The notes beneath the pieces are model-generated. The model saw only the letters and a program-made list of their open reading frames with translations, ran no database searches and was not told where the DNA came from. Shown here piece by piece: positions 1-64,000 of a stretch of DNA of 64,000 bases. The stretch's first letter is position 1, and each line of letters starts with the position of its first letter. The translations under genes were made by a program, and so were the position numbers. Location: the NCBI RefSeq assembly GCF_029360725.1, contig NZ_JARKMY010000014.1, forward strand, positions 186,001-250,000. Reading direction: 5' to 3'. This DNA is from Chryseolinea sp. H1M3-3. GTDB taxonomy: Bacteria > Bacteroidota > Bacteroidia > Cytophagales > Cyclobacteriaceae.

Positions 1-3000
1 ACCACGTATTATTGATCGCATAGTTCGATACGAGTGCTGAGTCGCCCGTTACTGTGATTTCCGCATCTTCATAAGTCCGCACATTTGCCTTCACAGGAAT
101 TCGATCACTGGTGCAACCGGATGGTGTTACCGCTTCCACATAATAGCTTCGTGATTTCAGTAGCGGCGGGGTTTCAAAAAAAGTTGATTGCACCTGCGCA
201 TCTTGTGAATCTAACTCGGGAAACCAATTAAAAAACACATCATTGCCGTCACTTGAGGCGGCAAACTTGGCCGAAGTTCCGCGGCAAACATCTACGCTGT
301 CAGGAAATACAAATACCCTGGGCTCAGTTTGTATTTTAACTTGATAACTGTTCTGTAACGTGTCAACATAGCAGGAGGATTCCGCTTTTAACGTTAGTAT
401 ATGCTCGCCGGCGTGTAATGAGTCGGAGGGGAATCTGATTGTTAAATCACTGCTGGCGGTTGGTTTCATGGATGACAACATCCTGCCACTACTGTCCCAA
501 AGAGAGTAGCGGACATCCTCTTCAGCGTTTTTAATACTTATATCGACCATGTCTCCTTCGCAAACAGATGCCGGACCGAGAATGGAAAGATCCACTCGAG
601 GTTTACGCTCTGCCAGTCGCAAAGAGATACGATCGACAGCAAAGGAAGCGGGGTCTTTCGTCACTACAAATTCAACGGGCTGGTTGTGACTTAACAAAGT
701 TTCGCTCTGAAGAAACTTATCGATCAATGTATAATCGTATCGCGAGAAATCGTATTTGGTTGTCAGGCTAAACTGATATGAACCTACTGTTAAATCCTTC
801 AGGTGAATTTGCACAACCGTGTCGCAGGGCATTTTATTGGTGGCATTTATGGCGAGTGACATTTTATCTGATGACAAAAACGATAGATCATAGTTGTCGT
901 TATCAAGCTTAAGCCCATCCCACTCATCCAATGCCGGTTTTGAAAAAGGCCTGACTTTAAAATAAGCGACATCTGATATTGAATCCTTGGACAACCGGAT
1001 GGCAAAACTCGGAATGCGTGCTGGCTCCTTTCTAAAAAATGTCGCTCCTCCCAGTACTTTTACTCCCTCCCGAATGGTCAATTTTGGATTAGGGCCAGTG
1101 GCACGCACCCATACGGACTGACCAGAAGCAATGCGCCCGTCAGGGATTTCCAAATAATTATCATCCATATCGTAATAGCGGTAGATCCCATTGATCTTCT
1201 GGTTATCATAAACGGCAATGACAGGAGAAATACTCTCCATTGTCCATCCATCATTTGAAGGTTCGCGCCATTGAATGGCACATGCATAAGGATTCCCCAT
1301 AAGGTTCCATCCGTTTGAGGGTTCATTGTTCGAAGTAAAGTTGACGGGCAAATCTATCGTACCCTGATTTAATGGGCCCGTCACGTCCCAGATGGTTGCT
1401 GCGTTAGCCTTTCTCACAAAAGCAGCATAACCTTTCCCAACGATCAATGGATTATCGCTTGCAAGCCCTGTTGTCGGATATGGTTTCCAACCCTCTTGTA
1501 AACCCCCAACCGATTCGTCATAATAATATAAAGAAGGACTTGTTGATTTGATTCCCGGTCCTGTGCTTGGATCCAGAAATTTCCCTGTTACCGGAAAATC
1601 ATCTTTCAACGATGCAACGGTACCGTTCCCCACCGGTGAGGAAATAAACCGGTATCTCCGTCCCTCCCCTTCCATATGCCGCTGAACCGTTACGTTACCC
1701 TCGACAGACGACCCATTCGGCAATAGCCCGACACAGGCGGTACCTGACGGTTCATCAGAAAGAGATAAAAGGGTTACATGACCATTTGTATGTAATGTGG
1801 TGTTTGGCGATGCTATCAGAATAGATCCCAGTATGTCCAAGGGATTGGTTACGATCACATCGTTATTGGATTTATTAATGGTCAGGTTCATCAGTGTTTT
1901 CCCAGGCGCGTCTAGTTGTTGCGCTTCCGCTCCCATCATGATGAGGTGTCCAGAGTTGAACTCAGCAGTTTCATTTACAGATACATCGCCATATGCAGTA
2001 ATGGCATTTGCATAGGTGAGCAATTTTCCTCCAACACGGATACCCTTGACAACGATATCCTTTAGCAGGTTTATACCTAATGCATTATTACAAATTAAAT
2101 TCGTGCCCGGAGCATCGGGATGACCTGCGCCGATCCATTGCTCAGCCCCACCGTTGTATTCAATCGTTGAACCATTTTCATATGTACGTTCACCACGGAC
2201 TTGGATGTTACCTTTGTTTGTTAACTGGATCGCGCCTTCGGGATCTGTAGAACCCACCAGCAACTTTCCCTTTAAAAGAAAATTGCCGGCAGAATTTGAC
2301 AAAACAGAAGTCCCGAGATCTACCGTCGCAGTGCTTTCAATGGTAAAATCCAAATTTCCCTGAAAGGAGCTGGCGGATGACAATACCTGTTGGACCGCCG
2401 CTCCAATAAATTTAATCGTCCCTTTGCCAGGAGCAGGCGGTGCAATTAAAGTCCCTGCGTTTATTTTAAAATCACTAAATAAGGAAAGGGTACATTGACG
2501 TGTCCCTGTACTGTCGGTACTGGTTGACGCCATGTGAATTCGTCCGGGGGAATTCATTTCCATTTCGCCATGAATGTTAACGGTTATGGAACCTTTGGTA
2601 GTCAGGTAGCTAATCCCTGTCGACGTTGAATGATATAGAAAATCTTTTTGAACGTTGATGACAGTATTCGAAGGCGTGGTACTGAACCAGACCTTTGACG
2701 GACCTTCTATTGTAAAGTCACCTCCGATAGAGATCACAGGATTTTGCGTGGTGGATAGTCGCAGCGCTTGATTATTCGTGCTAAGCACTGTAAAATTTCC
2801 GGCGATGTTTCTGAGATATCCGTTCAAGTCAACAAAAGCAGTCGTCTGTTGTGCACAGTTATAAATCACGTGTCCGAAATTCTGTTTCCAACTATCACTG
2901 TGCGCAATATTGATATAGCCCTGCGAAGTAAATCCTCCAATTTCAAATGTTGAATTCGGATCCCATGTTGCATACGGGATAAAGCCCAAAGGCCCCTGAA

Positions 3001-3400
3001 GATGAATATACCTGCTGCCGGATTCAAAAATGGTATTGGATACTGTCGTTCCATTTAAGGTCGCCCCATCCTGCTGCACTAAAACACCGAATACTTGCAA
3101 ATCCTTTTTCTCCGGAAGGGCGTCCGCCACAAGATCGGCTACAGAACCTGTCCCAACGGTGAGCCTACCGTTTACGACAACATTCTGTAGCGAAATTGTG
3201 CTTCCGGCAGGGATCATTACCTCATGGTTCACAACGGTTTCAGTACTGTTCACGACAGTGGGTACCAAATTACTATCCCACACGGTGGGGTCCGTCCATA
3301 AACCATGCTTTATTGAAGTAACGATCTGCCCATAACTATTAACAATCACCCACAACGTTAATCCAACAAGAAAGCATACCTTCTTGATGATTAAATACAT
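1..3400 (-). CDS. Giant secreted surface protein (T9SS cargo type), 3' end outside the window
   Basis: The frame is open from ATG at 3400 to the window edge, at least 1,133 codons, so the C-terminus is missing. Residues 1 to about 23 form a signal peptide ending near NSYGQ. A long Gly/Thr/Asn-rich beta-solenoid-like stretch follows, with GSTIEYNGGAEQWIGAGHP near residue 410. A module near residue 700 reads GWNLMGNPYACAIQW and is followed by IASGQSVWV; the remaining part looks Ig-like. The same modules in the same order occur in the 1532-aa protein at 6105-10703 (SSVIYDGAGAQFIGSGHP, LNLVGNPYPSAIDW, IAQGQSFFVYA), which ends in a T9SS sorting domain, so the two are paralogues. Role in adhesion or the cell surface is inferred; the sorting domain itself is not visible here. 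Confidence 0.85.
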   Translation of the reverse strand, partial: MYLIIKKVCFLVGLTLWVIVNSYGQIVTSIKHGLWTDPTVWDSNLVPTVVNSTETVVNHEVMIPAGSTISLQNVVVNGRLTVGTGSVADLVADALPEKKDLQVFGVLVQQDGATLNGTTVSNTIFESGSRYIHLQGPLGFIPYATWDPNSTFEIGGFTSQGYINIAHSDSWKQNFGHVIYNCAQQTTAFVDLNGYLRNIAGNFTVLSTNNQALRLSTTQNPVISIGGDFTIEGPSKVWFSTTPSNTVINVQKDFLYHSTSTGISYLTTKGSITVNIHGEMEMNSPGRIHMASTSTDSTGTRQCTLSLFSDFKINAGTLIAPPAPGKGTIKFIGAAVQQVLSSASSFQGNLDFTIESTATVDLGTSVLSNSAGNFLLKGKLLVGSTDPEGAIQLTNKGNIQVRGERTYENGSTIEYNGGAEQWIGAGHPDAPGTNLICNNALGINLLKDIVVKGIRVGGKLLTYANAITAYGDVSVNETAEFNSGHLIMMGAEAQQLDAPGKTLMNLTINKSNNDVIVTNPLDILGSILIASPNTTLHTNGHVTLLSLSDEPSGTACVGLLPNGSSVEGNVTVQRHMEGEGRRYRFISSPVGNGTVASLKDDFPVTGKFLDPSTGPGIKSTSPSLYYYDESVGGLQEGWKPYPTTGLASDNPLIVGKGYAAFVRKANAATIWDVTGPLNQGTIDLPVNFTSNNEPSNGWNLMGNPYACAIQWREPSNDGWTMESISPVIAVYDNQKINGIYRYYDMDDNYLEIPDGRIASGQSVWVRATGPNPKLTIREGVKVLGGATFFRKEPARIPSFAIRLSKDSISDVAYFKVRPFSKPALDEWDGLKLDNDNYDLSFLSSDKMSLAINATNKMPCDTVVQIHLKDLTVGSYQFSLTTKYDFSRYDYTLIDKFLQSETLLSHNQPVEFVVTKDPASFAVDRISLRLAERKPRVDLSILGPASVCEGDMVDISIKNAEEDVRYSLWDSSGRMLSSMKPTASSDLTIRFPSDSLHAGEHILTLKAESSCYVDTLQNSYQVKIQTEPRVFVFPDSVDVCRGTSAKFAASSDGNDVFFNWFPELDSQDAQVQSTFFETPPLLKSRSYYVEAVTPSGCTSDRIPVKANVRTYEDAEITVTGDSALVSNYAINNTW

Positions 3401-3419
3401 AATAGCTAACGATGTCGAA

Positions 3420-4009
3420 AGGTAAGTAGTAGGGAGTTGCGGGGGTATCTGGTTTTCCGGATTAAATGCAGATAATCGGGTATTCGGTAATCGGGGTAAT
3501 CAGGTATTCGGTAATCAGGGGGTCGGTGATCGGGTAATCGGTATCGGGTATTCGGGTAAACTGGTATTGAACAGGAATTGAATATCGAGCAAGGAATGTT
3601 GAATGTCGAATGGAAATCCACCACCGATCAGATGGTAAGCGATCAAAAGAACCGAATACCCGATGACCCGATGACCATTCGTAATCACTAAGGACTTGCA
3701 CATCTTAAATCCAGCACAACCTTTTCAAGTACCTACCAGCTTACCCGATAACCGAATACCGATTACCTTTTTAAAGGGAAGAAATTGAATATCGAATATC
3801 GAGCAAGGAATATTGAATATTGAATGAAAATGCACTGCCGATTGAAGCGAAAGTGATAGGAAAGATCTGTTTTAACGCCTCACCTGATAACCGAATACCT
3901 GATGACCAGATTACCTTTCATAATCACTAAGGCCTGCACATCTTAATCCCCCACAACTTTTTCAAGTTCCCCTACCTGATTACCGATAACCGAATACCGA
4001 TCACCCTTC
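3420..4009. repeat. Imperfect tandem repeat block between two minus-strand genes
   Basis: No credible gene lies here. The sequence is built from variants of two short words: GGTATTCGGTAATCGG-like words (3470-3560 and, inverted, 3640-3780 and 3890-4008), and TTGAATATCGAGCAAGGAAT-like words at about 3576 and 3790. A larger unit containing TAATCACTAAGG, CTTGCACATCTTAA or a variant, CACAAC and TTTTCAAG is present twice, at about 3682 and 3921 (period 239), so part of the block is a diverged tandem duplication. It begins immediately after the stop codon of the dehydratase gene (TAG at 4010-4012, read on the minus strand). The second word family recurs at 61617-62010 and 63898-63957. Confidence 0.8.
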
Positions 4010-5911
4010 CTAATTGGGAACATCCAACACCTCAAACCTCGAGTAATTGCTCTTAAACTCAGGAACGATCTCCTTCATCAGTGCTACCATTTTGAGTTCG
4101 TTTTTATCGACGATGAGGTCTTCCAGTAAGTTGAGATTCTGGCAAACTTCGTGGTATTCATATTCAGATACCATCGCCTTCAGGATCTTTTCATGGTGGG
4201 TAGGGATGGTGTTTTCCTGGTCGTTTAATAATTCTTCGTACAACTTTTCACCATCGCGGAGACCGGTGAAGACAATCTCAATATCTTTTCCTAATTCTTT
4301 GCCAGAAAGCATAATGGTCTTTTTAGCAAGGTCATAGATCTTGACAGGCTTGCCCATATCAAAAAGAAATATTTCACCACCTTGTCCCATAGACCCGGCT
4401 TCGATGACCAGTTCGCAGGCTTCAGGGATGGTCATGAAAAAGCGCGTAATGTCGGGATGCGTAACAGTTATTGGTCCACCTTTTAATATTTGTTCCTTGA
4501 AGATGGGGATAACCGAACCGTTGGATCCCAACACGTTGCCAAACCGAGTGGTAACAAAAGAAGTTTTTGCGATGTCTACTTTGCGATAGTAACGATCCAG
4601 TGATTGCACATAGATCTCGGCAATACGCTTGGTGCAACCCATCACGTTGGTTGGGTTCACAGCTTTGTCGGTAGAGATCATCACAAACTTCTTCACCTTA
4701 TGCTCGACTGCGAGATCGGCCAATGTTCGCGTGCCGAATATGTTGACCATCACCGCTTCGGAGGGATTGCTCTCCATCAGGGGAACGTGCTTGTAAGCAG
4801 CGGCATGAAATAAAATTTCCGGATGATAATCTTTAAAAATAGAATTGATTCTTGTACGGTTACAAATATTGGCGACAAACACCAGTAGTTTTGACTGTTG
4901 GTTCTTGCCACGAAGTTCTCTTTCGATTTCATAAAGGGGTGACTCTGCCTGGTCCACCAGGATCAAGGTGTGCGGTTTGTACGTCAATATCTGACGCGCC
5001 AACTCAGAGCCTATAGAACCAGCTGCTCCGGTAATACAGATTACTTTATTCCTGATTTCTTTTTCGATCTCGGGATTATCCAAACGAATGACTTCACGAC
5101 CTAACAGATCTTCGATGTTAATGTCCCTGATTTGTTTTAAGTCCCACTCGTTTCGTAGCCATTTTTCAAAAGAGGGGACATAGCTGACTTTAACATGGTG
5201 CAGCAACGCCTGGTCTACTATCTCATTCTTCCGTTCGATAGACAAGCTTTTTGTAGCAATGACCATCTTCCTCACTTTATTCTTTTTAACCAGTTCATCG
5301 AACTTATCCATTCCGCAGATCCTGGTGCCATTGATTTCCTTATTATGCTTTTTAGGATCATCATCGATGAAGGCAACGAGTTTGTACTGCGTCGAGATAT
5401 CGGACTCGATCGCTTGCTTAGTAAGAAATCCAGCTACACCTGCGCCGAAAATGACAACCGGTACTTGCTTGGAGTTATCTGATTTAACGTAATTGAAGAT
5501 ATTTTTAACCAAGAGCCGATACTGGTAAAGGAGCAACGAAGAAATGAAAAAGGATATGAATACAACTGAATAAGGAATAACGTTGCGACCAAAATTGTAG
5601 AAATAGATGAGGTTGAAAATGGTGACAAAAACGATGCTCAATAATTCGGTTCCAATAATTCGAAGGCCATCTTGAATTCCGGTATAACGAACGATGCCCG
5701 CATAACTTTTTGTAACCAAGGTAGCCGTCATGGCGGCGGCAAGGCACAACAAGATGCCATACATCAGGTTGAAATTATCAATTTCCTGGAGTTCGAAATT
5801 AAAACGCAATAAGTATGCGAGGTATACGGAAAAGACAATGATCAGCTGATCGATGAGGATTACGACACCGCGCGGGAGGACTGTGAGCTTGCTAAAAAGT
5901 TTTTGGATCAA
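4010..5911 (-). CDS. Membrane-bound UDP-HexNAc 4,6-dehydratase, WbpM/PglF/CapD family
   Basis: This 633-aa protein has the length and architecture of the WbpM/PglF family: four predicted N-terminal membrane helices (about residues 14-130), a first nucleotide-binding fold (VVIFGAGVAG, 152-161), and an extended-SDR catalytic domain with ITGAAGSIG at 293-301. The usual SDR YxxxK is MGCTK at 424-428, the Met-for-Tyr variant known in the membrane-bound branch. Family knowledge predicts conversion of UDP-GlcNAc to the 4-keto-6-deoxy sugar, the first step toward bacillosamine-type sugars. The start is TTG at 5911, overlapping the upstream stop as TTGA, so translation is probably coupled to the 65-aa gene. 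The matching aminotransferase is at 10894-12024. Confidence 0.93.
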   Translation of the reverse strand: MIQKLFSKLTVLPRGVVILIDQLIIVFSVYLAYLLRFNFELQEIDNFNLMYGILLCLAAAMTATLVTKSYAGIVRYTGIQDGLRIIGTELLSIVFVTIFNLIYFYNFGRNVIPYSVVFISFFISSLLLYQYRLLVKNIFNYVKSDNSKQVPVVIFGAGVAGFLTKQAIESDISTQYKLVAFIDDDPKKHNKEINGTRICGMDKFDELVKKNKVRKMVIATKSLSIERKNEIVDQALLHHVKVSYVPSFEKWLRNEWDLKQIRDINIEDLLGREVIRLDNPEIEKEIRNKVICITGAAGSIGSELARQILTYKPHTLILVDQAESPLYEIERELRGKNQQSKLLVFVANICNRTRINSIFKDYHPEILFHAAAYKHVPLMESNPSEAVMVNIFGTRTLADLAVEHKVKKFVMISTDKAVNPTNVMGCTKRIAEIYVQSLDRYYRKVDIAKTSFVTTRFGNVLGSNGSVIPIFKEQILKGGPITVTHPDITRFFMTIPEACELVIEAGSMGQGGEIFLFDMGKPVKIYDLAKKTIMLSGKELGKDIEIVFTGLRDGEKLYEELLNDQENTIPTHHEKILKAMVSEYEYHEVCQNLNLLEDLIVDKNELKMVALMKEIVPEFKSNYSRFEVLDVPN

Positions 5912-6105
5912 GCTTCGTTATTCTTATTTCTTCCTTTTTTCAATCGATAAATTCCATAGGCTCCCCCTCCTAGAAGCAAGTACTCAATTCCAGTGAGAGG
6001 AACGGGCTCAGGCTCCGGGGGTAACGTGGGTATGGTTGGGGGTTGTGCAATCACCAAAATAGTTGTAAACCACAATATCGCTATACTTGATAAGATGAAC
6101 TTCAT
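5908..6105 (-). CDS. 65-aa exosortase-substrate-like peptide (PID-CTERM-like tripartite tail)
   Basis: The protein has an N-terminal signal peptide (residues 1-20, cleavage expected near VIA|Q) and a Pro/Glu-rich stretch (PPTIPTLPPEPEPVPLTG). A short hydrophobic helix (IEYLLLGGGAYGIYRL) and a basic tail (KKGRNKNNEA) complete it. Motif, membrane span and basic tail is the layout of exosortase/PEP-CTERM sorting signals, and GGGAYGIYRLKK resembles the small Bacteroidota proteins called PID-CTERM. An XrtF-like exosortase is encoded at 12470-13018. If both ends are cut, the mature product would be only about 20 residues. ATG at 6105 shares one base with the upstream stop (TAATG), and the stop overlaps the next start (TTGA). 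Assignment as substrate is inference. Confidence 0.72.
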   Translation of the reverse strand: MKFILSSIAILWFTTILVIAQPPTIPTLPPEPEPVPLTGIEYLLLGGGAYGIYRLKKGRNKNNEA

Positions 6106-9100
6106 TATTTAATCTTTGCAATTTTTTTGACAATAACTTTTTTGCCGTCGAGAATTCTTATGTTATAAATTCCCGTAGCATACGACAACAGGTCAAATTC
6201 CCCTTCTTTTACGCTTCCATCCCCCATCAGTGGTTTTGTACCAATTTCGATGCCTTGTGTATTAACTAACGTAGCTGTCACATTGTTATTGGCTGATTTA
6301 ACCCTAATAAACACTTTATTTTGAGTAGGGTTCGGGTAGATGTTAACTGCAATCTCTCCCTCCATACCTGTTATTTCAAGTGACGCACGCTTACTGCAGG
6401 CACCTGAATTTACCTGGACAGTGTATAACCCTGGTTCTAACGCCTCTAAGGTATTGCTTGTTGCCCCTTCGATCAATTCGTCATTTAAATACCATTGGTT
6501 CCCCGTTTCCGAGCCTGACGTGAGTATGTTGCCTTCTGCCGACAACGTCAGATCCTCAAGGTTTGACACAATGGCTTGAACTGGTACCCGCGCCCCTTCG
6601 CATCCTTGGCTGTTTACCGCAGAAACGTAATAAGTCTTCGATTTAGCCAAATGTGGTGTCACAAATTCGCCATCATTATGACCAGCTATTGGGTTTAAAT
6701 CGTCCTGGGAATTATACCATTGATACCATCCTTCCTTCGATGCTCCTGCCACTTTCAAGGTCGCCGAACCACTGCCACAGATTGCGCCACTTTGAAGGAT
6801 CCTGATCTCACCGGCACTCAACTTAGTTATTACGGGTTTTGCGGTAAGGGGCGCTGCAGAACACACACCGGATTGAGCCCTGATCGTAACATTATTTTCC
6901 CCAGCTGACAGCGCTGAGGTATTAACTATCAACTGAACCAGTGACCCTGTGCCAGAGACAGGTTCAGAGATTCTAGCGCCATTCAATTCTGCGGAATAGG
7001 TTACGCCGGGTTCGGAGCTTTCTAATGTGATAATAGCAGTTGACTTATCGCTACAAACACTTTCACCGCTGGCCGCGATTGTATTGTTAATCGTGGCAGT
7101 GCTTCCCTCAATCGCTATCTGGAACCGGGAAGACAACAGATCAATATTTTGGTCGTTTACCGTAAAGGAATATTCTTTTTGACTCCTGATATCAATCCTC
7201 TTTTTTTCAACCACATCTAACAAGCCGATGTTGATAAAGGAATCAAAAGATTCCATGCCGACAAAATTCAGCGTGTAGGTACCCTGTTGCATGCCCTCAG
7301 TGACCAGTGGAATAATCTTATTACATTCTGCCGTTCCGAGCGCATTGATTACAGCCTTAATATTATCGGAGGTCAATGATGATAGATGAGCATTTTTGTT
7401 TTGCATACTCACCTTATAGGCATCAAATTGTCCATCAAATTGGTCGGTTGCTCCTTCGCGGAGCCTGATTACAGCCTCATCTTTTATCTCATTTCCATTC
7501 AGGACGATACGGAGTACATTAGGAATCTCTCCTTTCTTATAAAACTGTGTATTCGTTACCGATGTCTTAGCCGCTTCAGTAAAGGTTAATGTGGCATTTG
7601 CCGAAGCGTAAACGAAAAAGGATTGCCCTTGCGCGATCGTGCCGCCATATCCTGATGGCGTACCAATACCGTCAACATAGCTAACAAGGATATCAGGTTC
7701 TGTCCCTTGGCCGCTGTTGCCATAATTATCACGAAGATACACCGCATTATAAATGGCAGGTGGCAACGTCATATTATCCCAATCAATTGCCGAAGGGTAA
7801 GGATTACCGACCAAGTTTAAACCTTCGTATCCATTAACGATTGGTGTCGTAGAAGTCACAGGAACATTAACGTTGCCTTGCCCCAAAATGCCTCTGGAAT
7901 CATAAGTAAAAGTTGATGTGGCATTTACATATATCAAGAAACCTCGCCCACTGGTTAGCGCAGTGCCAGAAGTAATTGCCGCCCAGGCCTGGGTAGGCTC
8001 ATTCCAACGATAAGACTTGTCAAGCGGTAATTCTACATCCCAATCCGCTAAAGTTGCATTACTAACAGGCGACGCCAAATAATGGAAACCTTCTCTGGCA
8101 ACAACCTTTGGTAGATAGCGCTGAACAATTACAGAACCGGTTATTGAAGCACCTGAGGGTAATTGATTGACATTTGCAGTTCGTGTTGGCGTAGATAACA
8201 ACCGAAGCTGTTCATTACCAGCATTGAAAACTGACCCGGAATTTATAGCTAAACTGTTTTGAATATCTAAATTGGTGCCTGCACTCAATGCCACTGTTGA
8301 AGTAGTCGTTTGGTTCACTTCTAAATCAAACAACGTCAATGGAGTCGTAGCATCAATTTGTTGCGGTGCTGCACCAATGAAAGACACTTTAGATTCACCA
8401 CTTAATAATGTTCCTGCCACCAGTAGGTCTTCTCCGATAGCCACATCGTTATTTGTTCCAATATCAAAGCTACCCTGAAGAACATTAAATGTTTTATTTA
8501 CGACTATATCGTGGTTAAGAGTAAGCAAGCCTGTTCCCTGTTTGGTTAAATTGCCTAATCGAGTCGTTACCGGGCTTGTAAAAGGTAATTCATTCCCTGT
8601 AGTAATATCAGTAGCGATATCGTATAATACATCGTAGCTGCTGATTGCACCTAAAACCTGCGTTATCGAGCCACCGGAATATCGGGTAACCAAACCATTA
8701 GGCGCCATAGTTATGTTAAATGAGGGATTATTTACCACGCCGTTGAAAAGATTTAGATTGGTAAGTGTCAGCGGTGACGAGGAGGTGAATGTAGCCGCCG
8801 GCCTGTTCATCGTGAGTGAGAAAAGATTAGGTCCTGCGATATTCACATTTGTTGGAAGCGATCCTGTTCCTTCGACTACCAGAGTAGAATTATCAAAAAC
8901 CGCTAACGAAGCACTACCAGATTGGACATAATTCCCTCGAAGCGTTAGTGTATACGCACTAAACTGTCCTAAAGAAAATGTTCCGTTCGTTTGTGTAAAG
9001 GCCCCGCCCACAATAAGAGAATTTCCTAGAAACACAGTTCCCCCTGAGCGATTAATGGTCAAGTTATTCATGGGGTTATTTGGAAACTGGACCGGTGAAA

Positions 9101-10703
9101 GTAGTAAGTCCCCAAAATTTCCTGAGCCATTAATGACTACATTGGAAAGGGTACTGATCCCAAAGTACCCATTTGTTCTTGAATAGGCACCCCCCAACGT
9201 TAAGGTATTGCTGCCGATCAGCAACACCCCCTCTACTTGGTTCAATGCTCCATTGATAGTAACATTGCCGACCAAGGAAACATTATTTGTGTTGTTGATA
9301 GTGGTATTAGCTGTAATGGGATGACCTGAGCCGATAAATTGAGCACCCGCTCCATCATAAATTACAGACGAGCCTGCTACAAATGTTCTCGTACCGGTCA
9401 ACCTGATATTACCTCCCGTAGCATTATTCTGGATGGCGCCTCCCGCATCTAAAGATCTGATATGTACATTTGCATTCGGGTACACGTACAATGCACCTGA
9501 TCCTGTGAGGGCCGAAGTACCCAAATCTAGAGTTTTTCCAGAAGCGATACCAAAGTTAATAGCGTTAGTAATAACTCCGCCGGTTTTAGAAAAAGCACTT
9601 GTTGTCCCAGCACCCGTAAAGTTAACGTTAGCGAATCCGCCCCCGACAGCTCTCGTAATTGTTCCCGCGGTTTGAATAAAATCGCCTTGAATGTTTAAGC
9701 TAGTAGTACCCGATCCTGCGCTTGTTTGGGTGCGTAGTGAAACCGTTCCTCCTGACATGGTATAATCGCCCGTCACGGCAACCGTTGTAGAACCAGTGCC
9801 CGCAAAAAATACTGTTCCTGCAGTAATATCAAAATTGCCCGGCGTGCTAACACTCCCAATATTCACAATTGAAGTCGCTGACGTATTCAAGATAAGACTA
9901 GAGTTATCCAACACACTTAAATTCCCACCAATATTAAGCGTATAGTTGCCAGAGGTCCCAAGGCTTAAAGTATACCCATTCGTTTTATTAATTGTTAGAC
10001 TTCCATTGACATTTCTGAGTTTTCCTGAAAAGCTTAAATCTTGTGCTTGAGACCTTCCATCCCACACAAAATTATAGAATTGAATAGAAACGTCATCAAT
10101 TACTGGACTTGCATTGGTCGCAAAAAAGGCAATGGTAGAACCTGTTTGCCAATCTGCGTAAGGTATTCCATCGTTTGACGCATGAATATGGATACCGCCA
10201 TTAAGTACCTTGTATGTGTTAAATGTTGTAGAATGAGACGCAGGAAGAATAGTGCCCGCATAATTATCGTTTACTATTGTGGCCCCGCTGTGAAGGCGAA
10301 CGAGTCCGTTATTTTGTAGCTGTGCAAAACTAACTCCATCGTTGTATAGCCTTAAATCATTACCAACACCGTTTAAAATACTTAAAATTCCATCAGATGC
10401 TACCTGTAGTACCGCATTGGAACCAAATTGCATCTGGTCTACAAACACCTCGAAACCGTCAGGTACAGTTACTGTGTTACTGGCTGAGATAATGATGATA
10501 TTACTTGTATAGGAAGGCAAAATATTCCTGTAACCTCCGGCAGATGGCGTTTCAAGATCTTTCCATCCTGAATTATTATATACCTGCCATGTCGATGCTT
10601 GGTTCCAATTTCCGGATTGACGGGATCTGTACCATCCGTTTGACTGCCCTAAGACAAAGCCGGCACTCAGACAAAAAAACAAAGCTAAAACTGCTTTTTT
10701 CAT
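6105..10703 (-). CDS. 1532-aa T9SS-secreted surface protein with type A sorting domain
   Basis: Residues 1-19 are a signal peptide ending at VLGQ. About 800 residues of Gly/Asn/Thr/Ser-rich repeats follow (recurring SGxxT, LTINRSGG, GNYVQSG-type strands), consistent with a beta-helix. A module with LNLVGNPYPSAIDW and IAQGQSFFVYA comes next, then Ig-like segments with paired Cys. The last 80 or so residues carry INIYPNPT-type signature (VNIYPNPTQNKVFIRV), YATGIYNIRIL and a Lys-rich end, which is the T9SS type A sorting domain. The protein should be secreted across the outer membrane and anchored or released. It is first in an overlapping operon with the 65-aa peptide and the sugar dehydratase. 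Its exact role (adhesin, matrix protein) cannot be told from sequence. Confidence 0.92.
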   Translation of the reverse strand: MKKAVLALFFCLSAGFVLGQSNGWYRSRQSGNWNQASTWQVYNNSGWKDLETPSAGGYRNILPSYTSNIIIISASNTVTVPDGFEVFVDQMQFGSNAVLQVASDGILSILNGVGNDLRLYNDGVSFAQLQNNGLVRLHSGATIVNDNYAGTILPASHSTTFNTYKVLNGGIHIHASNDGIPYADWQTGSTIAFFATNASPVIDDVSIQFYNFVWDGRSQAQDLSFSGKLRNVNGSLTINKTNGYTLSLGTSGNYTLNIGGNLSVLDNSSLILNTSATSIVNIGSVSTPGNFDITAGTVFFAGTGSTTVAVTGDYTMSGGTVSLRTQTSAGSGTTSLNIQGDFIQTAGTITRAVGGGFANVNFTGAGTTSAFSKTGGVITNAINFGIASGKTLDLGTSALTGSGALYVYPNANVHIRSLDAGGAIQNNATGGNIRLTGTRTFVAGSSVIYDGAGAQFIGSGHPITANTTINNTNNVSLVGNVTINGALNQVEGVLLIGSNTLTLGGAYSRTNGYFGISTLSNVVINGSGNFGDLLLSPVQFPNNPMNNLTINRSGGTVFLGNSLIVGGAFTQTNGTFSLGQFSAYTLTLRGNYVQSGSASLAVFDNSTLVVEGTGSLPTNVNIAGPNLFSLTMNRPAATFTSSSPLTLTNLNLFNGVVNNPSFNITMAPNGLVTRYSGGSITQVLGAISSYDVLYDIATDITTGNELPFTSPVTTRLGNLTKQGTGLLTLNHDIVVNKTFNVLQGSFDIGTNNDVAIGEDLLVAGTLLSGESKVSFIGAAPQQIDATTPLTLFDLEVNQTTTSTVALSAGTNLDIQNSLAINSGSVFNAGNEQLRLLSTPTRTANVNQLPSGASITGSVIVQRYLPKVVAREGFHYLASPVSNATLADWDVELPLDKSYRWNEPTQAWAAITSGTALTSGRGFLIYVNATSTFTYDSRGILGQGNVNVPVTSTTPIVNGYEGLNLVGNPYPSAIDWDNMTLPPAIYNAVYLRDNYGNSGQGTEPDILVSYVDGIGTPSGYGGTIAQGQSFFVYASANATLTFTEAAKTSVTNTQFYKKGEIPNVLRIVLNGNEIKDEAVIRLREGATDQFDGQFDAYKVSMQNKNAHLSSLTSDNIKAVINALGTAECNKIIPLVTEGMQQGTYTLNFVGMESFDSFINIGLLDVVEKKRIDIRSQKEYSFTVNDQNIDLLSSRFQIAIEGSTATINNTIAASGESVCSDKSTAIITLESSEPGVTYSAELNGARISEPVSGTGSLVQLIVNTSALSAGENNVTIRAQSGVCSAAPLTAKPVITKLSAGEIRILQSGAICGSGSATLKVAGASKEGWYQWYNSQDDLNPIAGHNDGEFVTPHLAKSKTYYVSAVNSQGCEGARVPVQAIVSNLEDLTLSAEGNILTSGSETGNQWYLNDELIEGATSNTLEALEPGLYTVQVNSGACSKRASLEITGMEGEIAVNIYPNPTQNKVFIRVKSANNNVTATLVNTQGIEIGTKPLMGDGSVKEGEFDLLSYATGIYNIRILDGKKVIVKKIAKIK

Positions 10704-10725
10704 ACGTCGCTTGATGCTTTAACTA

Positions 10726-10733
10726 CAAAAGTA
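10726..10733 (-). promoter_or_regulatory. Candidate Bacteroidota -7 promoter element (TACTTTTG)
   Basis: On the minus strand TACTTTTG matches the TAnnTTTG -7 consensus and lies 22 bases upstream of the ATG at 10703 of the giant T9SS gene. No clear -33 TTG is seen at the usual spacing. The rest of the 190-bp gap (10704-10893) is AT-rich with nothing else recognised. Confidence 0.45.
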
Positions 10734-10893
10734 ACGAAAGTTTGGAGATGGCCTTTAATTTAGGAAAACTTCAATAGTTATATCACTTAGACCCCTCTTT
10801 CGTAACCAGGTTTAATCTTATATTTTACATATTTAACAATATACTTACCTAAGTCTTCAAATTTATTCATAAACAAAACTTTAACGGTTTCCA

Positions 10894-12024
10894 TCATGCG
10901 CTTGATCCTAGTGCTTTCACCACTGAACGCCTTTCTGAAATTGTGAGGTTAGAGCTTGAAGGCAAGCATAACCCGTTTTTAAAAAGCACCTCCGAACAAT
11001 TATTGATATAAGAAGGAGCGTTCTTAAAAACAGGTTGCAGGTGCATTGGTTTCCAGAGTGGGCGACTTTCGATGTTTTCTTCTTCTAATGCTAATCTAAG
11101 ATCCTCCCGTGTCTTTCCAAATTGAACAGGGTCTACCAATATCGTAGTCAACCAACGATTTGAAAATGCGTCGGGTGGTTCCTCTAAAAAACGTATCCCG
11201 GAAAGTCCGCTAAGCTCAGATTTATAAAACGAAAAGTTGCCCCGACGTTGGTGAACCCGCTCATCTAATACACGCAACTGACCAAGGCCGATGCCCGCAC
11301 AAATATTACTTAATCTATAATTAAACCCGATTTCGCTGTGTTGGTAATGCGGCGCAGGGTCCCTCGCCTGAGTAGCCAGAAATTTGGCCTTTTGAATCCA
11401 AGTTGGATTATTCGACACAAGTGCGCCTCCCCCTGAAGTAGTAATGATTTTATTGCCATTAAATGAATAAATTCCCATATCACCGAAAGTACCTAACTTT
11501 TGTCCTCGGAAGGAGGATCCTAATGCCTCAGCGGCATCTTCGATTACGGGAACACCATACCGCTTTGCAATGGTGACGATGTCAACAATTTTAGCCGGCA
11601 TACCATAAAGGTGTACAACGATAATAGCTTTGGGTGTTTTTCCAGTCCGTCTAATCCGGTCTATTATGGCTTCTTCTAATAGTTCCGGATCCATGTTCCA
11701 CGTCTCTGCTTCTGAATCCACAAAGACAGGCACAGCTCCTTGATAAGCTATCGGGTTACAGGAACCAGAGAAAGTAAATGTAGAGCAGATCACTTCGTCG
11801 CCATGTTTTATTCCCAGGATGATTAAGGCGAGATGGATCGCAGCTGTCCCCGAACTTAGGGCCGCACAATAGCCAACACCGTTGTAAGCAGCCAGACCGT
11901 CTTCGAAAGCATTTATATTCGGACCAACAGGCGCCACCCAGTTGGTATTGAAAGCTTCTTGGACAAATTTAATTTCTTCTCCGCCCATGTGAGGCGCAGA
12001 AAGCCATATTTTCTTTCTGTTCAT
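10894..12024 (-). CDS. DegT/DnrJ/EryC1/StrS-family sugar aminotransferase (PglE-like)
   Basis: The 376-aa length fits the family. PLP-binding features are visible: SSGTAAIHLAL (58-68), the Asp of VIEDAAEALG (D163), and the Schiff-base Lys in SFNGNKIITTSGGG (K192). The family transfers an amino group to nucleotide-linked keto sugars. With the WbpM/PglF-type dehydratase at 4010-5911, two PglD-like acetyltransferases and a PglC-like transferase nearby, the likely substrate is UDP-4-keto-6-deoxy-GlcNAc. This would give the amine precursor of a bacillosamine-like sugar. It is distinct from the PseC-type enzyme at 49531-50733. Substrate is inferred from context. Confidence 0.92.
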   Translation of the reverse strand: MNRKKIWLSAPHMGGEEIKFVQEAFNTNWVAPVGPNINAFEDGLAAYNGVGYCAALSSGTAAIHLALIILGIKHGDEVICSTFTFSGSCNPIAYQGAVPVFVDSEAETWNMDPELLEEAIIDRIRRTGKTPKAIIVVHLYGMPAKIVDIVTIAKRYGVPVIEDAAEALGSSFRGQKLGTFGDMGIYSFNGNKIITTSGGGALVSNNPTWIQKAKFLATQARDPAPHYQHSEIGFNYRLSNICAGIGLGQLRVLDERVHQRRGNFSFYKSELSGLSGIRFLEEPPDAFSNRWLTTILVDPVQFGKTREDLRLALEEENIESRPLWKPMHLQPVFKNAPSYINNCSEVLFKNGLCLPSSSNLTISERRSVVKALGSSA

Positions 12025-12084
12025 TTTGGCCTAAAGATAGTGAGTGATATGAATTACGACTACCATGGCAGTTGAATTCTGCAG

Positions 12085-12477
12085 TTATTCTCCGCTCATT
12101 TTCCGCTGATAATAAAATGATGGTATTAGCAACATCAACAACGTCGGGTTTAAGATCAATCGGTGAAGAAAGGAAATGAGCGGCCCATTGTAAGTTGGAT
12201 AATAAAGTTTTAAGGCAAAGTACGGAACCAAAAAGACAACGACACCTACTAACTGAACATATAATGAAAAAATAATATACTTCCGTTCTTGAAATAGGAC
12301 GTATATTAAACCAATTGTAAATGCATCATTTAATAGAAATCGGATCGTACGGTTGAAAATAAATTTACTGATGGGTGCCTCAAGTCCTAATAGTCCTGCG
12401 ATATCCCATCGCTGAAAAAGGAAGACCAATAAGAGGCCCACTGAGCAAATAACCCCTACAATAACCCGGTTAAGCAT
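12085..12477 (-). CDS. Exosortase F-associated membrane protein
   Basis: This is a small (130-aa) protein with about four hydrophobic segments and no enzymatic motif. The start is placed at ATG 12477 (MLNRVIVGVICSVG), which overlaps the exosortase stop by 8 bases. A longer reading from 12540 would fully overlap exosortase coding sequence and is less likely. Size, topology and position directly downstream of an XrtF-like exosortase match the exosortase-F-associated protein that accompanies XrtF in Bacteroidota. Function in the family is unknown; translational coupling suggests they act together in the inner membrane. Confidence 0.78.
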   Translation of the reverse strand: MLNRVIVGVICSVGLLLVFLFQRWDIAGLLGLEAPISKFIFNRTIRFLLNDAFTIGLIYVLFQERKYIIFSLYVQLVGVVVFLVPYFALKLYYPTYNGPLISFLHRLILNPTLLMLLIPSFYYQRKMSGE

Positions 12478-13018
12478 TAAGTGCCTTAATGTTTTTAGAA
12501 GCGAACTTTCGAACCCACCATACCCATAACATGAACACAACTACATAAAGTATGGCGGTAAAAAAGTATTTATGCATAAAGTACATATAGCTCTTTCTAT
12601 AGACCGACACAAAAAAAAGCAATCCGATGCGAGCAATATTCATCAAATGCATGATCACTAGCCCAACCGGTATAAACCAAATCAGTGGTTTTGTTAAAGG
12701 GCCGAATGCAATGAGGAAAGCAACAAAAATAATCATTACATTAATACCATTACACCCTTCATACACCGCCAATACGCTGTTGTTTTCGTGAACTAATTGT
12801 GTCGTGGATTTAACACTATCTTTTATTGAGCAATCCCACCCACAAGACGAAAGTGCAATTGCCGTTTGATTTGTAACCCAATGCGTCATAGGATCCGGGC
12901 GTGGTTCATAAGCCGTTACATAAAGTCCATACAAAAAATTGCCTACCAAGTAAATTCCCACAAACTTCACGAGGAATAGGATTGTTGGCTTAAATTCATT
13001 AATGGAGAAATCTTTCAT
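12470..13018 (-). CDS. xrtF: Exosortase family protein, XrtF-like
   Basis: This 182-aa multipass membrane protein carries the exosortase catalytic triad in order. Cys89 is in VYEGCNGINVMI, Arg130 in MNIARIGLLFF, and His149 in YFMHKYFFTAIL; the C-terminal helix has LWVWWVRKF. The length (about 180 aa) and an adjacent partner gene fit XrtF, the compact Bacteroidota type. Exosortases are membrane transpeptidase-like enzymes that cleave C-terminal sorting signals and are usually encoded with exopolysaccharide genes, as here. The best local substrate candidate is the 65-aa protein at 5908-6105. Another Bacteroidota exosortase class is possible, since I could not run profile models. Confidence 0.88.
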   Translation of the reverse strand: MKDFSINEFKPTILFLVKFVGIYLVGNFLYGLYVTAYEPRPDPMTHWVTNQTAIALSSCGWDCSIKDSVKSTTQLVHENNSVLAVYEGCNGINVMIIFVAFLIAFGPLTKPLIWFIPVGLVIMHLMNIARIGLLFFVSVYRKSYMYFMHKYFFTAILYVVVFMLWVWWVRKFASKNIKALNA

Positions 13019-13173
13019 CTACTATTTATCTAACCCCTATGAATGTCTTTTTGCAATCCTAGCACGAAGGCTCTTTGACAATCTGCATTCGGATTCTACG
13101 CCACTATACGGTTAAGTGTCCAAAATTATCGAAAAAATAATGTTGCCTGGAAAAGGAGTGATATTCCACTGAT

Positions 13174-13800
13174 TCAAACTTTCCTAGCCGGAATTCCAAC
13201 AACCGTTGTCTCCGCTTCAACATCCTTTGTCACCACAGCTCCCATTCCGACTTTGCTGAAATTGCCTATAGTTACGTCATTTAATATGTTAGCGCCAGAG
13301 CCCACTAAAACACCATCGCCAATTTTTACCGTACCCGCTATGTTGACGCCTGTCATAACCGATGAGAAACTTCCCAATGCTACGTCATGTCCGACCGTTG
13401 TATTCAAGTTAATAAGCACGTGACTTTCAATTCGGATATCTGTAGTAAGGATGCATCCCGCAGTAATGATACTTCCCTCACCAATGGCAACAGATTCTTC
13501 GTCCTGAATAATGACGGAAGGATGAATCAACACTGGGAAATATACCCTTGAAGGATCGATCATTTTCACCAGAATGGACTTCGCTGAAGGATCACCAATC
13601 GCTATGACGAGATTTACGGGGGTAGTAAACGAATTTAACACATCCAATCCACCAAGCACTCGTATCCCTTTTACAACGGTATCTTTCCTTAATCCGTCAT
13701 CAATGAATCCTAATGGTTCGAACTGCCCAAGTGCTCGTACCAGCGAAAGTATTTCCTTCCCAAGTCCTCCCGCACCATAGATTAATAGTTGTTCTTTCAT
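13174..13800 (-). CDS. NeuD/PglD-family sugar O/N-acyltransferase (copy 1)
   Basis: This 208-aa protein has an N-terminal Rossmann-like substrate domain (IYGAGGLGKEILSL) and a C-terminal left-handed beta-helix with hexapeptide repeats (VKIGDGVLVGSGANIL, VTIGNFSKVGMGAVV). The family's catalytic His is in TTVGHDVALG, about residue 139. PglD-type enzymes acetylate the 4-amine of UDP-sugars with acetyl-CoA, while NeuD-type enzymes O-acetylate sialic acids. Next to a second homologue and upstream of a PglC-like transferase, a role in making a diacetamido or differently acylated priming sugar is likely. It stands alone, with 147 bp to the previous gene. Confidence 0.88.
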   Translation of the reverse strand: MKEQLLIYGAGGLGKEILSLVRALGQFEPLGFIDDGLRKDTVVKGIRVLGGLDVLNSFTTPVNLVIAIGDPSAKSILVKMIDPSRVYFPVLIHPSVIIQDEESVAIGEGSIITAGCILTTDIRIESHVLINLNTTVGHDVALGSFSSVMTGVNIAGTVKIGDGVLVGSGANILNDVTIGNFSKVGMGAVVTKDVEAETTVVGIPARKV

Positions 13801-13947
13801 GATATCAGTTAAGAGTTATCTGCGAATGGTTATCAGACGACTAGCGATCGCAAATATTAGTCATACAGGCATACTATAATTGGCAAAATACGATAACAAA
13901 ATCGGCAGCATCCCCTCGCCCCAACACGATTAACTGCCGGCAATTTC

Positions 13948-14580
13948 TCAAGCTTGAAACTTCAATCCTGAACTTACATACTTAATTACCCTCGCCGGAT
14001 TGCCTACAGCCACCACGTTGTCAGGTATATTATCGATTACTACAGACCCGGCACCTACAATACTCCATGCGCCTACTTTCTTACCAGGGATAATTGTTGT
14101 TCCCGCTCCTATAAAAGCTCCTTCTCCAATATAGACGTTTCCGCACAGAATTACACCAGGTGCCAAATGAGCGAAATCTTCAACTACGCAATCGTGATCG
14201 ACTTGGGCACCCGTATTGATTATAATATGACTGCCCATTTTCGACTCCGCTTGAACGATTGCACCTTGTAACACCACATTTCCTTCCCCGACTGTTATGT
14301 GCGAAGACAGTACCGCTGACGGATGGACAACATTGGCAAAAGGGTGACGCGCCCTTTCCGAAACATTTTTTCGTGTTGCATTATCACCAATAGCGACCAC
14401 CATCTTAGAGTTCGGGAAGTCGTTAATGTTGTATTCTTGGCGAATTGGGACGCCGTATAATGAGCCATTGCATTTGGGATCATATACGCATACAACAGTA
14501 TATCCCTGGACTACTGCACAGTCCATAACCACATGCGCATGTCCTCCGGCTCCCTGAACTATAATATTACCCGTTGCCAC
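13948..14580 (-). CDS. NeuD/PglD-family sugar acyltransferase (copy 2)
   Basis: This 210-aa protein has VQGAGGHAHVVMDC at the N-terminus (nucleotide-sugar domain) and a beta-helix C-terminal half (VYIGEGAFIGAGTTII, VGAWSIVGAGSVV). The catalytic His is in VDHDCVVEDF, in the place of the GHD of copy 1. The start is GTG at 14580, inside the 3' end of the PglC-like gene (14-base overlap), so the two are co-translated. That coupling makes this copy the better PglD candidate, acting just before the phosphoglycosyl transferase. Acetyl donor and exact position on the sugar are inferred. Confidence 0.9.
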   Translation of the reverse strand: MATGNIIVQGAGGHAHVVMDCAVVQGYTVVCVYDPKCNGSLYGVPIRQEYNINDFPNSKMVVAIGDNATRKNVSERARHPFANVVHPSAVLSSHITVGEGNVVLQGAIVQAESKMGSHIIINTGAQVDHDCVVEDFAHLAPGVILCGNVYIGEGAFIGAGTTIIPGKKVGAWSIVGAGSVVIDNIPDNVVAVGNPARVIKYVSSGLKFQA

Positions 14581-15211
14581 GAAATTTTTCCATCGTTAAT
14601 GAGGATTCACTGCTGATCCCTTCCGCTTTAAAAACTTTTATAACCGTCAAAAATAAGATTTTTATATCTAATGCGAACGACACGTTATCCACATACCACG
14701 CATCGTATGCAAACTTTTGCTGCCAGGACAATGTATTTCGTCCATTAACCTGCGCCCATCCAGTGATACCCGGTTTTACCAAGTGACGCCTTTTTTGTTC
14801 CGAATTATATAAGGGTAAATATTCCTTCAGCAAAGGCCTTGGGCCGACAAGTGACATGTGACCAAGCAGAACATTAAAAAGTTGGGGTATTTCATCAATC
14901 GATGTCTTTCGAACAAACTTGCCAACGGTTGTTAGACGCTGATCATCAGGCAACAAAATTCCGTTGCTATCACAATCGTCGGTCATGGTTTTAAACTTAA
15001 TAACAGTAAACAACTTTCCATTCTTTCCTGGCCTTTCCTGCACAAACCAAACTTTACCATGATTTGCAATAGAAAGCAATAGCACTACAATAATTAGAAC
15101 AGGAAAAAGAACTACTAATGCAAGAAACGATACAACTCGATCGAAAAAAGGTTTTATAATTTTGAGGTACAAACAGAATGTGGTTTGCACAAAAATAATA
15201 GTTCTTTTCAA
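14567..15211 (-). CDS. PglC-like polyprenyl-phosphate phosphoglycosyl transferase
   Basis: This is a bacterial sugar transferase of the small monotopic type: one N-terminal hydrophobic hairpin (FDRVVSFLALVVLFPVLI), then VWFVQERPGKNGKLF and the conserved FKTMTDD catalytic Asp region. The tail has SIDEIPQLFNVLLG, LVGPRPLL and PGITGWAQVNGR. It should transfer a phospho-sugar from the UDP-sugar to undecaprenyl phosphate and so start the glycan. There is no ATG; TTG at 15211 and TTG at 15172 (giving a YLKIIKPFFDR start, usual for homologues) are both possible. It overlaps the acetyltransferase downstream. Confidence 0.93.
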   Translation of the reverse strand: MKRTIIFVQTTFCLYLKIIKPFFDRVVSFLALVVLFPVLIIVVLLLSIANHGKVWFVQERPGKNGKLFTVIKFKTMTDDCDSNGILLPDDQRLTTVGKFVRKTSIDEIPQLFNVLLGHMSLVGPRPLLKEYLPLYNSEQKRRHLVKPGITGWAQVNGRNTLSWQQKFAYDAWYVDNVSFALDIKILFLTVIKVFKAEGISSESSLTMEKFRGNG

Positions 15212-15280
15212 AAGACACCTGCGCGGATTACTGTTAAGTTTATTCTGGTGTACTATTAGCGGTGCTATTCGACTGATTGC

Positions 15281-16471
15281 TTATTCCCTTCTTTTACTGG
15301 CTTTTAGTTTTAAAGTAGCTTCATATTCCTTCTTCAGTTCTTCCCAAATAATTTCACGCTTAAAATTAGCGGCAACAAAATCACGTGCCAATTGTCCAAA
15401 GTTTTGTCGCTTTACGTCATCCACAACCAATTCTTTCATTGCCTTAACCAAAGCCCCCACATCCTTAGAAGGAACTATAACGCCTGTTTTGTTTTGTTGA
15501 ACAATTTCATTACACCCATTGATGTCTGATACTATACATGGAACCTTCAACAAACTTGACTGCATCACGACATTGGGGAAACCTTCTCGATAACTGGGAA
15601 AAACAAAAACATCGGAGGCAATTAACCAAGGTCTGATATCCTGCTGGAATCCAGCTAAGATAATGTGTTTATCATCCATCGCACAGTCATAAATATGCTG
15701 GGGCAACGGATCGAGGTCATGCTCAAAAGGGCCTACCAGCAAAAGAAAAGCTTTTTTTCCAGGGTGTAGACTTGCAAAGTCCTCTGAAACTTTTTGAAAT
15801 GCTTCTATCAACTCAACGATTCCTTTATCACGAACGATACGTCCCACAAAAGAAAAAACAAAATCATTTAGAGAAATTTTATGCTGTTGTCGAATTTCCC
15901 TAGCTCGAATTTCGAGTTGGGGTGATCTATCAAAAAAAACAGTATCTATACCGTTGCTACTTCCTTTTCCAATAATTTTTATTTTTTTATCGGGCACATG
16001 GAAGTGATCCTGAATGAATTTCTTTAAACCAAATGAATTTGGATAGATCTTATGGGCACAGGCGTAAGTGACCCGTTCAGAAATTTCAAGGACCTTTCGC
16101 TTTAATCCAGATGACTCCATTAGCGGCAACCCGGCGACAGTATGCATCCTGACTGGAACGTCACAAATCCACGACGCCAACATCCCCAACAATCCGGCCT
16201 TTGGTGTATGAGTATGGACGATGTCTGGCCTAAGTTTTTTTATTTCAAGAATGAGACGCCATAAGCATTTTAAATCCTGAAACGGAGTAACCTTCCTTGT
16301 GAAAGGAATTGCAATATGCCTCACTCCATCTTTAATAATATCTCCGACTTCCTTACCATCCGCGCTCATGGTCACTACTTCGAAACCACAATTACGCATG
16401 TGATGAAATTGACCCTTCAACAATAAGTGGAGGGAAATTGGAACAGTTGTAATTCTCAGGATTAGAGGCAA
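15281..16471 (-). CDS. Glycosyltransferase family 4 (PglA-like)
   Basis: This 396-aa GT-B enzyme begins ILRITTVPISLHLLLKGQ, the typical N-terminus of Bacteroidota GT4 enzymes found beside PglC-like transferases. It has VHTHTPKAGLLGMLAS (GxxH region), FVGRIVRDKGI at the domain boundary, and PSYREGFPNVVMQSSLL near residue 300. The second acidic residue of the E-x7-E motif is Gln here, as often in this subgroup. It probably adds the second sugar to the lipid-linked priming sugar. The start is TTG at 16471; a stop lies seven codons upstream and there is no ATG nearby. Confidence 0.88.
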   Translation of the reverse strand: MPLILRITTVPISLHLLLKGQFHHMRNCGFEVVTMSADGKEVGDIIKDGVRHIAIPFTRKVTPFQDLKCLWRLILEIKKLRPDIVHTHTPKAGLLGMLASWICDVPVRMHTVAGLPLMESSGLKRKVLEISERVTYACAHKIYPNSFGLKKFIQDHFHVPDKKIKIIGKGSSNGIDTVFFDRSPQLEIRAREIRQQHKISLNDFVFSFVGRIVRDKGIVELIEAFQKVSEDFASLHPGKKAFLLLVGPFEHDLDPLPQHIYDCAMDDKHIILAGFQQDIRPWLIASDVFVFPSYREGFPNVVMQSSLLKVPCIVSDINGCNEIVQQNKTGVIVPSKDVGALVKAMKELVVDDVKRQNFGQLARDFVAANFKREIIWEELKKEYEATLKLKASKRRE

Positions 16472-16567
16472 AGAAATAATGATTATGTTCTACTACTTTC
16501 CGATTTTTTGATATGGGGTTTCCAACGTTTTCATTTAGTAACACCTACTGCCAAAATCAATCAAACT

Positions 16568-17560
16568 TCATCTATCTCTGTCAATAACCAGATCCGCTAC
16601 TTCCCCCATACTCAAAGTTCTCATTCCGTATTTCTTTTCACAAATCAAGAAGTGATCCAGTAGCTTGTTCAATTCCGCCATACTCTCTTTTGGATAATGG
16701 CCGAAATTGTGGGGATGCCACCAAAGGTGATAGATTTCATTTTTCGTTGCAGCCCGGGTCATTTCTGACTTGATGCGTGCGATCTTTACGTCGTTTAAAA
16801 TAAATTCTTTTGGCCTATATGGGCGTAATAATCGGCTTGCGGGAATGGAGATTGGAAGACCCGACTGAAAATGAAGATTGCTTAACGCATAGGTATTTTC
16901 TTTGCCGATTGGAAAATATGCATCCATTCCTCTATTAAATCGCTTCCAAAGGGATTCTTTTTGTGTACTTCTAATATTCCAGAACCAATCCCGGGGATTA
17001 TCACGTACGGCAATAAAGCCTTCCTCATAACAAATTTTTAAATATTCTTCATTGAACTGATTTCGTGGAAACACCAGCGACTTAAGTTTCTTTTTGAACA
17101 TCCCTGCAGCGTGTTGGGCAGCTTTGAGATCTGCCCGAAATTGATCTAGTGTTTGTCCCGGTTCGTTGCAATAATAATGCGCAAATGTATGCGAGCTCAA
17201 TTCTTGGTAGGGTGTTTTAATGATTTGTTTCACCAGGGTTTGAGCAAAGTGAAATGGATCTTCTGTCTCGCTATCCCCTATTCCGACATTTTTAATATAA
17301 TGATATGCGGACAATTCTTTTGACCGATATGAAGGCGTCAGCAATGGAATATTTTGCAAAAGGGAACGTTTCGAGTCGTAAAAAAGCATCCCGACAGCCG
17401 CCCATGTAACGTGAATCCCGCGTTCACTGAATGCCTTAAGCAATTCAGGAATAATACATCTGGTATTCAGGAAATATTGTCTATAGTCTTGCAAAGGCCA
17501 CTTTTCAAAGCCGCCCCAGTGCAATTCAAAATCAAGGGAAATTATAAATATGGAACTCAT
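16568..17560 (-). CDS. NodB-like polysaccharide deacetylase
   Basis: This 330-aa protein shows the metal and catalytic motifs of carbohydrate esterase family 4: SLDFELHWG (8-16, Asp10 as catalytic base) and LSSHTFAHYYC with His124 and His128 as metal ligands. LVFPRNQFNEEYL carries the conserved Arg. No signal peptide is seen, so a cytoplasmic substrate such as lipid-linked or nucleotide sugar, or an unusual export, must be assumed. Its start overlaps the stop of the Wzy-like gene (ATGA). Context suggests N-deacetylation of a glycan intermediate; substrate unknown. Confidence 0.87.
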   Translation of the reverse strand: MSSIFIISLDFELHWGGFEKWPLQDYRQYFLNTRCIIPELLKAFSERGIHVTWAAVGMLFYDSKRSLLQNIPLLTPSYRSKELSAYHYIKNVGIGDSETEDPFHFAQTLVKQIIKTPYQELSSHTFAHYYCNEPGQTLDQFRADLKAAQHAAGMFKKKLKSLVFPRNQFNEEYLKICYEEGFIAVRDNPRDWFWNIRSTQKESLWKRFNRGMDAYFPIGKENTYALSNLHFQSGLPISIPASRLLRPYRPKEFILNDVKIARIKSEMTRAATKNEIYHLWWHPHNFGHYPKESMAELNKLLDHFLICEKKYGMRTLSMGEVADLVIDRDR

Positions 17561-18774
17561 GTCAATGCTTCTTTCTGTAACTCTAGTAAACGTGCTCGCC
17601 GAGCACGTTTTATTACCGAAGCTTGATACAACTTCATTTTTTCGGCGTCTAAAAAAGAAATAATTACAAACAGGAACAGTATCATTACTTGGCTTTTTTG
17701 CCGCATGGCTAAACCAAGATTGCCCGACACTTGGGCCAGCGCAATGCTAATTGTAATAAAACTTAAGAGGGCACTTTTTGACAAGAAATTTCCACCCCAA
17801 AGAAAACGGATCCCGCTTAGGCGGGTAAGCATTTTTAAAGTAAGGAATAAATAAAAAACATTTTCAAAAGAGACAATAAGCCCAAGCAAGCCGCCGGCAT
17901 CAATAAATAACGGTCTGTATATGAAAGTAAAAACTTGAAAGGGTAATGAATAGGAAGTAATATCGACTCCGGAACTGGCCTTTGTCAATTCGGTAGCGCG
18001 ATGGGTTAAATCCAGACCTTGCGTTATAAATTCATTTTCATCAATTCCCACAAGACTCAGTACGTCCTGATAAATAAAAAAGAAAGCTATCGAAGCACCT
18101 ACAACAAATAAAGAGCGCCAAGCCAGCGAAACGCCCTTTGTCGAGAAGACAAAAGCTATCATCGCGGATACCAATATGACCAACATAATGTGCGGACGCA
18201 CATAATAAATCAGGATACCACCCAGAATAACAGGAAGAACCCGACCTCGAAGATTGCTGATACCGTAAAAGAATAAACCAATACCAAAAAAAATAAGGGC
18301 GCCCTTTCCAAAAGAAGTAGACCAGAAATGAAGGTTTGGAAGCAAAAAAAATAATTTCAACAAATCAAATCCAAATAATTTGTGCTTGAATTTGATGTTT
18401 TCGCGAAAAAAAATGTAAAAATGTAAGAATCCGAGGAACCCAAAAAAAGAAAAGAGAGCCATGATGGCCTCGTATGAGAAACCAAAAAACTTTATAAATG
18501 GGTATCCAACAAATTCTATAAATATGGTGCTTGTTCCATAAAAATCTAACCATGTCGGACCACGAAAATTATATAAAACCTTTTGATAATAATACGATGA
18601 ATCGGAAGAGTTTAATAATGCATAACCATAATATGCGAATAACAACAGCGTGTGATAAAAAAATAAATTTCTTAGAAACACATGGTCAATGAAAGGATAA
18701 CGCCTTTTCATTCTACTGATGATTTCAAAAGAAATTAAGCCAGTAACTATTAAAACTATTAGCCCTCCAATCAT
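17557..18774 (-). CDS. Multipass membrane protein, Wzy/EpsG-like oligosaccharide polymerase
   Basis: This 405-aa protein has about 10-12 hydrophobic segments. It lacks clear motifs, but the long soluble-looking loop (about residues 235-285) between helices and RPHIMLVILVSAM are typical of Wzy-like polymerases. The C-terminus is basic (KRARRARLLELQ). It sits between a GNAT protein and the deacetylase with 1-bp spacing upstream and an ATGA overlap downstream. Family knowledge suggests periplasmic joining of repeat units. The assignment rests on topology and context, because such proteins share little sequence. Confidence 0.7.
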   Translation of the reverse strand: MIGGLIVLIVTGLISFEIISRMKRRYPFIDHVFLRNLFFYHTLLLFAYYGYALLNSSDSSYYYQKVLYNFRGPTWLDFYGTSTIFIEFVGYPFIKFFGFSYEAIMALFSFFGFLGFLHFYIFFRENIKFKHKLFGFDLLKLFFLLPNLHFWSTSFGKGALIFFGIGLFFYGISNLRGRVLPVILGGILIYYVRPHIMLVILVSAMIAFVFSTKGVSLAWRSLFVVGASIAFFFIYQDVLSLVGIDENEFITQGLDLTHRATELTKASSGVDITSYSLPFQVFTFIYRPLFIDAGGLLGLIVSFENVFYLFLTLKMLTRLSGIRFLWGGNFLSKSALLSFITISIALAQVSGNLGLAMRQKSQVMILFLFVIISFLDAEKMKLYQASVIKRARRARLLELQKEALT

Positions 18775-18775
18775 T

Positions 18776-19828
18776 TTAAAACAATTCTAGGTCACCGATA
18801 GAAGGCGACCACTCCTTAAAGTTTTGCAAGTTAGCCAATTCCGGTAGATTAACTGAGCGAATGGTTACGGTCGGTCCCATCGAGACCTTCAATCCGATGC
18901 CGATGATTTTCTGAATATTTTTTGGTACCGTGCCGGATATCGTGCAGTAATCGATGTCCAATGTCTTTTTGTAGTTTTCAAGCTGATGCATTAACCCAGA
19001 TTCAGATGCATTATCTTTTAGAAAACAATCGGTTATACGCAATTCCCTACCGAAACGGGTATGCTTTATTCGCCCGATAGCCAATCCGGTTAGCAGTGAT
19101 CCTTTTTCTTCACCTGCGACAATGTAACTCGCTACTGGCACTTTCAAATATCTCCATTTCAAATAAGAAGCAGAAACGTTTGTAACCATGTGCGGTGTAC
19201 GATTATCGCCGACCAGCGCTTGTAAAGTCGGGTGATTAAGGTAATAATTGATTTGATTAGCTTGAAGATCTACCTCATGAACTTGGTAATTACCAATTAC
19301 ATGGCGTAATAGATGAAAGGGCCGTTGAATACTGAATTTTATGGGAAGCCTACCAGCCTCTTGCCAGCCCATCTTAATATAGCCTGGTTTGCTTTTCGAA
19401 TTTGGTGTGTTAAATACAAAATCATCTCCCTTCGCCTTGCAATTGTCAATCAATGCAAGGGTGAGTTTTTTAAAAATTCCTTTACCTTGATGTGCAGGAT
19501 GGGTAGCAGTATCAACTGCCCTTACTGATTTAAATATTTTATCCAATTTACGCCACTCCCAGCGCATAAACGCCCTCACACCAATAAGATTACTCCCTTC
19601 ATAACAGACCAATACGGGTGATTGGCCAAAGGGATTGTCAAGGTGTTTCCAACGCCAATACCTTACCGATTTAGGCATTTGCGCCTCCCCCAAACTTATT
19701 TTCAATAAGTTAACGATCGAGGGAATATCGCTATCATTTGCCGAACGTATTTGCATCTGAACTGGTAAATATAATTCAGCAATTTTTTTCCTAAAAGGTT
19801 CTTGAGACCGTTGATGGAAAATATCCAT
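18776..19828 (-). CDS. GNAT-family N-acyltransferase
   Basis: The 350-aa protein has a GNAT acetyl-CoA-binding core: VRAVDTATHPAHQGKGIFKKL (quoted in part as HPAHQGKGIF, about 114-123), followed by VFNTPNSKSKPGYIKMGW. A second half of about 150 residues may be a degenerate GNAT repeat. The start is taken as ATG 19828; TTG 19831 precedes it directly, and ATG 19756 (MQIRSANDSD) is an alternative closer to the domain start. Similar proteins occur in polysaccharide loci and probably acylate an amino sugar or attach an aminoacyl group. Substrate unknown. Confidence 0.8.
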   Translation of the reverse strand: MDIFHQRSQEPFRKKIAELYLPVQMQIRSANDSDIPSIVNLLKISLGEAQMPKSVRYWRWKHLDNPFGQSPVLVCYEGSNLIGVRAFMRWEWRKLDKIFKSVRAVDTATHPAHQGKGIFKKLTLALIDNCKAKGDDFVFNTPNSKSKPGYIKMGWQEAGRLPIKFSIQRPFHLLRHVIGNYQVHEVDLQANQINYYLNHPTLQALVGDNRTPHMVTNVSASYLKWRYLKVPVASYIVAGEEKGSLLTGLAIGRIKHTRFGRELRITDCFLKDNASESGLMHQLENYKKTLDIDYCTISGTVPKNIQKIIGIGLKVSMGPTVTIRSVNLPELANLQNFKEWSPSIGDLELF

Positions 19829-19842
19829 CAATCAGCAAAAAG

Positions 19843-20991
19843 TCATTTAGAAATCTTTTTACTTGGCTCCGAAAGAGTTTTGGTGTAAAGATTCTCCAAT
19901 TCATTCACCATCTTTTCCATACTAAAGAATTCAACAACTCTTTTGCGGCTTTGGGACGCAAAATACGCTTTGCGATCTGCAGAACGAAGTAAAGAAATAG
20001 CCATCTGACTTAATTTTTGTGGTTCGTCTGTGCTGCATAGCAGACCGTCGATCTCATGCCTAATTACTTCCTTCACTCCACCTGCATCCGTACTAATTAC
20101 AGGGCATCCAGATGCCATTGCTTCCAATAAGGCAACGGGCAAGCCTTCAAAAATAGATGACATCATGTATAGGTCAAACGTTGCCAGGAAAGGTCTTACT
20201 TCCGTTTGAAGTCCAACAAAATGAACCTTCTTCTCGATACCTAACTGCTGTCGTTTTTCCATCAATATTGGTTTTAGAGGGCCGTCTCCAACAATAATAA
20301 AGTGTGCTTCCGGAATGGAGGCCAAAATCGTAGAGGCTATGTCCAGCCAAACATCCAACCGCTTTTGAAATCGGAAGACAGCAATGGTCCCGATTACCGG
20401 TGCGTCAACGGGAATCTGCAAAACATTTCGAATTTCATTTCGGTCTCCCGTTTGTGGCGTAAAACGGCGAGTATTGACGCCGTTAACAATAACTTGTATA
20501 GGACTTGTTAGATTTCGTTTATGCCGCACAATAGATTCAGCCACATCAGCCGATACAGCAATAATGCGGCTAAGCCAATTGAGGGTTGCTAAATTCGTAA
20601 TCCGGGTTAGAATGTGATACCTTTCCTGCTTATTATGTTCTGTATAGATAACAGGTACGTCCGTATATCTAGCCACCAATCTTGAAACAATGCCAGCCCA
20701 GGGAAGGTGAGCATGAATTATCTGAATCTTATGCTCCCGTACATACTTTAGCACTTTTCTTACTTTTAATATCAAGGAGATGTTGTTATTCGCGGCTATG
20801 CAAGTAACCCTCCCCCCTTGCGCGATTAAACTGTCCACCATCTGGTTCTTCCAAGGCAAAAAATAGACATAGTGAAACTCAAATTTATTTTTATCGTGTA
20901 ACCTTAAGGTTTCGGGTAATAACATTTCCGCCCCGCCCCTGCCCAACGATTTTATAATGTGTAAAACTTTATAGGGCGCCGCGCTATCCAT
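19843..20991 (-). CDS. Glycosyltransferase family 4
   Basis: The 382-aa GT-B enzyme has KSLGRGGAEMLLPETL near the N-terminus (GGAE loop), IHAHLPWAGIVSRL, and the C-terminal nucleotide-sugar site FEGLPVALLEAMASG with its E-x7-E. It is a retaining transferase extending the lipid-linked glycan on the cytoplasmic side. The start overlaps the stop of the next upstream gene by 8 bases, and 14 bases separate it from the GNAT gene. Donor and linkage cannot be told. Confidence 0.9.
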   Translation of the reverse strand: MDSAAPYKVLHIIKSLGRGGAEMLLPETLRLHDKNKFEFHYVYFLPWKNQMVDSLIAQGGRVTCIAANNNISLILKVRKVLKYVREHKIQIIHAHLPWAGIVSRLVARYTDVPVIYTEHNKQERYHILTRITNLATLNWLSRIIAVSADVAESIVRHKRNLTSPIQVIVNGVNTRRFTPQTGDRNEIRNVLQIPVDAPVIGTIAVFRFQKRLDVWLDIASTILASIPEAHFIIVGDGPLKPILMEKRQQLGIEKKVHFVGLQTEVRPFLATFDLYMMSSIFEGLPVALLEAMASGCPVISTDAGGVKEVIRHEIDGLLCSTDEPQKLSQMAISLLRSADRKAYFASQSRKRVVEFFSMEKMVNELENLYTKTLSEPSKKISK

Positions 20992-22099
20992 GTTTGTGTT
21001 TACGGTTTAAAACATTTTGGTATTCCTTTAGGAAACTTGAAGCTATTTCACTGATGCTGAACCTTTCAGTGACAAAATTAAAAGCATTTTTTATTTGCAA
21101 TTTCACAGCATCGCTTTGAGAAATAACATCAGCCATCGAAGACACAAAATCATCTTCATTACCTTTGGATACTAACCATCCGGTCTCACCCTTTTTGATG
21201 ACTTCGTGAATACCTCCAACATCATATGCAACAACACCAACGTTTACGCTACAGGCTTCTAAGATAACCGCTGGAAGCCCCTCAATATTGCTCGGCAAAA
21301 GCAGTGCATCTGCCTTAGAAATAAGTGATAACACATCCTTTCGGCTTCCCAAAAATATCACTTTATCCTTAAGGTTTTTCTCAACGACTAATTTCTCTAT
21401 TTCAGGCTTTAGAGGTCCGTCTCCCAGGAGTAATAGGGTACCGACGGAAGAATGCATATGCGAGTACTTTTGAAAAATCGAAATAAGCCCGTGATGATTT
21501 TTTTCAAAACTGAAACCACCAACATGAATGAACACTGGTTTTCTTCCATACGCATAAGATAATTCCTCCGGAAAAATATTTTTAATTTTTAAATCGATTC
21601 CAATTGGAACAACGACCGTTTTATCCTCGAGGAAAGGGTAAACGGTGATAATGTCTTTTTTACTTAACTCGGAAACCGAAATGATTTTTTCAATTTTTCT
21701 CAGTAACAAGCCTTGGAAAAACCTCTTCACTGGATTCCTCAGGTACGCACTGATCGTACTGGCGTTTCTGAAAACGATTTTGTACTGAAGCCGAAATACC
21801 ATTTTAACCAACACAGCGTACTTTAGTGTATCGCCAGCGTTGGCTTGCACGATGTCTGGCTTAAATGACTCCAAAGATTTGAACAAAGTGTTTAACAACG
21901 AAATACTAATCGATGCGGATTTTTCAGCATTTAGATCAATCCATCTCACACCAAGGGGCTTAAAGTCATCGACGGGAGCGCTATAAAGCGATATATATAA
22001 CACGTTCACGCCATTGCTTGCTAATTCCTTCGAAAGCTGTGCTGCAAAGATCTCTGCACCCCTATACTGGCGTCGCATTACAAGTTGAACAACCTTCAT
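20984..22099 (-). CDS. Glycosyltransferase family 4
   Basis: The 371-aa GT-B enzyme starts MKVVQLVMRRQYRGAEIFA, a common N-terminus of surface-glycan GT4 enzymes. It has VGGFSFEKNHHGLI at the start of the second fold and IEGLPAVILEACSV with the catalytic E-x7-E. ATGA overlap with 22096-23235 and an 8-base overlap with the following gene place it in a run of four co-translated transferases. Specificity unknown. Confidence 0.9.
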   Translation of the reverse strand: MKVVQLVMRRQYRGAEIFAAQLSKELASNGVNVLYISLYSAPVDDFKPLGVRWIDLNAEKSASISISLLNTLFKSLESFKPDIVQANAGDTLKYAVLVKMVFRLQYKIVFRNASTISAYLRNPVKRFFQGLLLRKIEKIISVSELSKKDIITVYPFLEDKTVVVPIGIDLKIKNIFPEELSYAYGRKPVFIHVGGFSFEKNHHGLISIFQKYSHMHSSVGTLLLLGDGPLKPEIEKLVVEKNLKDKVIFLGSRKDVLSLISKADALLLPSNIEGLPAVILEACSVNVGVVAYDVGGIHEVIKKGETGWLVSKGNEDDFVSSMADVISQSDAVKLQIKNAFNFVTERFSISEIASSFLKEYQNVLNRKHKHG

Positions 22100-23235
22100 T
22101 CCCTTTTGCTCAAACGCTTTAATAGGCCAAGCATCCGTTCATGAACAGCTTCCAAGCGAAAGCATGTCATAAATATTTTTGTGCTATTCTTTCCAAATCG
22201 CTCTCGCATCTCCTGATCACTGATCATTTCTTTCATACTGTCAGCGAGACTAGTGGGGTTACCCGATGAAAAAAGGAGGGCATTTTTGTTTTCTTCTACT
22301 ACCTCTTTATTGTTTTGAATATCGGAGCAAACGATCGGAAGACCAGCAGCCTCAGCTTCAATTAATGCTCCGGGCAGCCCTTCCAACCGAGATGGAAAAA
22401 CAAAGATATCTGCCGCAATCAAGAGTGATGAGATATCGTTTCGATGGCCTAAAATAGCGACTACTTTTTCAAGTTTAAAAATCTTAATCGATTTAAGAAT
22501 TGCCTCGGTTTGCGTCCCCTCTCGTCCTACAAGCACCACTTGAATATTTTCCTTGAGATGTCCTAGTTGATTTAATGCATCAAGCAAAACGTCATGCCCC
22601 TTTGGATAGCCATGACTTGCAACTTGGATCGCCATTAGTCTATTTCCCGTTTTCAGTTCATTACGGAGTTTTGCTCTGACTTCGGTATTTCCCACAAAGG
22701 GATTTATGGTTCGACCACGAGGGATAACGGTTATTCTTGTCGCATTTATTTTTAATTTGTTTCGATAATGAACGGCAACAGACTCTCCATTAGAATGAAA
22801 ATGATCAACTCCCCAGAACTGGGTGATTAAATCGAAAACACGATATGCTTCCAACTTCATGCGAGAGATATTAGGGTCAGCCAAACGTTGAAGAGAGTAC
22901 ATTTCCGTAACAAGGCTTTCAAGATGTATAAATGAATTTGAAAACCGACTAAACCGGGCTAGAATATTGGCTTGAAATAAAACCGAATGGACGACATCAG
23001 GATTAAATTCTTTTACTAATTTATTGAAAGCTTTTAACTTCTTAAAAAACGAATTGCCCTCCAATATGACTATCTCGCTAAATCCAAACTCCCGCCAGGA
23101 ATAGCTAGGACTTGCAATTTTATAACAAACCAATTTAACGACATATCCTTTCCGTAAAAGCCAGCTGTAAAACGCTAGTGTTGAGTATTCAGCGCCACCA
23201 GTATACATGGAATTAAGAAAAACAATCACCTTCAT
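22096..23235 (-). CDS. Glycosyltransferase family 4
   Basis: The 379-aa GT-B enzyme begins MKVIVFLNSMYTGGAEYSTL with the GGAE loop. ASHGYPKGHDVLLDAL opens the C-terminal fold and LEGLPGALIEAEAAG carries the E-x7-E. I place the start at ATG 23235 because it forms an ATGA overlap with the upstream stop; an in-frame ATG at 23250 would add five residues. It works with neighbouring GT4 enzymes in glycan extension; sugar donor unknown. Confidence 0.9.
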   Translation of the reverse strand: MKVIVFLNSMYTGGAEYSTLAFYSWLLRKGYVVKLVCYKIASPSYSWREFGFSEIVILEGNSFFKKLKAFNKLVKEFNPDVVHSVLFQANILARFSRFSNSFIHLESLVTEMYSLQRLADPNISRMKLEAYRVFDLITQFWGVDHFHSNGESVAVHYRNKLKINATRITVIPRGRTINPFVGNTEVRAKLRNELKTGNRLMAIQVASHGYPKGHDVLLDALNQLGHLKENIQVVLVGREGTQTEAILKSIKIFKLEKVVAILGHRNDISSLLIAADIFVFPSRLEGLPGALIEAEAAGLPIVCSDIQNNKEVVEENKNALLFSSGNPTSLADSMKEMISDQEMRERFGKNSTKIFMTCFRLEAVHERMLGLLKRLSKRE

Positions 23236-24869
23236 ATTTTTGATCTCCATTTTTGGACGTCTACAACCGAAAATTCATTCGCGGAATTAAATGTATGCGT
23301 GGCTAATAAATCGGGCTCCCACAAAGGTTGTACATCATCAATAACAACCTCTGCAAATTCAGTTGTTGAAAGTTTAATGATTTGGTAAAAACGTATTGCA
23401 GACCCATACTTAGGAGCTCCCACTTGAGAGGGTCGTATTATTTTTTCTTTATGAACAAATATTTTTCCAGCTGGTCTGGAACCTCTTACATCTCGAGACA
23501 ACGGATTCATTGGATGCGGTTGCCAAATGCCATTCATTAAGTCCTCGGAATAATAAATAGCCAGGTATTGATCCGGTGAATTTCCTTCCCAAGGCTTTAT
23601 CGTTCCAAATAAATACCATATACCCTCATGGAAATGCAACGTGGGGTCAAAGAATTCAACGTCAGTCAAAATATCTCTTTTCTTCACCCAAATTGATGGG
23701 TGTTTAACACATGCATATAAGCTAACTTTTTTTACTGAAGCAGATTCAGGGATCATATACAACGTACCCTCTACCTCTGTAATAAATGGATATGAAAGAT
23801 GATATTTCTCGCTCAACACCCTCATTGGCTCTTGTGATTCAAGCTTACCATCTTTACTAAATTGTAGTACGCTTATATGAGCTTTTTTTTCCCTGTGAAC
23901 AAATTCTTCAAAAAAAATAAATACAGCATCGCTGTATTCGACTACAAATGGATCAGCCCAGTCAATTCCTGGAGGTGGCAGCAATTTCGTATAACGAAAT
24001 AACGACGTTTCTAATTGCCGACTGCCGGCATAGTAATATATACTCCACTGCTGCTGTAAGAATACATCTTTTAATAATTCATTGATTCGTCTCAGCCAAA
24101 AGCTGATAAAAATTCTGACTGCCTTACCGTTGGTCGGATTACGAAATAAAGGTTGAGAATAGAATCCCAACACGTAATTATTCTTTGTTTCAGCGAAGAA
24201 TTTTTCAGGACCATCTTTCACAAAAGAATTTAGGGAAGCACAAAATAATTCTATGCCAGCCCAAAAAGCGGAGATTTGGTTACGGTGGAAGGAAGTCTTA
24301 TCTGTTTTTGCATACGATTTTCCTAATACCGATCCACCGTCAAGATTACTAGACAATTTTAATAAGGTTACCCCGGTTACAATTTCATTGTTTACAACTT
24401 CCCAGAAAGCCGGTGGCCCTCCTCTATTTACCCTATTATCCCCATGGTGTAAAGACCATACCCCATAACGTGCCGATGAAAGAATATCTCCTTTTAAAAT
24501 TTTAAAGCCAAATCGAATGAGAATATCTAGACGACATTCACGAATTGTCGATAGATCAGAACCAATTATTTCATCAGTAATCTTTGTTTGCTTCGGTTTA
24601 ACACGAAGTATCTTGTTATTTTTAAGTAGGTCTGAACAATCACGTGTCGAAAACAGATTCGTTTTTGTCTTGAAAATCTTTCTATCAAGCCAAATAAACA
24701 ATTTATATACCGCGTACTTTGTATTTTTCTGGCTCGCTCTTTTGCCATCGTTTATAACGATTAACCCGATTTCAAATGTCGGATGATTAACTAAATAGTC
24801 CAGTATATGGTATTGCCACGCCCGTATCAAGAACGAATCCAATAATAAACCTATCTTATATTTCTTCAT
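23232..24869 (-). CDS. Two-domain protein: formyltransferase-like plus GIPC-transferase-like beta-propeller
   Basis: Residues 1-230 resemble the formyl-transferase fold. WSLHHGDNRVNRGGPPAFWE (about 139-157) is the His-containing substrate loop, and VTGVTLLKLSSNLDGGSVLG supplies the conserved Asp (D177). Residues 290-545 look like the five-bladed propeller domain of glucosamine inositolphosphorylceramide transferase-like and GH43/32-like proteins (GIDWADPFVVEY, FIFFEEF, YPFITEVEGTLYMIPES, FFDPTLHFHEG). Similar fusions occur in bacterial polysaccharide loci; activity is unproven. It may formylate an amino sugar or act as a glycosyltransferase. The start is ATG 24869; a TTG directly precedes it. 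Confidence 0.78.
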   Translation of the reverse strand: MKKYKIGLLLDSFLIRAWQYHILDYLVNHPTFEIGLIVINDGKRASQKNTKYAVYKLFIWLDRKIFKTKTNLFSTRDCSDLLKNNKILRVKPKQTKITDEIIGSDLSTIRECRLDILIRFGFKILKGDILSSARYGVWSLHHGDNRVNRGGPPAFWEVVNNEIVTGVTLLKLSSNLDGGSVLGKSYAKTDKTSFHRNQISAFWAGIELFCASLNSFVKDGPEKFFAETKNNYVLGFYSQPLFRNPTNGKAVRIFISFWLRRINELLKDVFLQQQWSIYYYAGSRQLETSLFRYTKLLPPPGIDWADPFVVEYSDAVFIFFEEFVHREKKAHISVLQFSKDGKLESQEPMRVLSEKYHLSYPFITEVEGTLYMIPESASVKKVSLYACVKHPSIWVKKRDILTDVEFFDPTLHFHEGIWYLFGTIKPWEGNSPDQYLAIYYSEDLMNGIWQPHPMNPLSRDVRGSRPAGKIFVHKEKIIRPSQVGAPKYGSAIRFYQIIKLSTTEFAEVVIDDVQPLWEPDLLATHTFNSANEFSVVDVQKWRSKI

Positions 24870-24917
24870 CAACTAAGGACTTTGAAGAGTAATTCAGAAC
24901 CGGGCAAACACTGACTC

Positions 24918-26162
24918 TCATGAATCAAAGCAGTTTTCCAGACTTAATTTTCGAATGCTATCAAGGTCTTGGATAAAATGATTCACATCATTATTTTTAG
25001 AATGCAACGTTTCAATTTGTTGTTTAATTTCATCCGGCCAGTTAGAAGAACCAGTATTTGTGACCGGAATTGGGTAGTTAACCAAATTAAAAACTTCTTT
25101 TGTTTTGAAGTGTCTGCCTTCAATCGGAATAACTGGTGTACTGCCTGTTAAAGCCAGTTCGTTGGTGTGCAATCTACAGCTAATTACGAATGAAAAATTT
25201 GATAAAAGTGCGCTATATTCTGGATAATTAATAAACTCAAGGATTGGGATCAGGCCATGACGAGCTGCAAAGTGCTCTCCAAGCACCTTGTCACTCACTG
25301 GATCATTGGAAATAAAGTACAAGTTATACCCTAATTTTTTGAGTAATTTTATAATTTCTTCCCATGCGTTTATATCATCAGCAACCTTCGTAGCATTGAT
25401 GCCCACCGCTGGTTTGAGAATATTGTACCTGTTCCTTAACGCTTCTCTCGCCTCTAAGGAGGGGGTTTGATTTAGAAACGCGGAATCAGGAAAGCACTTA
25501 ATTCTCGCAAGGGGTACCCCAAGGGAAACAAGATTATCGCGAGACATATGACCACGAACAATGATCTCATCCAATTGCTTATACACAAAGCCGCATATTT
25601 GCCGCATCGGGCTTTCAACCACTTCGACAGATTGGTTTATCGCGTATGTTTTTTTTCCGATCTTCTGGGCTATACGCAGTTCAAGCAACTGTCGTAGAAA
25701 AATGTTGTTATCCCCTACTTCTCCGGCGCCGGAATAAACAATAGAATCAGCAGCGGCTACTGTTAAAAACCTTTTCTTATATGCTTTGGCAAATAAAGCG
25801 TCACTATGCACATATTTGCGGAACACGTCCTTTATTCGTTGGTACCATTTATCATTACGAACCTTAAAATCATTAAAGGACAGCAGTTCAACTTTTCTGG
25901 TAACAGGAACGAATACAACCGTATGCATAGACGGTTTCAGGATATCAACGATAGATGTCGCCCAAGCTTCAAAAGTCCTTAGCGCGTCTTCCGATTTTTT
26001 AAGCTTTTCAATTGAAAAGCCAAAAAGCCCTTCAGGACGACCAGCGACATGTAAATTTTCGGGTGTGCGTTCGTAAAGCTTGATAACCTCATCCGATAAT
26101 GCCTGATTACCAATGTTTGTAGTCTTTAATTTGGTTATTAGTAAAATTTTTGAAAGGCTCAT
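24918..26162 (-). CDS. Polysaccharide pyruvyl transferase family protein
   Basis: The 414-aa protein has the family pattern: KLKTTNIGNQALSDEVIKL at the N-terminus, IVYSGAGEVGDNNIFLRQLL, YAINQSVEVVE, and the C-terminal SFVISCRLHTNELALTGSTP and IEGRHFKTKEVF. Members (CsaB, WcaK types) transfer pyruvate from PEP as a ketal on a sugar, giving a negative charge. The start is placed at ATG 26162 (MSLSKILLITK); a TTG nine bases upstream is less likely. It lies in the glycosyltransferase run with 48 bp to the following gene. Confidence 0.88.
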   Translation of the reverse strand: MSLSKILLITKLKTTNIGNQALSDEVIKLYERTPENLHVAGRPEGLFGFSIEKLKKSEDALRTFEAWATSIVDILKPSMHTVVFVPVTRKVELLSFNDFKVRNDKWYQRIKDVFRKYVHSDALFAKAYKKRFLTVAAADSIVYSGAGEVGDNNIFLRQLLELRIAQKIGKKTYAINQSVEVVESPMRQICGFVYKQLDEIIVRGHMSRDNLVSLGVPLARIKCFPDSAFLNQTPSLEAREALRNRYNILKPAVGINATKVADDINAWEEIIKLLKKLGYNLYFISNDPVSDKVLGEHFAARHGLIPILEFINYPEYSALLSNFSFVISCRLHTNELALTGSTPVIPIEGRHFKTKEVFNLVNYPIPVTNTGSSNWPDEIKQQIETLHSKNNDVNHFIQDLDSIRKLSLENCFDS

Positions 26163-26192
26163 AATATACAATTGACATTCAACAAACGAAGG

Positions 26193-27122
26193 TTATAATT
26201 TAAATGAATCTGATGAAAATGTCTTTCCCATTTTTCCAGTGACTGCATCAAGAATGGCAAACATAGTAAGTCTACTGTAAACAAAACCAAACTTTATTCC
26301 GCGTCTAAAACTAATTAATCCTTTCACCAGACTTTTTATGATCACCAGCATGGCTACAGGAGAGTTGTTACATTTTTTTGACATCAGAAAAATTAGATTT
26401 CGAATACTGTAATATTCCCTCCATAAATTATTGCTTCGAATATCAAAGGAGAGCCTCGTAAAATCACTCACAGGAGTATCACGGATGTGTTTCTTTGCAC
26501 GCTCCCTCAACGCATAGTAGGTGTCTCCATCAACGAAAAGTTTAAAACCTCCCTTTCTCAGACTCAAGCAATAGTCTAATTCCTCTAAACCAAAGAATAG
26601 TTCTGGATTGGGAAGGTCGCAACGCCGTGCGGCCTTCCCGCTAATGATGAAAGTGTTATTACCTGCAATAGAATCCACTTCCACAATTCCTTTTAATTCC
26701 GCGTTAGGAATTTTTGTAAAGACTGCTGTGCCGATATCAAAGCGATTTCCAGTTAAGCCGAGAGCACCGATTTTTTCTTCGTTAATCTTATCGGGTATTG
26801 ACAGTAATATCTCAAATGCGTGTGTGATACGAGGTGGGTCATCATCATCACCCCAATAAATCCAATCATACCCTTCAGAGATTAGCTTCGACAGTCCAAT
26901 TTTGGCCGCTCCAGCAGGGCCAGCATTATATCCAACGGCTACGTATTCGAGCCGAGGATCATTCATTTGCTCAATCAGATTCCTCGTTAGATGGGATTCG
27001 CTATTATCTACAATGATCAGTTTTTCTGGAGCGAGGCTTTGTTCAAATATTTTGTGGATAGTGGACGCTAATATGTCCGGCCTCTCATAAGTCATGATGA
27101 ATCCTGCAAAGTATTTTCTCAT
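26193..27122 (-). CDS. Glycosyltransferase family 2
   Basis: This is a 309-aa GT-A enzyme. It begins MRKYFAGFIMTYERPDIL, has LIIVDNSESHLTRNLIEQ and the metal-binding acidic cluster IYWGDDDDPP, and then GLEELDYCLSLRKGGF as the acceptor-side motif (ExxD-type). The fold resembles rhamnosyl/galactofuranosyl transferases of GT2. ATG 27122 overlaps the FkbM gene's stop as ATGA; a longer reading to 27212 would run inside that gene and is rejected. Sugar specificity is unknown. Confidence 0.9.
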   Translation of the reverse strand: MRKYFAGFIMTYERPDILASTIHKIFEQSLAPEKLIIVDNSESHLTRNLIEQMNDPRLEYVAVGYNAGPAGAAKIGLSKLISEGYDWIYWGDDDDPPRITHAFEILLSIPDKINEEKIGALGLTGNRFDIGTAVFTKIPNAELKGIVEVDSIAGNNTFIISGKAARRCDLPNPELFFGLEELDYCLSLRKGGFKLFVDGDTYYALRERAKKHIRDTPVSDFTRLSFDIRSNNLWREYYSIRNLIFLMSKKCNNSPVAMLVIIKSLVKGLISFRRGIKFGFVYSRLTMFAILDAVTGKMGKTFSSDSFKL

Positions 27123-27856
27123 GAAGATATTGCTTGATCCTTGTAAATAGCAATTGTATCTTCTGGCTTCGTTAGAAATGCATAACCCATTTCGGTGAGC
27201 ATTTCCCGGCAAGCACTCTGATCCCGAAATGAAAGGTGTTTATGTTCATATTGAATTAACTTCGGACGTACACCGGAAGACGTAATATGTTTCAACAATT
27301 CAAAGTCATAACCCTCTGTATCTATTTGTAATATCAACACCTCCTGAATATCATGTTTTTGTAAAAGCTGGCGAAACGTAAATGTGGGGACGTTAATTTT
27401 CCGAAGATTACCTTCTAGACCTGGCAACACTCTTTTATGCTTCAGGAGCGTAGCTTTATCAAAGCTCGCTATCCCGCTTGCCCACATGGGATAGCCAGAT
27501 ACAGGTTCAACATAGAACAATTCTTTGTTACCGCTTACGTTATCGATCGCGCAATTTTCCAATCGAACATGCGGCACGGCAGAATATGCTGTCTGCAATT
27601 TTTTAAATATTGGTAATTGTGGCTCAACCAGCAGCGAGGGGATTTTAAAATCCAATATTAACTTTCTTACCGGATCATTAGTTACGCCATCATTAGCCCC
27701 TATCTGAACAAGGTCTCCCTTAAATCCATTATGAATAAAAAAACCTGCTAAGTAATACAAAGGATTGGTCTCATTTCCATTTCTAGCCTGCTGTTTAGAA
27801 AGCGAGTAGCCTTTTTGTTTTATTTTTTTTAAAAGAAACTTCTTTAATCTATACAT
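27119..27856 (-). CDS. FkbM-family methyltransferase (copy 1)
   Basis: The 245-aa protein has the SAM-binding motif GDLVQIGANDGVTNDPV, LLVEPQLPIFKKLQ, and LILQIDTEGYDFELLKH, matching the FkbM domain. Members O-methylate sugars or hydroxy acids. The start is taken at ATG 27856, four bases after the upstream stop; an earlier in-frame codon at 27910 lies inside the preceding gene. Two other FkbM genes are at 33430-34197 and 38299-39099, so the glycan probably carries several methyl groups. Confidence 0.9.
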   Translation of the reverse strand: MYRLKKFLLKKIKQKGYSLSKQQARNGNETNPLYYLAGFFIHNGFKGDLVQIGANDGVTNDPVRKLILDFKIPSLLVEPQLPIFKKLQTAYSAVPHVRLENCAIDNVSGNKELFYVEPVSGYPMWASGIASFDKATLLKHKRVLPGLEGNLRKINVPTFTFRQLLQKHDIQEVLILQIDTEGYDFELLKHITSSGVRPKLIQYEHKHLSFRDQSACREMLTEMGYAFLTKPEDTIAIYKDQAISS

Positions 27857-27860
27857 AAAG

Positions 27861-28883
27861 TTATGCCATGAACATCTCTGCCGATTGCTTCCATGTTTTA
27901 TAATAAACACCTGTTATCAAAGCCTGATTCATTTCCATCCAAAGTTTGTCATCGCTTAAAATAGCAATGGCACGATCCTCAAATTCTTTGTCGCTTGTTG
28001 TGACGAAACCAGTAACGCCGTTTACTATTCGTTCTTTCATACTTCCCAAATCTTGGACCACACAGGGCAACCCCATCGCTTGCACCTCTGCGATTGCCAA
28101 ACAAAAAGTCTCCGCTTTATCGCCCCGATAAAACATGCTTCTCGATGTCTTTATTTCTTCCACCAGTTTATCCTTACGTATGGGCTCTCGCAAAATAACG
28201 CCATGACTCTCATAAGACTTAACTTGGTCCAAAACCTTTTTCATGCGGTCTGCTACCGAATTTCCCCAACTTCCATACGTTGCTGGGCCGGAAAATACAT
28301 GAAGCTCGGCTTTCGGAACTTTTGCATGAATCACTTTCCATCTTTCCATCAGCCAGTCCAAAGAGCGTAGCGGGTTGGATGTAAAAATTACTTTAGGTCG
28401 TGCGGGGGTAACAGCTTTTTTAAAATGAAGAAATTTAGTGCTGATTCCATAGGGAATCACACGATGCCGGAATAAAAACCATAACGGAAAGGTTGAACGA
28501 TGATATAGTCCTGAAAAAACTAGCGTCGGATAACGCCGAATAAGTGATTTTAAATTTACCGGAGAAACTAAATATTTTCCTTCATTGTGTAGCCAGAACA
28601 AAATTTTTTTTCCTTTGGGAACTAGAGGAAGAAGAGAAGTGCTCCTATTCACAATGTAAAGGTCGCCTTTAGGAATTTCAGATACGGAAAAATGTTGCCA
28701 ATCCAGGGAAGCGTCTGTATAAGGTCTTAAGCAATTGTTCCTCACAATCACATAAAAACCAGATTCCCTAAATGCCTGAACCAATTCAATAAAGGCACTT
28801 TGGGCTCCGGCAAGTGGTTTTTCATTAATATCTTGAAAAGAAAAATCCTCCTTATCTAAAAAAACAATCGTATTAGTACCCAT
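27861..28883 (-). CDS. Glycosyltransferase family 4-like
   Basis: The 340-aa protein opens with a strand and GAQSAFIELVQAFRESG, typical of GT4 enzymes with an AGAQ/GGAE loop. FTSNPLRSLDWLMERW starts the second fold, and AETFCLAIAEVQAMGLPCV provides the E-x7-E region. It sits between a GT2 and an FkbM gene. Donor unknown. Confidence 0.85.
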   Translation of the reverse strand: MGTNTIVFLDKEDFSFQDINEKPLAGAQSAFIELVQAFRESGFYVIVRNNCLRPYTDASLDWQHFSVSEIPKGDLYIVNRSTSLLPLVPKGKKILFWLHNEGKYLVSPVNLKSLIRRYPTLVFSGLYHRSTFPLWFLFRHRVIPYGISTKFLHFKKAVTPARPKVIFTSNPLRSLDWLMERWKVIHAKVPKAELHVFSGPATYGSWGNSVADRMKKVLDQVKSYESHGVILREPIRKDKLVEEIKTSRSMFYRGDKAETFCLAIAEVQAMGLPCVVQDLGSMKERIVNGVTGFVTTSDKEFEDRAIAILSDDKLWMEMNQALITGVYYKTWKQSAEMFMA

Positions 28884-28920
28884 TCATAAGCAAATACCGA
28901 TACTTGCATAAGCCCAAACG

Positions 28921-29763
28921 CTAAATTTTTAAAAGCAGGGGCAAATCCCTTAACATGGATGCAAACATCTTGTGTTTAAAATATATCTTAAAAAGCTTTG
29001 CAACTAAGACCAAATAATCGTTGAAAGCAACATCTTGGCGCTTGAAATATGATATGGAAGTCTGAAGCCCAACAATCCTAACCTTATCGTCAATGCTGCG
29101 AACTCTATTTTCTGGATGCCTGCGGATAAGTGCAATGGGTGCTGCTAATTCCCCGGCGCGTAATTTACAATGATACGCAAGGCGAAGCCAAAGATCGGCA
29201 TCCTGTCCGAGTCTTAGAGCAGTATTGAAATATCCTACTTTTTCAAAAACCGACCGGCGCAATGTAATACCAATCGTTGTAAAGTGACCGTACGTACCGC
29301 GCACTAAGGCTGCAAATAAATCATCTGGCTGTACAGGTTTCCGAATAGTATAAAGTTTGTTCGGTATAACTTTATCGTTTTCAATAAATCCTGCTGCTCC
29401 ATAAACACCATCAGTGTCGGGTTGGCTTAGAAAGACCTGAGCAGCTTTGTCAAAATGATTCGGAAGGTAGAGATCATCGGCATCAAGGAACGCTATGAAT
29501 TCACAGGTTGCTTTTTTCACGCCCAAATTCCTACTAGCACCGGCACCCTCGTTCAACCCATCCGGGTGTTGATAAACTCTTACCTTTTCAAACTTTGCTT
29601 CCAATTCTTTACAAATGCTCAACGCATGATCCGGCGATCCATCCTCAACCAATATTATTTCTTTTACTTCAACCAATTGGATCACTGAATTTACTGCGCT
29701 CACCACATAATTTGCCGCATTATATACTGGGATAATAACGCTCACGCTAAAAGACTGGCTCAT
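28921..29763 (-). CDS. Glycosyltransferase family 2
   Basis: The 280-aa GT-A protein has SVSVIIPVYNAANYVVSAV, LVEDGSPDHALSICKEL, and the DxD in FIAFLDADDLYLPNHFDK, followed by LGQDADLWLRLAYHC. These are the standard donor- and acceptor-site motifs of inverting GT2 enzymes. ATG at 29763 is seven bases after the stop of the GT4 gene upstream, so the pair is likely co-transcribed. Specificity unknown. Confidence 0.92.
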   Translation of the reverse strand: MSQSFSVSVIIPVYNAANYVVSAVNSVIQLVEVKEIILVEDGSPDHALSICKELEAKFEKVRVYQHPDGLNEGAGASRNLGVKKATCEFIAFLDADDLYLPNHFDKAAQVFLSQPDTDGVYGAAGFIENDKVIPNKLYTIRKPVQPDDLFAALVRGTYGHFTTIGITLRRSVFEKVGYFNTALRLGQDADLWLRLAYHCKLRAGELAAPIALIRRHPENRVRSIDDKVRIVGLQTSISYFKRQDVAFNDYLVLVAKLFKIYFKHKMFASMLRDLPLLLKI

Positions 29764-29770
29764 ACATCAA

Positions 29771-30922
29771 TCAACCTTTGATGACATTCGTGACGACTTG
29801 CTTAAGACGATTCTCCATCGTTTCAATGCAAAATGAATTTACAATGGTGGCCCTCGCATTTTTACCTAACTGACGCCTTAAGTCCTCACCTTGAATGAGT
29901 TTTTCCAACGCCTCATATAGTTGTGAATTGCTTCGCTCTTCAACTAACAAACCATTATAATTGTTTTGCACAGCGTCAGGTATGCCAGCGTGGAATGTTG
30001 AAACTACGGCCTTTCCACAGCTCATAGCCTCAAGCAAAGCATTTGGTAATCCTTCTTGGTCTCCATGATCATCTGTACGACTATTCAACACAAAAACATC
30101 ACACTCTCTTAGTGCCTGTAAAACAACGGCATTAGATTGGGGCCCGAAAAAAAACACAGCGTGTTCTAAATTATTTTCCTGAACAACTTTTTTGCATTCC
30201 TCCAATTCCTTACCCGCCCCTATAATGTGAAGTTCAATAAGCGCGTACTTCTCATATAAGAGAGCAAAGACACGTACTAAATCTGGCACACCTTTTTTTC
30301 CGACGATTCTACCTGCATGAAGAATTTTCAATTTTTTATTCATGACTGGTATCTCGGGGGGGATGAAAACATTTACGTCCACACCGAATGGTATAATCTC
30401 CACTTTATTCACGAAATTCTCCAGTGGTAAATTTTTCAGCATGTAAGAACTACATAAGACAATCGACGACGCATATTCAAATAACGGAATGAGTTGTTTC
30501 GAGTAATGTTTTTGTCTCAATAAGCCCGAGGCATCGACACCATGAAATGAGACTACTAGCGGAATTTTGAACCGTTTCGCTAATGAAAGGATCGCAATAC
30601 CATTCCAACCATAATGAGCATGGATTGCATCAATTCTTTCTGTCTTAAATATCCGTCTCAGCAAGTAAGCAGTCGAAAAACTAAATGGCATAGAATTAGG
30701 CCATACTTTTCTAGCGATAAAAGTTAGCACGTGATCAATTCGGCCATTGAAAAAATTCAAAAGAATTTGATAGGCCGTGGGTTGTAAAAATTTGTCTTGA
30801 TTGTGAAACTTAAACGCCATTAAAACGAGGTCAAAATGTCTCGACAACGAAAGCACCTGTCTATGAATAAAGGTTTCACTTACGGCAAAAAAAGAACGAT
30901 TAAAAATAAGTATTTTGCTCAT
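29771..30922 (-). CDS. Glycosyltransferase family 4
   Basis: The 383-aa GT-B enzyme begins MSKILIFNRSFFAVSETFIH (the SETFI loop of colanic-acid WcaL/AmsK-type transferases). IHAHYGWNGIAILSLA, LHAGRIVGKKGVPDLVRVF and DQEGLPNALLEAMSCG follow. The first motif suggests the branch that uses hexose or deoxyhexose donors, but this is a weak guide. ATG overlaps the acyltransferase stop as ATGA. Confidence 0.92.
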   Translation of the reverse strand: MSKILIFNRSFFAVSETFIHRQVLSLSRHFDLVLMAFKFHNQDKFLQPTAYQILLNFFNGRIDHVLTFIARKVWPNSMPFSFSTAYLLRRIFKTERIDAIHAHYGWNGIAILSLAKRFKIPLVVSFHGVDASGLLRQKHYSKQLIPLFEYASSIVLCSSYMLKNLPLENFVNKVEIIPFGVDVNVFIPPEIPVMNKKLKILHAGRIVGKKGVPDLVRVFALLYEKYALIELHIIGAGKELEECKKVVQENNLEHAVFFFGPQSNAVVLQALRECDVFVLNSRTDDHGDQEGLPNALLEAMSCGKAVVSTFHAGIPDAVQNNYNGLLVEERSNSQLYEALEKLIQGEDLRRQLGKNARATIVNSFCIETMENRLKQVVTNVIKG

Positions 30923-31506
30923 GAGGTCAACAAGTCTAACCGCTCCACTAGCAAGTCCTCTTTATGCTTCACAATACTATTAGACGGAATGGAATGGCGT
31001 ATTAAACAATTGGCCCCGATAATGACATTATCGCCAACAGTAACCCCTTTAAGTATAGTAACGTTGCTAGCTATCCAGCAATCTTTTCCTATACTTACAT
31101 TAGCTTTACTATACTTACTTTTTGAGAGTTTCACGCTGGGAAACTTCTCATATTCATGGTTGTGATCATATATTTTAACCCCCTCTCCAAATATAGTATT
31201 GGATCCGATTTCTATCTTCTCAAGACAACTGATAGAACAGTAATTATTAAAAAATACATTTTCGTGAATAATAAGGGTGGCCTTGGGATAAATTAAAAAA
31301 TTGCAATAGTTTTTACAACGTACATTCTTTTCTATTGTTAATTCTTTGCATACACCGCGAAATAAAAATTTACTATCTCCACCGGAAAAACTTCTATGAA
31401 TCTTAACATTCGCTCGCCTTCTAGTTGACTCAACATTCAGAAATTGCGAATATCGCTTTATCATCCGAAAGAAAAATAACTGTAGTTTGATTAACGTGAT
31501 CACCAT
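30919..31506 (-). CDS. Hexapeptide-repeat (LbetaH) acyltransferase, WcaF/maltose-acetyltransferase type
   Basis: The 195-aa protein has a left-handed beta-helix with hexapeptide turns: NTIFGEGVKIYDHNHEYE with the catalytic His of the DHNH motif, VSIGKDCWIASNVTILKG, and VTVGDNVIIGANCLI. Family members O-acetylate sugars using acetyl-CoA. It lies 23 bp after one GT2 and is translationally coupled to the following GT4, consistent with O-acetylation of the repeat unit. The start ATG 31506 is followed by a hydrophobic-basic stretch of unknown role. Confidence 0.9.
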   Translation of the reverse strand: MVITLIKLQLFFFRMIKRYSQFLNVESTRRRANVKIHRSFSGGDSKFLFRGVCKELTIEKNVRCKNYCNFLIYPKATLIIHENVFFNNYCSISCLEKIEIGSNTIFGEGVKIYDHNHEYEKFPSVKLSKSKYSKANVSIGKDCWIASNVTILKGVTVGDNVIIGANCLIRHSIPSNSIVKHKEDLLVERLDLLTS

Positions 31507-31529
31507 GGTCTATTCTAATTTACAATCGA

Positions 31530-32492
31530 TTACTTAATCTGCATAAATGCTCTCTTTAGCGCACGTAATGCAAGCATTGGCTTAGCTAGATAAATTAAAA
31601 ATTTCGAATTTATTGATATTCCAGTGTTCAATAAAAATTGTATTAGGTTATAGTTTGATTCCTCAGTCACTTCATTTAAAATTCTTATTTGCTTTAAAGC
31701 TTCCTTTTTCTGATTACTTTCTAATAGACGATTAATTAACGGCTGCATCAGGTTTTTAAAATAAGCTTGAACATGTTCCTTATTTAGTAAAGAAAAGTCA
31801 AGATTAATATACTTAGCATAAGCCTGTGCAATCCTCATTCGATTCAAATTTCGAGAGGTTCCTTGGGACTGAATTCTGTAAATGAATAATTGATCTTCAA
31901 TTCCAAAAAAAGTGGCGCCATTTTTCGCCAATCGTATCCAGTATTCCCAATCTTCGCATCCTACAACATCAAGTGATTCGTTTTGATAGCCTATTTTATC
32001 AATCCATTCCCTTTTCATCAAGACGGCTAAATTCGGAATTGGGTTATATGTATACAACTTTGCATACATATCCGCGGAGGGAAAAAAACCATATTCTGTT
32101 TTATATAACTCTTTTTTGTTTTTCGATTCATAAAGGATAGTACCACTCGTAAAAAGTACATCCGCTTTATTCTGAAAACCCAATTGAACCTCCAACTTAT
32201 TTTTGGCCCACACATCGTCTGCGTCTAAAAAAGCTATCCATGTACCCCTTGCAATCTTCAGCCCTGAATTACGCGCCGCAGCTTGTTTTTTGTTTTCTTG
32301 TTCAATTAAAATTATTTTTTCGCATTTCAATTGATTCATTTTTACAATAGATGCTGTATCATCTGTCGAGCCATCATTAATGATGATTAGCTCCCAGTCA
32401 GTCCAAGTTTGTCCGTATACAGAATCAATAGATTCTTGAATATACTTTGCAGCATTGTATGCAGGCATAATGATAGAAACCAAAGGACTCAT
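31530..32492 (-). CDS. Glycosyltransferase family 2
   Basis: The 320-aa GT-A enzyme has VSIIMPAYNAAKYIQESI, IIINDGSTDDTASIV, and WIAFLDADDVWAKNKLEVQ with the DxD, then GCEDWEYWIRLAKNG at the acceptor site. A helical C-terminal extension (about 90 residues) may contact the membrane or partner proteins. ATG 32492 lies 4 bases after the upstream GT2 stop. Specificity unknown. Confidence 0.92.
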   Translation of the reverse strand: MSPLVSIIMPAYNAAKYIQESIDSVYGQTWTDWELIIINDGSTDDTASIVKMNQLKCEKIILIEQENKKQAAARNSGLKIARGTWIAFLDADDVWAKNKLEVQLGFQNKADVLFTSGTILYESKNKKELYKTEYGFFPSADMYAKLYTYNPIPNLAVLMKREWIDKIGYQNESLDVVGCEDWEYWIRLAKNGATFFGIEDQLFIYRIQSQGTSRNLNRMRIAQAYAKYINLDFSLLNKEHVQAYFKNLMQPLINRLLESNQKKEALKQIRILNEVTEESNYNLIQFLLNTGISINSKFLIYLAKPMLALRALKRAFMQIK

Positions 32493-32496
32493 TCTG

Positions 32497-33276
32497 TTAT
32501 TCAGTTAGGGAAGAAGGCTTGAATAAATGATGGTAATAATAATCCCAATAGAAAAACATCCGTTCACTAAAAGAGGTCATTTTTAGATGCCTAAAGCAAA
32601 CCATTCGCCACTCCTTTCTAAATTTTTTAAATCCCTTTCCTGCCCCACTTTTGGATTCATTATGAATCAAATAGTTTGAAAAAATTTTGGGCACATAATA
32701 GAAGTTAAAATGGCGGGCCATTTTTAACCAGAGGTCAAGATCCATGGCATAATGCAATTGCTCATCCAAAAATCCCACTTTTTTTAAGCAATTATAAGAA
32801 AAGAAAATAGAAGGTTGAGGTGGACAAAAATTGCTCTTCCAGTAGCGCAGCATGGAATTGAAAGTTACTTTTTTGGGACGTAAGATGCGACTCTTCGAAC
32901 GGCCCTCGTATTGCACGATGCAATCTCCGATCCATATTCCCCTGGAATCGTGTGCATAATTTCTGCATACTTCTTCAAAGACCCCAGCTTCGTACCAATC
33001 ATCGGAATTAATCCAAGCAACAATGTCCCCTGTGGCTTTTTGAAAACCCTTATTGATAGCATGGGACTGACCACGGTCTTTTTCGCTTATCCAATACGAG
33101 ATCCTTCCTTCGTACTTTTTAATAATCTCCACACTGTTGTCGGTACTTCCACCATCAATAATAATATATTCCAGGTTTGGATAGTTTTGGTCGACGACTG
33201 ATAGGATAGTTCTTTCAAGGTATTTTCCTTGGTTAAAGCTTGGAGTAATTATGGATATCTTTGGAAATGTCTTCAC
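32497..33276 (-). CDS. Glycosyltransferase family 2
   Basis: The 259-aa GT-A enzyme has ISIITPSFNQGKYLERTI, YIIIDGGSTDNSVEIIKKY, ISEKDRGQSHAINKGF and AWINSDDWYEAGVF (DxD equivalent NSDDW). This matches the WcaA-like subgroup with a SEKDxGxxxAxNKG loop. The start is GTG at 33276; the protein motif begins right after it. It is the first gene of the downstream minus-strand run, since the next gene upstream (33430) is on the opposite strand, so a promoter should lie in 33277-33429. Confidence 0.92.
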   Translation of the reverse strand: MKTFPKISIITPSFNQGKYLERTILSVVDQNYPNLEYIIIDGGSTDNSVEIIKKYEGRISYWISEKDRGQSHAINKGFQKATGDIVAWINSDDWYEAGVFEEVCRNYAHDSRGIWIGDCIVQYEGRSKSRILRPKKVTFNSMLRYWKSNFCPPQPSIFFSYNCLKKVGFLDEQLHYAMDLDLWLKMARHFNFYYVPKIFSNYLIHNESKSGAGKGFKKFRKEWRMVCFRHLKMTSFSERMFFYWDYYYHHLFKPSSLTE

Positions 33277-33429
33277 AAGGAAAGGATTGACTTATAATCT
33301 TCAATAAATGGGCAAATTATGCGTTATTTTTATTACTTTTTATTATTCACCAGTTATGCAGAGCCAAATAAAAACAAACGCTCACTAAAACTGAATTCTT
33401 AATCCTATAATATATTAGGGGTAATTGAT

Positions 33430-34197
33430 ATGAAAAAACTCATTAAAAAAATCATAAATCGAAGCGGCTATGAGATCAAAAAAATAAAGCCCGGATCGAA
33501 AGTATCAACCATTGGATCTGATCAACGACCTGTTGGTCGCATGGATTTTTTATTACAAGATTTAAATAAACGTGGTTTGGTTTGCAATTCAGTCTTGGAT
33601 GTTGGAGCAAATAAAGCAAGTTGGAGTCGCTTAGCAAAACGCGTATTCCCTTCAGCCAATTTTTGCCTAATTGAGCCTCAGCTTGAAATGAAAGAGGAAT
33701 TGGAAGAGTTTTGTCGAGATTTTGAGGGTTCGATTTATATTCTGGCAGGGGCTGGCTCGCAAAAGGGGCTCTCAACATTCACAGTTTGGGAAGATCTGGC
33801 TGGGTCATCATTTGTCCCAAAACCTGACGAAAATTTAAAAAAAGTGGGCAAACAGCGGGAAGTTGAGATTATAGCAATTGATGACCTTATTGGTTCTTCA
33901 AGAATAACCGTGCCGGAGTTGATAAAACTTGATATACAAGGTTATGAACTTGAGGCGCTCATGGGCGCATCTAAGACATTCGGTTACACGGAGGCTTATA
34001 TCATGGAAGTCTCACTATTTCAATTTTTTCAAGACATGCCAATATTCTTTGATGTAGTTAATTTTATGATGGAAAGAGATTACGTTGTATATGATTTCCC
34101 CGGGTTTCTGAGGCGGCCAATAGATGGAGCATTAGGGCAATGTGATATATGTTTTGTGAAAAAGAATGGTTTTTTAAGAGCAAACACTTCTTGGTAA
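33430..34197 (+). CDS. FkbM-family methyltransferase (copy 2), opposite orientation
   Basis: The 255-aa protein has VLDVGANKASWSRLAKRVFP (SAM motif I), FCLIEPQLEMKEELEEF, and ELIKLDIQGYELEALMGA. The overall length and motifs match FkbM methyltransferases. It is the only plus-strand gene between 4010 and 57955 and faces the minus-strand glycosyltransferase at 34266-35420 tail to tail, with 68 bp between. It must have its own promoter in the AT-rich 153 bp upstream, shared back to back with the GT2 at 32497. I saw no clear -7 element there. Confidence 0.9.
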   Translation: MKKLIKKIINRSGYEIKKIKPGSKVSTIGSDQRPVGRMDFLLQDLNKRGLVCNSVLDVGANKASWSRLAKRVFPSANFCLIEPQLEMKEELEEFCRDFEGSIYILAGAGSQKGLSTFTVWEDLAGSSFVPKPDENLKKVGKQREVEIIAIDDLIGSSRITVPELIKLDIQGYELEALMGASKTFGYTEAYIMEVSLFQFFQDMPIFFDVVNFMMERDYVVYDFPGFLRRPIDGALGQCDICFVKKNGFLRANTSW

Positions 34198-34265
34198 ACA
34201 ACTATAAGCGATAGTCCCTAAAAAATAGATCAACACATAAGAAATGAGAACACCTAAGACAATAA

Positions 34266-35420
34266 CTAGCTTGCTGGGCCATCTAACGATCTCAAAAAAG
34301 ACTTATAGTATTTAATAGGCATTTCTGGAATCGGCGGCAGGGGTAATTGAGATGAAAGCAAATCCGCTAAATCTGAGGAAGAGTTGTATACATGTATACC
34401 CTCATATCGTTTGTATGTTCTGGCCCCCCCTGCATCTATGATGACTGGTATGCCTGCTACGAGCATATCCGGAACCTTGGTTAAGGCGCCGGTGCTAAAC
34501 CCCTGGTTTATTACGACGGCTCTGCAATCTTTAAGCAGCAAATCTAGCTCGATATTATCTATTTGCCCGAGAATATCCAACCCGAGGCCAGAATGTTGCG
34601 TTCTTAAGGCGTCAGTCTTAGAACCAGCAATCTTAAAATTATATTTCGTCGAGCTAGTCTGATTTATTTTCTTAATTTGCTCCAGAAGATTAAGCATTCC
34701 CTTTTTTGTTGGCGCATTAGTTAATGAACCCACCGATAAAAAAAAACCTGGAGCTCCGTTGCGATCTGCCGTTTCCCTGTACTTACGTATACTCATGAGA
34801 GAAGTAAGTAATTCTCCCTGGGGGTAATAGGGTAAAAATTGGGCTTCTATATCAAATAGATTTAACAACCATTGTTCCTCCTCCGAAATCGTAAACACCT
34901 TATCACAAACCCTAAACGGTTCAAGCTCCTGCTGTAAAAATTTTAGCTTATCCCTTCCGTAAAATCGGAGTGTTTGGTGCGGGACCAGCGACTCAATATT
35001 ATGAGGACATGCAATCACCCTCTTTAAATATTTTTTTTTGATTAAATATGGAAGATAAAAAAAATCTGGCAGGGTATTTTCCCAAACAATTGTTGAAGCT
35101 TCCTTAATTAATTCACTATGAGCTTCCAGATTTTTAACTTGCCTTGAGACCTTATGTGATTCATCCAAAAGTCTACTAACGGAAAAATTGTGTTTATAAA
35201 TTTCTGTAGCACGGAATACTTCGGGTATATAAAGGCTGCCTGTTAACTTTTTCTTAAGGGCGACTTTGCCTTGGTTAAACGTGAATTTACAAAGCACCTC
35301 ACAGATACTGTAGTCCGACGAAAGTATTTCATGTATCTGGCCTGTTCGTTTTTCCCCACCATGTCCGAATAAATTGCTTTTAAAAATTGAAAACGTTAGA
35401 ACCTTCTTCACAAATGACAC
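34266..35420 (-). CDS. Glycosyltransferase, GT4/GT-B type
   Basis: The 384-aa protein shows IACPHNIESLVPHQTL, KVFTISEEEQWLLNLF, and a second fold with FFLSVGSLTNAPTKKGMLNL. The donor site GFSTGALTKVPDMLVAGIPV resembles the GxxTKVPDaL loop of one GT4 subgroup. The start is GTG at 35420, 12 bases after the stop of the methyltransferase gene at 35433. The family assignment is by fold motifs only; the E-x7-E is not obvious. Confidence 0.78.
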   Translation of the reverse strand: MSFVKKVLTFSIFKSNLFGHGGEKRTGQIHEILSSDYSICEVLCKFTFNQGKVALKKKLTGSLYIPEVFRATEIYKHNFSVSRLLDESHKVSRQVKNLEAHSELIKEASTIVWENTLPDFFYLPYLIKKKYLKRVIACPHNIESLVPHQTLRFYGRDKLKFLQQELEPFRVCDKVFTISEEEQWLLNLFDIEAQFLPYYPQGELLTSLMSIRKYRETADRNGAPGFFLSVGSLTNAPTKKGMLNLLEQIKKINQTSSTKYNFKIAGSKTDALRTQHSGLGLDILGQIDNIELDLLLKDCRAVVINQGFSTGALTKVPDMLVAGIPVIIDAGGARTYKRYEGIHVYNSSSDLADLLSSQLPLPPIPEMPIKYYKSFLRSLDGPAS

Positions 35421-35432
35421 AGTTTGAATGGG

Positions 35433-36380
35433 CTACTTTTTGACTAGGTAAATTGATTGGCCTGTTGTAGACATTAATTGCTCCTGATCGCCGAGTCTAA
35501 TTCGTTCATGTTTTGTCAAGCATTGGGGCATATTTACTTCGAACCATTGCTTGTACGTCTTTTCAAGGAAGGACGTAAATAGCAGAATCTCAAATGAATC
35601 GTTAAATTGTAGAAAAGCCTTCAATAAGTAGGCCTCGTTCCATGATCTGCCCTGCTTAAGCCATTCAGTGGGATATTCAAAAGGATAAAATATATCATGA
35701 AAATGAATTATTACACCTGCTTTTAACAGGGGTAGAATTTCGAAAAGAAGGTAATTCAAGTCACTTCCAAATTTTGAAATGTGGGATGAATCCACAAACA
35801 AAATGTCGCCCTCACTTAATTCTTGAAAAACAGATGATGAGATGTGCTGAACGAAATCCTTTTTTACGAATATTTGTTCTTCTTGAGTAATAAGCTTATT
35901 CAGCCGTAGCTCTGGATAGGGTTCTACAAATGTAAGATGAATTGAATTGTGGAAAAATTTTTCATTCGTATCTAGCATGAGGGCCGACGAAAAACCAGAT
36001 CCAATCTCAATTATTTTTCGTGGTTTGAAATGTCGAATAACCAAATAAAGAAAAATACCATCGGAAAAACTAAAATATTCATTGTCGAAATAATACCGAT
36101 ACGCAGATGACTGAGTTGTAGGAAATATATCGGCTCTATAGAAAATTTTGAGGCTTTCAAGTAGCGCGAGTTGGCGTTCTTCGTTAAGTGCAATCCCTAG
36201 CGGAGGCCGTTCATAGTTAAACCGGGACTCAGAAACTATCTGCGGTGAAACAACCGGGGAATAAAAATGTCCCGGTGGATACAATCCAACTTTCCACACC
36301 GCAAATTGTGATTTAAGATTTTCGTATGACTTATATATAGGCAAATATTTCTTTAATACTGAATTAAGGATTTTTTTCAT
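35433..36380 (-). CDS. Class I SAM-dependent methyltransferase
   Basis: The 315-aa protein has the motif I strand KIIEIGSGFSSALMLDTNEK and LTFVEPYPELRLNKLI. It also has DILFVDSSHISKFGSDLNYL, a pattern of the Methyltransf_24-like group with an acidic residue and His in the substrate pocket, and IIHFHDIFYPFEYP. Such enzymes occur in polysaccharide loci and probably methylate a sugar hydroxyl or carboxyl. Substrate unknown. Flanked by a GT on each side with short gaps. Confidence 0.85.
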   Translation of the reverse strand: MKKILNSVLKKYLPIYKSYENLKSQFAVWKVGLYPPGHFYSPVVSPQIVSESRFNYERPPLGIALNEERQLALLESLKIFYRADIFPTTQSSAYRYYFDNEYFSFSDGIFLYLVIRHFKPRKIIEIGSGFSSALMLDTNEKFFHNSIHLTFVEPYPELRLNKLITQEEQIFVKKDFVQHISSSVFQELSEGDILFVDSSHISKFGSDLNYLLFEILPLLKAGVIIHFHDIFYPFEYPTEWLKQGRSWNEAYLLKAFLQFNDSFEILLFTSFLEKTYKQWFEVNMPQCLTKHERIRLGDQEQLMSTTGQSIYLVKK

Positions 36381-36417
36381 ATTCCAAATGGATCAGCGAT
36401 TAGCCGGCGATTATAGT

Positions 36418-37404
36418 TTAAATAAATTCTATTAGTCTCGCCATTTTTTTTGTTTTGAAATACTCCCTAGCCGATTCTAATCCGTTATAATAAGGAAAGT
36501 AATGAGCAAAAAAACGTTTATATACATGGTTCAATGCTTTATTTTTACCTGCTATTTTTTTCAAAAGGAAATGGATTTCATTCTTCCTGTAAACATACAA
36601 TAAATCACGCAATGAATGATTTATCGTATCTTTTGGTCTTCTCGAGTTAAATAATAAAAAATTTTGCTTAACCCATTTCCGCAGGCAGGCATACGTTTCA
36701 GGAGCGATCTGAGTTTCAACTTTTGTTGCTTGAAGGTTATGCACTCTCCAAGAAGTCAAATATTCTGGAACGTGAACTATGTTTATAAATAAGCTGACGC
36801 GCATTTCCCATTCGAAGTCAGCTATGCTTCCACCATCTTCAATAAAAAGACCTAACTCATCAAAGACGCTCTTTCGAATCAAAAGTTGTGTGATTGATGT
36901 ATATACCGTTTTTATGAAGGCATGTAATATTCCATCATGCGGTGCGTGGCGAATATGTTTCGTGTGCATGATGTCACCGAAAAATTTGGATGACAAAAAA
37001 GTATCCCAATTACCATCGATGGCTGGCTTTCCGTTTACGTCAATGATCCTTAAACAACAATGAGCCATATCGCATTGTAGATTCTGATCTAAGACGTTCA
37101 CCATTTTTTCTATAAATTCTTTGTCCATGGTGTCATCGCTAGGAGCTATACAGATATAATTACCTTTAGCTAATTTTATTCCTTCATTCCATGCATTATA
37201 AATTCCTTTTCTTGGTTTTTGATAAAGCTTGAATCTGCGATCAAGGTTGGTAGCCTGATGTAAGTATTCCCACGATCCATTATCAGAAAATCCATCCACA
37301 ATAATACATTCCCAATCCAAAAATGTTTGATTCTTCACGCTGTCCAAGCGCGCTTGAAGGAATGTTAAATCCGTATTTAGATTAGAAATAATTATACTTA
37401 CCAC
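36418..37404 (-). CDS. Glycosyltransferase family 2
   Basis: The 328-aa GT-A enzyme has VSIIISNLNTDLTFLQARLD, CIIVDGFSDNGSWEYL, and the acidic motif CIAPSDDTMDKEFIEK (SDD in place of DxD). GGSIADFEWEMRVSLF is at the acceptor site. The start is GTG at 37404, directly before the first beta-strand, and no ATG fits better. Specificity unknown. Confidence 0.9.
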   Translation of the reverse strand: MVSIIISNLNTDLTFLQARLDSVKNQTFLDWECIIVDGFSDNGSWEYLHQATNLDRRFKLYQKPRKGIYNAWNEGIKLAKGNYICIAPSDDTMDKEFIEKMVNVLDQNLQCDMAHCCLRIIDVNGKPAIDGNWDTFLSSKFFGDIMHTKHIRHAPHDGILHAFIKTVYTSITQLLIRKSVFDELGLFIEDGGSIADFEWEMRVSLFINIVHVPEYLTSWRVHNLQATKVETQIAPETYACLRKWVKQNFLLFNSRRPKDTINHSLRDLLYVYRKNEIHFLLKKIAGKNKALNHVYKRFFAHYFPYYNGLESAREYFKTKKMARLIEFI

Positions 37405-37452
37405 GGTGTTGGTAATTTCCCATTAACACAATTTATTGTGATCCAGCCATTA

Positions 37453-38286
37453 TTAACCAATGCTTCGGTCTTTCATGTGTTGCTTAACAATCGGCAGCCA
37501 AAATTCTAAGTTATTAGTGTATGGATCGTCAGTACGACACCAACCATGGCAACCGAAGGGAAGAACAAATTGCGTACGTTTATAACACAGGTTAGGATTG
37601 GTATCAAACGAGAAATATAGTGCTTGCTCGGCGGAAGGTATAACAAATGTATCTCCACTCAATGGCAAGAAAAACGAATAAAAAAAATCCTCGCTGAAAG
37701 CCCATGTCAAGATTTCCTTTTTATATTTTTTTGTGGCTTTATAACTAGATTTAACATTCCGCAAGCTAAGTCCTCCGTTGCCAACTCTAAAATTTTCAGG
37801 GTTATTCAGTCCTTTCAATTTCCATTTGAGCCTAACTAAAGGTTTAATTAAAGCGCTTCTTTTTTTCAACAGGTTTTTTGAAATTATTTTATGCGATTCA
37901 TAAAGCCATGAAACCTCAAGCCATGGGGCACCTATATAATCAAAATTCATGGAACACCATTTTGTTAGCTCATCACGAAACACAAAACAATCCAATTGAT
38001 AGATAAGCATATATTTATAGAGAAGGAATTCTTTAAAGAACATAGAGGACAATAACAATGCATTATATCCCTTTAAACCTTCAAAAAAATGAAGAGGAAA
38101 TTGTCTTACCTCAACGCCGTCAAATCGATTATAATAGCTGCAATCGAAGCCGTTTGGAACGACTAAGTAAATGTCATATTTATACAAAACGCGGAGACAT
38201 TGAGTATACGCTATTTTTTCATATTCGCTCGGCTCACTTTTATAAACAGGAATTACAACACAAGCGAGGTTCGATTTATTTGCCAA
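37453..38286 (-). CDS. DUF5672 family protein (putative glycosyltransferase)
   Basis: The 277-aa protein contains LIYQLDCFVFRDELTKWCS followed by FDYIGAPWLEV and VGNGGLSLRN, the hallmark order of DUF5672, a GT-A-like family with a DxD-type acidic site (QLDCFVF). GCHGWCRTDDPY near the end is also typical. Members sit in glycan loci and are assumed to be glycosyltransferases, but biochemistry is lacking to my knowledge. The start is TTG 38286, immediately downstream of a stop in the same frame, with no ATG available. Confidence 0.82.
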   Translation of the reverse strand: MANKSNLACVVIPVYKSEPSEYEKIAYTQCLRVLYKYDIYLVVPNGFDCSYYNRFDGVEVRQFPLHFFEGLKGYNALLLSSMFFKEFLLYKYMLIYQLDCFVFRDELTKWCSMNFDYIGAPWLEVSWLYESHKIISKNLLKKRSALIKPLVRLKWKLKGLNNPENFRVGNGGLSLRNVKSSYKATKKYKKEILTWAFSEDFFYSFFLPLSGDTFVIPSAEQALYFSFDTNPNLCYKRTQFVLPFGCHGWCRTDDPYTNNLEFWLPIVKQHMKDRSIG

Positions 38287-38298
38287 ATGATCAATACT

Positions 38299-39099
38299 TT
38301 AAATAAAATCCCTATATCCAAAAATATTTAATTGCAAATCCATACCAAGCATGGTATCTCTTTCTACAAAAGGCTTCTTATGGGCATATGCTTCTTGAAT
38401 ATGGTACCTGAATCCCGCTTGCTGCAAAACTTCCAAAATCTCACCTAATGTTTGTCTCTCTTTAATGTGAGAGTGATATTCAATAAATATATTTTGCACA
38501 CAACTTAGATCACCCCTAATATCAGTCAAAACCTCAAACTCGGCGCCTTCAATATCAATTTTAAGAAAATCAATTGATTCCTTTAAAAGATCTTTCAATC
38601 GTCGGCAAGGCACTCTAATGAGATTCTCGGTATCACCTTCCTTAGGTATTCGTCCTGAGAATCCACCCTCGATTTGAAATTCCAAAGTTCCATTGTCTTT
38701 CCATATTGCTTCCTGGTGAAGTTCAACACCCATGAATTCTAATGTCTTAATATTTTTTTCAAGGGTTTTGAAAATTACTGGATCCGGCTCAAATGCTTTT
38801 ATTTTCGCTTGAGGGTAAAGCATTTTGAAATAGTAAATACTTAATCCAATATTAGCGCCACAATCAATAATGAGAGGATCCGGCCTAGAGGATTTGAACT
38901 CATATACTTGCTTACGGATTATCTCAGCGTATCCGCCTATCAGGGTTGTCGCATCAACAAAGGAAAATTCAACTCCAAACAAATGAGATGCCCCAGGTGT
39001 GTAACGGGGAATTTTGCTTAATCTTTGAATCTCATCTTTGAACTTGTCAGCTTTCCCAAATTGTCTATCAAGATACCGAACCACTTTTTTAATTAGCAT
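38299..39099 (-). CDS. FkbM-family methyltransferase (copy 3)
   Basis: The 266-aa protein has LIIDCGANIGLSIYYFKMLY (SAM motif I), KAFEPDPVIFKTLEKNI, and IDFLKIDIEGAEFEVLTDI, followed by NIFIEYHSHIKERQTLGEIL. This is the classic FkbM pattern with a longer C-terminus. It is the last gene before the nonulosonic-acid module and 28 bp after the unknown gene at 39127. Substrate unknown; sugar O-methylation is likely by context. Confidence 0.9.
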   Translation of the reverse strand: MLIKKVVRYLDRQFGKADKFKDEIQRLSKIPRYTPGASHLFGVEFSFVDATTLIGGYAEIIRKQVYEFKSSRPDPLIIDCGANIGLSIYYFKMLYPQAKIKAFEPDPVIFKTLEKNIKTLEFMGVELHQEAIWKDNGTLEFQIEGGFSGRIPKEGDTENLIRVPCRRLKDLLKESIDFLKIDIEGAEFEVLTDIRGDLSCVQNIFIEYHSHIKERQTLGEILEVLQQAGFRYHIQEAYAHKKPFVERDTMLGMDLQLNIFGYRDFI

Positions 39100-39126
39100 A
39101 TCAAATGTGTTGAAGAACTTTCACCT

Positions 39127-40107
39127 TCAAATTTTAGTTTTAAAAATCCGTCCAGATTTCTCTACTCCCCTGCCAAATCTTTTTAATAATTTTAATTTTA
39201 TTTTACTACAATAAAAGATGAAATATGCATAATATAATATATATGCCATTTTCCAGCGCCCAATGGAGTCGTAGATACCCAGCTCTTCTTCTACAAATCT
39301 TTTTTGTTCTGGTGTTACTTCCTTACGTATAGTACTAAACAACGTCTTTACCTTTTTGTATTGCTCAGTACTTTTATATGATTTATACTCGCCGGCTTCT
39401 ATACTTGGGTCACCATTATTGTAAAGCTCAGGTTCCGAACCGTAAAGAAAGAATGGGATGCCTAATTCCGAACAATAAAAGGTATAAGATCCAATCTCAT
39501 TTGAAGTGGTGTATCGGAATCTTCTAATCAGAGTATAGAAGCGTTCTATGAATAGCTCGTGATAGGGATTTCCAACTGTGACAACTTCAAACCCGTAATC
39601 AAAAAAAATTTTATAAACCCCTTTAATTACATCGTGATAATGCAAGCAAATTGAAATAGGATGAAATTCGTCGGGCAAAGCTTTTAATTGCAGAATATAG
39701 TTTACAAGATTCATCTTGTTCTCTATCATAGGGGTGGTATGGGAAAGAAACGCGAGGCTGCCTTTCGCATTGGCATCAGGCGCTATTTTATTATACCTGC
39801 GGTAAAATACATTCGGAGAAATCACACAATAGCATTTTTTATCTGAATTTTTCTTATACTCTTTCACTAATCTTGGAGAGAAGTATAGCATAAAAGGCGC
39901 ATCATTTTTTAACTCATAGGGCGACGGTTTTTCACTAACACTTAGCCCGTGCGATAAATATATATTCAATGGTAGCGACCCCGGAAAAAAACCATATTTT
40001 CTAAGAACAGCTCCAAATCCATAGACTTCAGAAGTCCAATGTAGCCGCTGCTTTGGTTTCGGTTCTTTGCAAAGAGCAAGAAGTTCGTCTTCAGACATAT
40101 TGACCAT
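39127..40107 (-). CDS. Unrecognised 326-aa protein, possibly GT-B glycosyltransferase-like
   Basis: I do not recognise the family with confidence. It contains ISPNVFYRRYNKIA, SLAFLSHTTPMIENKMNLV, ISICLHYHDVIKGVYKIFF, VVTVGNPYHELFIERFYTLI and TSNEIGSYTFYCSELGIPFF. The last is an SNEIGS-and-Gly-Pro pattern like the donor site of some GT-B sialyltransferase-type or capsule proteins. The C-terminus is Lys/Arg-rich. ATG 40107 overlaps the PIG-L stop by one base (TGATG), so it belongs to the pse module; transfer of the nonulosonic acid is one possible role. A longer start at 40140 would lie inside the upstream gene. Confidence 0.68.
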   Translation of the reverse strand: MVNMSEDELLALCKEPKPKQRLHWTSEVYGFGAVLRKYGFFPGSLPLNIYLSHGLSVSEKPSPYELKNDAPFMLYFSPRLVKEYKKNSDKKCYCVISPNVFYRRYNKIAPDANAKGSLAFLSHTTPMIENKMNLVNYILQLKALPDEFHPISICLHYHDVIKGVYKIFFDYGFEVVTVGNPYHELFIERFYTLIRRFRYTTSNEIGSYTFYCSELGIPFFLYGSEPELYNNGDPSIEAGEYKSYKSTEQYKKVKTLFSTIRKEVTPEQKRFVEEELGIYDSIGRWKMAYILYYAYFIFYCSKIKLKLLKRFGRGVEKSGRIFKTKI

Positions 40108-40817
40108 CAATTTGCACCAATGATACCACGAACCAAACAAAATGCTTCGGCGTATTCCTCTCCAATTGTAATCCCCAAACGTTTTGCTTGAATGCGGAGA
40201 GCTTCGCCAGACCGAGGATGAGGATAAGATCTTTTTTCAAATTCATATGCCTCCATTGCTTTGATTTTAGCATCGATATTTGATTCTTTCACGGAAACAA
40301 AAAAATTTGAAATAAAATGATAGGGATCCGCAGAAGCCCTCCATTCCGTACCCGACGCAGTTTCAAAGGTTATAATTGCTTTTACATTTTCTCCTGGCAT
40401 TGGCCTACATGCAGTCATTACTGCTTGGAATGTTTTTTGATGATCGATATTTAAATCCCCTCCGTGATGGGTGAAAATCATATCTGGGAGAAAACTCTCT
40501 TTCTCCTTTTCTACAATTTTAATGATATCTAGAAGAGGGATTGTATCAAATCTATTGTCAGGTAAATCATATACTGATAAACCATGATACCCAATCGATA
40601 ACCTAGCCTTTTCAATATTTGATTTATGAATTTTAAGTTCCCTATTCCATTTCGCGACATCCCGTTGATCCGATCTTGATGTGATCCCCTCTCCTAAGAT
40701 GACCAAATGAGTCTTGATTCCTCTTTCATTAATAAGCAAATTCATTGTTGCTCCTAATCCAAGAATTTCATCGTCAGGATGAGCGACAACAATCATGATT
40801 TTCTTGTTTTCAAACAT
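40107..40817 (-). CDS. PIG-L/LmbE-family zinc deacetylase
   Basis: The 236-aa protein carries the LmbE motif VAHPDDE at 11-17, with His13 and Asp16 as zinc ligands and Asp15 as general base. The third ligand is in FTHHGGDLNIDHQ (His126). Relatives remove N-acetyl groups from GlcNAc-type substrates (MshB, PIG-L). In a pse cluster it may act on a diacetamido sugar or prepare an amine for another acyl group. It is followed by the unknown gene (TGATG overlap) and preceded by pseH with a 6-base gap. Confidence 0.9.
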   Translation of the reverse strand: MFENKKIMIVVAHPDDEILGLGATMNLLINERGIKTHLVILGEGITSRSDQRDVAKWNRELKIHKSNIEKARLSIGYHGLSVYDLPDNRFDTIPLLDIIKIVEKEKESFLPDMIFTHHGGDLNIDHQKTFQAVMTACRPMPGENVKAIITFETASGTEWRASADPYHFISNFFVSVKESNIDAKIKAMEAYEFEKRSYPHPRSGEALRIQAKRLGITIGEEYAEAFCLVRGIIGAN

Positions 40818-40823
40818 TTTCGT

Positions 40824-41300
40824 TTATTTCAATACATATTCAAAAACCTTACAATCTACTGCATTTACAATCTTATTTGAAATGACTGTAAAATCAGCAG
40901 TAGTAAAACTTTTTATCGAGGAGATATTATCAGACTTCACCTGGGCATTTAAGCTATTAAACAACCGCCCAACTTTGGCTAGTTTAATTAAACTGGTTAA
41001 CATGCTCCGACCGATGTTCCTACCTCTATATTCTTCATCAACACTGAAATCAATTAATCCTGACTTGCCCACGGAGTCGACACGGAGTTGTCCAACTGGA
41101 ACTTTCCCATCAAAAAAAATTAACATCAATGTTTCGGATTCTAACTTATTGTTGAACCATTTAACGTGATCGTCCCACCCAATAGGCGCCGGGTTGTGTG
41201 CGTTTTTTCTTACCACAGGATCATTGGCCCAATCAAAATATATTTTGCAATCCCTCAGTTGAGCCATGCGAAAGGTGATATCGTCACTTGAAAATTGCAT
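40824..41300 (-). CDS. pseH: PseH-like GNAT N-acetyltransferase
   Basis: The 158-aa GNAT protein has ITFRMAQLRDCKIYFDWAND, then IDFSVDEEYRGRNIGRSML (acetyl-CoA site with RGxxIG) and AQVKSDNISSIKSF. This matches the PseH-type enzyme that acetylates the 4-amine of UDP-4-amino-4,6-dideoxy-AltNAc. Its start lies 17 bases inside pseG, so the two are co-translated; in some bacteria PseG and PseH are fused. Alternative: a related acyltransferase using another acyl-CoA, which would alter the final sugar. Confidence 0.85.
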   Translation of the reverse strand: MQFSSDDITFRMAQLRDCKIYFDWANDPVVRKNAHNPAPIGWDDHVKWFNNKLESETLMLIFFDGKVPVGQLRVDSVGKSGLIDFSVDEEYRGRNIGRSMLTSLIKLAKVGRLFNSLNAQVKSDNISSIKSFTTADFTVISNKIVNAVDCKVFEYVLK

Positions 41301-42261
41301 TATAAATATTATTGAGGCCTTGATCGTTAAAGAGTGATTTTCCTAATAAAGATTTCGAATTCCGCGCTTTTGCAGGCCCCAAATAATTTAGATTATTAAT
41401 AATGAAAGCATCAAAGTTGGATGAATTCCAATAAATCTCATCGTTTAAAAATCCTAAAGTTAAATATTCTTTCATATTAAGAATTTGATCGTCTCCGACA
41501 CAAATGCCGATGGTGGGGACTCCCAACGACGCCAGTTCATGTAATGTCTGGCCGCATGCAGATATTGCCACGTCTGCCCCCAGCATTAATTGTTTCATTT
41601 CTTCGTCAGATACAAAGCCAAAAAAATTTAAACGATCCCGCTGAGACTCAAATTGAGATCCCAGTTCCATAGCATACCTATCACTTCCGGCGACAATTTT
41701 TACCTTACTTTTAGAAAATCTCAATAAAATTTTCGATAAAATAGGAATAAGTCCCTTTGTATCACTCCCGCCGAGGGTTAATAGGATATTTTGAATTTCT
41801 TCTTTAATCTTTATTTTGAAATTCCCCTGTCTGAAGCTATTTCGGAGAATAACAAAATCTCTTCCACCGACGGCAGTTACGTTGTACTTGACTTTATTTC
41901 CAAAAATATTTGGATTAATGATAAGGTCAGGCCCGATGTCAATCCGATGATAGTCATCAAGTGCAATTACCTTATCAAATCTGCTCTTTAACGTACCGAT
42001 ATAATTAAGAGGAATCAAATAAGAATCAAGAAGAACGTGGGAATATATCTTTGGTTCATTAATATCTCCTAATTCTAAAATCCAGTTTCGAACGCTGGCA
42101 TCAGAATAGACCGTCTCATCCCCTTTTGCATATAGAAAAATTTCAGTAGGGATTTCCCTTTGATCAAAATATTGCTTTAAGGCCAAACATCGACTGTAAT
42201 GACCATAGCCGATGCCTTCACCTGCTTCAGTGAGAATAAGAAGCCTGTTACCAATCTCCAT
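41284..42261 (-). CDS. pseG: PseG: UDP-2,4-diacetamido-2,4,6-trideoxy-altrose hydrolase
   Basis: The 325-aa GT-B-like hydrolase has AGEGIGYGHYSRCLALKQYF (13-32, catalytic His21 region), VIALDDYHRIDIGPDLIINP, LTLGGSDTKG (161-170) and SACGQTLHELASLGVPTIGI near the end. It removes UDP from the diacetamido sugar to give the substrate of PseI. It overlaps the amidohydrolase gene upstream by 14 bases and pseH downstream by 17. Motifs and cluster fit PseG well. Confidence 0.9.
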   Translation of the reverse strand: MEIGNRLLILTEAGEGIGYGHYSRCLALKQYFDQREIPTEIFLYAKGDETVYSDASVRNWILELGDINEPKIYSHVLLDSYLIPLNYIGTLKSRFDKVIALDDYHRIDIGPDLIINPNIFGNKVKYNVTAVGGRDFVILRNSFRQGNFKIKIKEEIQNILLTLGGSDTKGLIPILSKILLRFSKSKVKIVAGSDRYAMELGSQFESQRDRLNFFGFVSDEEMKQLMLGADVAISACGQTLHELASLGVPTIGICVGDDQILNMKEYLTLGFLNDEIYWNSSNFDAFIINNLNYLGPAKARNSKSLLGKSLFNDQGLNNIYNAIFK

Positions 42262-43072
42262 TAACTAATTTTTGGGCATTCTTATAGAAAATATTATCTA
42301 TATCTTCTAATGAAAATTTAGATCTATTAAAAAAGTCCAATTGTTGCTCAAACGCATTTCTGAAATTAACGTATGGGATATCTGACCCAAATAAAATTCG
42401 TTGAGAACCCAATCGCTTATATGCAAAAGTATAGTCCTGCTCCAACGATGAGCCCAAATAATAATTTAAAGAAAAAGAACTATCTAACATGACATTTTTC
42501 TTATCCATTGCCAATAGCATTGCCTCCATAATTCTATAACCACCGCTATGGATTATCACGATTGGAACTTTAGTGATATTATCAGCCACATAGCATGCAA
42601 GTTTCATATTGTCATAAGTGTACATCTTCGACGTACCGTAACTCCCGTCAATACAAATGATTTTTTTATTCTGTTCCGCATATTTGCAAATCTCAAGAAT
42701 TTTCGGGAAGTCACGTTCCTCAATCTGCTGCAAATACGAATTAAACATGTAGGTACTTACACCATGCAGTTTGGTTTCTTCAAGATACCCATCAACAAGC
42801 GGATCTCTAAAATCGATTAACGCCGTTAACAAAAATGAATCAAATTTTTGCTTTACATTTTTAACAAATAAAGAAAGCTCTGAATCGCCATAAAAAAGTT
42901 TCTGATTGAACAACAAAATATTGACACCTGAAACTTCTTTTATCCCGTCGTAGTGGAGGTTCAAACCCTTAATTAGTCCTTGACCCGTGAGGTTCAAATC
43001 ATCGTCTATAACCTCATTTACATCAATAGCTATTTTTTGAGGTAAATGAACATTAAAATCGAATATCTTCAT
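42248..43072 (-). CDS. Amidohydrolase-2-like TIM-barrel protein
   Basis: The 274-aa protein starts KIFDFNVHLPQ, where a typical amidohydrolase has DxHxH; here the first ligand position is Asn (FNVHLP). Later strands carry IVIIHSGGYRIMEAML (His ligand), VMLDSSFSLNYY and ILFGSDIPYVNFRNAF with the GSD Asp. These are features of the PF04909 group, including hydrolases and decarboxylases. Sitting inside a pse operon (ATGA overlap upstream, 14-base overlap downstream), it probably acts on a small carboxylic or amide substrate for sugar decoration. The change at the first metal site leaves activity uncertain. Confidence 0.75.
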   Translation of the reverse strand: MKIFDFNVHLPQKIAIDVNEVIDDDLNLTGQGLIKGLNLHYDGIKEVSGVNILLFNQKLFYGDSELSLFVKNVKQKFDSFLLTALIDFRDPLVDGYLEETKLHGVSTYMFNSYLQQIEERDFPKILEICKYAEQNKKIICIDGSYGTSKMYTYDNMKLACYVADNITKVPIVIIHSGGYRIMEAMLLAMDKKNVMLDSSFSLNYYLGSSLEQDYTFAYKRLGSQRILFGSDIPYVNFRNAFEQQLDFFNRSKFSLEDIDNIFYKNAQKLVNGDW

Positions 43073-43722
43073 TTGTAAATAAATAACATAAATTCCTTTT
43101 GTGGAATGGGACTATAATTATGTTTGAGTTCAACATTGGAGCTCATCTTAAGGGCCAACTCAAGTATCTTAGCGGGCTCATAGTAAAAAACAAAATCTTC
43201 CTTTGGATAATCCTTGCTAAGGTTTGAGCTTAAAAAATCTACAATAAGGCACTCTCCAACTAATTGAAAAGCTGTGTTTATCAATTGTGCAGCATAATCG
43301 TAGTTATTGATCTGATTCTTAAAATTCAGGTTCAAAAGCCCTAGCATTATACCAATATCGGCGACCGGTTGTTGTTTTTCCAGTGTTGCGATATTTTTGA
43401 CGTCAAAATATAAGTGAGGCACGTCTTTCCAAACGTTTTTTGCCTCATTGATTAGATCAGGGTTTAAGTCCCAGCCAGTATAACTATTAAACTCAATCTC
43501 ATGTTGAAATAGAAAATTTGCAAAGTCGCCAAAGCCGCATCCAATGTCGATTATCGTCTTTTTTGCAAGTGATACATCCCCCGTTAACACCGCTTCAAAT
43601 CTTTTCAGCTGTTGTTCTTTTGTTCCCCAACCCAATGTTTTAACGTCGTAACCTAGTTTTTTATAGCGATCTGAATATCGCAAGATCATCTGCTTTGAGA
43701 TTTTATCAAGAATGTCGTCCAT
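43069..43722 (-). CDS. Class I SAM-dependent methyltransferase
   Basis: The 217-aa protein has TIIDIGCGFGDFANFLFQHE (SAM motif I), YTGWDLNPDLINEAKNVW, and DIGIMLGLLNLNFKNQIN, followed by CLIVDFLSSNLS. This is a clean Methyltransf_25-type core. It overlaps the aldolase gene upstream by 17 bases and the amidohydrolase by 4, so it belongs to the extra gene set of the pse module. Substrate unknown; methylation of an acyl substituent or a sugar hydroxyl is possible. Confidence 0.85.
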   Translation of the reverse strand: MDDILDKISKQMILRYSDRYKKLGYDVKTLGWGTKEQQLKRFEAVLTGDVSLAKKTIIDIGCGFGDFANFLFQHEIEFNSYTGWDLNPDLINEAKNVWKDVPHLYFDVKNIATLEKQQPVADIGIMLGLLNLNFKNQINNYDYAAQLINTAFQLVGECLIVDFLSSNLSKDYPKEDFVFYYEPAKILELALKMSSNVELKHNYSPIPQKEFMLFIYK

Positions 43723-44716
43723 GAGAAATGTTCCTGGCTATTTCGTAAAATAATTCTTCACTTGGATTCAAACAATTTATTGCAGATACATTCTGGATTA
43801 ACTTTCGCTTATCCACAGAATATTTCGCCGCCGCGCTGTTTACAAAAGGCATAAAACTCGTATGAAACTTAGTTACTCCTATATGTACTTCCTCATCGGT
43901 TAACCCTTGTACCCTAGGCATAAGAGGGACTACACACTTATTAGCAAATTCATAAAGGTCATAAAGGTTAATTTGGTTATCGATCACGCCCATTTGCTGA
44001 AGAAGATAAACCATTACTTCTGTTTGCGCATTGCCTGCGCTACGCCCCATTCCACGAACGCAGGTGTCTAAGTAAGTCGCACCGGCACGCATAGCTTGCA
44101 ACGTGTTGGCTACCGCTAAACTGAGATTGTTATGTCCATGAAAACCTAACGGTGTTGTGATGTTTTCTTTAGTACGATCAATATATGTATATACGTCTTC
44201 AGGCATCATACACCCAGCAGAATCAACCAAGTAAATAACATCAGCTATTTTCCAACGATCGATTTCCTGAACGATTTTTGTAAATTCATACGATTTTACA
44301 GCATAACTTTTCATTAGGTTGACTGCAGTGAACAATCCGAGATCTCTGGCATACTCAAGATATTCCCGTGTTAGCTTAAAACTATCAATGTTTGCACCGA
44401 TACGTATAAAATCCAGTCCGGCATTCTTTGCGTTTAAGATATCATTCTTAGTTCCTATTCCCGGAATAAAGAAAACGCCTATTTGCGCAGTAGGAGCGCC
44501 ATCGCGGGCCGATCTTATATAGGTGAGGTCGTTTTCTCTAGATAAACCCGCTTTTGGATTGTTCCAGGCCCCCAGTCCTAGTCCATGTCCCACCTCAATC
44601 ATTTTAAACCCGAGATTAGCCAGGCCTTTTGTCAAGTCAAAGGTATTTTCCGCAGTTAATTGGAAGTCTACTACATAGGAACCGTCGCGTAAGGTATTTT
44701 CAACAATTGTAATCAT
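43706..44716 (-). CDS. DRE-TIM metallolyase (HMGL-like aldolase/acyltransferase family)
   Basis: The 336-aa protein has ENTLRDGSYVVDFQL (6-20), the D-R-x-G type signature with metal-binding Asp11, and LGFHGHNNLSLAVANTLQAM with the paired His ligands. TYLDTCVRGMGRSAGNAQTE also matches HMG-CoA lyase-like and 4-hydroxy-2-oxovalerate aldolase enzymes. Family chemistry is carbon-carbon bond making or breaking on a 2-oxo acid. Homologues appear in nonulosonic-acid and capsule loci beside ATP-grasp enzymes. It shares one base with the ATP-grasp gene (TAATG). The product may be an acyl group for the sugar; not proven. Confidence 0.88.
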   Translation of the reverse strand: MITIVENTLRDGSYVVDFQLTAENTFDLTKGLANLGFKMIEVGHGLGLGAWNNPKAGLSRENDLTYIRSARDGAPTAQIGVFFIPGIGTKNDILNAKNAGLDFIRIGANIDSFKLTREYLEYARDLGLFTAVNLMKSYAVKSYEFTKIVQEIDRWKIADVIYLVDSAGCMMPEDVYTYIDRTKENITTPLGFHGHNNLSLAVANTLQAMRAGATYLDTCVRGMGRSAGNAQTEVMVYLLQQMGVIDNQINLYDLYEFANKCVVPLMPRVQGLTDEEVHIGVTKFHTSFMPFVNSAAAKYSVDKRKLIQNVSAINCLNPSEELFYEIARNISHGRHS

Positions 44717-45927
44717 TAGGGATAGTAGTCAATTTTTAATTTCTCCTTAAAGACTTTTAGATTATTCACAACAGCTTCTTTCGTGCTGCCCTTGATCACA
44801 AGCATTGAATGGCGTGATGCGCAGTTTTCGATAGACTCGACCATATCATTTACGTTATATATCGTTCTGTAGCGCAGCACAAAAGGCAGAGCTTTAACTT
44901 CCTCAACATTAATGTTTCTGATCACCTTTCCCACTTCGAAATCCAAGAAAGTCAACATTGCTGAGTTCTTTAGGAACGTCAATCCTTTATTTTCTACCTC
45001 AAACATGTCCTGACCCAACGATTGATTTAAAAGTATTTCATTCAGATCTATTTCTGTAAGATACGGAACGATAACAGAAGAGGTGTATACACCACCGCCG
45101 CGATTCGTGCATTCAACCAAATAAATTTCTTCATTGTCTGATACAATATACTCACCATGGGTATGGCCATACCGGTAATTAAGGGCCGCGGCAACAGCAT
45201 TGTGATTCTTGAATAATTTCCTATTCAAACTATCTGGAAACTCAGCCGGGTAAATTATTTCCTTAGTTACAGGTTTCAGGCCTGGCTCGTATTTACGAGA
45301 GGCAACGGCCAACGATTGGTGGCCATTTTTAAAACAGAAGCCATCTACGGTAACCAAAGTTCCTTTAATGAACTTTTCACATATCAGATTCCATCCACTG
45401 GAATTATTGATGGCATCATAAAAAGCATTTTCTAGTGCCATCGTGTCATGAATAATTGATACGCCGAAAGTACCGCGGCTATCTACAGGTTTAAGCACCA
45501 CAGGAAAACCCAGCACCTTAGCAGCATCTGCCAGCTCTTGCAAGGTTCTTACTCTAAAAAAGTCAGGTTGCTTAATCCCTAATTTCCTACATTGTTCCCG
45601 CTGCGCAAACTTATCATTTGAAAATATAGCTGATTGTATTTCAGCAAACGGTAGTTTGAGTCTAGCAGCCACCACTGAAGCTGTGAAGAAAGAAAAGTCA
45701 CAATTATCCGTAACCACCGCGTCGATATTGTGGGCTTCAGCAATCTTGATATGAGAAGCGATATCGCGGCTGTTTTTTACGTAACTCACATCCGCTAAGG
45801 CTGCACCCTCAGGATTAAAAGAAGGGTGGGTTATTATTAACTCAAGACCTTTGTCTTTAATTTTTTTAATCAAAGAATACTGCTCCCAGCCTGCACCGAT
45901 GACTAATATTTTTTTCCTAGGTGACAT
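44716..45927 (-). CDS. ATP-grasp domain carboxylate-amine ligase-like protein
   Basis: The 403-aa protein has an N-terminal Rossmann-like domain (ILVIGAGWEQYSLI) and an ATP-grasp core with FPVVLKPVDSRGTFGVS (141-157) and a metal site EIYLVECTNRGGGVYTS. A C-terminal small domain follows (LPFVLRYRTIYNVND). Such enzymes join a carboxylate to an amine or thiol by way of an acyl phosphate. Coupled to the aldolase (TAATG) and overlapping pseI by 11 bases, it could attach an amino acid or hydroxy acid to the sugar amine. Substrates unknown. Confidence 0.87.
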   Translation of the reverse strand: MSPRKKILVIGAGWEQYSLIKKIKDKGLELIITHPSFNPEGAALADVSYVKNSRDIASHIKIAEAHNIDAVVTDNCDFSFFTASVVAARLKLPFAEIQSAIFSNDKFAQREQCRKLGIKQPDFFRVRTLQELADAAKVLGFPVVLKPVDSRGTFGVSIIHDTMALENAFYDAINNSSGWNLICEKFIKGTLVTVDGFCFKNGHQSLAVASRKYEPGLKPVTKEIIYPAEFPDSLNRKLFKNHNAVAAALNYRYGHTHGEYIVSDNEEIYLVECTNRGGGVYTSSVIVPYLTEIDLNEILLNQSLGQDMFEVENKGLTFLKNSAMLTFLDFEVGKVIRNINVEEVKALPFVLRYRTIYNVNDMVESIENCASRHSMLVIKGSTKEAVVNNLKVFKEKLKIDYYP

Positions 45928-46936
45928 CGTTATATAGTATTAATTCATCTTTTTTGATATCCTTCGATGCTTTTTTACCAATCACCAATTCTAACTGTTT
46001 GCAGTTTATACCATCTTTGTTTCTTAAATAACGTATGTGATCGACAGTAATTAACTCATCCTTTTCAATCTGTTTTTGAGCAACTATTCTGTACGTAATA
46101 CCATCCTTAAATTCCTGTTCTTCTGGTTGAATAGTCAATCGGTCATCAGAACTGTTTTTAGCAACCTCTATCGCGCGTATTTCTGTTACTAGTTTTTTGA
46201 GTTCAGGCGGGTCACTAGCAAACGAATTGCTATCTGGCGTATCTAAATTTCTGTCCAGAGTAAAATGTTTTTCAATGACATTTGCACCCAAGCAAACTGC
46301 GGCACAAGCAATGTGCGTTCCGTTTGTATGATCTGAAAAACCTACCGGATGATCGAACATATACTTATAAGTTTGAATCAAACGTAGATTTACCTTTTCA
46401 GGTGGGGTCGGGTAAATACTATTGCAATGCAAAATGATGAATTTGTCGTTAATATGCCTCTTAAAAATGTTGACAGCTTTGATGATTTCGTCATAAGCAG
46501 CAATGCCGGTGGAAAACAGAGTTGGTTTATTCAAGGCGGCCACCTTCTCAACAATTTGAGGAAATGTGCCAATTTGAGCAGAAGCCAGCTTGTAAATAGG
46601 AACATTAACTTCCTCCAACAAATCAACAGCCCGTAAATAAGTCGGAGACGAAAAAAATATGATCCCTCTTTTGTCACAGTACTCTTTTAATAAACCGTGC
46701 CAGTCTTCCGGAAACTCTAGCCGTTTTATAAATGCGGTTGTTTTTGCGTCCGGATACAGATAGAGTTCCTTCAGTTGAATGGATTGAAACTTAATCGCAT
46801 TAGCGCCTGACTCCGCTGCTGCATCTATCGACTCTTTAGCAAGCGTCAAATCCTGTTTGTGGTTTGATCCTATATCAGCAATAATGTAGGTTCGATCTCC
46901 ACCTATTTTAAAACCATTAACAGTTACAATTTTCAT
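45917..46936 (-). CDS. pseI: PseI/NeuB-family nonulosonic acid synthase
   Basis: The 339-aa protein has an N-terminal TIM barrel (YIIADIGSNHKQDLTLAKES, KLASAQIGTFPQIVEKV, HPVGFSDHTNG with His203, VIEKHFTLDRN at 221-230) and a C-terminal SAF antifreeze-like domain (about 280-339, DELITVDHIRYLR). This is the PEP-dependent synthase fold; length and neighbours pseB, C, F, G, H favour PseI over NeuB or LegI. It condenses the altrose derivative with PEP to give pseudaminic acid. It is followed by the ATP-grasp gene with 11 bases overlap. Confidence 0.9.
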   Translation of the reverse strand: MKIVTVNGFKIGGDRTYIIADIGSNHKQDLTLAKESIDAAAESGANAIKFQSIQLKELYLYPDAKTTAFIKRLEFPEDWHGLLKEYCDKRGIIFFSSPTYLRAVDLLEEVNVPIYKLASAQIGTFPQIVEKVAALNKPTLFSTGIAAYDEIIKAVNIFKRHINDKFIILHCNSIYPTPPEKVNLRLIQTYKYMFDHPVGFSDHTNGTHIACAAVCLGANVIEKHFTLDRNLDTPDSNSFASDPPELKKLVTEIRAIEVAKNSSDDRLTIQPEEQEFKDGITYRIVAQKQIEKDELITVDHIRYLRNKDGINCKQLELVIGKKASKDIKKDELILYNDVT

Positions 46937-47043
46937 TTTTAGTTTAAAAATGAGTTAAAAGATTTAGGATCGCTTAAGTGATTAAACAATCTACAATACA
47001 TGTTTAAAAATAATTTCCCGATCACTGGCCAAACACTGCAGGT

Positions 47044-47661
47044 TTATTTCCCCAAAAGGAACCATGTAATATCGTCTTGCGGAAAAGCTACATCTCCCTT
47101 ATAAACAAATCCATAATCCATTAATTTAAAGTCTGAGTATGTTCTAAGAAATTCCCCTGCAAAATCTCTTTTGAATAATCGATCGATGTGGCCCCTGTAG
47201 TTAATAGTAACCGGTGATGGATTGTAATATTCGCATATCAAAATATATTTATTTGAGGCAGTATATAATTTTTCATAAATAACACCAAGCATTTGTGGAT
47301 TGATATGAATCAATACTCCCTTGATTAGAACTACGTCATATCTATTTGAACTTCCGTAATCAAAGATTGACATATTTGAAACATTCTCACGACCTATTGT
47401 ATCTTGAAGTATTTTCGATGCATTCTGATTAATCTCAACGCCATGAAGCTTGATGTTTGGATAAAGGAGTTTAATCGCCTTAAGGTTAATGCCGACGTTC
47501 GCACCGAATTCAATCAGCGAATTTGGCTTGCCGGTTTGCTTTAACGCCCTACTAAAAAAATTAAGATTGGATGCTAAATTTTCTGCACTACTGTTTCGGA
47601 AAATGTATTCATTTCCGAATTCGCCAGCCCAAAATTCTTCCTGTTCGGTTTGATAGTTCAT
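47044..47661 (-). CDS. Pseudaminic acid biosynthesis-associated methyltransferase
   Basis: The 205-aa protein begins MNYQTEQEEFWAGEFGNEYI, has SLIEFGANVGINLKAIKLLY as the SAM site, and DVVLIKGVLIHINPQMLGVI. This matches the small methylase family known from many pse clusters (TIGR03587 type). Its exact target is not established; methylation of the nonulosonic acid or a precursor is assumed. It is separated from pseI by 107 bp and from the gene at 47745 by 83 bp, so it may be less tightly coupled than the rest. Confidence 0.85.
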   Translation of the reverse strand: MNYQTEQEEFWAGEFGNEYIFRNSSAENLASNLNFFSRALKQTGKPNSLIEFGANVGINLKAIKLLYPNIKLHGVEINQNASKILQDTIGRENVSNMSIFDYGSSNRYDVVLIKGVLIHINPQMLGVIYEKLYTASNKYILICEYYNPSPVTINYRGHIDRLFKRDFAGEFLRTYSDFKLMDYGFVYKGDVAFPQDDITWFLLGK

Positions 47662-47744
47662 TTTTTTATTTACTCAATTTATCGATAAAACCTATTATGC
47701 GATTCATTCTTATCCAGATGAAACCGTTTCTTTGAATTGATTAA

Positions 47745-48821
47745 TCAAATCTTTCCGACTATCCACCAAATAGGCAAATATTGCCCAGGGGATCCATATC
47801 CGATCTTTTTCCTTTCGGGTAGTTGTTCAAATTCATAGTAAAAACTGCCTGATTTCATATTCTGAATCCAGTTTTCAACATCCTTGTAAATTCCCGTGTC
47901 CCTGTAAGTGCGTGTATTTGTATACAAGTCGTAAAATTTCATTGCGATAGCCACCCCGGCGGCGCTCCTTAAGTGTGCTTCGTCTTTTACAATCCCCCTT
48001 AACCCATCCCTATGTCCATATGCACCTTTGAGTTCTTTTATCCTGAATGTTTCGTTATACACTAGATGATTATCAATTCTAGGTTTTATAACATTCTTAA
48101 TATAATCTTCCGATGTATGTTGAACCAAATTCGCCGCATGAAGACCATATACCAACGGCATTGTTTGGTCATCGTAACTCTCGAAAGTGTCCTTTATGAA
48201 CCTCAGCAAATATGGAAGAATCTCATCTATGATTTCAGGCGAATGGTCTCTCCAAGCCAAAATACCTATGAAAGAAAATAAATGATAACTTCGCGGATTT
48301 GAACGCAAAGCCATTAATTTATTGTTTTCCTTTTCCAGAAATGAACCGTACTTAACATCCCAATGATTCATGAGATATTCAAACGCCTTATCCCCAATAT
48401 CTGAATAACTTTTATCACCAGTGATTTTTTGATAATCTGCAATTGTTTTGAGCACTGCCACTGTGGGGGGTAAATCCTCTATTTCGGCTGTTAACTTTCT
48501 AACTTCATCTGTGGTTTTGAAACCTACCCCATCTTTCCCAAGCTCTAATCCCCACCCACCACTTTTCTTTTGAATTTTTCGAAGCTCATCTAATATAGAT
48601 TTTACAGCACCAATAAAAATTTCATCTCTTTTGATTTCATACGCACTGTGAAGAGCATAAGACGATTCCGCCAAATATAATAAGCCCTCCGGTCCCCATG
48701 TCTCGTCAACAGTATACCGTCCAGTTTCAATAAAGTTTTTCGCTAAGAAATTTGCTGCTCGTAGCGCGTCCTCAAGTTTATCCTCGTCCACACGATATTT
48801 TAGGTTGTCTTGTATAATCAT
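47745..48821 (-). CDS. Unrecognised alpha/alpha-toroid-like protein in the pse module
   Basis: The 358-aa protein has no motif I can assign. It is rich in helical pairs with recurring aromatic-Gly turns: ETGRYTVDETWGPEGLLYLAE, KKSGGWGLELGKDG, KYGSFLEKE and MPLVYGLHAANLV (first quoted as TVDETWGPEG). This suggests an (alpha/alpha)6 barrel like terpenoid cyclase-fold or glycoside hydrolase/epimerase proteins. The C-terminus ends GYGSPGQYLPIWWIVG. It is coupled to pseF through an ATGA overlap, so a role in nonulosonic acid processing is likely. No signal peptide is seen. Confidence 0.7.
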   Translation of the reverse strand: MIIQDNLKYRVDEDKLEDALRAANFLAKNFIETGRYTVDETWGPEGLLYLAESSYALHSAYEIKRDEIFIGAVKSILDELRKIQKKSGGWGLELGKDGVGFKTTDEVRKLTAEIEDLPPTVAVLKTIADYQKITGDKSYSDIGDKAFEYLMNHWDVKYGSFLEKENNKLMALRSNPRSYHLFSFIGILAWRDHSPEIIDEILPYLLRFIKDTFESYDDQTMPLVYGLHAANLVQHTSEDYIKNVIKPRIDNHLVYNETFRIKELKGAYGHRDGLRGIVKDEAHLRSAAGVAIAMKFYDLYTNTRTYRDTGIYKDVENWIQNMKSGSFYYEFEQLPERKKIGYGSPGQYLPIWWIVGKI

Positions 48822-49522
48822 TTTTCTATATTGTTTGAATAACTGAATTTCACTTCAGCTAAATGCCAGTCATCCAAATTGTCTATGTCCTGCACTTCAT
48901 AGTCAGGCAGCAAGATTGCACCTTTTGAAACCCCGAAAGTGTTTTTATTCTCAAGAGCTAAAAAATCGTTAATTCTAAACCAATAGAATTGACCAGCATC
49001 ATAATATGATATGGGTAAATCTTGCGAACGGATTTTCTCGTGTTCAGGGAAATTCATTTCAACCCTTCCTACTTCATTCATTTTGTATGATCGCCAGATA
49101 GGAGAACTATAACGTCCTACAGGAAAGACGACATCAAAGTTGGATTCAATCAAAAGTTTATAGCCCTCAGTCAAACGATTTTTACTAATTAATGGTGCTG
49201 TCGCATAAATACAACAGCAATTATCAAATACCTGACCTATTTTCTCATATTGTCTCAGTACTTCAAAAACCACATCTCCTGACCCAGCAAAATCATCTGC
49301 ATTTTTTTCACTTCTAAAGAATGGAACCTTTGCACCATACATAATGCTAATTTCAGCTATATCTTTATCTTCGGTTGATACCATTACTTCTGAAAACAAA
49401 TTTGAATTCAATGCAGCTTCAATGGAATAAGCAATTACTGGTTTTCCTTGAAACTCCTTAATATTTTTTCGCGGTATTCGTTTACTTCCTCCTCTTGCCG
49501 GAATAATCCCAAGATTCTTCAT
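48818..49522 (-). CDS. pseF: PseF: CMP-pseudaminic acid cytidylyltransferase
   Basis: The 234-aa protein has the CMP-sugar synthetase N-terminus GIIPARGGSKRIPRKNIK (5-22), the acceptor region IAYSIEAALNSNLFSEVMV and the metal/CTP site VMVSTEDKDIAEI. YDAGQFYWFRINDFL is a motif seen in PseF. It activates pseudaminic acid with CTP to CMP-Pse. It overlaps the toroid-like gene by ATGA and lies 8 bases after pseC. Confidence 0.92.
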   Translation of the reverse strand: MKNLGIIPARGGSKRIPRKNIKEFQGKPVIAYSIEAALNSNLFSEVMVSTEDKDIAEISIMYGAKVPFFRSEKNADDFAGSGDVVFEVLRQYEKIGQVFDNCCCIYATAPLISKNRLTEGYKLLIESNFDVVFPVGRYSSPIWRSYKMNEVGRVEMNFPEHEKIRSQDLPISYYDAGQFYWFRINDFLALENKNTFGVSKGAILLPDYEVQDIDNLDDWHLAEVKFSYSNNIEK

Positions 49523-49530
49523 TTTAAAAA

Positions 49531-50733
49531 CTAATATTTTCCAAAATACGAAGTGATAGATTTAATTACATATTCCTGCTCCTCATCAGTCAACGTTGGA
49601 TACATGGGCAGACTTAAGCATTTTGTATAATATGCCTCTGCATAAGGAAGGTCCCCAACCTTCCAGCCCAACTCCCTATAATACGGCATGAGGTGCGTTG
49701 GAATATAATGTACCTGCGGGAAGATCTTATCCTTGCGAAGGTGATTATACAATCCAAGACGGTCTGGCACCTGGATGACATATAGATGGTAAGCATGGCC
49801 TGTGTTTCCTTCTAGCTCGTTAAGCTGAGAATGAATTAAGGAGTGGCTTTTGAAGGCTTCATCATATGTCTTTGCAATGGCCCGTCTTCTTTTCAGGCCT
49901 TCATCCGCACGCTTAAGCTGACTTAATCCCAACGCGGCTTGAAAATCAGTCATCCTGTAGTTATAACCTAAAGTCTGCATTTCCATATACCAACCAGGAT
50001 AACTTGTGGCCAAGTGGTCCGATGCAGCGAATGCTTTGCTGTTACTAAACCGTCCAATATCTCGTGTAATTCCATGGGTACGAAGAGTCAATAATTTTTC
50101 ATACAAAATTCTGCTGTTGGTAGTAATCATTCCTCCCTCTCCTGCTGCAATGTGTTTCACAGGATGGAAAGAGAAAATTGAAAGATCAGCGAATTTTCCA
50201 TTACCACAGTGCTGCTTTTCACCAGATTGATCCACAAAGAAGCCCCCGGGTGCATGACAGGCATCTTCAATGATCCAGAGACCAAATTCGTCAGCCAATT
50301 TTTTGATCGCTTCCAGGTCTACCGCTAGTCCACCAAAATCGACGGGCACTATTCCAGCATAGGTTCCCTTTGGTACTGCTTCTAAAATCGCCTTTACTTT
50401 TCTGATATCCAGCAAATAAGATTCCGGATCAATATCACAAAAGGTCACTTCTCCACCACAATAGCGGATACAATTTGCGGAAGCAGCAAAGGTAATTGGG
50501 GTTGTGATCGCCTTCTGCCCTGGCTTCACACCTAATGCGAGTGTAGAAAGATGGAGCGCTGCTGTGCCATTTGATACGGCAACTGCATACTGGCAACCGA
50601 TATACTTGGAAAACGCATCTTCAAATTCTTTTATCTTAGGGCCCTGAGTTAGATACTCTGATTGTAAGGTTTCAACTACGGCCTGAATATCTTCAGGGGT
50701 AATAAATTGTTTGCCGTATGGGATAGGTGTCAT
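49531..50733 (-). CDS. pseC: PseC: UDP-4-amino-4,6-dideoxy-AltNAc transaminase
   Basis: The 400-aa DegT-family enzyme starts IPYGKQFITPEDIQAVVETL, typical of PseC. It has AVSNGTAALHLSTLALG, IIEDACHAPGG (Asp157), and the PLP lysine in FSFHPVKHIAAGEGG (K193). It transfers an amino group from glutamate to the 4-keto sugar made by PseB. It is 3 bp from pseB. It is clearly different from the PglE-like DegT enzyme at 10894-12024, which has NGNK instead of HPVK. Confidence 0.93.
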   Translation of the reverse strand: MTPIPYGKQFITPEDIQAVVETLQSEYLTQGPKIKEFEDAFSKYIGCQYAVAVSNGTAALHLSTLALGVKPGQKAITTPITFAASANCIRYCGGEVTFCDIDPESYLLDIRKVKAILEAVPKGTYAGIVPVDFGGLAVDLEAIKKLADEFGLWIIEDACHAPGGFFVDQSGEKQHCGNGKFADLSIFSFHPVKHIAAGEGGMITTNSRILYEKLLTLRTHGITRDIGRFSNSKAFAASDHLATSYPGWYMEMQTLGYNYRMTDFQAALGLSQLKRADEGLKRRRAIAKTYDEAFKSHSLIHSQLNELEGNTGHAYHLYVIQVPDRLGLYNHLRKDKIFPQVHYIPTHLMPYYRELGWKVGDLPYAEAYYTKCLSLPMYPTLTDEEQEYVIKSITSYFGKY

Positions 50734-50736
50734 AAA

Positions 50737-51741
50737 TTAAAACGTTGGATCAACATGTTCCTTGATAAGTTTTCTTAATTCATCAACCCCTACCCAGTCG
50801 GAATTTTCCCCGGAACTGTAATGAAATCCGAAAGGAACTTTAACAGCCTTAAAATGATTAATAAAATCTTCAAGCTTCCAACGAGGATTAGAAGGGAGGA
50901 TTGCGTAATAACGCCCCAAATCATAAGTGTAAAAAGAATCAGAGGAGGTAATCATTTCTTCATGAATCTTCTCGCCTGGCCGCATTCCAACAATAACTTT
51001 TTTACATTCTGGTCCTATTGCCTCAGCAACGTCCATAATCCTATAAGAAGGGATTTTCGGAACAAATATTTCGCCACCCCAAGCATGTTCTAGTGCGTGA
51101 AGCACCATGTCTACGCCGCCCTGCAGTGTAATGTTAAAGCGCGTCATCGTGTCGTCAGTAATCGGCAATATGCCCCCAGTCCTTTTATTAATAAAAAAAG
51201 GTATGACCGAACCGTTAGACCCCATTACGTTACCGTATCGTACAACGGAAAACTGAATTGGATTTGCACCACGAATATTGTTAGCTGCAACAAAAAGCTT
51301 ATCAGAAGCGAGCTTTGTTGCTCCATACAAATTCACGGGGGCTGCTGCCTTATCTGTCGATAAAGAAACCACACGTTTGACCTCTGTTTCAAGGCAAGCG
51401 TTAATAATGTTTTCTGCACCAAGAATATTTGTCTTAACACATTCCATCGGATTATATTCTGCAATGTGTACATGCTTCATAGCCGCCGCATGAATAACGT
51501 AATCAATATTTTTCAGCGCACGCTTAACGCGATCAAAATCTCGGACATCACCAATGAAAAACCGGACATTAGGGTATTGATCTGATGGGTACTCTTGCGC
51601 CATGTGAAATTGTTTTTGCTCATCACGCGAAAAAATGACCAATCGTTTTATTTGAGGCCACCGACTTAGTAAAGCTTTTGTTAATGCCTTCCCCAAGGAC
51701 CCTGTACCACCTGTAATTAATATAGATTTATTGCTTAACAT
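50737..51741 (-). CDS. pseB: PseB: UDP-GlcNAc 4,6-dehydratase (inverting)
   Basis: The 334-aa short soluble SDR has SILITGGTGSLGKAL (NAD motif G11-G17) and VVSLSTDKAAAPVNLYGATK with the intact YxxxK (Y139, K143). HAAAMKHVHIAEYNP and RYGNVMGSNGSVIPFF are also conserved. The intact Tyr and small size separate it from the membrane WbpM-type enzyme at 4010-5911. It makes UDP-2-acetamido-2,6-dideoxy-arabino-hexos-4-ulose. The start is taken at ATG 51741, one base after the upstream stop; an upstream in-frame codon at 51771 lies in the ATPase gene. Confidence 0.94.
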   Translation of the reverse strand: MLSNKSILITGGTGSLGKALTKALLSRWPQIKRLVIFSRDEQKQFHMAQEYPSDQYPNVRFFIGDVRDFDRVKRALKNIDYVIHAAAMKHVHIAEYNPMECVKTNILGAENIINACLETEVKRVVSLSTDKAAAPVNLYGATKLASDKLFVAANNIRGANPIQFSVVRYGNVMGSNGSVIPFFINKRTGGILPITDDTMTRFNITLQGGVDMVLHALEHAWGGEIFVPKIPSYRIMDVAEAIGPECKKVIVGMRPGEKIHEEMITSSDSFYTYDLGRYYAILPSNPRWKLEDFINHFKAVKVPFGFHYSSGENSDWVGVDELRKLIKEHVDPTF

Positions 51742-51742
51742 T

Positions 51743-53026
51743 TTACAGTTTAAAATCTTTTTTCCATTCAATGATCATATTACTATGGGCCTTTCTTTGT
51801 TGCCCTCTTCTGGTCGTACTATCGTATACTTCAAAACTTAAAATATCTCTTGGGCTATCCAAGTTATGTCCTTTTGAAGAAAAATGACTTGTAAAATTTA
51901 GGTACACGTTGAACTTTCCCTTTGGCAAAACACGATTAGGAATTGTTAAATAAAGCACATGCAGGCCGATGTCTAAATCATCCAAAATATTAGGCAGAAA
52001 ATCATACGTATCGCTTTCTATGTAAAATTCTTCCAACTCGTTTTTAATAACAAAATAACCCTGAATTCCAGGGAGCATTTCGTTTTTGGCACATGTCAAT
52101 CGGATTATAATATCTTCATCTGCGTTGAATAGGTTTTTGTTTTTTAGATCTCTACCTAAAACCTCCGCTTCAATTACTTCTATTGCGTTTTTTTGTATCT
52201 CCTTCTTTTTATAACAGGATGTTAAATCGGAATTTACATTCTGCGAATTATATTTATGAATTGCTTCCTCCACCCCACCCTGAAACATTATTGCCCCGTT
52301 TTTCATATAAAATCCTTTTGTACAAAGTTGTCGAATCGACGCCATATTGTGACTAACAAATAAAACTGTTCGTCCCTCTTTATGACTAACCTCTTTCATT
52401 CGCCCTAACGCCTTTCGCTGAAATTCTGTATCCCCAACAGCCAGGACCTCGTCAACAATCAATACTTCAGGATCTAAATGTGCCGCTACCCCAAATGCTA
52501 ATCGAACATACATGCCACTGCTATATCGTTTCACAGGTGTGTCGATATATTTTTCGACACCGGAAAAATCTAAAATCTCATCAAATTTCCTTTTAATCTC
52601 AGCTCTTGTCATACCCAAAATAGCTCCATTCAAAAATACATTTTCTCGACCAGAAAGCTCTGGATGAAATCCTGTACCAACCTCCAATAAGCTAGCAATA
52701 CGACCTTTGATTTTAATGTTACCTGTAGTAGGCAATGTCGTCCTGCTTAACAGTTTTAACAGCGTACTTTTACCTGCTCCATTATTTCCGATGATCCCAA
52801 TAACGTCCCCTTGTTGTACATCAAAAGAAATGTCCTTAAGTGCCCAAACATATTCACTTGTACTTCTCATGGTCCTATCATTGACTTCACCTATTTTCAG
52901 ATAGGGGTTTTCCTTGCCTCTGATTGCATGCCACCACCGATTCAGATCATGTGTAAACGAACCGGTGCCAATTTTGCCAAGTCTATATTGCTTTGACACA
53001 TCCTCAACTCTTATCACGGTATTCAT
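51743..53026 (-). CDS. ABC transporter ATPase for polysaccharide export, Wzt-like with C-terminal domain
   Basis: The 427-aa protein has an ABC ATPase domain (1 to about 250): Walker A GNNGAGKST (80-88), signature YSSGMYVRLAFG (168-179), and Walker B VLIVDEVLAVGD (188-199). A C-terminal domain of about 150 residues follows (GIQGYFVIKNELEEF, LHVLYLTIPNRVLPKGKF), like the Wzt-C carbohydrate-binding domain that recognises the chain-end modification. It pairs with the permease at 53070-53942, 43 bp upstream, and powers export of lipid-linked glycan across the inner membrane. Confidence 0.93.
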   Translation of the reverse strand: MNTVIRVEDVSKQYRLGKIGTGSFTHDLNRWWHAIRGKENPYLKIGEVNDRTMRSTSEYVWALKDISFDVQQGDVIGIIGNNGAGKSTLLKLLSRTTLPTTGNIKIKGRIASLLEVGTGFHPELSGRENVFLNGAILGMTRAEIKRKFDEILDFSGVEKYIDTPVKRYSSGMYVRLAFGVAAHLDPEVLIVDEVLAVGDTEFQRKALGRMKEVSHKEGRTVLFVSHNMASIRQLCTKGFYMKNGAIMFQGGVEEAIHKYNSQNVNSDLTSCYKKKEIQKNAIEVIEAEVLGRDLKNKNLFNADEDIIIRLTCAKNEMLPGIQGYFVIKNELEEFYIESDTYDFLPNILDDLDIGLHVLYLTIPNRVLPKGKFNVYLNFTSHFSSKGHNLDSPRDILSFEVYDSTTRRGQQRKAHSNMIIEWKKDFKL

Positions 53027-53069
53027 GGAACTAAATTTTAAAAGTCTTATTACTCTATCTCGTTACCAA

Positions 53070-53942
53070 CTATACAGTGTCCATAAATTTTTTTTCAACC
53101 CTATTGAATAGTATTATTCCAATGAATAAGAGAACAATCATAAAGCCAGCACTATACAGTAAATCCATTGGATTAAACAATCCCTTACCAAATAGAACAT
53201 ATCGAAAAGCTTCTACGACCGCGGTGAGGGGATTCAATTTTATTATACTCCCATAAGAAGTACCTTCCAAATACGTCATAGGATAAGCTATCGGTGTTGC
53301 GTACATACCTAGTTGTATTGCGAAAGCCAGAAGCACAGAAAAATCACGGTATTTGGTGGTCAGTGAAGAAATAACGATACCCAACCCTAGGGCTATGCCT
53401 GCCATTAGCAGGATAAGTATTGGGATGGTAAGCCATTTAAAAGTGATTTGCATAGGGAATCCATGGAAATGAAACCAAATCATCATGCTAAGTAATAGTA
53501 GAAACTGAATTCCAAATCGAATCATGTTAGAGATAATCACCGATAATGGCATGATTAGCCGCGGAAAATAAACTTTCCCAAATATGTTTGCGTTAGTGAG
53601 GAAAGTATTTGACGTACTGGTTAAGCAAAGTGAAAAATAATTCCAGACAGTAATGCCTGACATGTAGAACACCACAGGATTTATTCCGTCAGTCGGAATC
53701 TTCGCAATATTTGAGAATATTAAAAGGAACATCAACGTGGTTAGGATTGGTTGTATTAAATGCCAAACCGGACCGAGTATGGTTTGTTTATATTGTGCAA
53801 TGAAGTCTCTTTTTACAAAAAGTAACATTAAGTCCTTATAACGCCAGATCTCGGCAAAATTAAGGTCCAACAAGTGTGGCTTTGGTTTTATTTCCAAATC
53901 CCAATTTCCCTCAGAAGATCGCTCAAAAGTCTTTTCTTTCAT
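53070..53942 (-). CDS. ABC-2 type permease for polysaccharide export, Wzm/TagG-like
   Basis: The 290-aa protein has six predicted membrane helices and the ABC-2 N-terminal interface helix RYKDLMLLFVKRDFIAQYK, then ILGPVWHLIQPILTTLMFLL. Its C-terminal half has ATPIAYPMTYLEG and NPLTAVVEAFRYVLFG, typical of Wzm/RfbA permeases. It is the membrane partner of the Wzt-like ATPase directly downstream. Because Wzt-C dependent systems export complete chains, the glycan is likely to be terminated with a specific modification. Confidence 0.93.
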   Translation of the reverse strand: MKEKTFERSSEGNWDLEIKPKPHLLDLNFAEIWRYKDLMLLFVKRDFIAQYKQTILGPVWHLIQPILTTLMFLLIFSNIAKIPTDGINPVVFYMSGITVWNYFSLCLTSTSNTFLTNANIFGKVYFPRLIMPLSVIISNMIRFGIQFLLLLSMMIWFHFHGFPMQITFKWLTIPILILLMAGIALGLGIVISSLTTKYRDFSVLLAFAIQLGMYATPIAYPMTYLEGTSYGSIIKLNPLTAVVEAFRYVLFGKGLFNPMDLLYSAGFMIVLLFIGIILFNRVEKKFMDTV

Positions 53943-54061
53943 CTATACTTGTTAAAGAAACATCCGTGAATATTTTTCTACTTTATAATTTGCTGCACGC
54001 CTAAGTAGTTGCCTAACAATACCGTGGTAAGGCCGCCAACTCATTGACCATGGCACTCATG

Positions 54062-54610
54062 TTATATTGAATCATTTGAAATCTCACTTGTATTCCATAC
54101 TAGCAGGGCGTTGCCAAATGACGTTTTATTTTTTTTGAAATCATTCACAGAGATTATTTCAATTTTTATATTTCTGTGCAGCAGGCTTTTGGCTTTTTTC
54201 ACAAGCTTATTTAGGTAGCTTTCATTTACAGATCCTACTAAAACCAACTCAATAGTGCCAGTATCCTTGCCTTTTGCATAATCTCCCACAATAAAAGCTA
54301 GCTTGAGATCGCCAAGTCTTGAAAGAATGTTTTCAATGATTTTATCAATGCCTAGATATTTGTGAACGAGACTTCTTAGTTCATTATATAGGGGATGCTT
54401 TGTATTAGCTCGATAAACAATAGTCCTTCCCTCTTCACTGAAAATCAAATACCCGGCTTTTGAAAGATTATTCAATTCATGCCGAATCGCATTAGTGGAT
54501 TCCCCGAATTCCTCTGCCATTCCTCTCAAATAGGCAGTCGCATGGCTGTTAGTAAAGAACTTTAGCAGCATCTTAATCCGTGTCTTGGATGTGATTAAGG
54601 AATCTAACAA
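54062..54610 (-). CDS. Winged-helix regulator with a degenerate nucleotidyltransferase-like domain
   Basis: The 182-aa protein has an N-terminal wHTH (LITSKTRIKMLLKFF, LRGMAEEFGESTNAIRHELN, KAGYLIFSEEGRTIVYRAN). The C-terminal half has AFIVGDYAKGKDTGTIELVLVG, which aligns with the Pol-beta-type signature GSxAxG-(S)DIDL. Here the GS is GD and the catalytic acidic pair is replaced (TIEL), so catalysis is unlikely. Such proteins sit in Bacteroidota exopolysaccharide loci between export genes and are thought to be regulators. The start is TTG 54610, just before the conserved LDSLITSKTRIK beginning. Confidence 0.82.
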   Translation of the reverse strand: MLDSLITSKTRIKMLLKFFTNSHATAYLRGMAEEFGESTNAIRHELNNLSKAGYLIFSEEGRTIVYRANTKHPLYNELRSLVHKYLGIDKIIENILSRLGDLKLAFIVGDYAKGKDTGTIELVLVGSVNESYLNKLVKKAKSLLHRNIKIEIISVNDFKKNKTSFGNALLVWNTSEISNDSI

Positions 54611-54737
54611 GGTGTTTAAGGGTTGTGTCAGAAATCAGCGTAAAGGCAAATGCCTTATGCATCACAAAGATAAGAGGGAATGTCTAATGAGTAAAATTTT
54701 TACTCTATAAACCGCGAGCTATGGGAAAAAAGGTATG

Positions 54738-57149
54738 TTAATCTGAATAATATCCACCGGCTTTTTCATTTTTTCCACCGCTACTGTAGCCATAGCCGTA
54801 TCCATAACCATATCCATATCCATATCCGCCGTATCCATAACCCAAGCCAGATTTCCTGAGGTCGTTAAACAGTATACTGATGTTCGTGAGTTTTCCTATT
54901 TGATAAAACTCTTCAAGTGATTGTAAGGCAATGTTGGGCGTAAAATTCTGTCGTATTACATAAATGGAATGATCAGCATACTTCGAGATAACAAACGCGT
55001 CGGCCACAAAAGATAGTGGAGGGGTGTCTATAATAATAAAGTCGAATGTTTTTCGGAGCTCAAGCATTAATTCTTCCATTGCTGGACGAATCAGCAATTC
55101 ACTGGGGTTGGGTGGCATGGGACCGCCTGAAATCAAATAAAGATCTTCAATTTTACTTTTTTGTATAATTTGCTCCCGTGTAGCCATACCAGACAAGTAT
55201 TGACTTAGGCCAACTTCATTGGTTAACCCAAGATCATCAAATAACTTGGGTCGTCTCAAATCTGCACCCACTATTATGGTTTTCTTTCCAGCCATGGCGA
55301 TAACAGATGCTAAGTTGAGCGTTGTAAAAGACTTGCCCTCCCCCGGTATCGAGGACGTAACCATAAAAACAAGGTGATCTTTATTAGCCGTAAAATAGTT
55401 AAGATTAGAACGCAACGCCCGAAATGACTCAGCCATAGCAGACTTTGGTCTACTGTTTACCACTAGCTGGTCAAATGAAGAATTGTGCCCTATACCGCCT
55501 ATGACGGGCACGGACGTTAACTTTTCAATATCCTCACGCGATTGAATTCGACTGTTAAAAAGCTCTAGAAGAACAAAACTCAGCAAGGGCAAGAAAATAC
55601 CAATACCCGCTGCTGTTATGTAGTTTTGCTTTACTTTAGGAGATATGGGGCCTCCCGCCATCGGAGGATTTACGACGACGATATCGGACGTTGTTGACGC
55701 CCTGGAAAGGCCCGCTTCAGTGCGCTTTTGTAAAAGAAATACATAAAGATTTTCTTTTAACCCATAATTTCGCTTAATATCCACCAGTTCGCGTTGCGTG
55801 CGAGGAAGTTTTGATAACTGTGCCTCTACAAGCTTGATCTGCTCATTTATAAAAGCAATATTTATTTTATGTGTTTCCCGGCTATTTGCAATGGCTTTAA
55901 TTATGTCACCCTTTATAAACTCAATTTTTTTAAGCTTAGACTGCAAAATTGGATTATCCTCCATACGTTCGGCTGCATTGCTCTTGTATATTTTTACTTG
56001 AGTTTGTTCTTGAATAAGAGTAGTGACTAGAGATGCAACAATGTTATCCGTGATACCAACACTTGTGGGAGTAAAGATCCCATCATATTGGTCGTTTTTT
56101 AATAATTCGGTTATGTATTTATAATAATTATCCAACAATCTATATTGGAATTTTTGCGTCTCAAATGCCTCTATTTTTTGATACAACCTATCTGTCTCGG
56201 ATTCAAGGCTTGTTATGATGTTCCTCTCCTTGAAATTTTCAACCTGGTCTTCATACTCATTTAAGGAATCGCCTATAACGAGGAGCTGTTCATCGAGAAA
56301 ACGAATCGCCATAGTTGCAACTTTATTCTTCTTTTCGACGTCATAAAATTGATAACGCTCGATGAATTTGTTAAGAAAATCAATTTCTTTTTTTGCAACC
56401 GGACCATGAATATCCAAGTTCACAACAGAAGCACCAATTTGCGCAAATGTTGCTCCTAGTTTTGACGAGTAAATCTTAGCAAGTGACAAAGGATCATTGA
56501 ACCTAATCGTAAACTGTTGACCAACATATTCTCTTACGGAACGAGTTTTTTCTAGCAATAAATAAAATCCATTGATTCGTAAGGTGTCATTAAATGCTAA
56601 AGATGTAAATTTTTTTCCTGCCTCTTCATCGGCTCCGACATATTGAAGTGTAAATGTATTTTCGTTGAGAATAGTGAAATACATTGAGACCCCAGTTGGT
56701 CTCATCCCTTTCGGTAGAATGTGAAACTTAACTGGGAAAGTAGGGTCATAAAATTCAGTAGTCTTTAATTCTCCTTCCCGGTACATTGAAACTTCAAAAC
56801 CTAACGTATCCATGACTTCTTGTAGTAAGGGATACGACTTCATAATGTAGAGCTCGTTATAAAAATTTCGATAAGGATTAATAAGCTCGTTATTATATAA
56901 AAATTTCGCACCTACGTTCTCATCGTTTTCTTTTATGATAATAGATGCTTTTACTGGGTAAATTCTTGGGCTATATCGGTTAATTATGTAGGCAATTGTT
57001 AATGAAATCAATAAGGAAAGAATGATGATATACCAAAATCTAATTATGCGATCAACGACTCGTTTCAAATTGATTTGTACCCCTGGCGAATTTTGTTTCG
57101 CAGGACCAATATCTTGTAACTCCGGAATGTTATCTATTGACTGTTTCAA
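54738..57149 (-). CDS. Polysaccharide co-polymerase/tyrosine autokinase, Wzc-like
   Basis: The 803-aa protein has a Wzz-type N-terminal domain with first membrane helix (about 37-56), a long periplasmic coiled region (about 270-470), a second helix near 515-530, and a BY-kinase domain. The latter shows SSIPGEGKSF (Walker A, 599-608), IIVGADLRRP (Walker A') and FIIIDTPPL (Walker B). The tail (about 772-803) has eleven Tyr in a Gly/Tyr repeat, the autophosphorylation cluster. It controls chain length and export with the Wza-like protein 2 bp upstream. The start is TTG 57149, right after the upstream stop. Confidence 0.94.
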   Translation of the reverse strand: MKQSIDNIPELQDIGPAKQNSPGVQINLKRVVDRIIRFWYIIILSLLISLTIAYIINRYSPRIYPVKASIIIKENDENVGAKFLYNNELINPYRNFYNELYIMKSYPLLQEVMDTLGFEVSMYREGELKTTEFYDPTFPVKFHILPKGMRPTGVSMYFTILNENTFTLQYVGADEEAGKKFTSLAFNDTLRINGFYLLLEKTRSVREYVGQQFTIRFNDPLSLAKIYSSKLGATFAQIGASVVNLDIHGPVAKKEIDFLNKFIERYQFYDVEKKNKVATMAIRFLDEQLLVIGDSLNEYEDQVENFKERNIITSLESETDRLYQKIEAFETQKFQYRLLDNYYKYITELLKNDQYDGIFTPTSVGITDNIVASLVTTLIQEQTQVKIYKSNAAERMEDNPILQSKLKKIEFIKGDIIKAIANSRETHKINIAFINEQIKLVEAQLSKLPRTQRELVDIKRNYGLKENLYVFLLQKRTEAGLSRASTTSDIVVVNPPMAGGPISPKVKQNYITAAGIGIFLPLLSFVLLELFNSRIQSREDIEKLTSVPVIGGIGHNSSFDQLVVNSRPKSAMAESFRALRSNLNYFTANKDHLVFMVTSSIPGEGKSFTTLNLASVIAMAGKKTIIVGADLRRPKLFDDLGLTNEVGLSQYLSGMATREQIIQKSKIEDLYLISGGPMPPNPSELLIRPAMEELMLELRKTFDFIIIDTPPLSFVADAFVISKYADHSIYVIRQNFTPNIALQSLEEFYQIGKLTNISILFNDLRKSGLGYGYGGYGYGYGYGYGYGYSSGGKNEKAGGYYSD
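54790..54850 (-). repeat. Hexanucleotide (TATGGA-like) microsatellite in the Wzc tail
   Basis: On the coding strand this stretch is a run of near-identical six-base units (GGATAT/GGTTAT/GGATAC/GGCTAT) encoding alternating Gly and Tyr. As the unit is a multiple of three, gain or loss would change the number of Tyr residues without breaking the frame. Confidence 0.75.
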
Positions 57150-57151
57150 TG

Positions 57152-57955
57152 TTATCTCGTTGATAAGCTGTAGATTAAAAAAGCAAACGATAATGTTGTT
57201 GTGATAATTCCAAGATTACTGGTAAAGTATCGTTTGAAAGTCCGCTGCTTTAATGGGGGAACGATAAGCACATCATTCTGTTGCACATAGTAGTAAGGGG
57301 ATTCCAAATAATCCTCATTTAATAGGTTTACATAAAATATTTCAGCATTATTATTATTCTGACGAATAACTTTTACTCTGCTTCTGTCTGCGAGTTCGGC
57401 AAACCCACCCGCCTGTCCTATGGCTTCCATCATTGTCAGACGGGTTGTGACAGAAGTAACCGTTTTTTCACCATTCACCTCACCCAAAATAGTAAACCTA
57501 AAATTTAGCATGCGCACACGTACTATAACATCAGGTATGAATTTCGAAGCAGCGGCCTTAATTGAATCCTGAGCCTCAAATAGAGTCAATCCTGCAACTT
57601 TAATTTTCCCTAAAACCGCAAATTCTATTTCGCCTTCCAGATTAACTACTATACCTGATGCGGCAGCTCCAGTTGCAACGTTTCCCGCAGTTCGACCTTG
57701 CGCCGCAAGTTTCCCTAAGAAATCAAATGCATCATTTTCATCGCTGAGCGTTTCAAAACTTATACTCAATATATCCTGGGGTTGGATCCGATATTCTTGT
57801 ATATCTAACTTATGAGATCTTAATATCGAATCGGTCGGAATGGACTTCCTGTTCTTTAGTTCATCTTCTTTCTGCAAATAAACCAACTTCTTTGCTGGAA
57901 CACAGGCGTTTAAAACTATTACGGCTATTCCAAAAATCAGCCAAATCCGGGTCAT
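57152..57955 (-). CDS. Polysaccharide export lipoprotein, Wza-like (SLBB type)
   Basis: The 267-aa protein has a lipoprotein signal with lipobox IVLNAC near residues 14-19 (counting from MTRIWLIFG). A poly-export domain follows (IQEYRIQPQDILSISFETLS), then a middle FTILGEVNGEKTVTSVTTRL and a C-terminal hydrophobic segment (LGIITTTLSFAFLIYSL). It forms the outer-membrane or periplasmic export channel with the Wzc-like kinase downstream. I prefer ATG 57955 over the in-frame TTG at 57976 because a -7 promoter element lies at 57985-57992, which would leave almost no leader for the TTG. Confidence 0.9.
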   Translation of the reverse strand: MTRIWLIFGIAVIVLNACVPAKKLVYLQKEDELKNRKSIPTDSILRSHKLDIQEYRIQPQDILSISFETLSDENDAFDFLGKLAAQGRTAGNVATGAAASGIVVNLEGEIEFAVLGKIKVAGLTLFEAQDSIKAAASKFIPDVIVRVRMLNFRFTILGEVNGEKTVTSVTTRLTMMEAIGQAGGFAELADRSRVKVIRQNNNNAEIFYVNLLNEDYLESPYYYVQQNDVLIVPPLKQRTFKRYFTSNLGIITTTLSFAFLIYSLSTR

Positions 57956-57984
57956 TTCTATGTTTTTCGTTTTCAAAGAAGGGG

Positions 57985-57992
57985 CAAATATA
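57985..57992 (-). promoter_or_regulatory. Bacteroidota -7 promoter element (TATATTTG) for the export operon
   Basis: On the minus strand TATATTTG fits TAnnTTTG exactly and is about 30 bases upstream of the ATG at 57955. A convincing -33 TTG is not found at the standard spacing. The remaining gap to 58247 is AT-rich with no further element that I recognise. This would drive the Wza/Wzc genes and possibly the long minus-strand run behind them. Confidence 0.5.
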
Positions 57993-58247
57993 CAGGTTGT
58001 TGTGTAATTTCCTTTATAAAGTTTTCCCTTTGCTAAAGGAGCTAACGTAGGAAATTTTAAATAATTTTCCAGGAAACACGATGTAACGGATTTAGTTTAA
58101 AACTTATCGATTTTGGCACTTTTAGATTAAGCGTTTAAAACTGGTAATAAACAAGGAAGTAGCATTGCCGCCTTTGCAAAGCTTTAGTCTGACGAGAAAT
58201 CCTAAAGTCTAACTTCTGAATCAATGATTGATACCACTCAACGTCGT

Positions 58248-59249
58248 TTACTCATACAGCGCACAAGCCTTCCCCAATGCTTCCTTTATTTTCTCCTGCA
58301 AACTCAAAGGCTTCAGCACTTTTACTTCTGCCCCATAACTCAGCAACGTTTGCAGCAATTCATAATTAGGTTTTAGCGCAAGTGTAACACGCAAGCCTTC
58401 GTCGTTATCGGCGATGGTGGTTTGTGTGTCGTGGAGGTGAAGGGTTTTGACATAGTTTCCCTGGGAGGGTGTGAATAACAATTCCACTTCTTCTACATCC
58501 CCTTTCACAATGGTGACGCCTATGGTATGGCGAAAGCATGCATAGATATTGTCTTCCTTGTTTTCTTTGAATGGGGCAGGATGCTCTACTATTTCTTCGA
58601 TCCTATCTAATGCGAGCGTCACGTTGGTCTTGCGCAATTCACTGTAACCACGGGTGTACCAACGGGATTTATATTCCTTCAACAGGTAAGGATGAAAAAT
58701 GTGCGTGTAGGGGTTGTCATGATCAAATTTCTTATATGTGATCTTGATGGGTTGTTTGTTATGCAGCGCATGCATGATCGGGTCAAAGTACATGATACCT
58801 TTATAATACGGCACTTTCTCGAACTCAATGATGCCGTGCTGCGGTTTGTCTTTTTGCTTCAACTGTTCGGCTACCTTACCAAGCTTATCGAACATTCCTT
58901 CAAGCTGATTCACGACGAGTGCGCCTTTATATTTTTGTAAGGAATTGACCAGAACTGAAAAGGCCTGAATGTCCTCTTCACTTAGCGGTAACGCATCGAT
59001 CGAATAGTCAGGATCGGTGTAGTAATAACCTTTGTTGGTTCGACAATATACTATCGGAGCGAAATATCCGAGTCGTTCGTCACAACGCATGTTTTCCAGG
59101 TCGGACTTCAATGATCGTAATGAAATTTGTAAGTCATGCTCGCCAAGTTTAGCGATCAGCTCATCGGGCGACCAATGTTTTTTACGTTTGCTGGTTAGAC
59201 ATGCGTTTATAATTCTATAACGGAGGTAAGGATTTTTACCGGCTGCCAT
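58248..59249 (-). CDS. WYL-domain transcriptional regulator
   Basis: The 333-aa protein has an N-terminal wHTH (PYLRYRIINACLTSKRKKHW, ELIAKLGEHDLQISLRSLK) and a WYL domain with ITYKKFDHDNPYTHIFHPYL and KEYKSRWYTRGYSELR (the W-Y-x-x-G core). The C-terminal extension reads EVKVLKPLSLQEKIKEAL. The ATG at 59249 is chosen; an in-frame TTG at 59315 adds a hydrophobic stretch unlike the family. WYL regulators sense small ligands or nucleic acids. It is transcribed away from the paralogue cassette. Confidence 0.9.
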   Translation of the reverse strand: MAAGKNPYLRYRIINACLTSKRKKHWSPDELIAKLGEHDLQISLRSLKSDLENMRCDERLGYFAPIVYCRTNKGYYYTDPDYSIDALPLSEEDIQAFSVLVNSLQKYKGALVVNQLEGMFDKLGKVAEQLKQKDKPQHGIIEFEKVPYYKGIMYFDPIMHALHNKQPIKITYKKFDHDNPYTHIFHPYLLKEYKSRWYTRGYSELRKTNVTLALDRIEEIVEHPAPFKENKEDNIYACFRHTIGVTIVKGDVEEVELLFTPSQGNYVKTLHLHDTQTTIADNDEGLRVTLALKPNYELLQTLLSYGAEVKVLKPLSLQEKIKEALGKACALYE

Positions 59250-59418
59250 GTAACGTTTGGTTATACTCGAAAATAGAAAAAAGTAGTTAAAAGCAAAAGT
59301 CAGTAATAACAACAAGGCGAAGCGTACGTCCGTCTACTCCTACCCCCGTGAAAGGACAAACATCCTTCATCATCTTCATTTTTTTCTTTTATCAAATAAA
59401 ATAAACACGCAACGGATT

Positions 59419-59434
59419 TGTGCAGGACTGCACA
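59419..59434. promoter_or_regulatory. Inverted repeat TGTGCAG-GA-CTGCACA, candidate operator
   Basis: Two perfect 7-base arms with a 2-base centre. The same GTGCAG/CTGCAC half-sites recur at 59694-59712, which argues for a protein-binding site instead of chance. It lies between the WYL regulator and the paralogue cassette. Confidence 0.45.
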
Positions 59435-59511
59435 TGACCATTTTTTTTACGCCTCGCATCTGTGACCCTCGGCGCTTTTTAAAAAGGCCGAAAACACAAT
59501 GAAAAACCGAG

Positions 59512-59563
59512 GAGCATGGAGAAGCATGGAGCTATCATGGAGCTAACATGGAGCTATCATGGA
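59512..59563. repeat. Short tandem repeat, CATGGA-ended units
   Basis: Five consecutive units of 9-11 bases each ending CATGGA (GAGCATGGA, GAAGCATGGA, GCTATCATGGA, GCTAACATGGA, GCTATCATGGA). Confidence 0.75.
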
Positions 59564-59693
59564 CAAGTGCCGACTGAGACCTGGAAGTAAAAACACGAAT
59601 TTGATTTTTGGGCGATGTGCAATTTTGCGCAGCGGTTACGTTGGTGAGAGATTCTTTCAAAAAAAATAAAAAAAAATTTCAACATTTTTTTTG

Positions 59694-59712
59694 CGTGCAG
59701 ACTGGCTGCACG
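59694..59712. promoter_or_regulatory. Inverted repeat CGTGCAG-ACTGG-CTGCACG upstream of a -7 element
   Basis: Perfect 7-base arms with a 5-base spacer, ending 9 bases before the TAATTTTG element at 59722-59729. Position overlapping the expected core promoter fits repression or activation of the gene at 59807. Confidence 0.5.
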
Positions 59713-59721
59713 GTGACGACA

Positions 59722-59729
59722 TAATTTTG
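59722..59729 (+). promoter_or_regulatory. Candidate -7 element (TAATTTTG) for the three-paralogue cassette
   Basis: TAATTTTG matches TAnnTTTG and lies 77 bases before ATG 59807. The -33 TTG is not at consensus distance, so an activator may be needed. Confidence 0.4.
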
Positions 59730-59806
59730 AAACATCAATTAATAACACAGGCCTGTTAAAAAATTGAAAAGTTAAAATTATGTATAACCCTTAAACAAAA
59801 ACAAAA

Positions 59807-60373
59807 ATGGGAAATGTAAAATTGAATGCACTCCTTGAAGGAGTGAGTGGAAAAGTTGGGTCAAACCTTGTCTTGCGCAAACGTGGTAAGCGAACAATTC
59901 TCGCAACCAATGGTGAAAGAACTGGTGTACTCACAGAAAAGCAAAAGGTAGTTCGTGAGCGGTTCAAGAACGCGGCAACCTACGCAAAGTCAGCGCTTAG
60001 AAATCCGGAGATTAAAGCAGTTTATGAGGCTGCTGCAAAGGGTGATGAGTTCATGACAGCGTTTACCGTGGCGGTAAGAGATTACCTGCGTCCGCCACAG
60101 ATTGCAGCGATTTTGCTGGAAGGCTACACAGGTCAGCCTGGTAGTATTATTCAAGTCAGACCGATCGATGATTTTAAAATCGTACGGATCAACGTTAGTA
60201 TTAATGCTCCCGATGGGACCTTGCTGGAAACCGGCGATGCTGTCCAACAAGATGGCGAGATGGATTATCAGTATGCGGCAGTACAGGCAAATGCGGTGCT
60301 CGCTGGTACAAAAGTAACCGTCAAGGCGATCGACAGGCCCGGTAATGAAACGATTGAAGAACGTGTTCTTTAG
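59807..60373 (+). CDS. Tandem paralogue 1, unknown function (188 aa)
   Basis: I do not know its function. The N-terminus has KLNALLEGVSGKVGSNLVLR, a Gly/Lys motif like the start of the DUF6266-type Bacteroidota proteins, and a basic stretch. A conserved middle follows: NAATYAKSALRNPEIKAVYE and AFTVAVRDYLRPPQI. A C-terminal beta-rich half (QVRPIDDFKIVRINVSINA) ends in AIDRPGNETIEERVL. No signal peptide or membrane helix is seen. Two similar genes follow on the same strand, and 126 bp separate it from the second, with a palindromic element in the gap. ATG 59807 sits after an A-rich leader. Confidence 0.8.
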   Translation: MGNVKLNALLEGVSGKVGSNLVLRKRGKRTILATNGERTGVLTEKQKVVRERFKNAATYAKSALRNPEIKAVYEAAAKGDEFMTAFTVAVRDYLRPPQIAAILLEGYTGQPGSIIQVRPIDDFKIVRINVSINAPDGTLLETGDAVQQDGEMDYQYAAVQANAVLAGTKVTVKAIDRPGNETIEERVL

Positions 60374-60417
60374 TCAGCATTTCAATAAGGCTGCTGCTTC
60401 TTCTTTCAACCCTGCAA

Positions 60418-60455
60418 CCTGCCTCCGCCATGGAGGAGGTAGGCCAGGGGTTGAT
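60418..60455. repeat. Palindromic element CCTGCC...GGTAGGCCAGG between paralogues 1 and 2
   Basis: CCTGCCTCC-GCCAT-GGAGGAGGTAGG can fold into a GC-rich hairpin in an otherwise AT-rich gap. The same ends (CCTGCC ... GGTAGGCC) occur at 63921-63940, where the sequence looks inserted. After it the 15-base word CTTAAACCAATTTAT occurs twice (60469 and 60483). Confidence 0.6.
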
Positions 60456-60499
60456 TAACCTTAAACCAATTTATCAACCATCTTAAACCAATTTATTTT

Positions 60500-61066
60500 A
60501 TGGCTATTATAGAAAATAATATACTGCTGCATGGCATTAGTGGCAAGCTGGGGAATGTTGTGTTTCGTCAGCTAAATGGAAAAACAATTATGTGTCTTCC
60601 TCCGCAAAGGCGGGCAGCACCTACTGCTATTCAAAAAGAACAACGCGAACGATTTAGACTGGCAACCATGTATGCAAAAATGGCACTCGACGATCCTGAC
60701 TTGAAGTACATGTACGAAAAGGCGGCAAAAAAATTGAAGTCCACCAGCGCATATGCCGCTGCCGTTGCAGACTATCTGAAACGGCCGGAAATCGAAGAAA
60801 TTACCACCGGTGTTGATACCGGAAGTAAAGAAGCTTTCATTTTCATTACCAGTGCCTCAAAAGGAAAAAACTTGTCGGTGTGCGTAACGATTTTCAGCGC
60901 AAACGGAAAAGTCATTGAGGCTGGCTACGTGAATTGCGATGGCTTTCAACGTGATTTTAAATACGTTGTACAACGGGCCAATTCCTTATCAGTCGGAAAC
61001 CTGGTTGAAGTAAAAGTGACGGACATGCCTGGAAACATCGCTGTAAAAACAGTAGTTATCGATTAA
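60500..61066 (+). CDS. Tandem paralogue 2, unknown function (188 aa)
   Basis: Same length and layout as paralogue 1: N-terminal ILLHGISGKLGNVVFRQLNG (Gly/Lys motif), middle RLATMYAKMALDDPDLKYMY and AYAAAVADYLKRPEI, and a beta-rich end with VKVTDMPGNIAVKTVVID. The conserved core is YAKxxLxxP...AAVxDYLxxPxI with a terminal DxPGN. Function not recognised. It is 4 bases upstream of paralogue 3, so both are probably on one transcript. Confidence 0.8.
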   Translation: MAIIENNILLHGISGKLGNVVFRQLNGKTIMCLPPQRRAAPTAIQKEQRERFRLATMYAKMALDDPDLKYMYEKAAKKLKSTSAYAAAVADYLKRPEIEEITTGVDTGSKEAFIFITSASKGKNLSVCVTIFSANGKVIEAGYVNCDGFQRDFKYVVQRANSLSVGNLVEVKVTDMPGNIAVKTVVID

Positions 61067-61070
61067 CGCT

Positions 61071-61652
61071 ATGGCTATCAGTGTAGTTTCATGGAGCGCA
61101 ATCGGCCGCAGCATCACAGACCTATTTTTTCCACCTGCATCCGTTGCGACTTTAGTAAATGATGATCTCCAACCTGCCAGACTGGAACGGATTCAGCGAG
61201 CTCACCTTTATGCAAAGGAGAAACTCCGAGATCCGGTGGCGAGTCAGTATTATGCTGTTATCGCCAAAAGGCTTCGCTATAATCATGCTTTCACTGCTGC
61301 TGTCAGGGATTATCTGACGCATCCGAGCATTGAGCATGTCATCACAGGTCGATATTCCGGAAAACGAGGTGACCAAATAATTATTGAGTCTGTTGATTAT
61401 TTAAAGATTGAAAAGGTCCAGGTGATGATGGTTCACTCAAATGGAAAATTGATTGAACACGGGAGTGCCATACGTCACAAAGGGAGTACGCGTTGGCGAT
61501 ACATTTGTACTGTAGAAAATCCAATTGTGGATGATACAAGAGTGAAGGTGATGGTGATTGACAGGCCAGGAAATATGACGATGAAGGAAGTAATTGTTCG
61601 ATGTTCAGAAGAAAATTTGAATATCGAATATCGAACACCGAACAAGGAATGA
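61071..61652 (+). CDS. Tandem paralogue 3, N-terminally divergent, C-terminus supplied by a repeat
   Basis: The 193-aa protein keeps the core (RAHLYAKEKLRDPVASQYYA, AFTAAVRDYLTHPSIEHVI, MVIDRPGNMTMKEVIV) but lacks the Gly/Lys N-terminal motif, which is replaced by ISVVSWSAIGRSITDLFF. Homology to the paralogues ends at KEVIV. The following residues (about 17, ending NIEYRTPNKE) and the stop are encoded by the dispersed repeat that starts at 61617, so the natural end of the gene was probably overwritten by repeat insertion. Confidence 0.78.
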   Translation: MAISVVSWSAIGRSITDLFFPPASVATLVNDDLQPARLERIQRAHLYAKEKLRDPVASQYYAVIAKRLRYNHAFTAAVRDYLTHPSIEHVITGRYSGKRGDQIIIESVDYLKIEKVQVMMVHSNGKLIEHGSAIRHKGSTRWRYICTVENPIVDDTRVKVMVIDRPGNMTMKEVIVRCSEENLNIEYRTPNKE

Positions 61653-62010
61653 TGAAGGGTTGGTCTTAACGTGCAGCCCCCTATTCGAGTCTTTTTCAGT
61701 TCTCCAATTACAGATTGAAATAGGTAAGCCTTCAGATCGAGCGCAGTTCATCATTCAATATTCGGTGTTCCTTGTTCGATATTCAAAACGGGATGAACAC
61801 TGAATATTGAACACCGAACAAGGAATGATGAAGGGTCGGGCTTAATCTGCAGCACCCGATTCGAGTCTTTTCAGTTCTCCAATTACAGATTGAAAAAAGT
61901 AAGCCTTCAGATCGAGCATAGTTCATCATTCGAGATTCGGTGTTCCTTGTTCGATATTCAAAAAACGGGATTGAACACCGAATATCGAACACCGAACAAG
62001 GAATGATGAA
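61617..62010. repeat. Tandem hairpin-type repeat: two full units and a third half unit
   Basis: Unit 1 (61620-61784) and unit 2 (61802-61959) each have a left arm GAACACCGAACAAGGAATGA and a right arm that is its reverse complement (TCATTC...GGTGTTCCTTGTTC). The shared core of about 95 bases contains CAGTTCTCCAATTACAGATT. A third left arm is at 61980-62010. The period is 176-178 bases. The arms could form long hairpins at the RNA level. The block lies between convergent genes, 61071-61652 (+) and 62042-62836 (-), and may act as a bidirectional terminator. I see no transposase. Confidence 0.85.
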
Positions 62011-62041
62011 GGGGCGTGGGGTGATAAGTTCGTGCACTACG

Positions 62042-62836
62042 CTATTTAAAATATTTATAAAGTTCCCGATCTTCTCCCTTCCACTGTGCAATCTTTGCCA
62101 GTGAAGTGATTAGCGGCTCCTGAAACCAACCGGGCAAACCCTGAAGATACGATTCGGAGTACGCTAGCAGCAGCGCCATATGCCATGGGTTTTCCGTCAT
62201 GTCGTTTTTAAGCAGGCCATCGTTGATAAGACCGTAGGCAACCCTGATCGTTTTCTCGAGACCTGACGCCGGCACGATCTTCACCAACAATAATGATTTC
62301 TGATCCCTGGCGTTCTTGAAAAAGTGCATGTCTTCATGATTAGCCACCGCACCTTCACCTTTACCAAGCAGAATTTCCTGCCCATTTTTGCCCACCTTTA
62401 CCTGGCCTTCCAGCACGCTAAATTCCTCGCGAAAACTTTTATGATAATGCCAGTCATTCCCTCCGTAGGGTTCCAACTCAACCTGTACTAATTCGTAGGC
62501 TCCATTTGTTTCGTTTCCGCTTTTCAGAAATGTAGCCGAATAGTTGCCTGCTTTGTTGTAGACCGTTTTATCAGAACGGTTACCGACGCTCCGATCCAAG
62601 GGGGGAAGGAATAACGCAAATACGACAATGCTCAGATACGCTGAAATGAGGACAAAAAAGGCAAAACCAAAAATGGAATAGAATAACTTCAGGGCAAGCC
62701 ATCCTTTGACGCGCCAGATTTTAGTAATTCCAAGCGGATAGAATAACAGGGACAACGAAAACAGCCATTTTTCCGTTTTTAATGAAATTTGAGTTTTTTT
62801 TAAGCCGTTGGCTGCCGGAACTAACAAGTCTTTCAT
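62042..62836 (-). CDS. Membrane protein with cytoplasmic or periplasmic cupin domain
   Basis: The 264-aa protein (from ATG 62836) has two hydrophobic segments at about residues 22-80 (LFSLSLLFYPLGITKIWR, LFYSIFGFAFFVLISAYLSI). It then has a cupin-like barrel with NDWHYHKSFREEFSVLEGQV (H-x-H and Glu metal ligands) and AVANHEDMHFFKNARD. The C-terminal helix-rich tail reads LLLAYSESYLQGLPGWFQEP. It resembles cupin proteins of Bacteroidota with an attached membrane anchor. Function is unknown; sugar or small-molecule binding is plausible. It is divergent from the AraC regulator at 62915, with 78 bp between, suggesting co-regulation. Confidence 0.75.
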   Translation of the reverse strand: MKDLLVPAANGLKKTQISLKTEKWLFSLSLLFYPLGITKIWRVKGWLALKLFYSIFGFAFFVLISAYLSIVVFALFLPPLDRSVGNRSDKTVYNKAGNYSATFLKSGNETNGAYELVQVELEPYGGNDWHYHKSFREEFSVLEGQVKVGKNGQEILLGKGEGAVANHEDMHFFKNARDQKSLLLVKIVPASGLEKTIRVAYGLINDGLLKNDMTENPWHMALLLAYSESYLQGLPGWFQEPLITSLAKIAQWKGEDRELYKYFK

Positions 62837-62914
62837 AGTTGTAAAATGTTTTGACAAAGGTCTTTGATGTTCCGCCGATCAACGTTAGGATAAACGGATT
62901 TTCATTTAGGCAAA

Positions 62915-63901
62915 ATGGATAAAATCAATACTGCTAACTGGGCTGACTATTTTGGAGAGGCAAAGGCCACCACGCTGCATGCCAGCGAAAGATATACGGA
63001 AACGGTGTTCGAGTTTAACGAACCCAAACTGGCATCGGGCAACATCCGTACTGTTACAACACCCGGTATGGTGCTCACCGAAATGTCATTATGCTCAGGC
63101 AAACCGTTTCAACTCATCGATGCAGAACCAAAAGAAACGGCAGAGTCGGTATTTATTTTAGAAGGAGATGTAGAATCTCGTTTTCCTTACTTGAAGGAAC
63201 CCCTTCATTTCAGCACCCGAAATCACAACGTGCAATACAGTACCAGCTTTGCCGGAAATCACATCTTTCATTCGGGCAATTTTCACGCGCTCACGATAAC
63301 CTATGATCTTCCGTATTTAAATAGTCTTTTGCAATCCAATGAGAACAGTTCACTTCAAAAATTAGGCGAGAACATTTATCGGAGAGAAAACTACCTGGCA
63401 AGCCCTCATTCCATGAATTGGGATGGACGAATTGCGGATGTTGTGCTTTCCATGCGTCAGCGTAAATTTCAAGGCCCAACACAGTATATTTTTATCGAAA
63501 GCAAAATGATGGAGCTGTTTGCCATGCAGATGGAACATTTGCATACGCTCCAGGGTATTTCCACGAAAGAACAATGGAGGAAAGAAGATAAGGAAAAAAT
63601 ATTTGCGGTTAAAGAATATCTTGATTGCGCCTATCTCGAACCACTTACGCTGAAGCACCTGACGTATCATTTTGGAGTAAATGAATTTAAGCTTAAGAAA
63701 GGATACAAACATTTTTTTAATACAACGGTATTTGGATACATACTTCACCTGAGAATGCAAAAAGCCAAAGCCCTTTTGAGCGATTCGCAAATGACAATCT
63801 CTGACATAGCCCAGTTCATCGGCTACAACAATACCGGGAGCTTCTCGTATGAGTTCAAAAAACGCTACGGTTATAGTCCGAGTGAGGTTGGGAGGATTTG
63901 A
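62915..63901 (+). CDS. AraC-family transcriptional regulator
   Basis: The 328-aa protein has a C-terminal double helix-turn-helix: LTLKHLTYHFGVNEFKLKKG and ILHLRMQKAKALLSDSQMTI, then ISDIAQFIGYNNTGSFSYEF and the family ending KKRYGYSPSEV. The N-terminal about 200 residues are a ligand-binding-type domain with no clear cupin motif. Its stop (TGA at 63899-63901) lies inside the repeat family described at 61617. Divergent from the cupin protein, which is its likely target. Confidence 0.93.
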   Translation: MDKINTANWADYFGEAKATTLHASERYTETVFEFNEPKLASGNIRTVTTPGMVLTEMSLCSGKPFQLIDAEPKETAESVFILEGDVESRFPYLKEPLHFSTRNHNVQYSTSFAGNHIFHSGNFHALTITYDLPYLNSLLQSNENSSLQKLGENIYRRENYLASPHSMNWDGRIADVVLSMRQRKFQGPTQYIFIESKMMELFAMQMEHLHTLQGISTKEQWRKEDKEKIFAVKEYLDCAYLEPLTLKHLTYHFGVNEFKLKKGYKHFFNTTVFGYILHLRMQKAKALLSDSQMTISDIAQFIGYNNTGSFSYEFKKRYGYSPSEVGRI

Positions 63902-63957
63902 ACACCGAATATCGAACAAGCCTGCCCGCCGGTAGGCCGGGAACAAGGAATGATGAA
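63898..63957. repeat. Repeat copy TTGAACACCGAATATCGAAC... with nested palindrome
   Basis: The word TGAACACCGAATATCGAACAAG begins at the AraC stop codon and continues after an interruption as GAACAAGGAATGATGAAG. The interruption is a 20-base palindrome CCTGCCCGCCGGTAGGCCGG (63921-63940), flanked by the 7-base direct repeat GAACAAG (63914-63920 and 63941-63947), as expected from insertion with target duplication. From 63958 to the window end there is no gene. Confidence 0.75.
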
Positions 63958-64000
63958 GGGCGTGGCTTTAACATGCGCACCTTGATTGCTCATCATCGCG

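Follow-up and report, generated by a model that had tools for sequence, protein, structure and literature searches.

In the PEP-CTERM/exosortase systems, for which PepA of Aquincola serves as the example, a C-terminal sorting signal, an exosortase and polysaccharide genes go together, as they do at the locus described here; with additional PepA, exopolysaccharide went from soluble to bound and flocs were restored, but neither biofilm nor swarming came back in that organism (PMC9850573). The construction differs, as PEP-CTERM signals terminate larger proteins whereas the peptide considered here consists of signals plus about 19 residues, with its T9SS cargo separate. Sugar enzymes tied to surface-protein sorting are also a feature of the Wbp/Vim glycosylation of T9SS cargo, though that pathway acts on the cargo itself; the authors of that work raise, as speculation, an amino acid-modified sugar as the possible acceptor in exosortase systems (PMC7468200). 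For the signal itself the likeness is to PID-CTERM (NF046080), in which, as in the present peptide, a Pro-containing motif is followed by a hydrophobic segment and then a basic tail. However, PID-CTERM reads PIDGG whereas this peptide reads PLTGIE and scores below the model's cut-off. A literature search found no paper using the term PID-CTERM.

What does loss of an XrtF do to its host? In Flavobacterium johnsoniae XrtF is needed for biofilm and surface colonisation, and deletions of xrtF (Fjoh_1448), Fjoh_1449 and Fjoh_0651 stand in a single row of the phenotype table: reduced colonisation of sand, strongly reduced biofilm and no zorbs (PMC10936215). The deletions of porU, porZ and Fjoh_0334 fall in that row too (PMC10936215), so the phenotype is not specific. 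In the available text of that report Fjoh_0651 is called a ‘hypothetical protein’, exosortase substrates are left to future research, and Fjoh_0651 and XrtF are not connected (PMC10936215). Our literature search, whose coverage extended to few subscription papers, found no substrate study for XrtF, XrtX, XrtY or exosortase X among the titles listed.

The window, i.e., the whole stretch of 64,000 nucleotides of Chryseolinea sp. H1M3-3 DNA that was analysed, has at 4010-15211 a cassette in which a gene for a 65-aa peptide lies beside that for a giant T9SS cargo, with XrtF and its associated membrane protein some 6 kb upstream on the same strand. The reading preferred here, with a probability of roughly three in four, is that the peptide is a dedicated mini-substrate of the nearby XrtF, working with the T9SS giant in surface and biofilm assembly. 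The features, all on the minus strand, are as follows.

4010..5911, minus strand: nucleotide-sugar dehydratase, Polysacc_synt_2 family (PF02719, E 7e-118)
5908..6105, minus strand: 65-aa peptide gene, exosortase-substrate-like and PID-CTERM-related (open reading frame, profile, homologues, alignment)
6046..6105, minus strand: predicted signal peptide, residues 1-20, cleavage before Gln21 by the Q-rule (sequence, pattern)
5989..6045, minus strand: predicted mature stretch Q21-G39, Pro/Glu-rich and ending VPLTG (sequence; motif Pro and Gly invariant in alignment A1)
5911..5988, minus strand: hydrophobic segment and basic tail, residues 40-65 (sequence, tail charge pattern)
6105..10703, minus strand: giant T9SS cargo of 1532 aa, type A (C-terminal TIGR04183 and PF18962; Ig_7)
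10894..12024, minus strand: DegT/LegC-like sugar aminotransferase (TIGR04181, 390 bits, under the cut-off of 420; PF01041, E 9e-98)
12085..12540, minus strand: exosortase F system-associated membrane protein, start codon uncertain, frame overlapping XrtF (TIGR04127, 48.8 bits, cut-off 35)
12470..13018, minus strand: exosortase XrtF, with Cys89, Arg130 and His149 (TIGR04128, 132.3 bits, cut-off 90)
13174..13800, minus strand: NeuD/PglB/VioB-family sugar acetyltransferase (TIGR03570, 197 bits, cut-off 160.8)
13948..14580, minus strand: second NeuD/PglB/VioB-family sugar acetyltransferase (TIGR03570, 207 bits, cut-off 160.8)
14567..15211, minus strand: bacterial sugar transferase, Bac_transf (PF02397, E 3e-63)

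The peptide's frame, as read from the window, opens with ATG, and the plus strand across 5908-6105 is interrupted by stops. The stop of the 1532-aa gene overlaps that ATG (TAATG, junction AAATAATGAAG) and the dehydratase frame starts with a TTG that overlaps the stop of the peptide (TTGA, junction GCTTGATCC). The first-pass annotation had claimed both overlaps and a 65-aa frame between a T9SS giant and a sugar dehydratase, and the open reading frame, the junctions and the profile matches confirm it. The layout it described, a signal peptide, a Pro/Glu-rich core, a hydrophobic segment and a basic tail, is likewise borne out by the sequence, and its estimate of about 20 residues for the mature form fits the 19 of Q21-G39. 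The Bacteroidetes Q-rule expects Gln to follow the signal peptide cleavage site (PMC5837995). A chance open reading frame was considered as an explanation and is ruled out by homologues across the phylum.

Searched as a single sequence, the peptide found homologues in four of the five other genomes of its genus (E 7.1e-14 to 9.6e-12; the fifth, G015, gave E 0.85) and, among 196 genomes of the window's taxonomic family, in 40 at E <= 1e-3, mostly as small open frames. An alignment of 36 members, A1, was used as the profile for later counts; with it the peptide family is seen to be distributed across the phylum sample. Its consensus is MK...AQPGxP...PVPITGIExLLxAGGAxGxKKLxxxRK. Within A1 the Pro and Gly of the P-hyd-x-G-type motif are invariant, all 36 members have by pattern a small residue and then Gln at the predicted signal peptide end, the stretch that begins with this Gln and runs to the motif Gly being 11 to 26 residues long (median 17), and in all 36 the last 15 residues carry a net charge of +2 or more. 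Beyond the motif, the mean hydropathy of the best stretch of 15 residues has a median of 1.16 and a minimum of 0.58, which is moderate for a membrane helix. The first-pass annotation had proposed a check against the PID-CTERM/PEP-CTERM profile models. The window peptide scores 16.5 bits with PID-CTERM, under the cut-off of 26; a relation is seen nonetheless, 28 of the 36 aligned members being matched at E <= 0.1. No NCBIfam PEP-CTERM model matched the window peptide at E <= 1, its sole matches there being PID_CTERM and PFE_CTERM (the latter at 12.5 bits, under its cut-off of 24), and it matched no Pfam family. The signal type is already in NCBIfam as PID-CTERM; here the putative exosortase signal forms a separate mini-gene accompanying T9SS giants.

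How far is the cassette shared? Twenty-four fetched loci, selected for having peptide and exosortase close together, all have the aminotransferase, the giant (in every case directly upstream of the peptide), the dehydratase, a NeuD-type acetyltransferase and the XrtF-associated gene; XrtF was called in 23 (that of L042 was missed by the gene caller and matched by the XrtF model) and the sugar transferase in 21. In 22 of them the dehydratase is directly downstream of the peptide; in L043 and L076 it is not. The arrangement had been thought unusual; with the giant so placed in 24 of 24 linked relatives and the dehydratase in 22, it is not peculiar to the window genome. Cys89, Arg130 and His149 of XrtF, which we take to be the catalytic residues, are the same in all 37 sequences aligned. 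The dehydratase, aminotransferase, acetyltransferase and sugar transferase together presumably resemble a bacillosamine-type amino-sugar set. A second exosortase-like protein, a 463-aa frame, is present on another contig of the window genome (G000:C19:109509-109796).

Does the peptide go with the enzyme? With the A1 profile at E <= 1e-3 it is present in 76 of the 196 family genomes, and the XrtF model at the same E value matches 73 (54 of them above its cut-off), all 73 being called XrtF-like here. Both occur in 71 genomes, i.e., in 71 of the 76 with the peptide and 71 of the 73 with an XrtF-like exosortase. The five peptide genomes without an XrtF-like match (G044, G056, G129, G162 and G182) are assemblies of 140 to 570 contigs; the two with an XrtF-like exosortase and no peptide match are G032 and G083. 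In a phylum sample of 296 genomes the peptide is found in 67, an exosortase (TIGR04178) in 113 and both in 66, G383 being the sole peptide genome without an exosortase. The first-pass annotation had set an absence of co-occurrence with exosortases as the finding that would tell against it; these counts leave its proposal unrefuted. In the phylum sample 47 of the 113 exosortase genomes have no peptide at E <= 1e-3, so either the profile overlooks some peptides or exosortases of other kinds act on different substrates. Six genera include both a genome without either gene and genomes that have the two (genus labels were assigned for 164 of the 196 genomes, and one of the both-absent members, G008, is 83% complete). 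The genomes are related, which inflates Fisher p values, and such values are not probabilities of independent events.

Physical linkage was counted from the family sample alone, leaving out 40 fetched regions, many of which had been picked for linkage, and taking one peptide place per genome even where there are several, with distance measured between matched stretches and not gene ends. By that count peptide and exosortase are no more than 12 kb apart in 43 of the 71 genomes: in 38 they are within 12 kb, with the same strand in 36, and in five they are adjacent, with 24 to 174 nt between the matches and one strand. The signal also varies with the enzyme. Where peptides had been fetched (37 genomes of the 76), those whose exosortase scores at least 100 bits against TIGR04128 have P-hyd-x-G (32 genomes) and those scoring below 100 have PIDGG (five); the 100-bit line is our choice, and drawing it at the curated value of 90 would move one PIDGG genome, G113 (92.8 bits), to the other side. 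A sorting signal varying with its enzyme would fit a substrate, and common descent could also give that pattern. Some genomes have many peptides for a single enzyme: G007, G133, G161 and G180 (g8) and G112 (g48) each have six to twelve peptide matches and one XrtF-like exosortase.

The other partner is the giant. It scores 28.1 bits against TIGR04183, where the cut-off is 23, and had no match among PDB sequences at E <= 1; a single-sequence fold of its residues 1-800 gave a mean pLDDT of 41 and mostly strands. What precedes the peptide elsewhere was ascertained by scanning 90 loci (L039-L128), which held 88 profile hits. Twelve of these had no same-strand gene of at least 150 aa within 600 nt upstream (L109-L114 and L116-L119, of g92, and L125 and L128); from the remaining 76, removal of five repeated loci and one double-counted gene, and addition of the window's own gene, gives 71. 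The C-termini of 67 of these 71 directly upstream genes match TIGR04183 at E <= 0.01, a limit used in place of the cut-off (for L115 the type C sorting domain is the better match, and the type A score falls short of the cut-off), and 63 match PF18962. The four upstream genes without a T9SS domain are those for a fumarase, a methionine adenosyltransferase, release factor 3 and one protein without a family (L103, L108, L120 and L124). Giant and peptide stay together where the exosortase is unlinked (L057, L058 and L061, which are of the window's own genus, and L059 and L060) and, beside different large proteins, in many-copy genomes (L066-L070). They are thus a recurring pair. Eight peptides in L066-L070 are of the PIDGG type, each behind a large T9SS-type protein. 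In g92, which is Flavobacterium by its GldM, ten of twelve peptide hits lack an upstream gene on their own strand within 600 nt, and the other two are preceded, respectively, by a T9SS cargo and a release factor gene.

F. johnsoniae has the same exosortase and associated family as the window and, by the mapping that follows, the same peptide family; unlike in the window, its peptide gene lies a long way from xrtF, and no giant immediately precedes it. Which sequenced genome belongs to that species? G615 encodes a GldM 100% identical to that of PDB 6ys8, the only genome to do so of 398 searched in the genus, and we take the GldM chain of that entry to be from F. johnsoniae and G615 to be a genome of that species. 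Its PorZ gene of 2283 bp and XrtF-associated gene of 447 bp equal the published complementing fragment lengths (PMC10936215). The G615 peptide is 80 aa from its ATG, within a longest frame at 710501-710767. It is the best A1 match in its genome but a weak one, at E 0.0048, and it has no Gln at the cleavage site; against the peptide of G395, which A1 finds at E 4.8e-8, it is 56% identical over 81 columns. The second-best match in G615, L242 (E 0.02), was rejected as a second peptide, being antisense to a long open reading frame, and is taken as chance.

Our gene caller places 58 genes between the G615 peptide and PorZ; the tags FJOH_RS03415 to RS03710, in steps of five, leave 58 as well, and the legacy names Fjoh_0651 to 0707 leave 55. 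Pfam matches were obtained for the four neighbours to one side of the peptide and the three nearest to the other, seven genes in all, and none for the peptide. The fourth and fifth genes on that second side (243 and 134 aa) are also without Pfam, the 134-aa gene being six places off. With its 434 bp, promoter included, the published complementing fragment (PMC10936215) is a better match in size for the peptide gene (243 bp from its ATG) than for the 134-aa gene (405 bp). In the close relatives G395, G365 and G216 the peptide gene adjoins ribE and is 53 to 61 kb from PorZ, with 47, 39 and 43 genes, respectively, called between them by the same caller. On position, size and relatives we map the G615 peptide gene to Fjoh_0651. 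Beyond the report of the deletions (PMC10936215), the literature search, again covering few subscription papers, found no paper naming Fjoh_0650 to Fjoh_0653.

How might such a peptide work? It would be exported by Sec and then cut by signal peptidase I before Gln21, as the Q-rule suggests, with the P-L-T-G motif and the hydrophobic segment after it holding it in the inner membrane. XrtF would cleave near the motif and the new C-terminus may pass to an acceptor, as has been proposed for exosortases. The product of some 19 residues would then reach the cell surface or matrix and work with the co-encoded giant in attachment and biofilm, the pairing being read from gene order and the function being conjectural; the acceptor, or a partner glycan, could plausibly be made by the cassette's sugar enzymes. 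The core of the first-pass annotation, a candidate exosortase substrate, is well supported by the co-occurrence, the linkage, the agreement of motif with enzyme and the mapping to Fjoh_0651 with its xrtF phenotype. Its further idea, that the peptide may be a glycan-carrying anchor or a marker for glycosylation, was an inference and is kept here as such. D[ST][AILVMT] is a Bacteroidota O-glycosylation motif, and it occurs in none of the 36 members between the Gln and the motif Gly, although genes for modifying sugars are part of the cassette.

Several of the results above weigh on the mini-substrate reading: the five of 76 peptide genomes without an XrtF-like match and the two of 73 XrtF-like genomes without a peptide, the 47 exosortase genomes of the phylum sample in which no peptide was matched, the PID-CTERM score below the cut-off, the position of G113 between the 90- and 100-bit lines, the ten of twelve g92 peptides lacking an upstream gene, the weak G615 match with no Gln at the cleavage site, the legacy count of 55 and the 134-aa gene nearby, the unspecific phenotype row, the moderate hydrophobic segment and the second exosortase-like protein. 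The g92 peptides are indeed what would be expected if the T9SS giant were a mere operon passenger, and a peptide that is an XrtF substrate acted, once processed, with polysaccharide alone. The five family genomes with peptide adjacent to exosortase point the same way, among them the copies L124 and L125, which no T9SS gene immediately precedes, and so does the EPS core that zorbs have (PMC10936215). However, a passenger would hardly have a T9SS sorting domain in 67 of 71 instances, nor would pairs be expected to persist unlinked from the exosortase (L057-L061), or multi-copy peptides to stand beside different large proteins (L066-L070), and this alternative is judged unlikely. Less probable still is that the peptide stays uncut, as a small membrane helper or as a pseudo-substrate regulating XrtF or polysaccharide export. 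Small size, a single hydrophobic segment after the signal peptide and linkage to the exosortase would suit that role, but the 36 aligned members retain signal peptide, Pro-rich stretch, motif and basic tail, and the four g8 genomes with six to twelve peptides and one exosortase each are better suited to substrates than to a regulator. Should the constant place behind T9SS cargo (67 of 71) instead mark a cargo-specific T9SS accessory with no exosortase connection? That is barely credible given the close co-occurrence with the exosortase and the adjacency to it in five genomes. The window genome has a single peptide match at E <= 1e-3 and 46 TIGR04183 genes over the cut-off (about 0.8% of its genes, assuming 1.2 kb per gene); the same disparity disposes of a generic T9SS component.

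With the mini-substrate reading, the analysis names one small XrtF substrate candidate that has a published deletion phenotype, and a recurring partnership is shown between two sorting systems, exosortase and T9SS. Tentatively, and with the balance leaning against it, one may go further to a split design in which the two systems build one structure, the processed 19 or so residues, joined to an amino sugar or polysaccharide, being the docking partner of one specific giant adhesin. If so, every giant would form with its peptide an adhesin unit independent of the others, with one exosortase serving in trans.

Following the dehydratase gene in the window is a second large Ig_7 protein (2-3400, minus strand), which continues past the window start and whose T9SS sorting domain is just outside, at G000:C6:185609-185842; from the genome's single peptide match it follows that this protein has no peptide of its own. 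Between it and the dehydratase gene, at about 3406-3703, is a repetitive stretch, apparent from residues that recur in three overlapping short minus-strand open reading frames. Elsewhere, L127:9088-13800 has two tandem units of large protein plus peptide, the second peptide being split over two frames and so probably a decayed duplicate. Towards the other end of the window, at 59807-61652 on the plus strand, are three neighbouring look-alike genes of 188, 188 and 193 aa.
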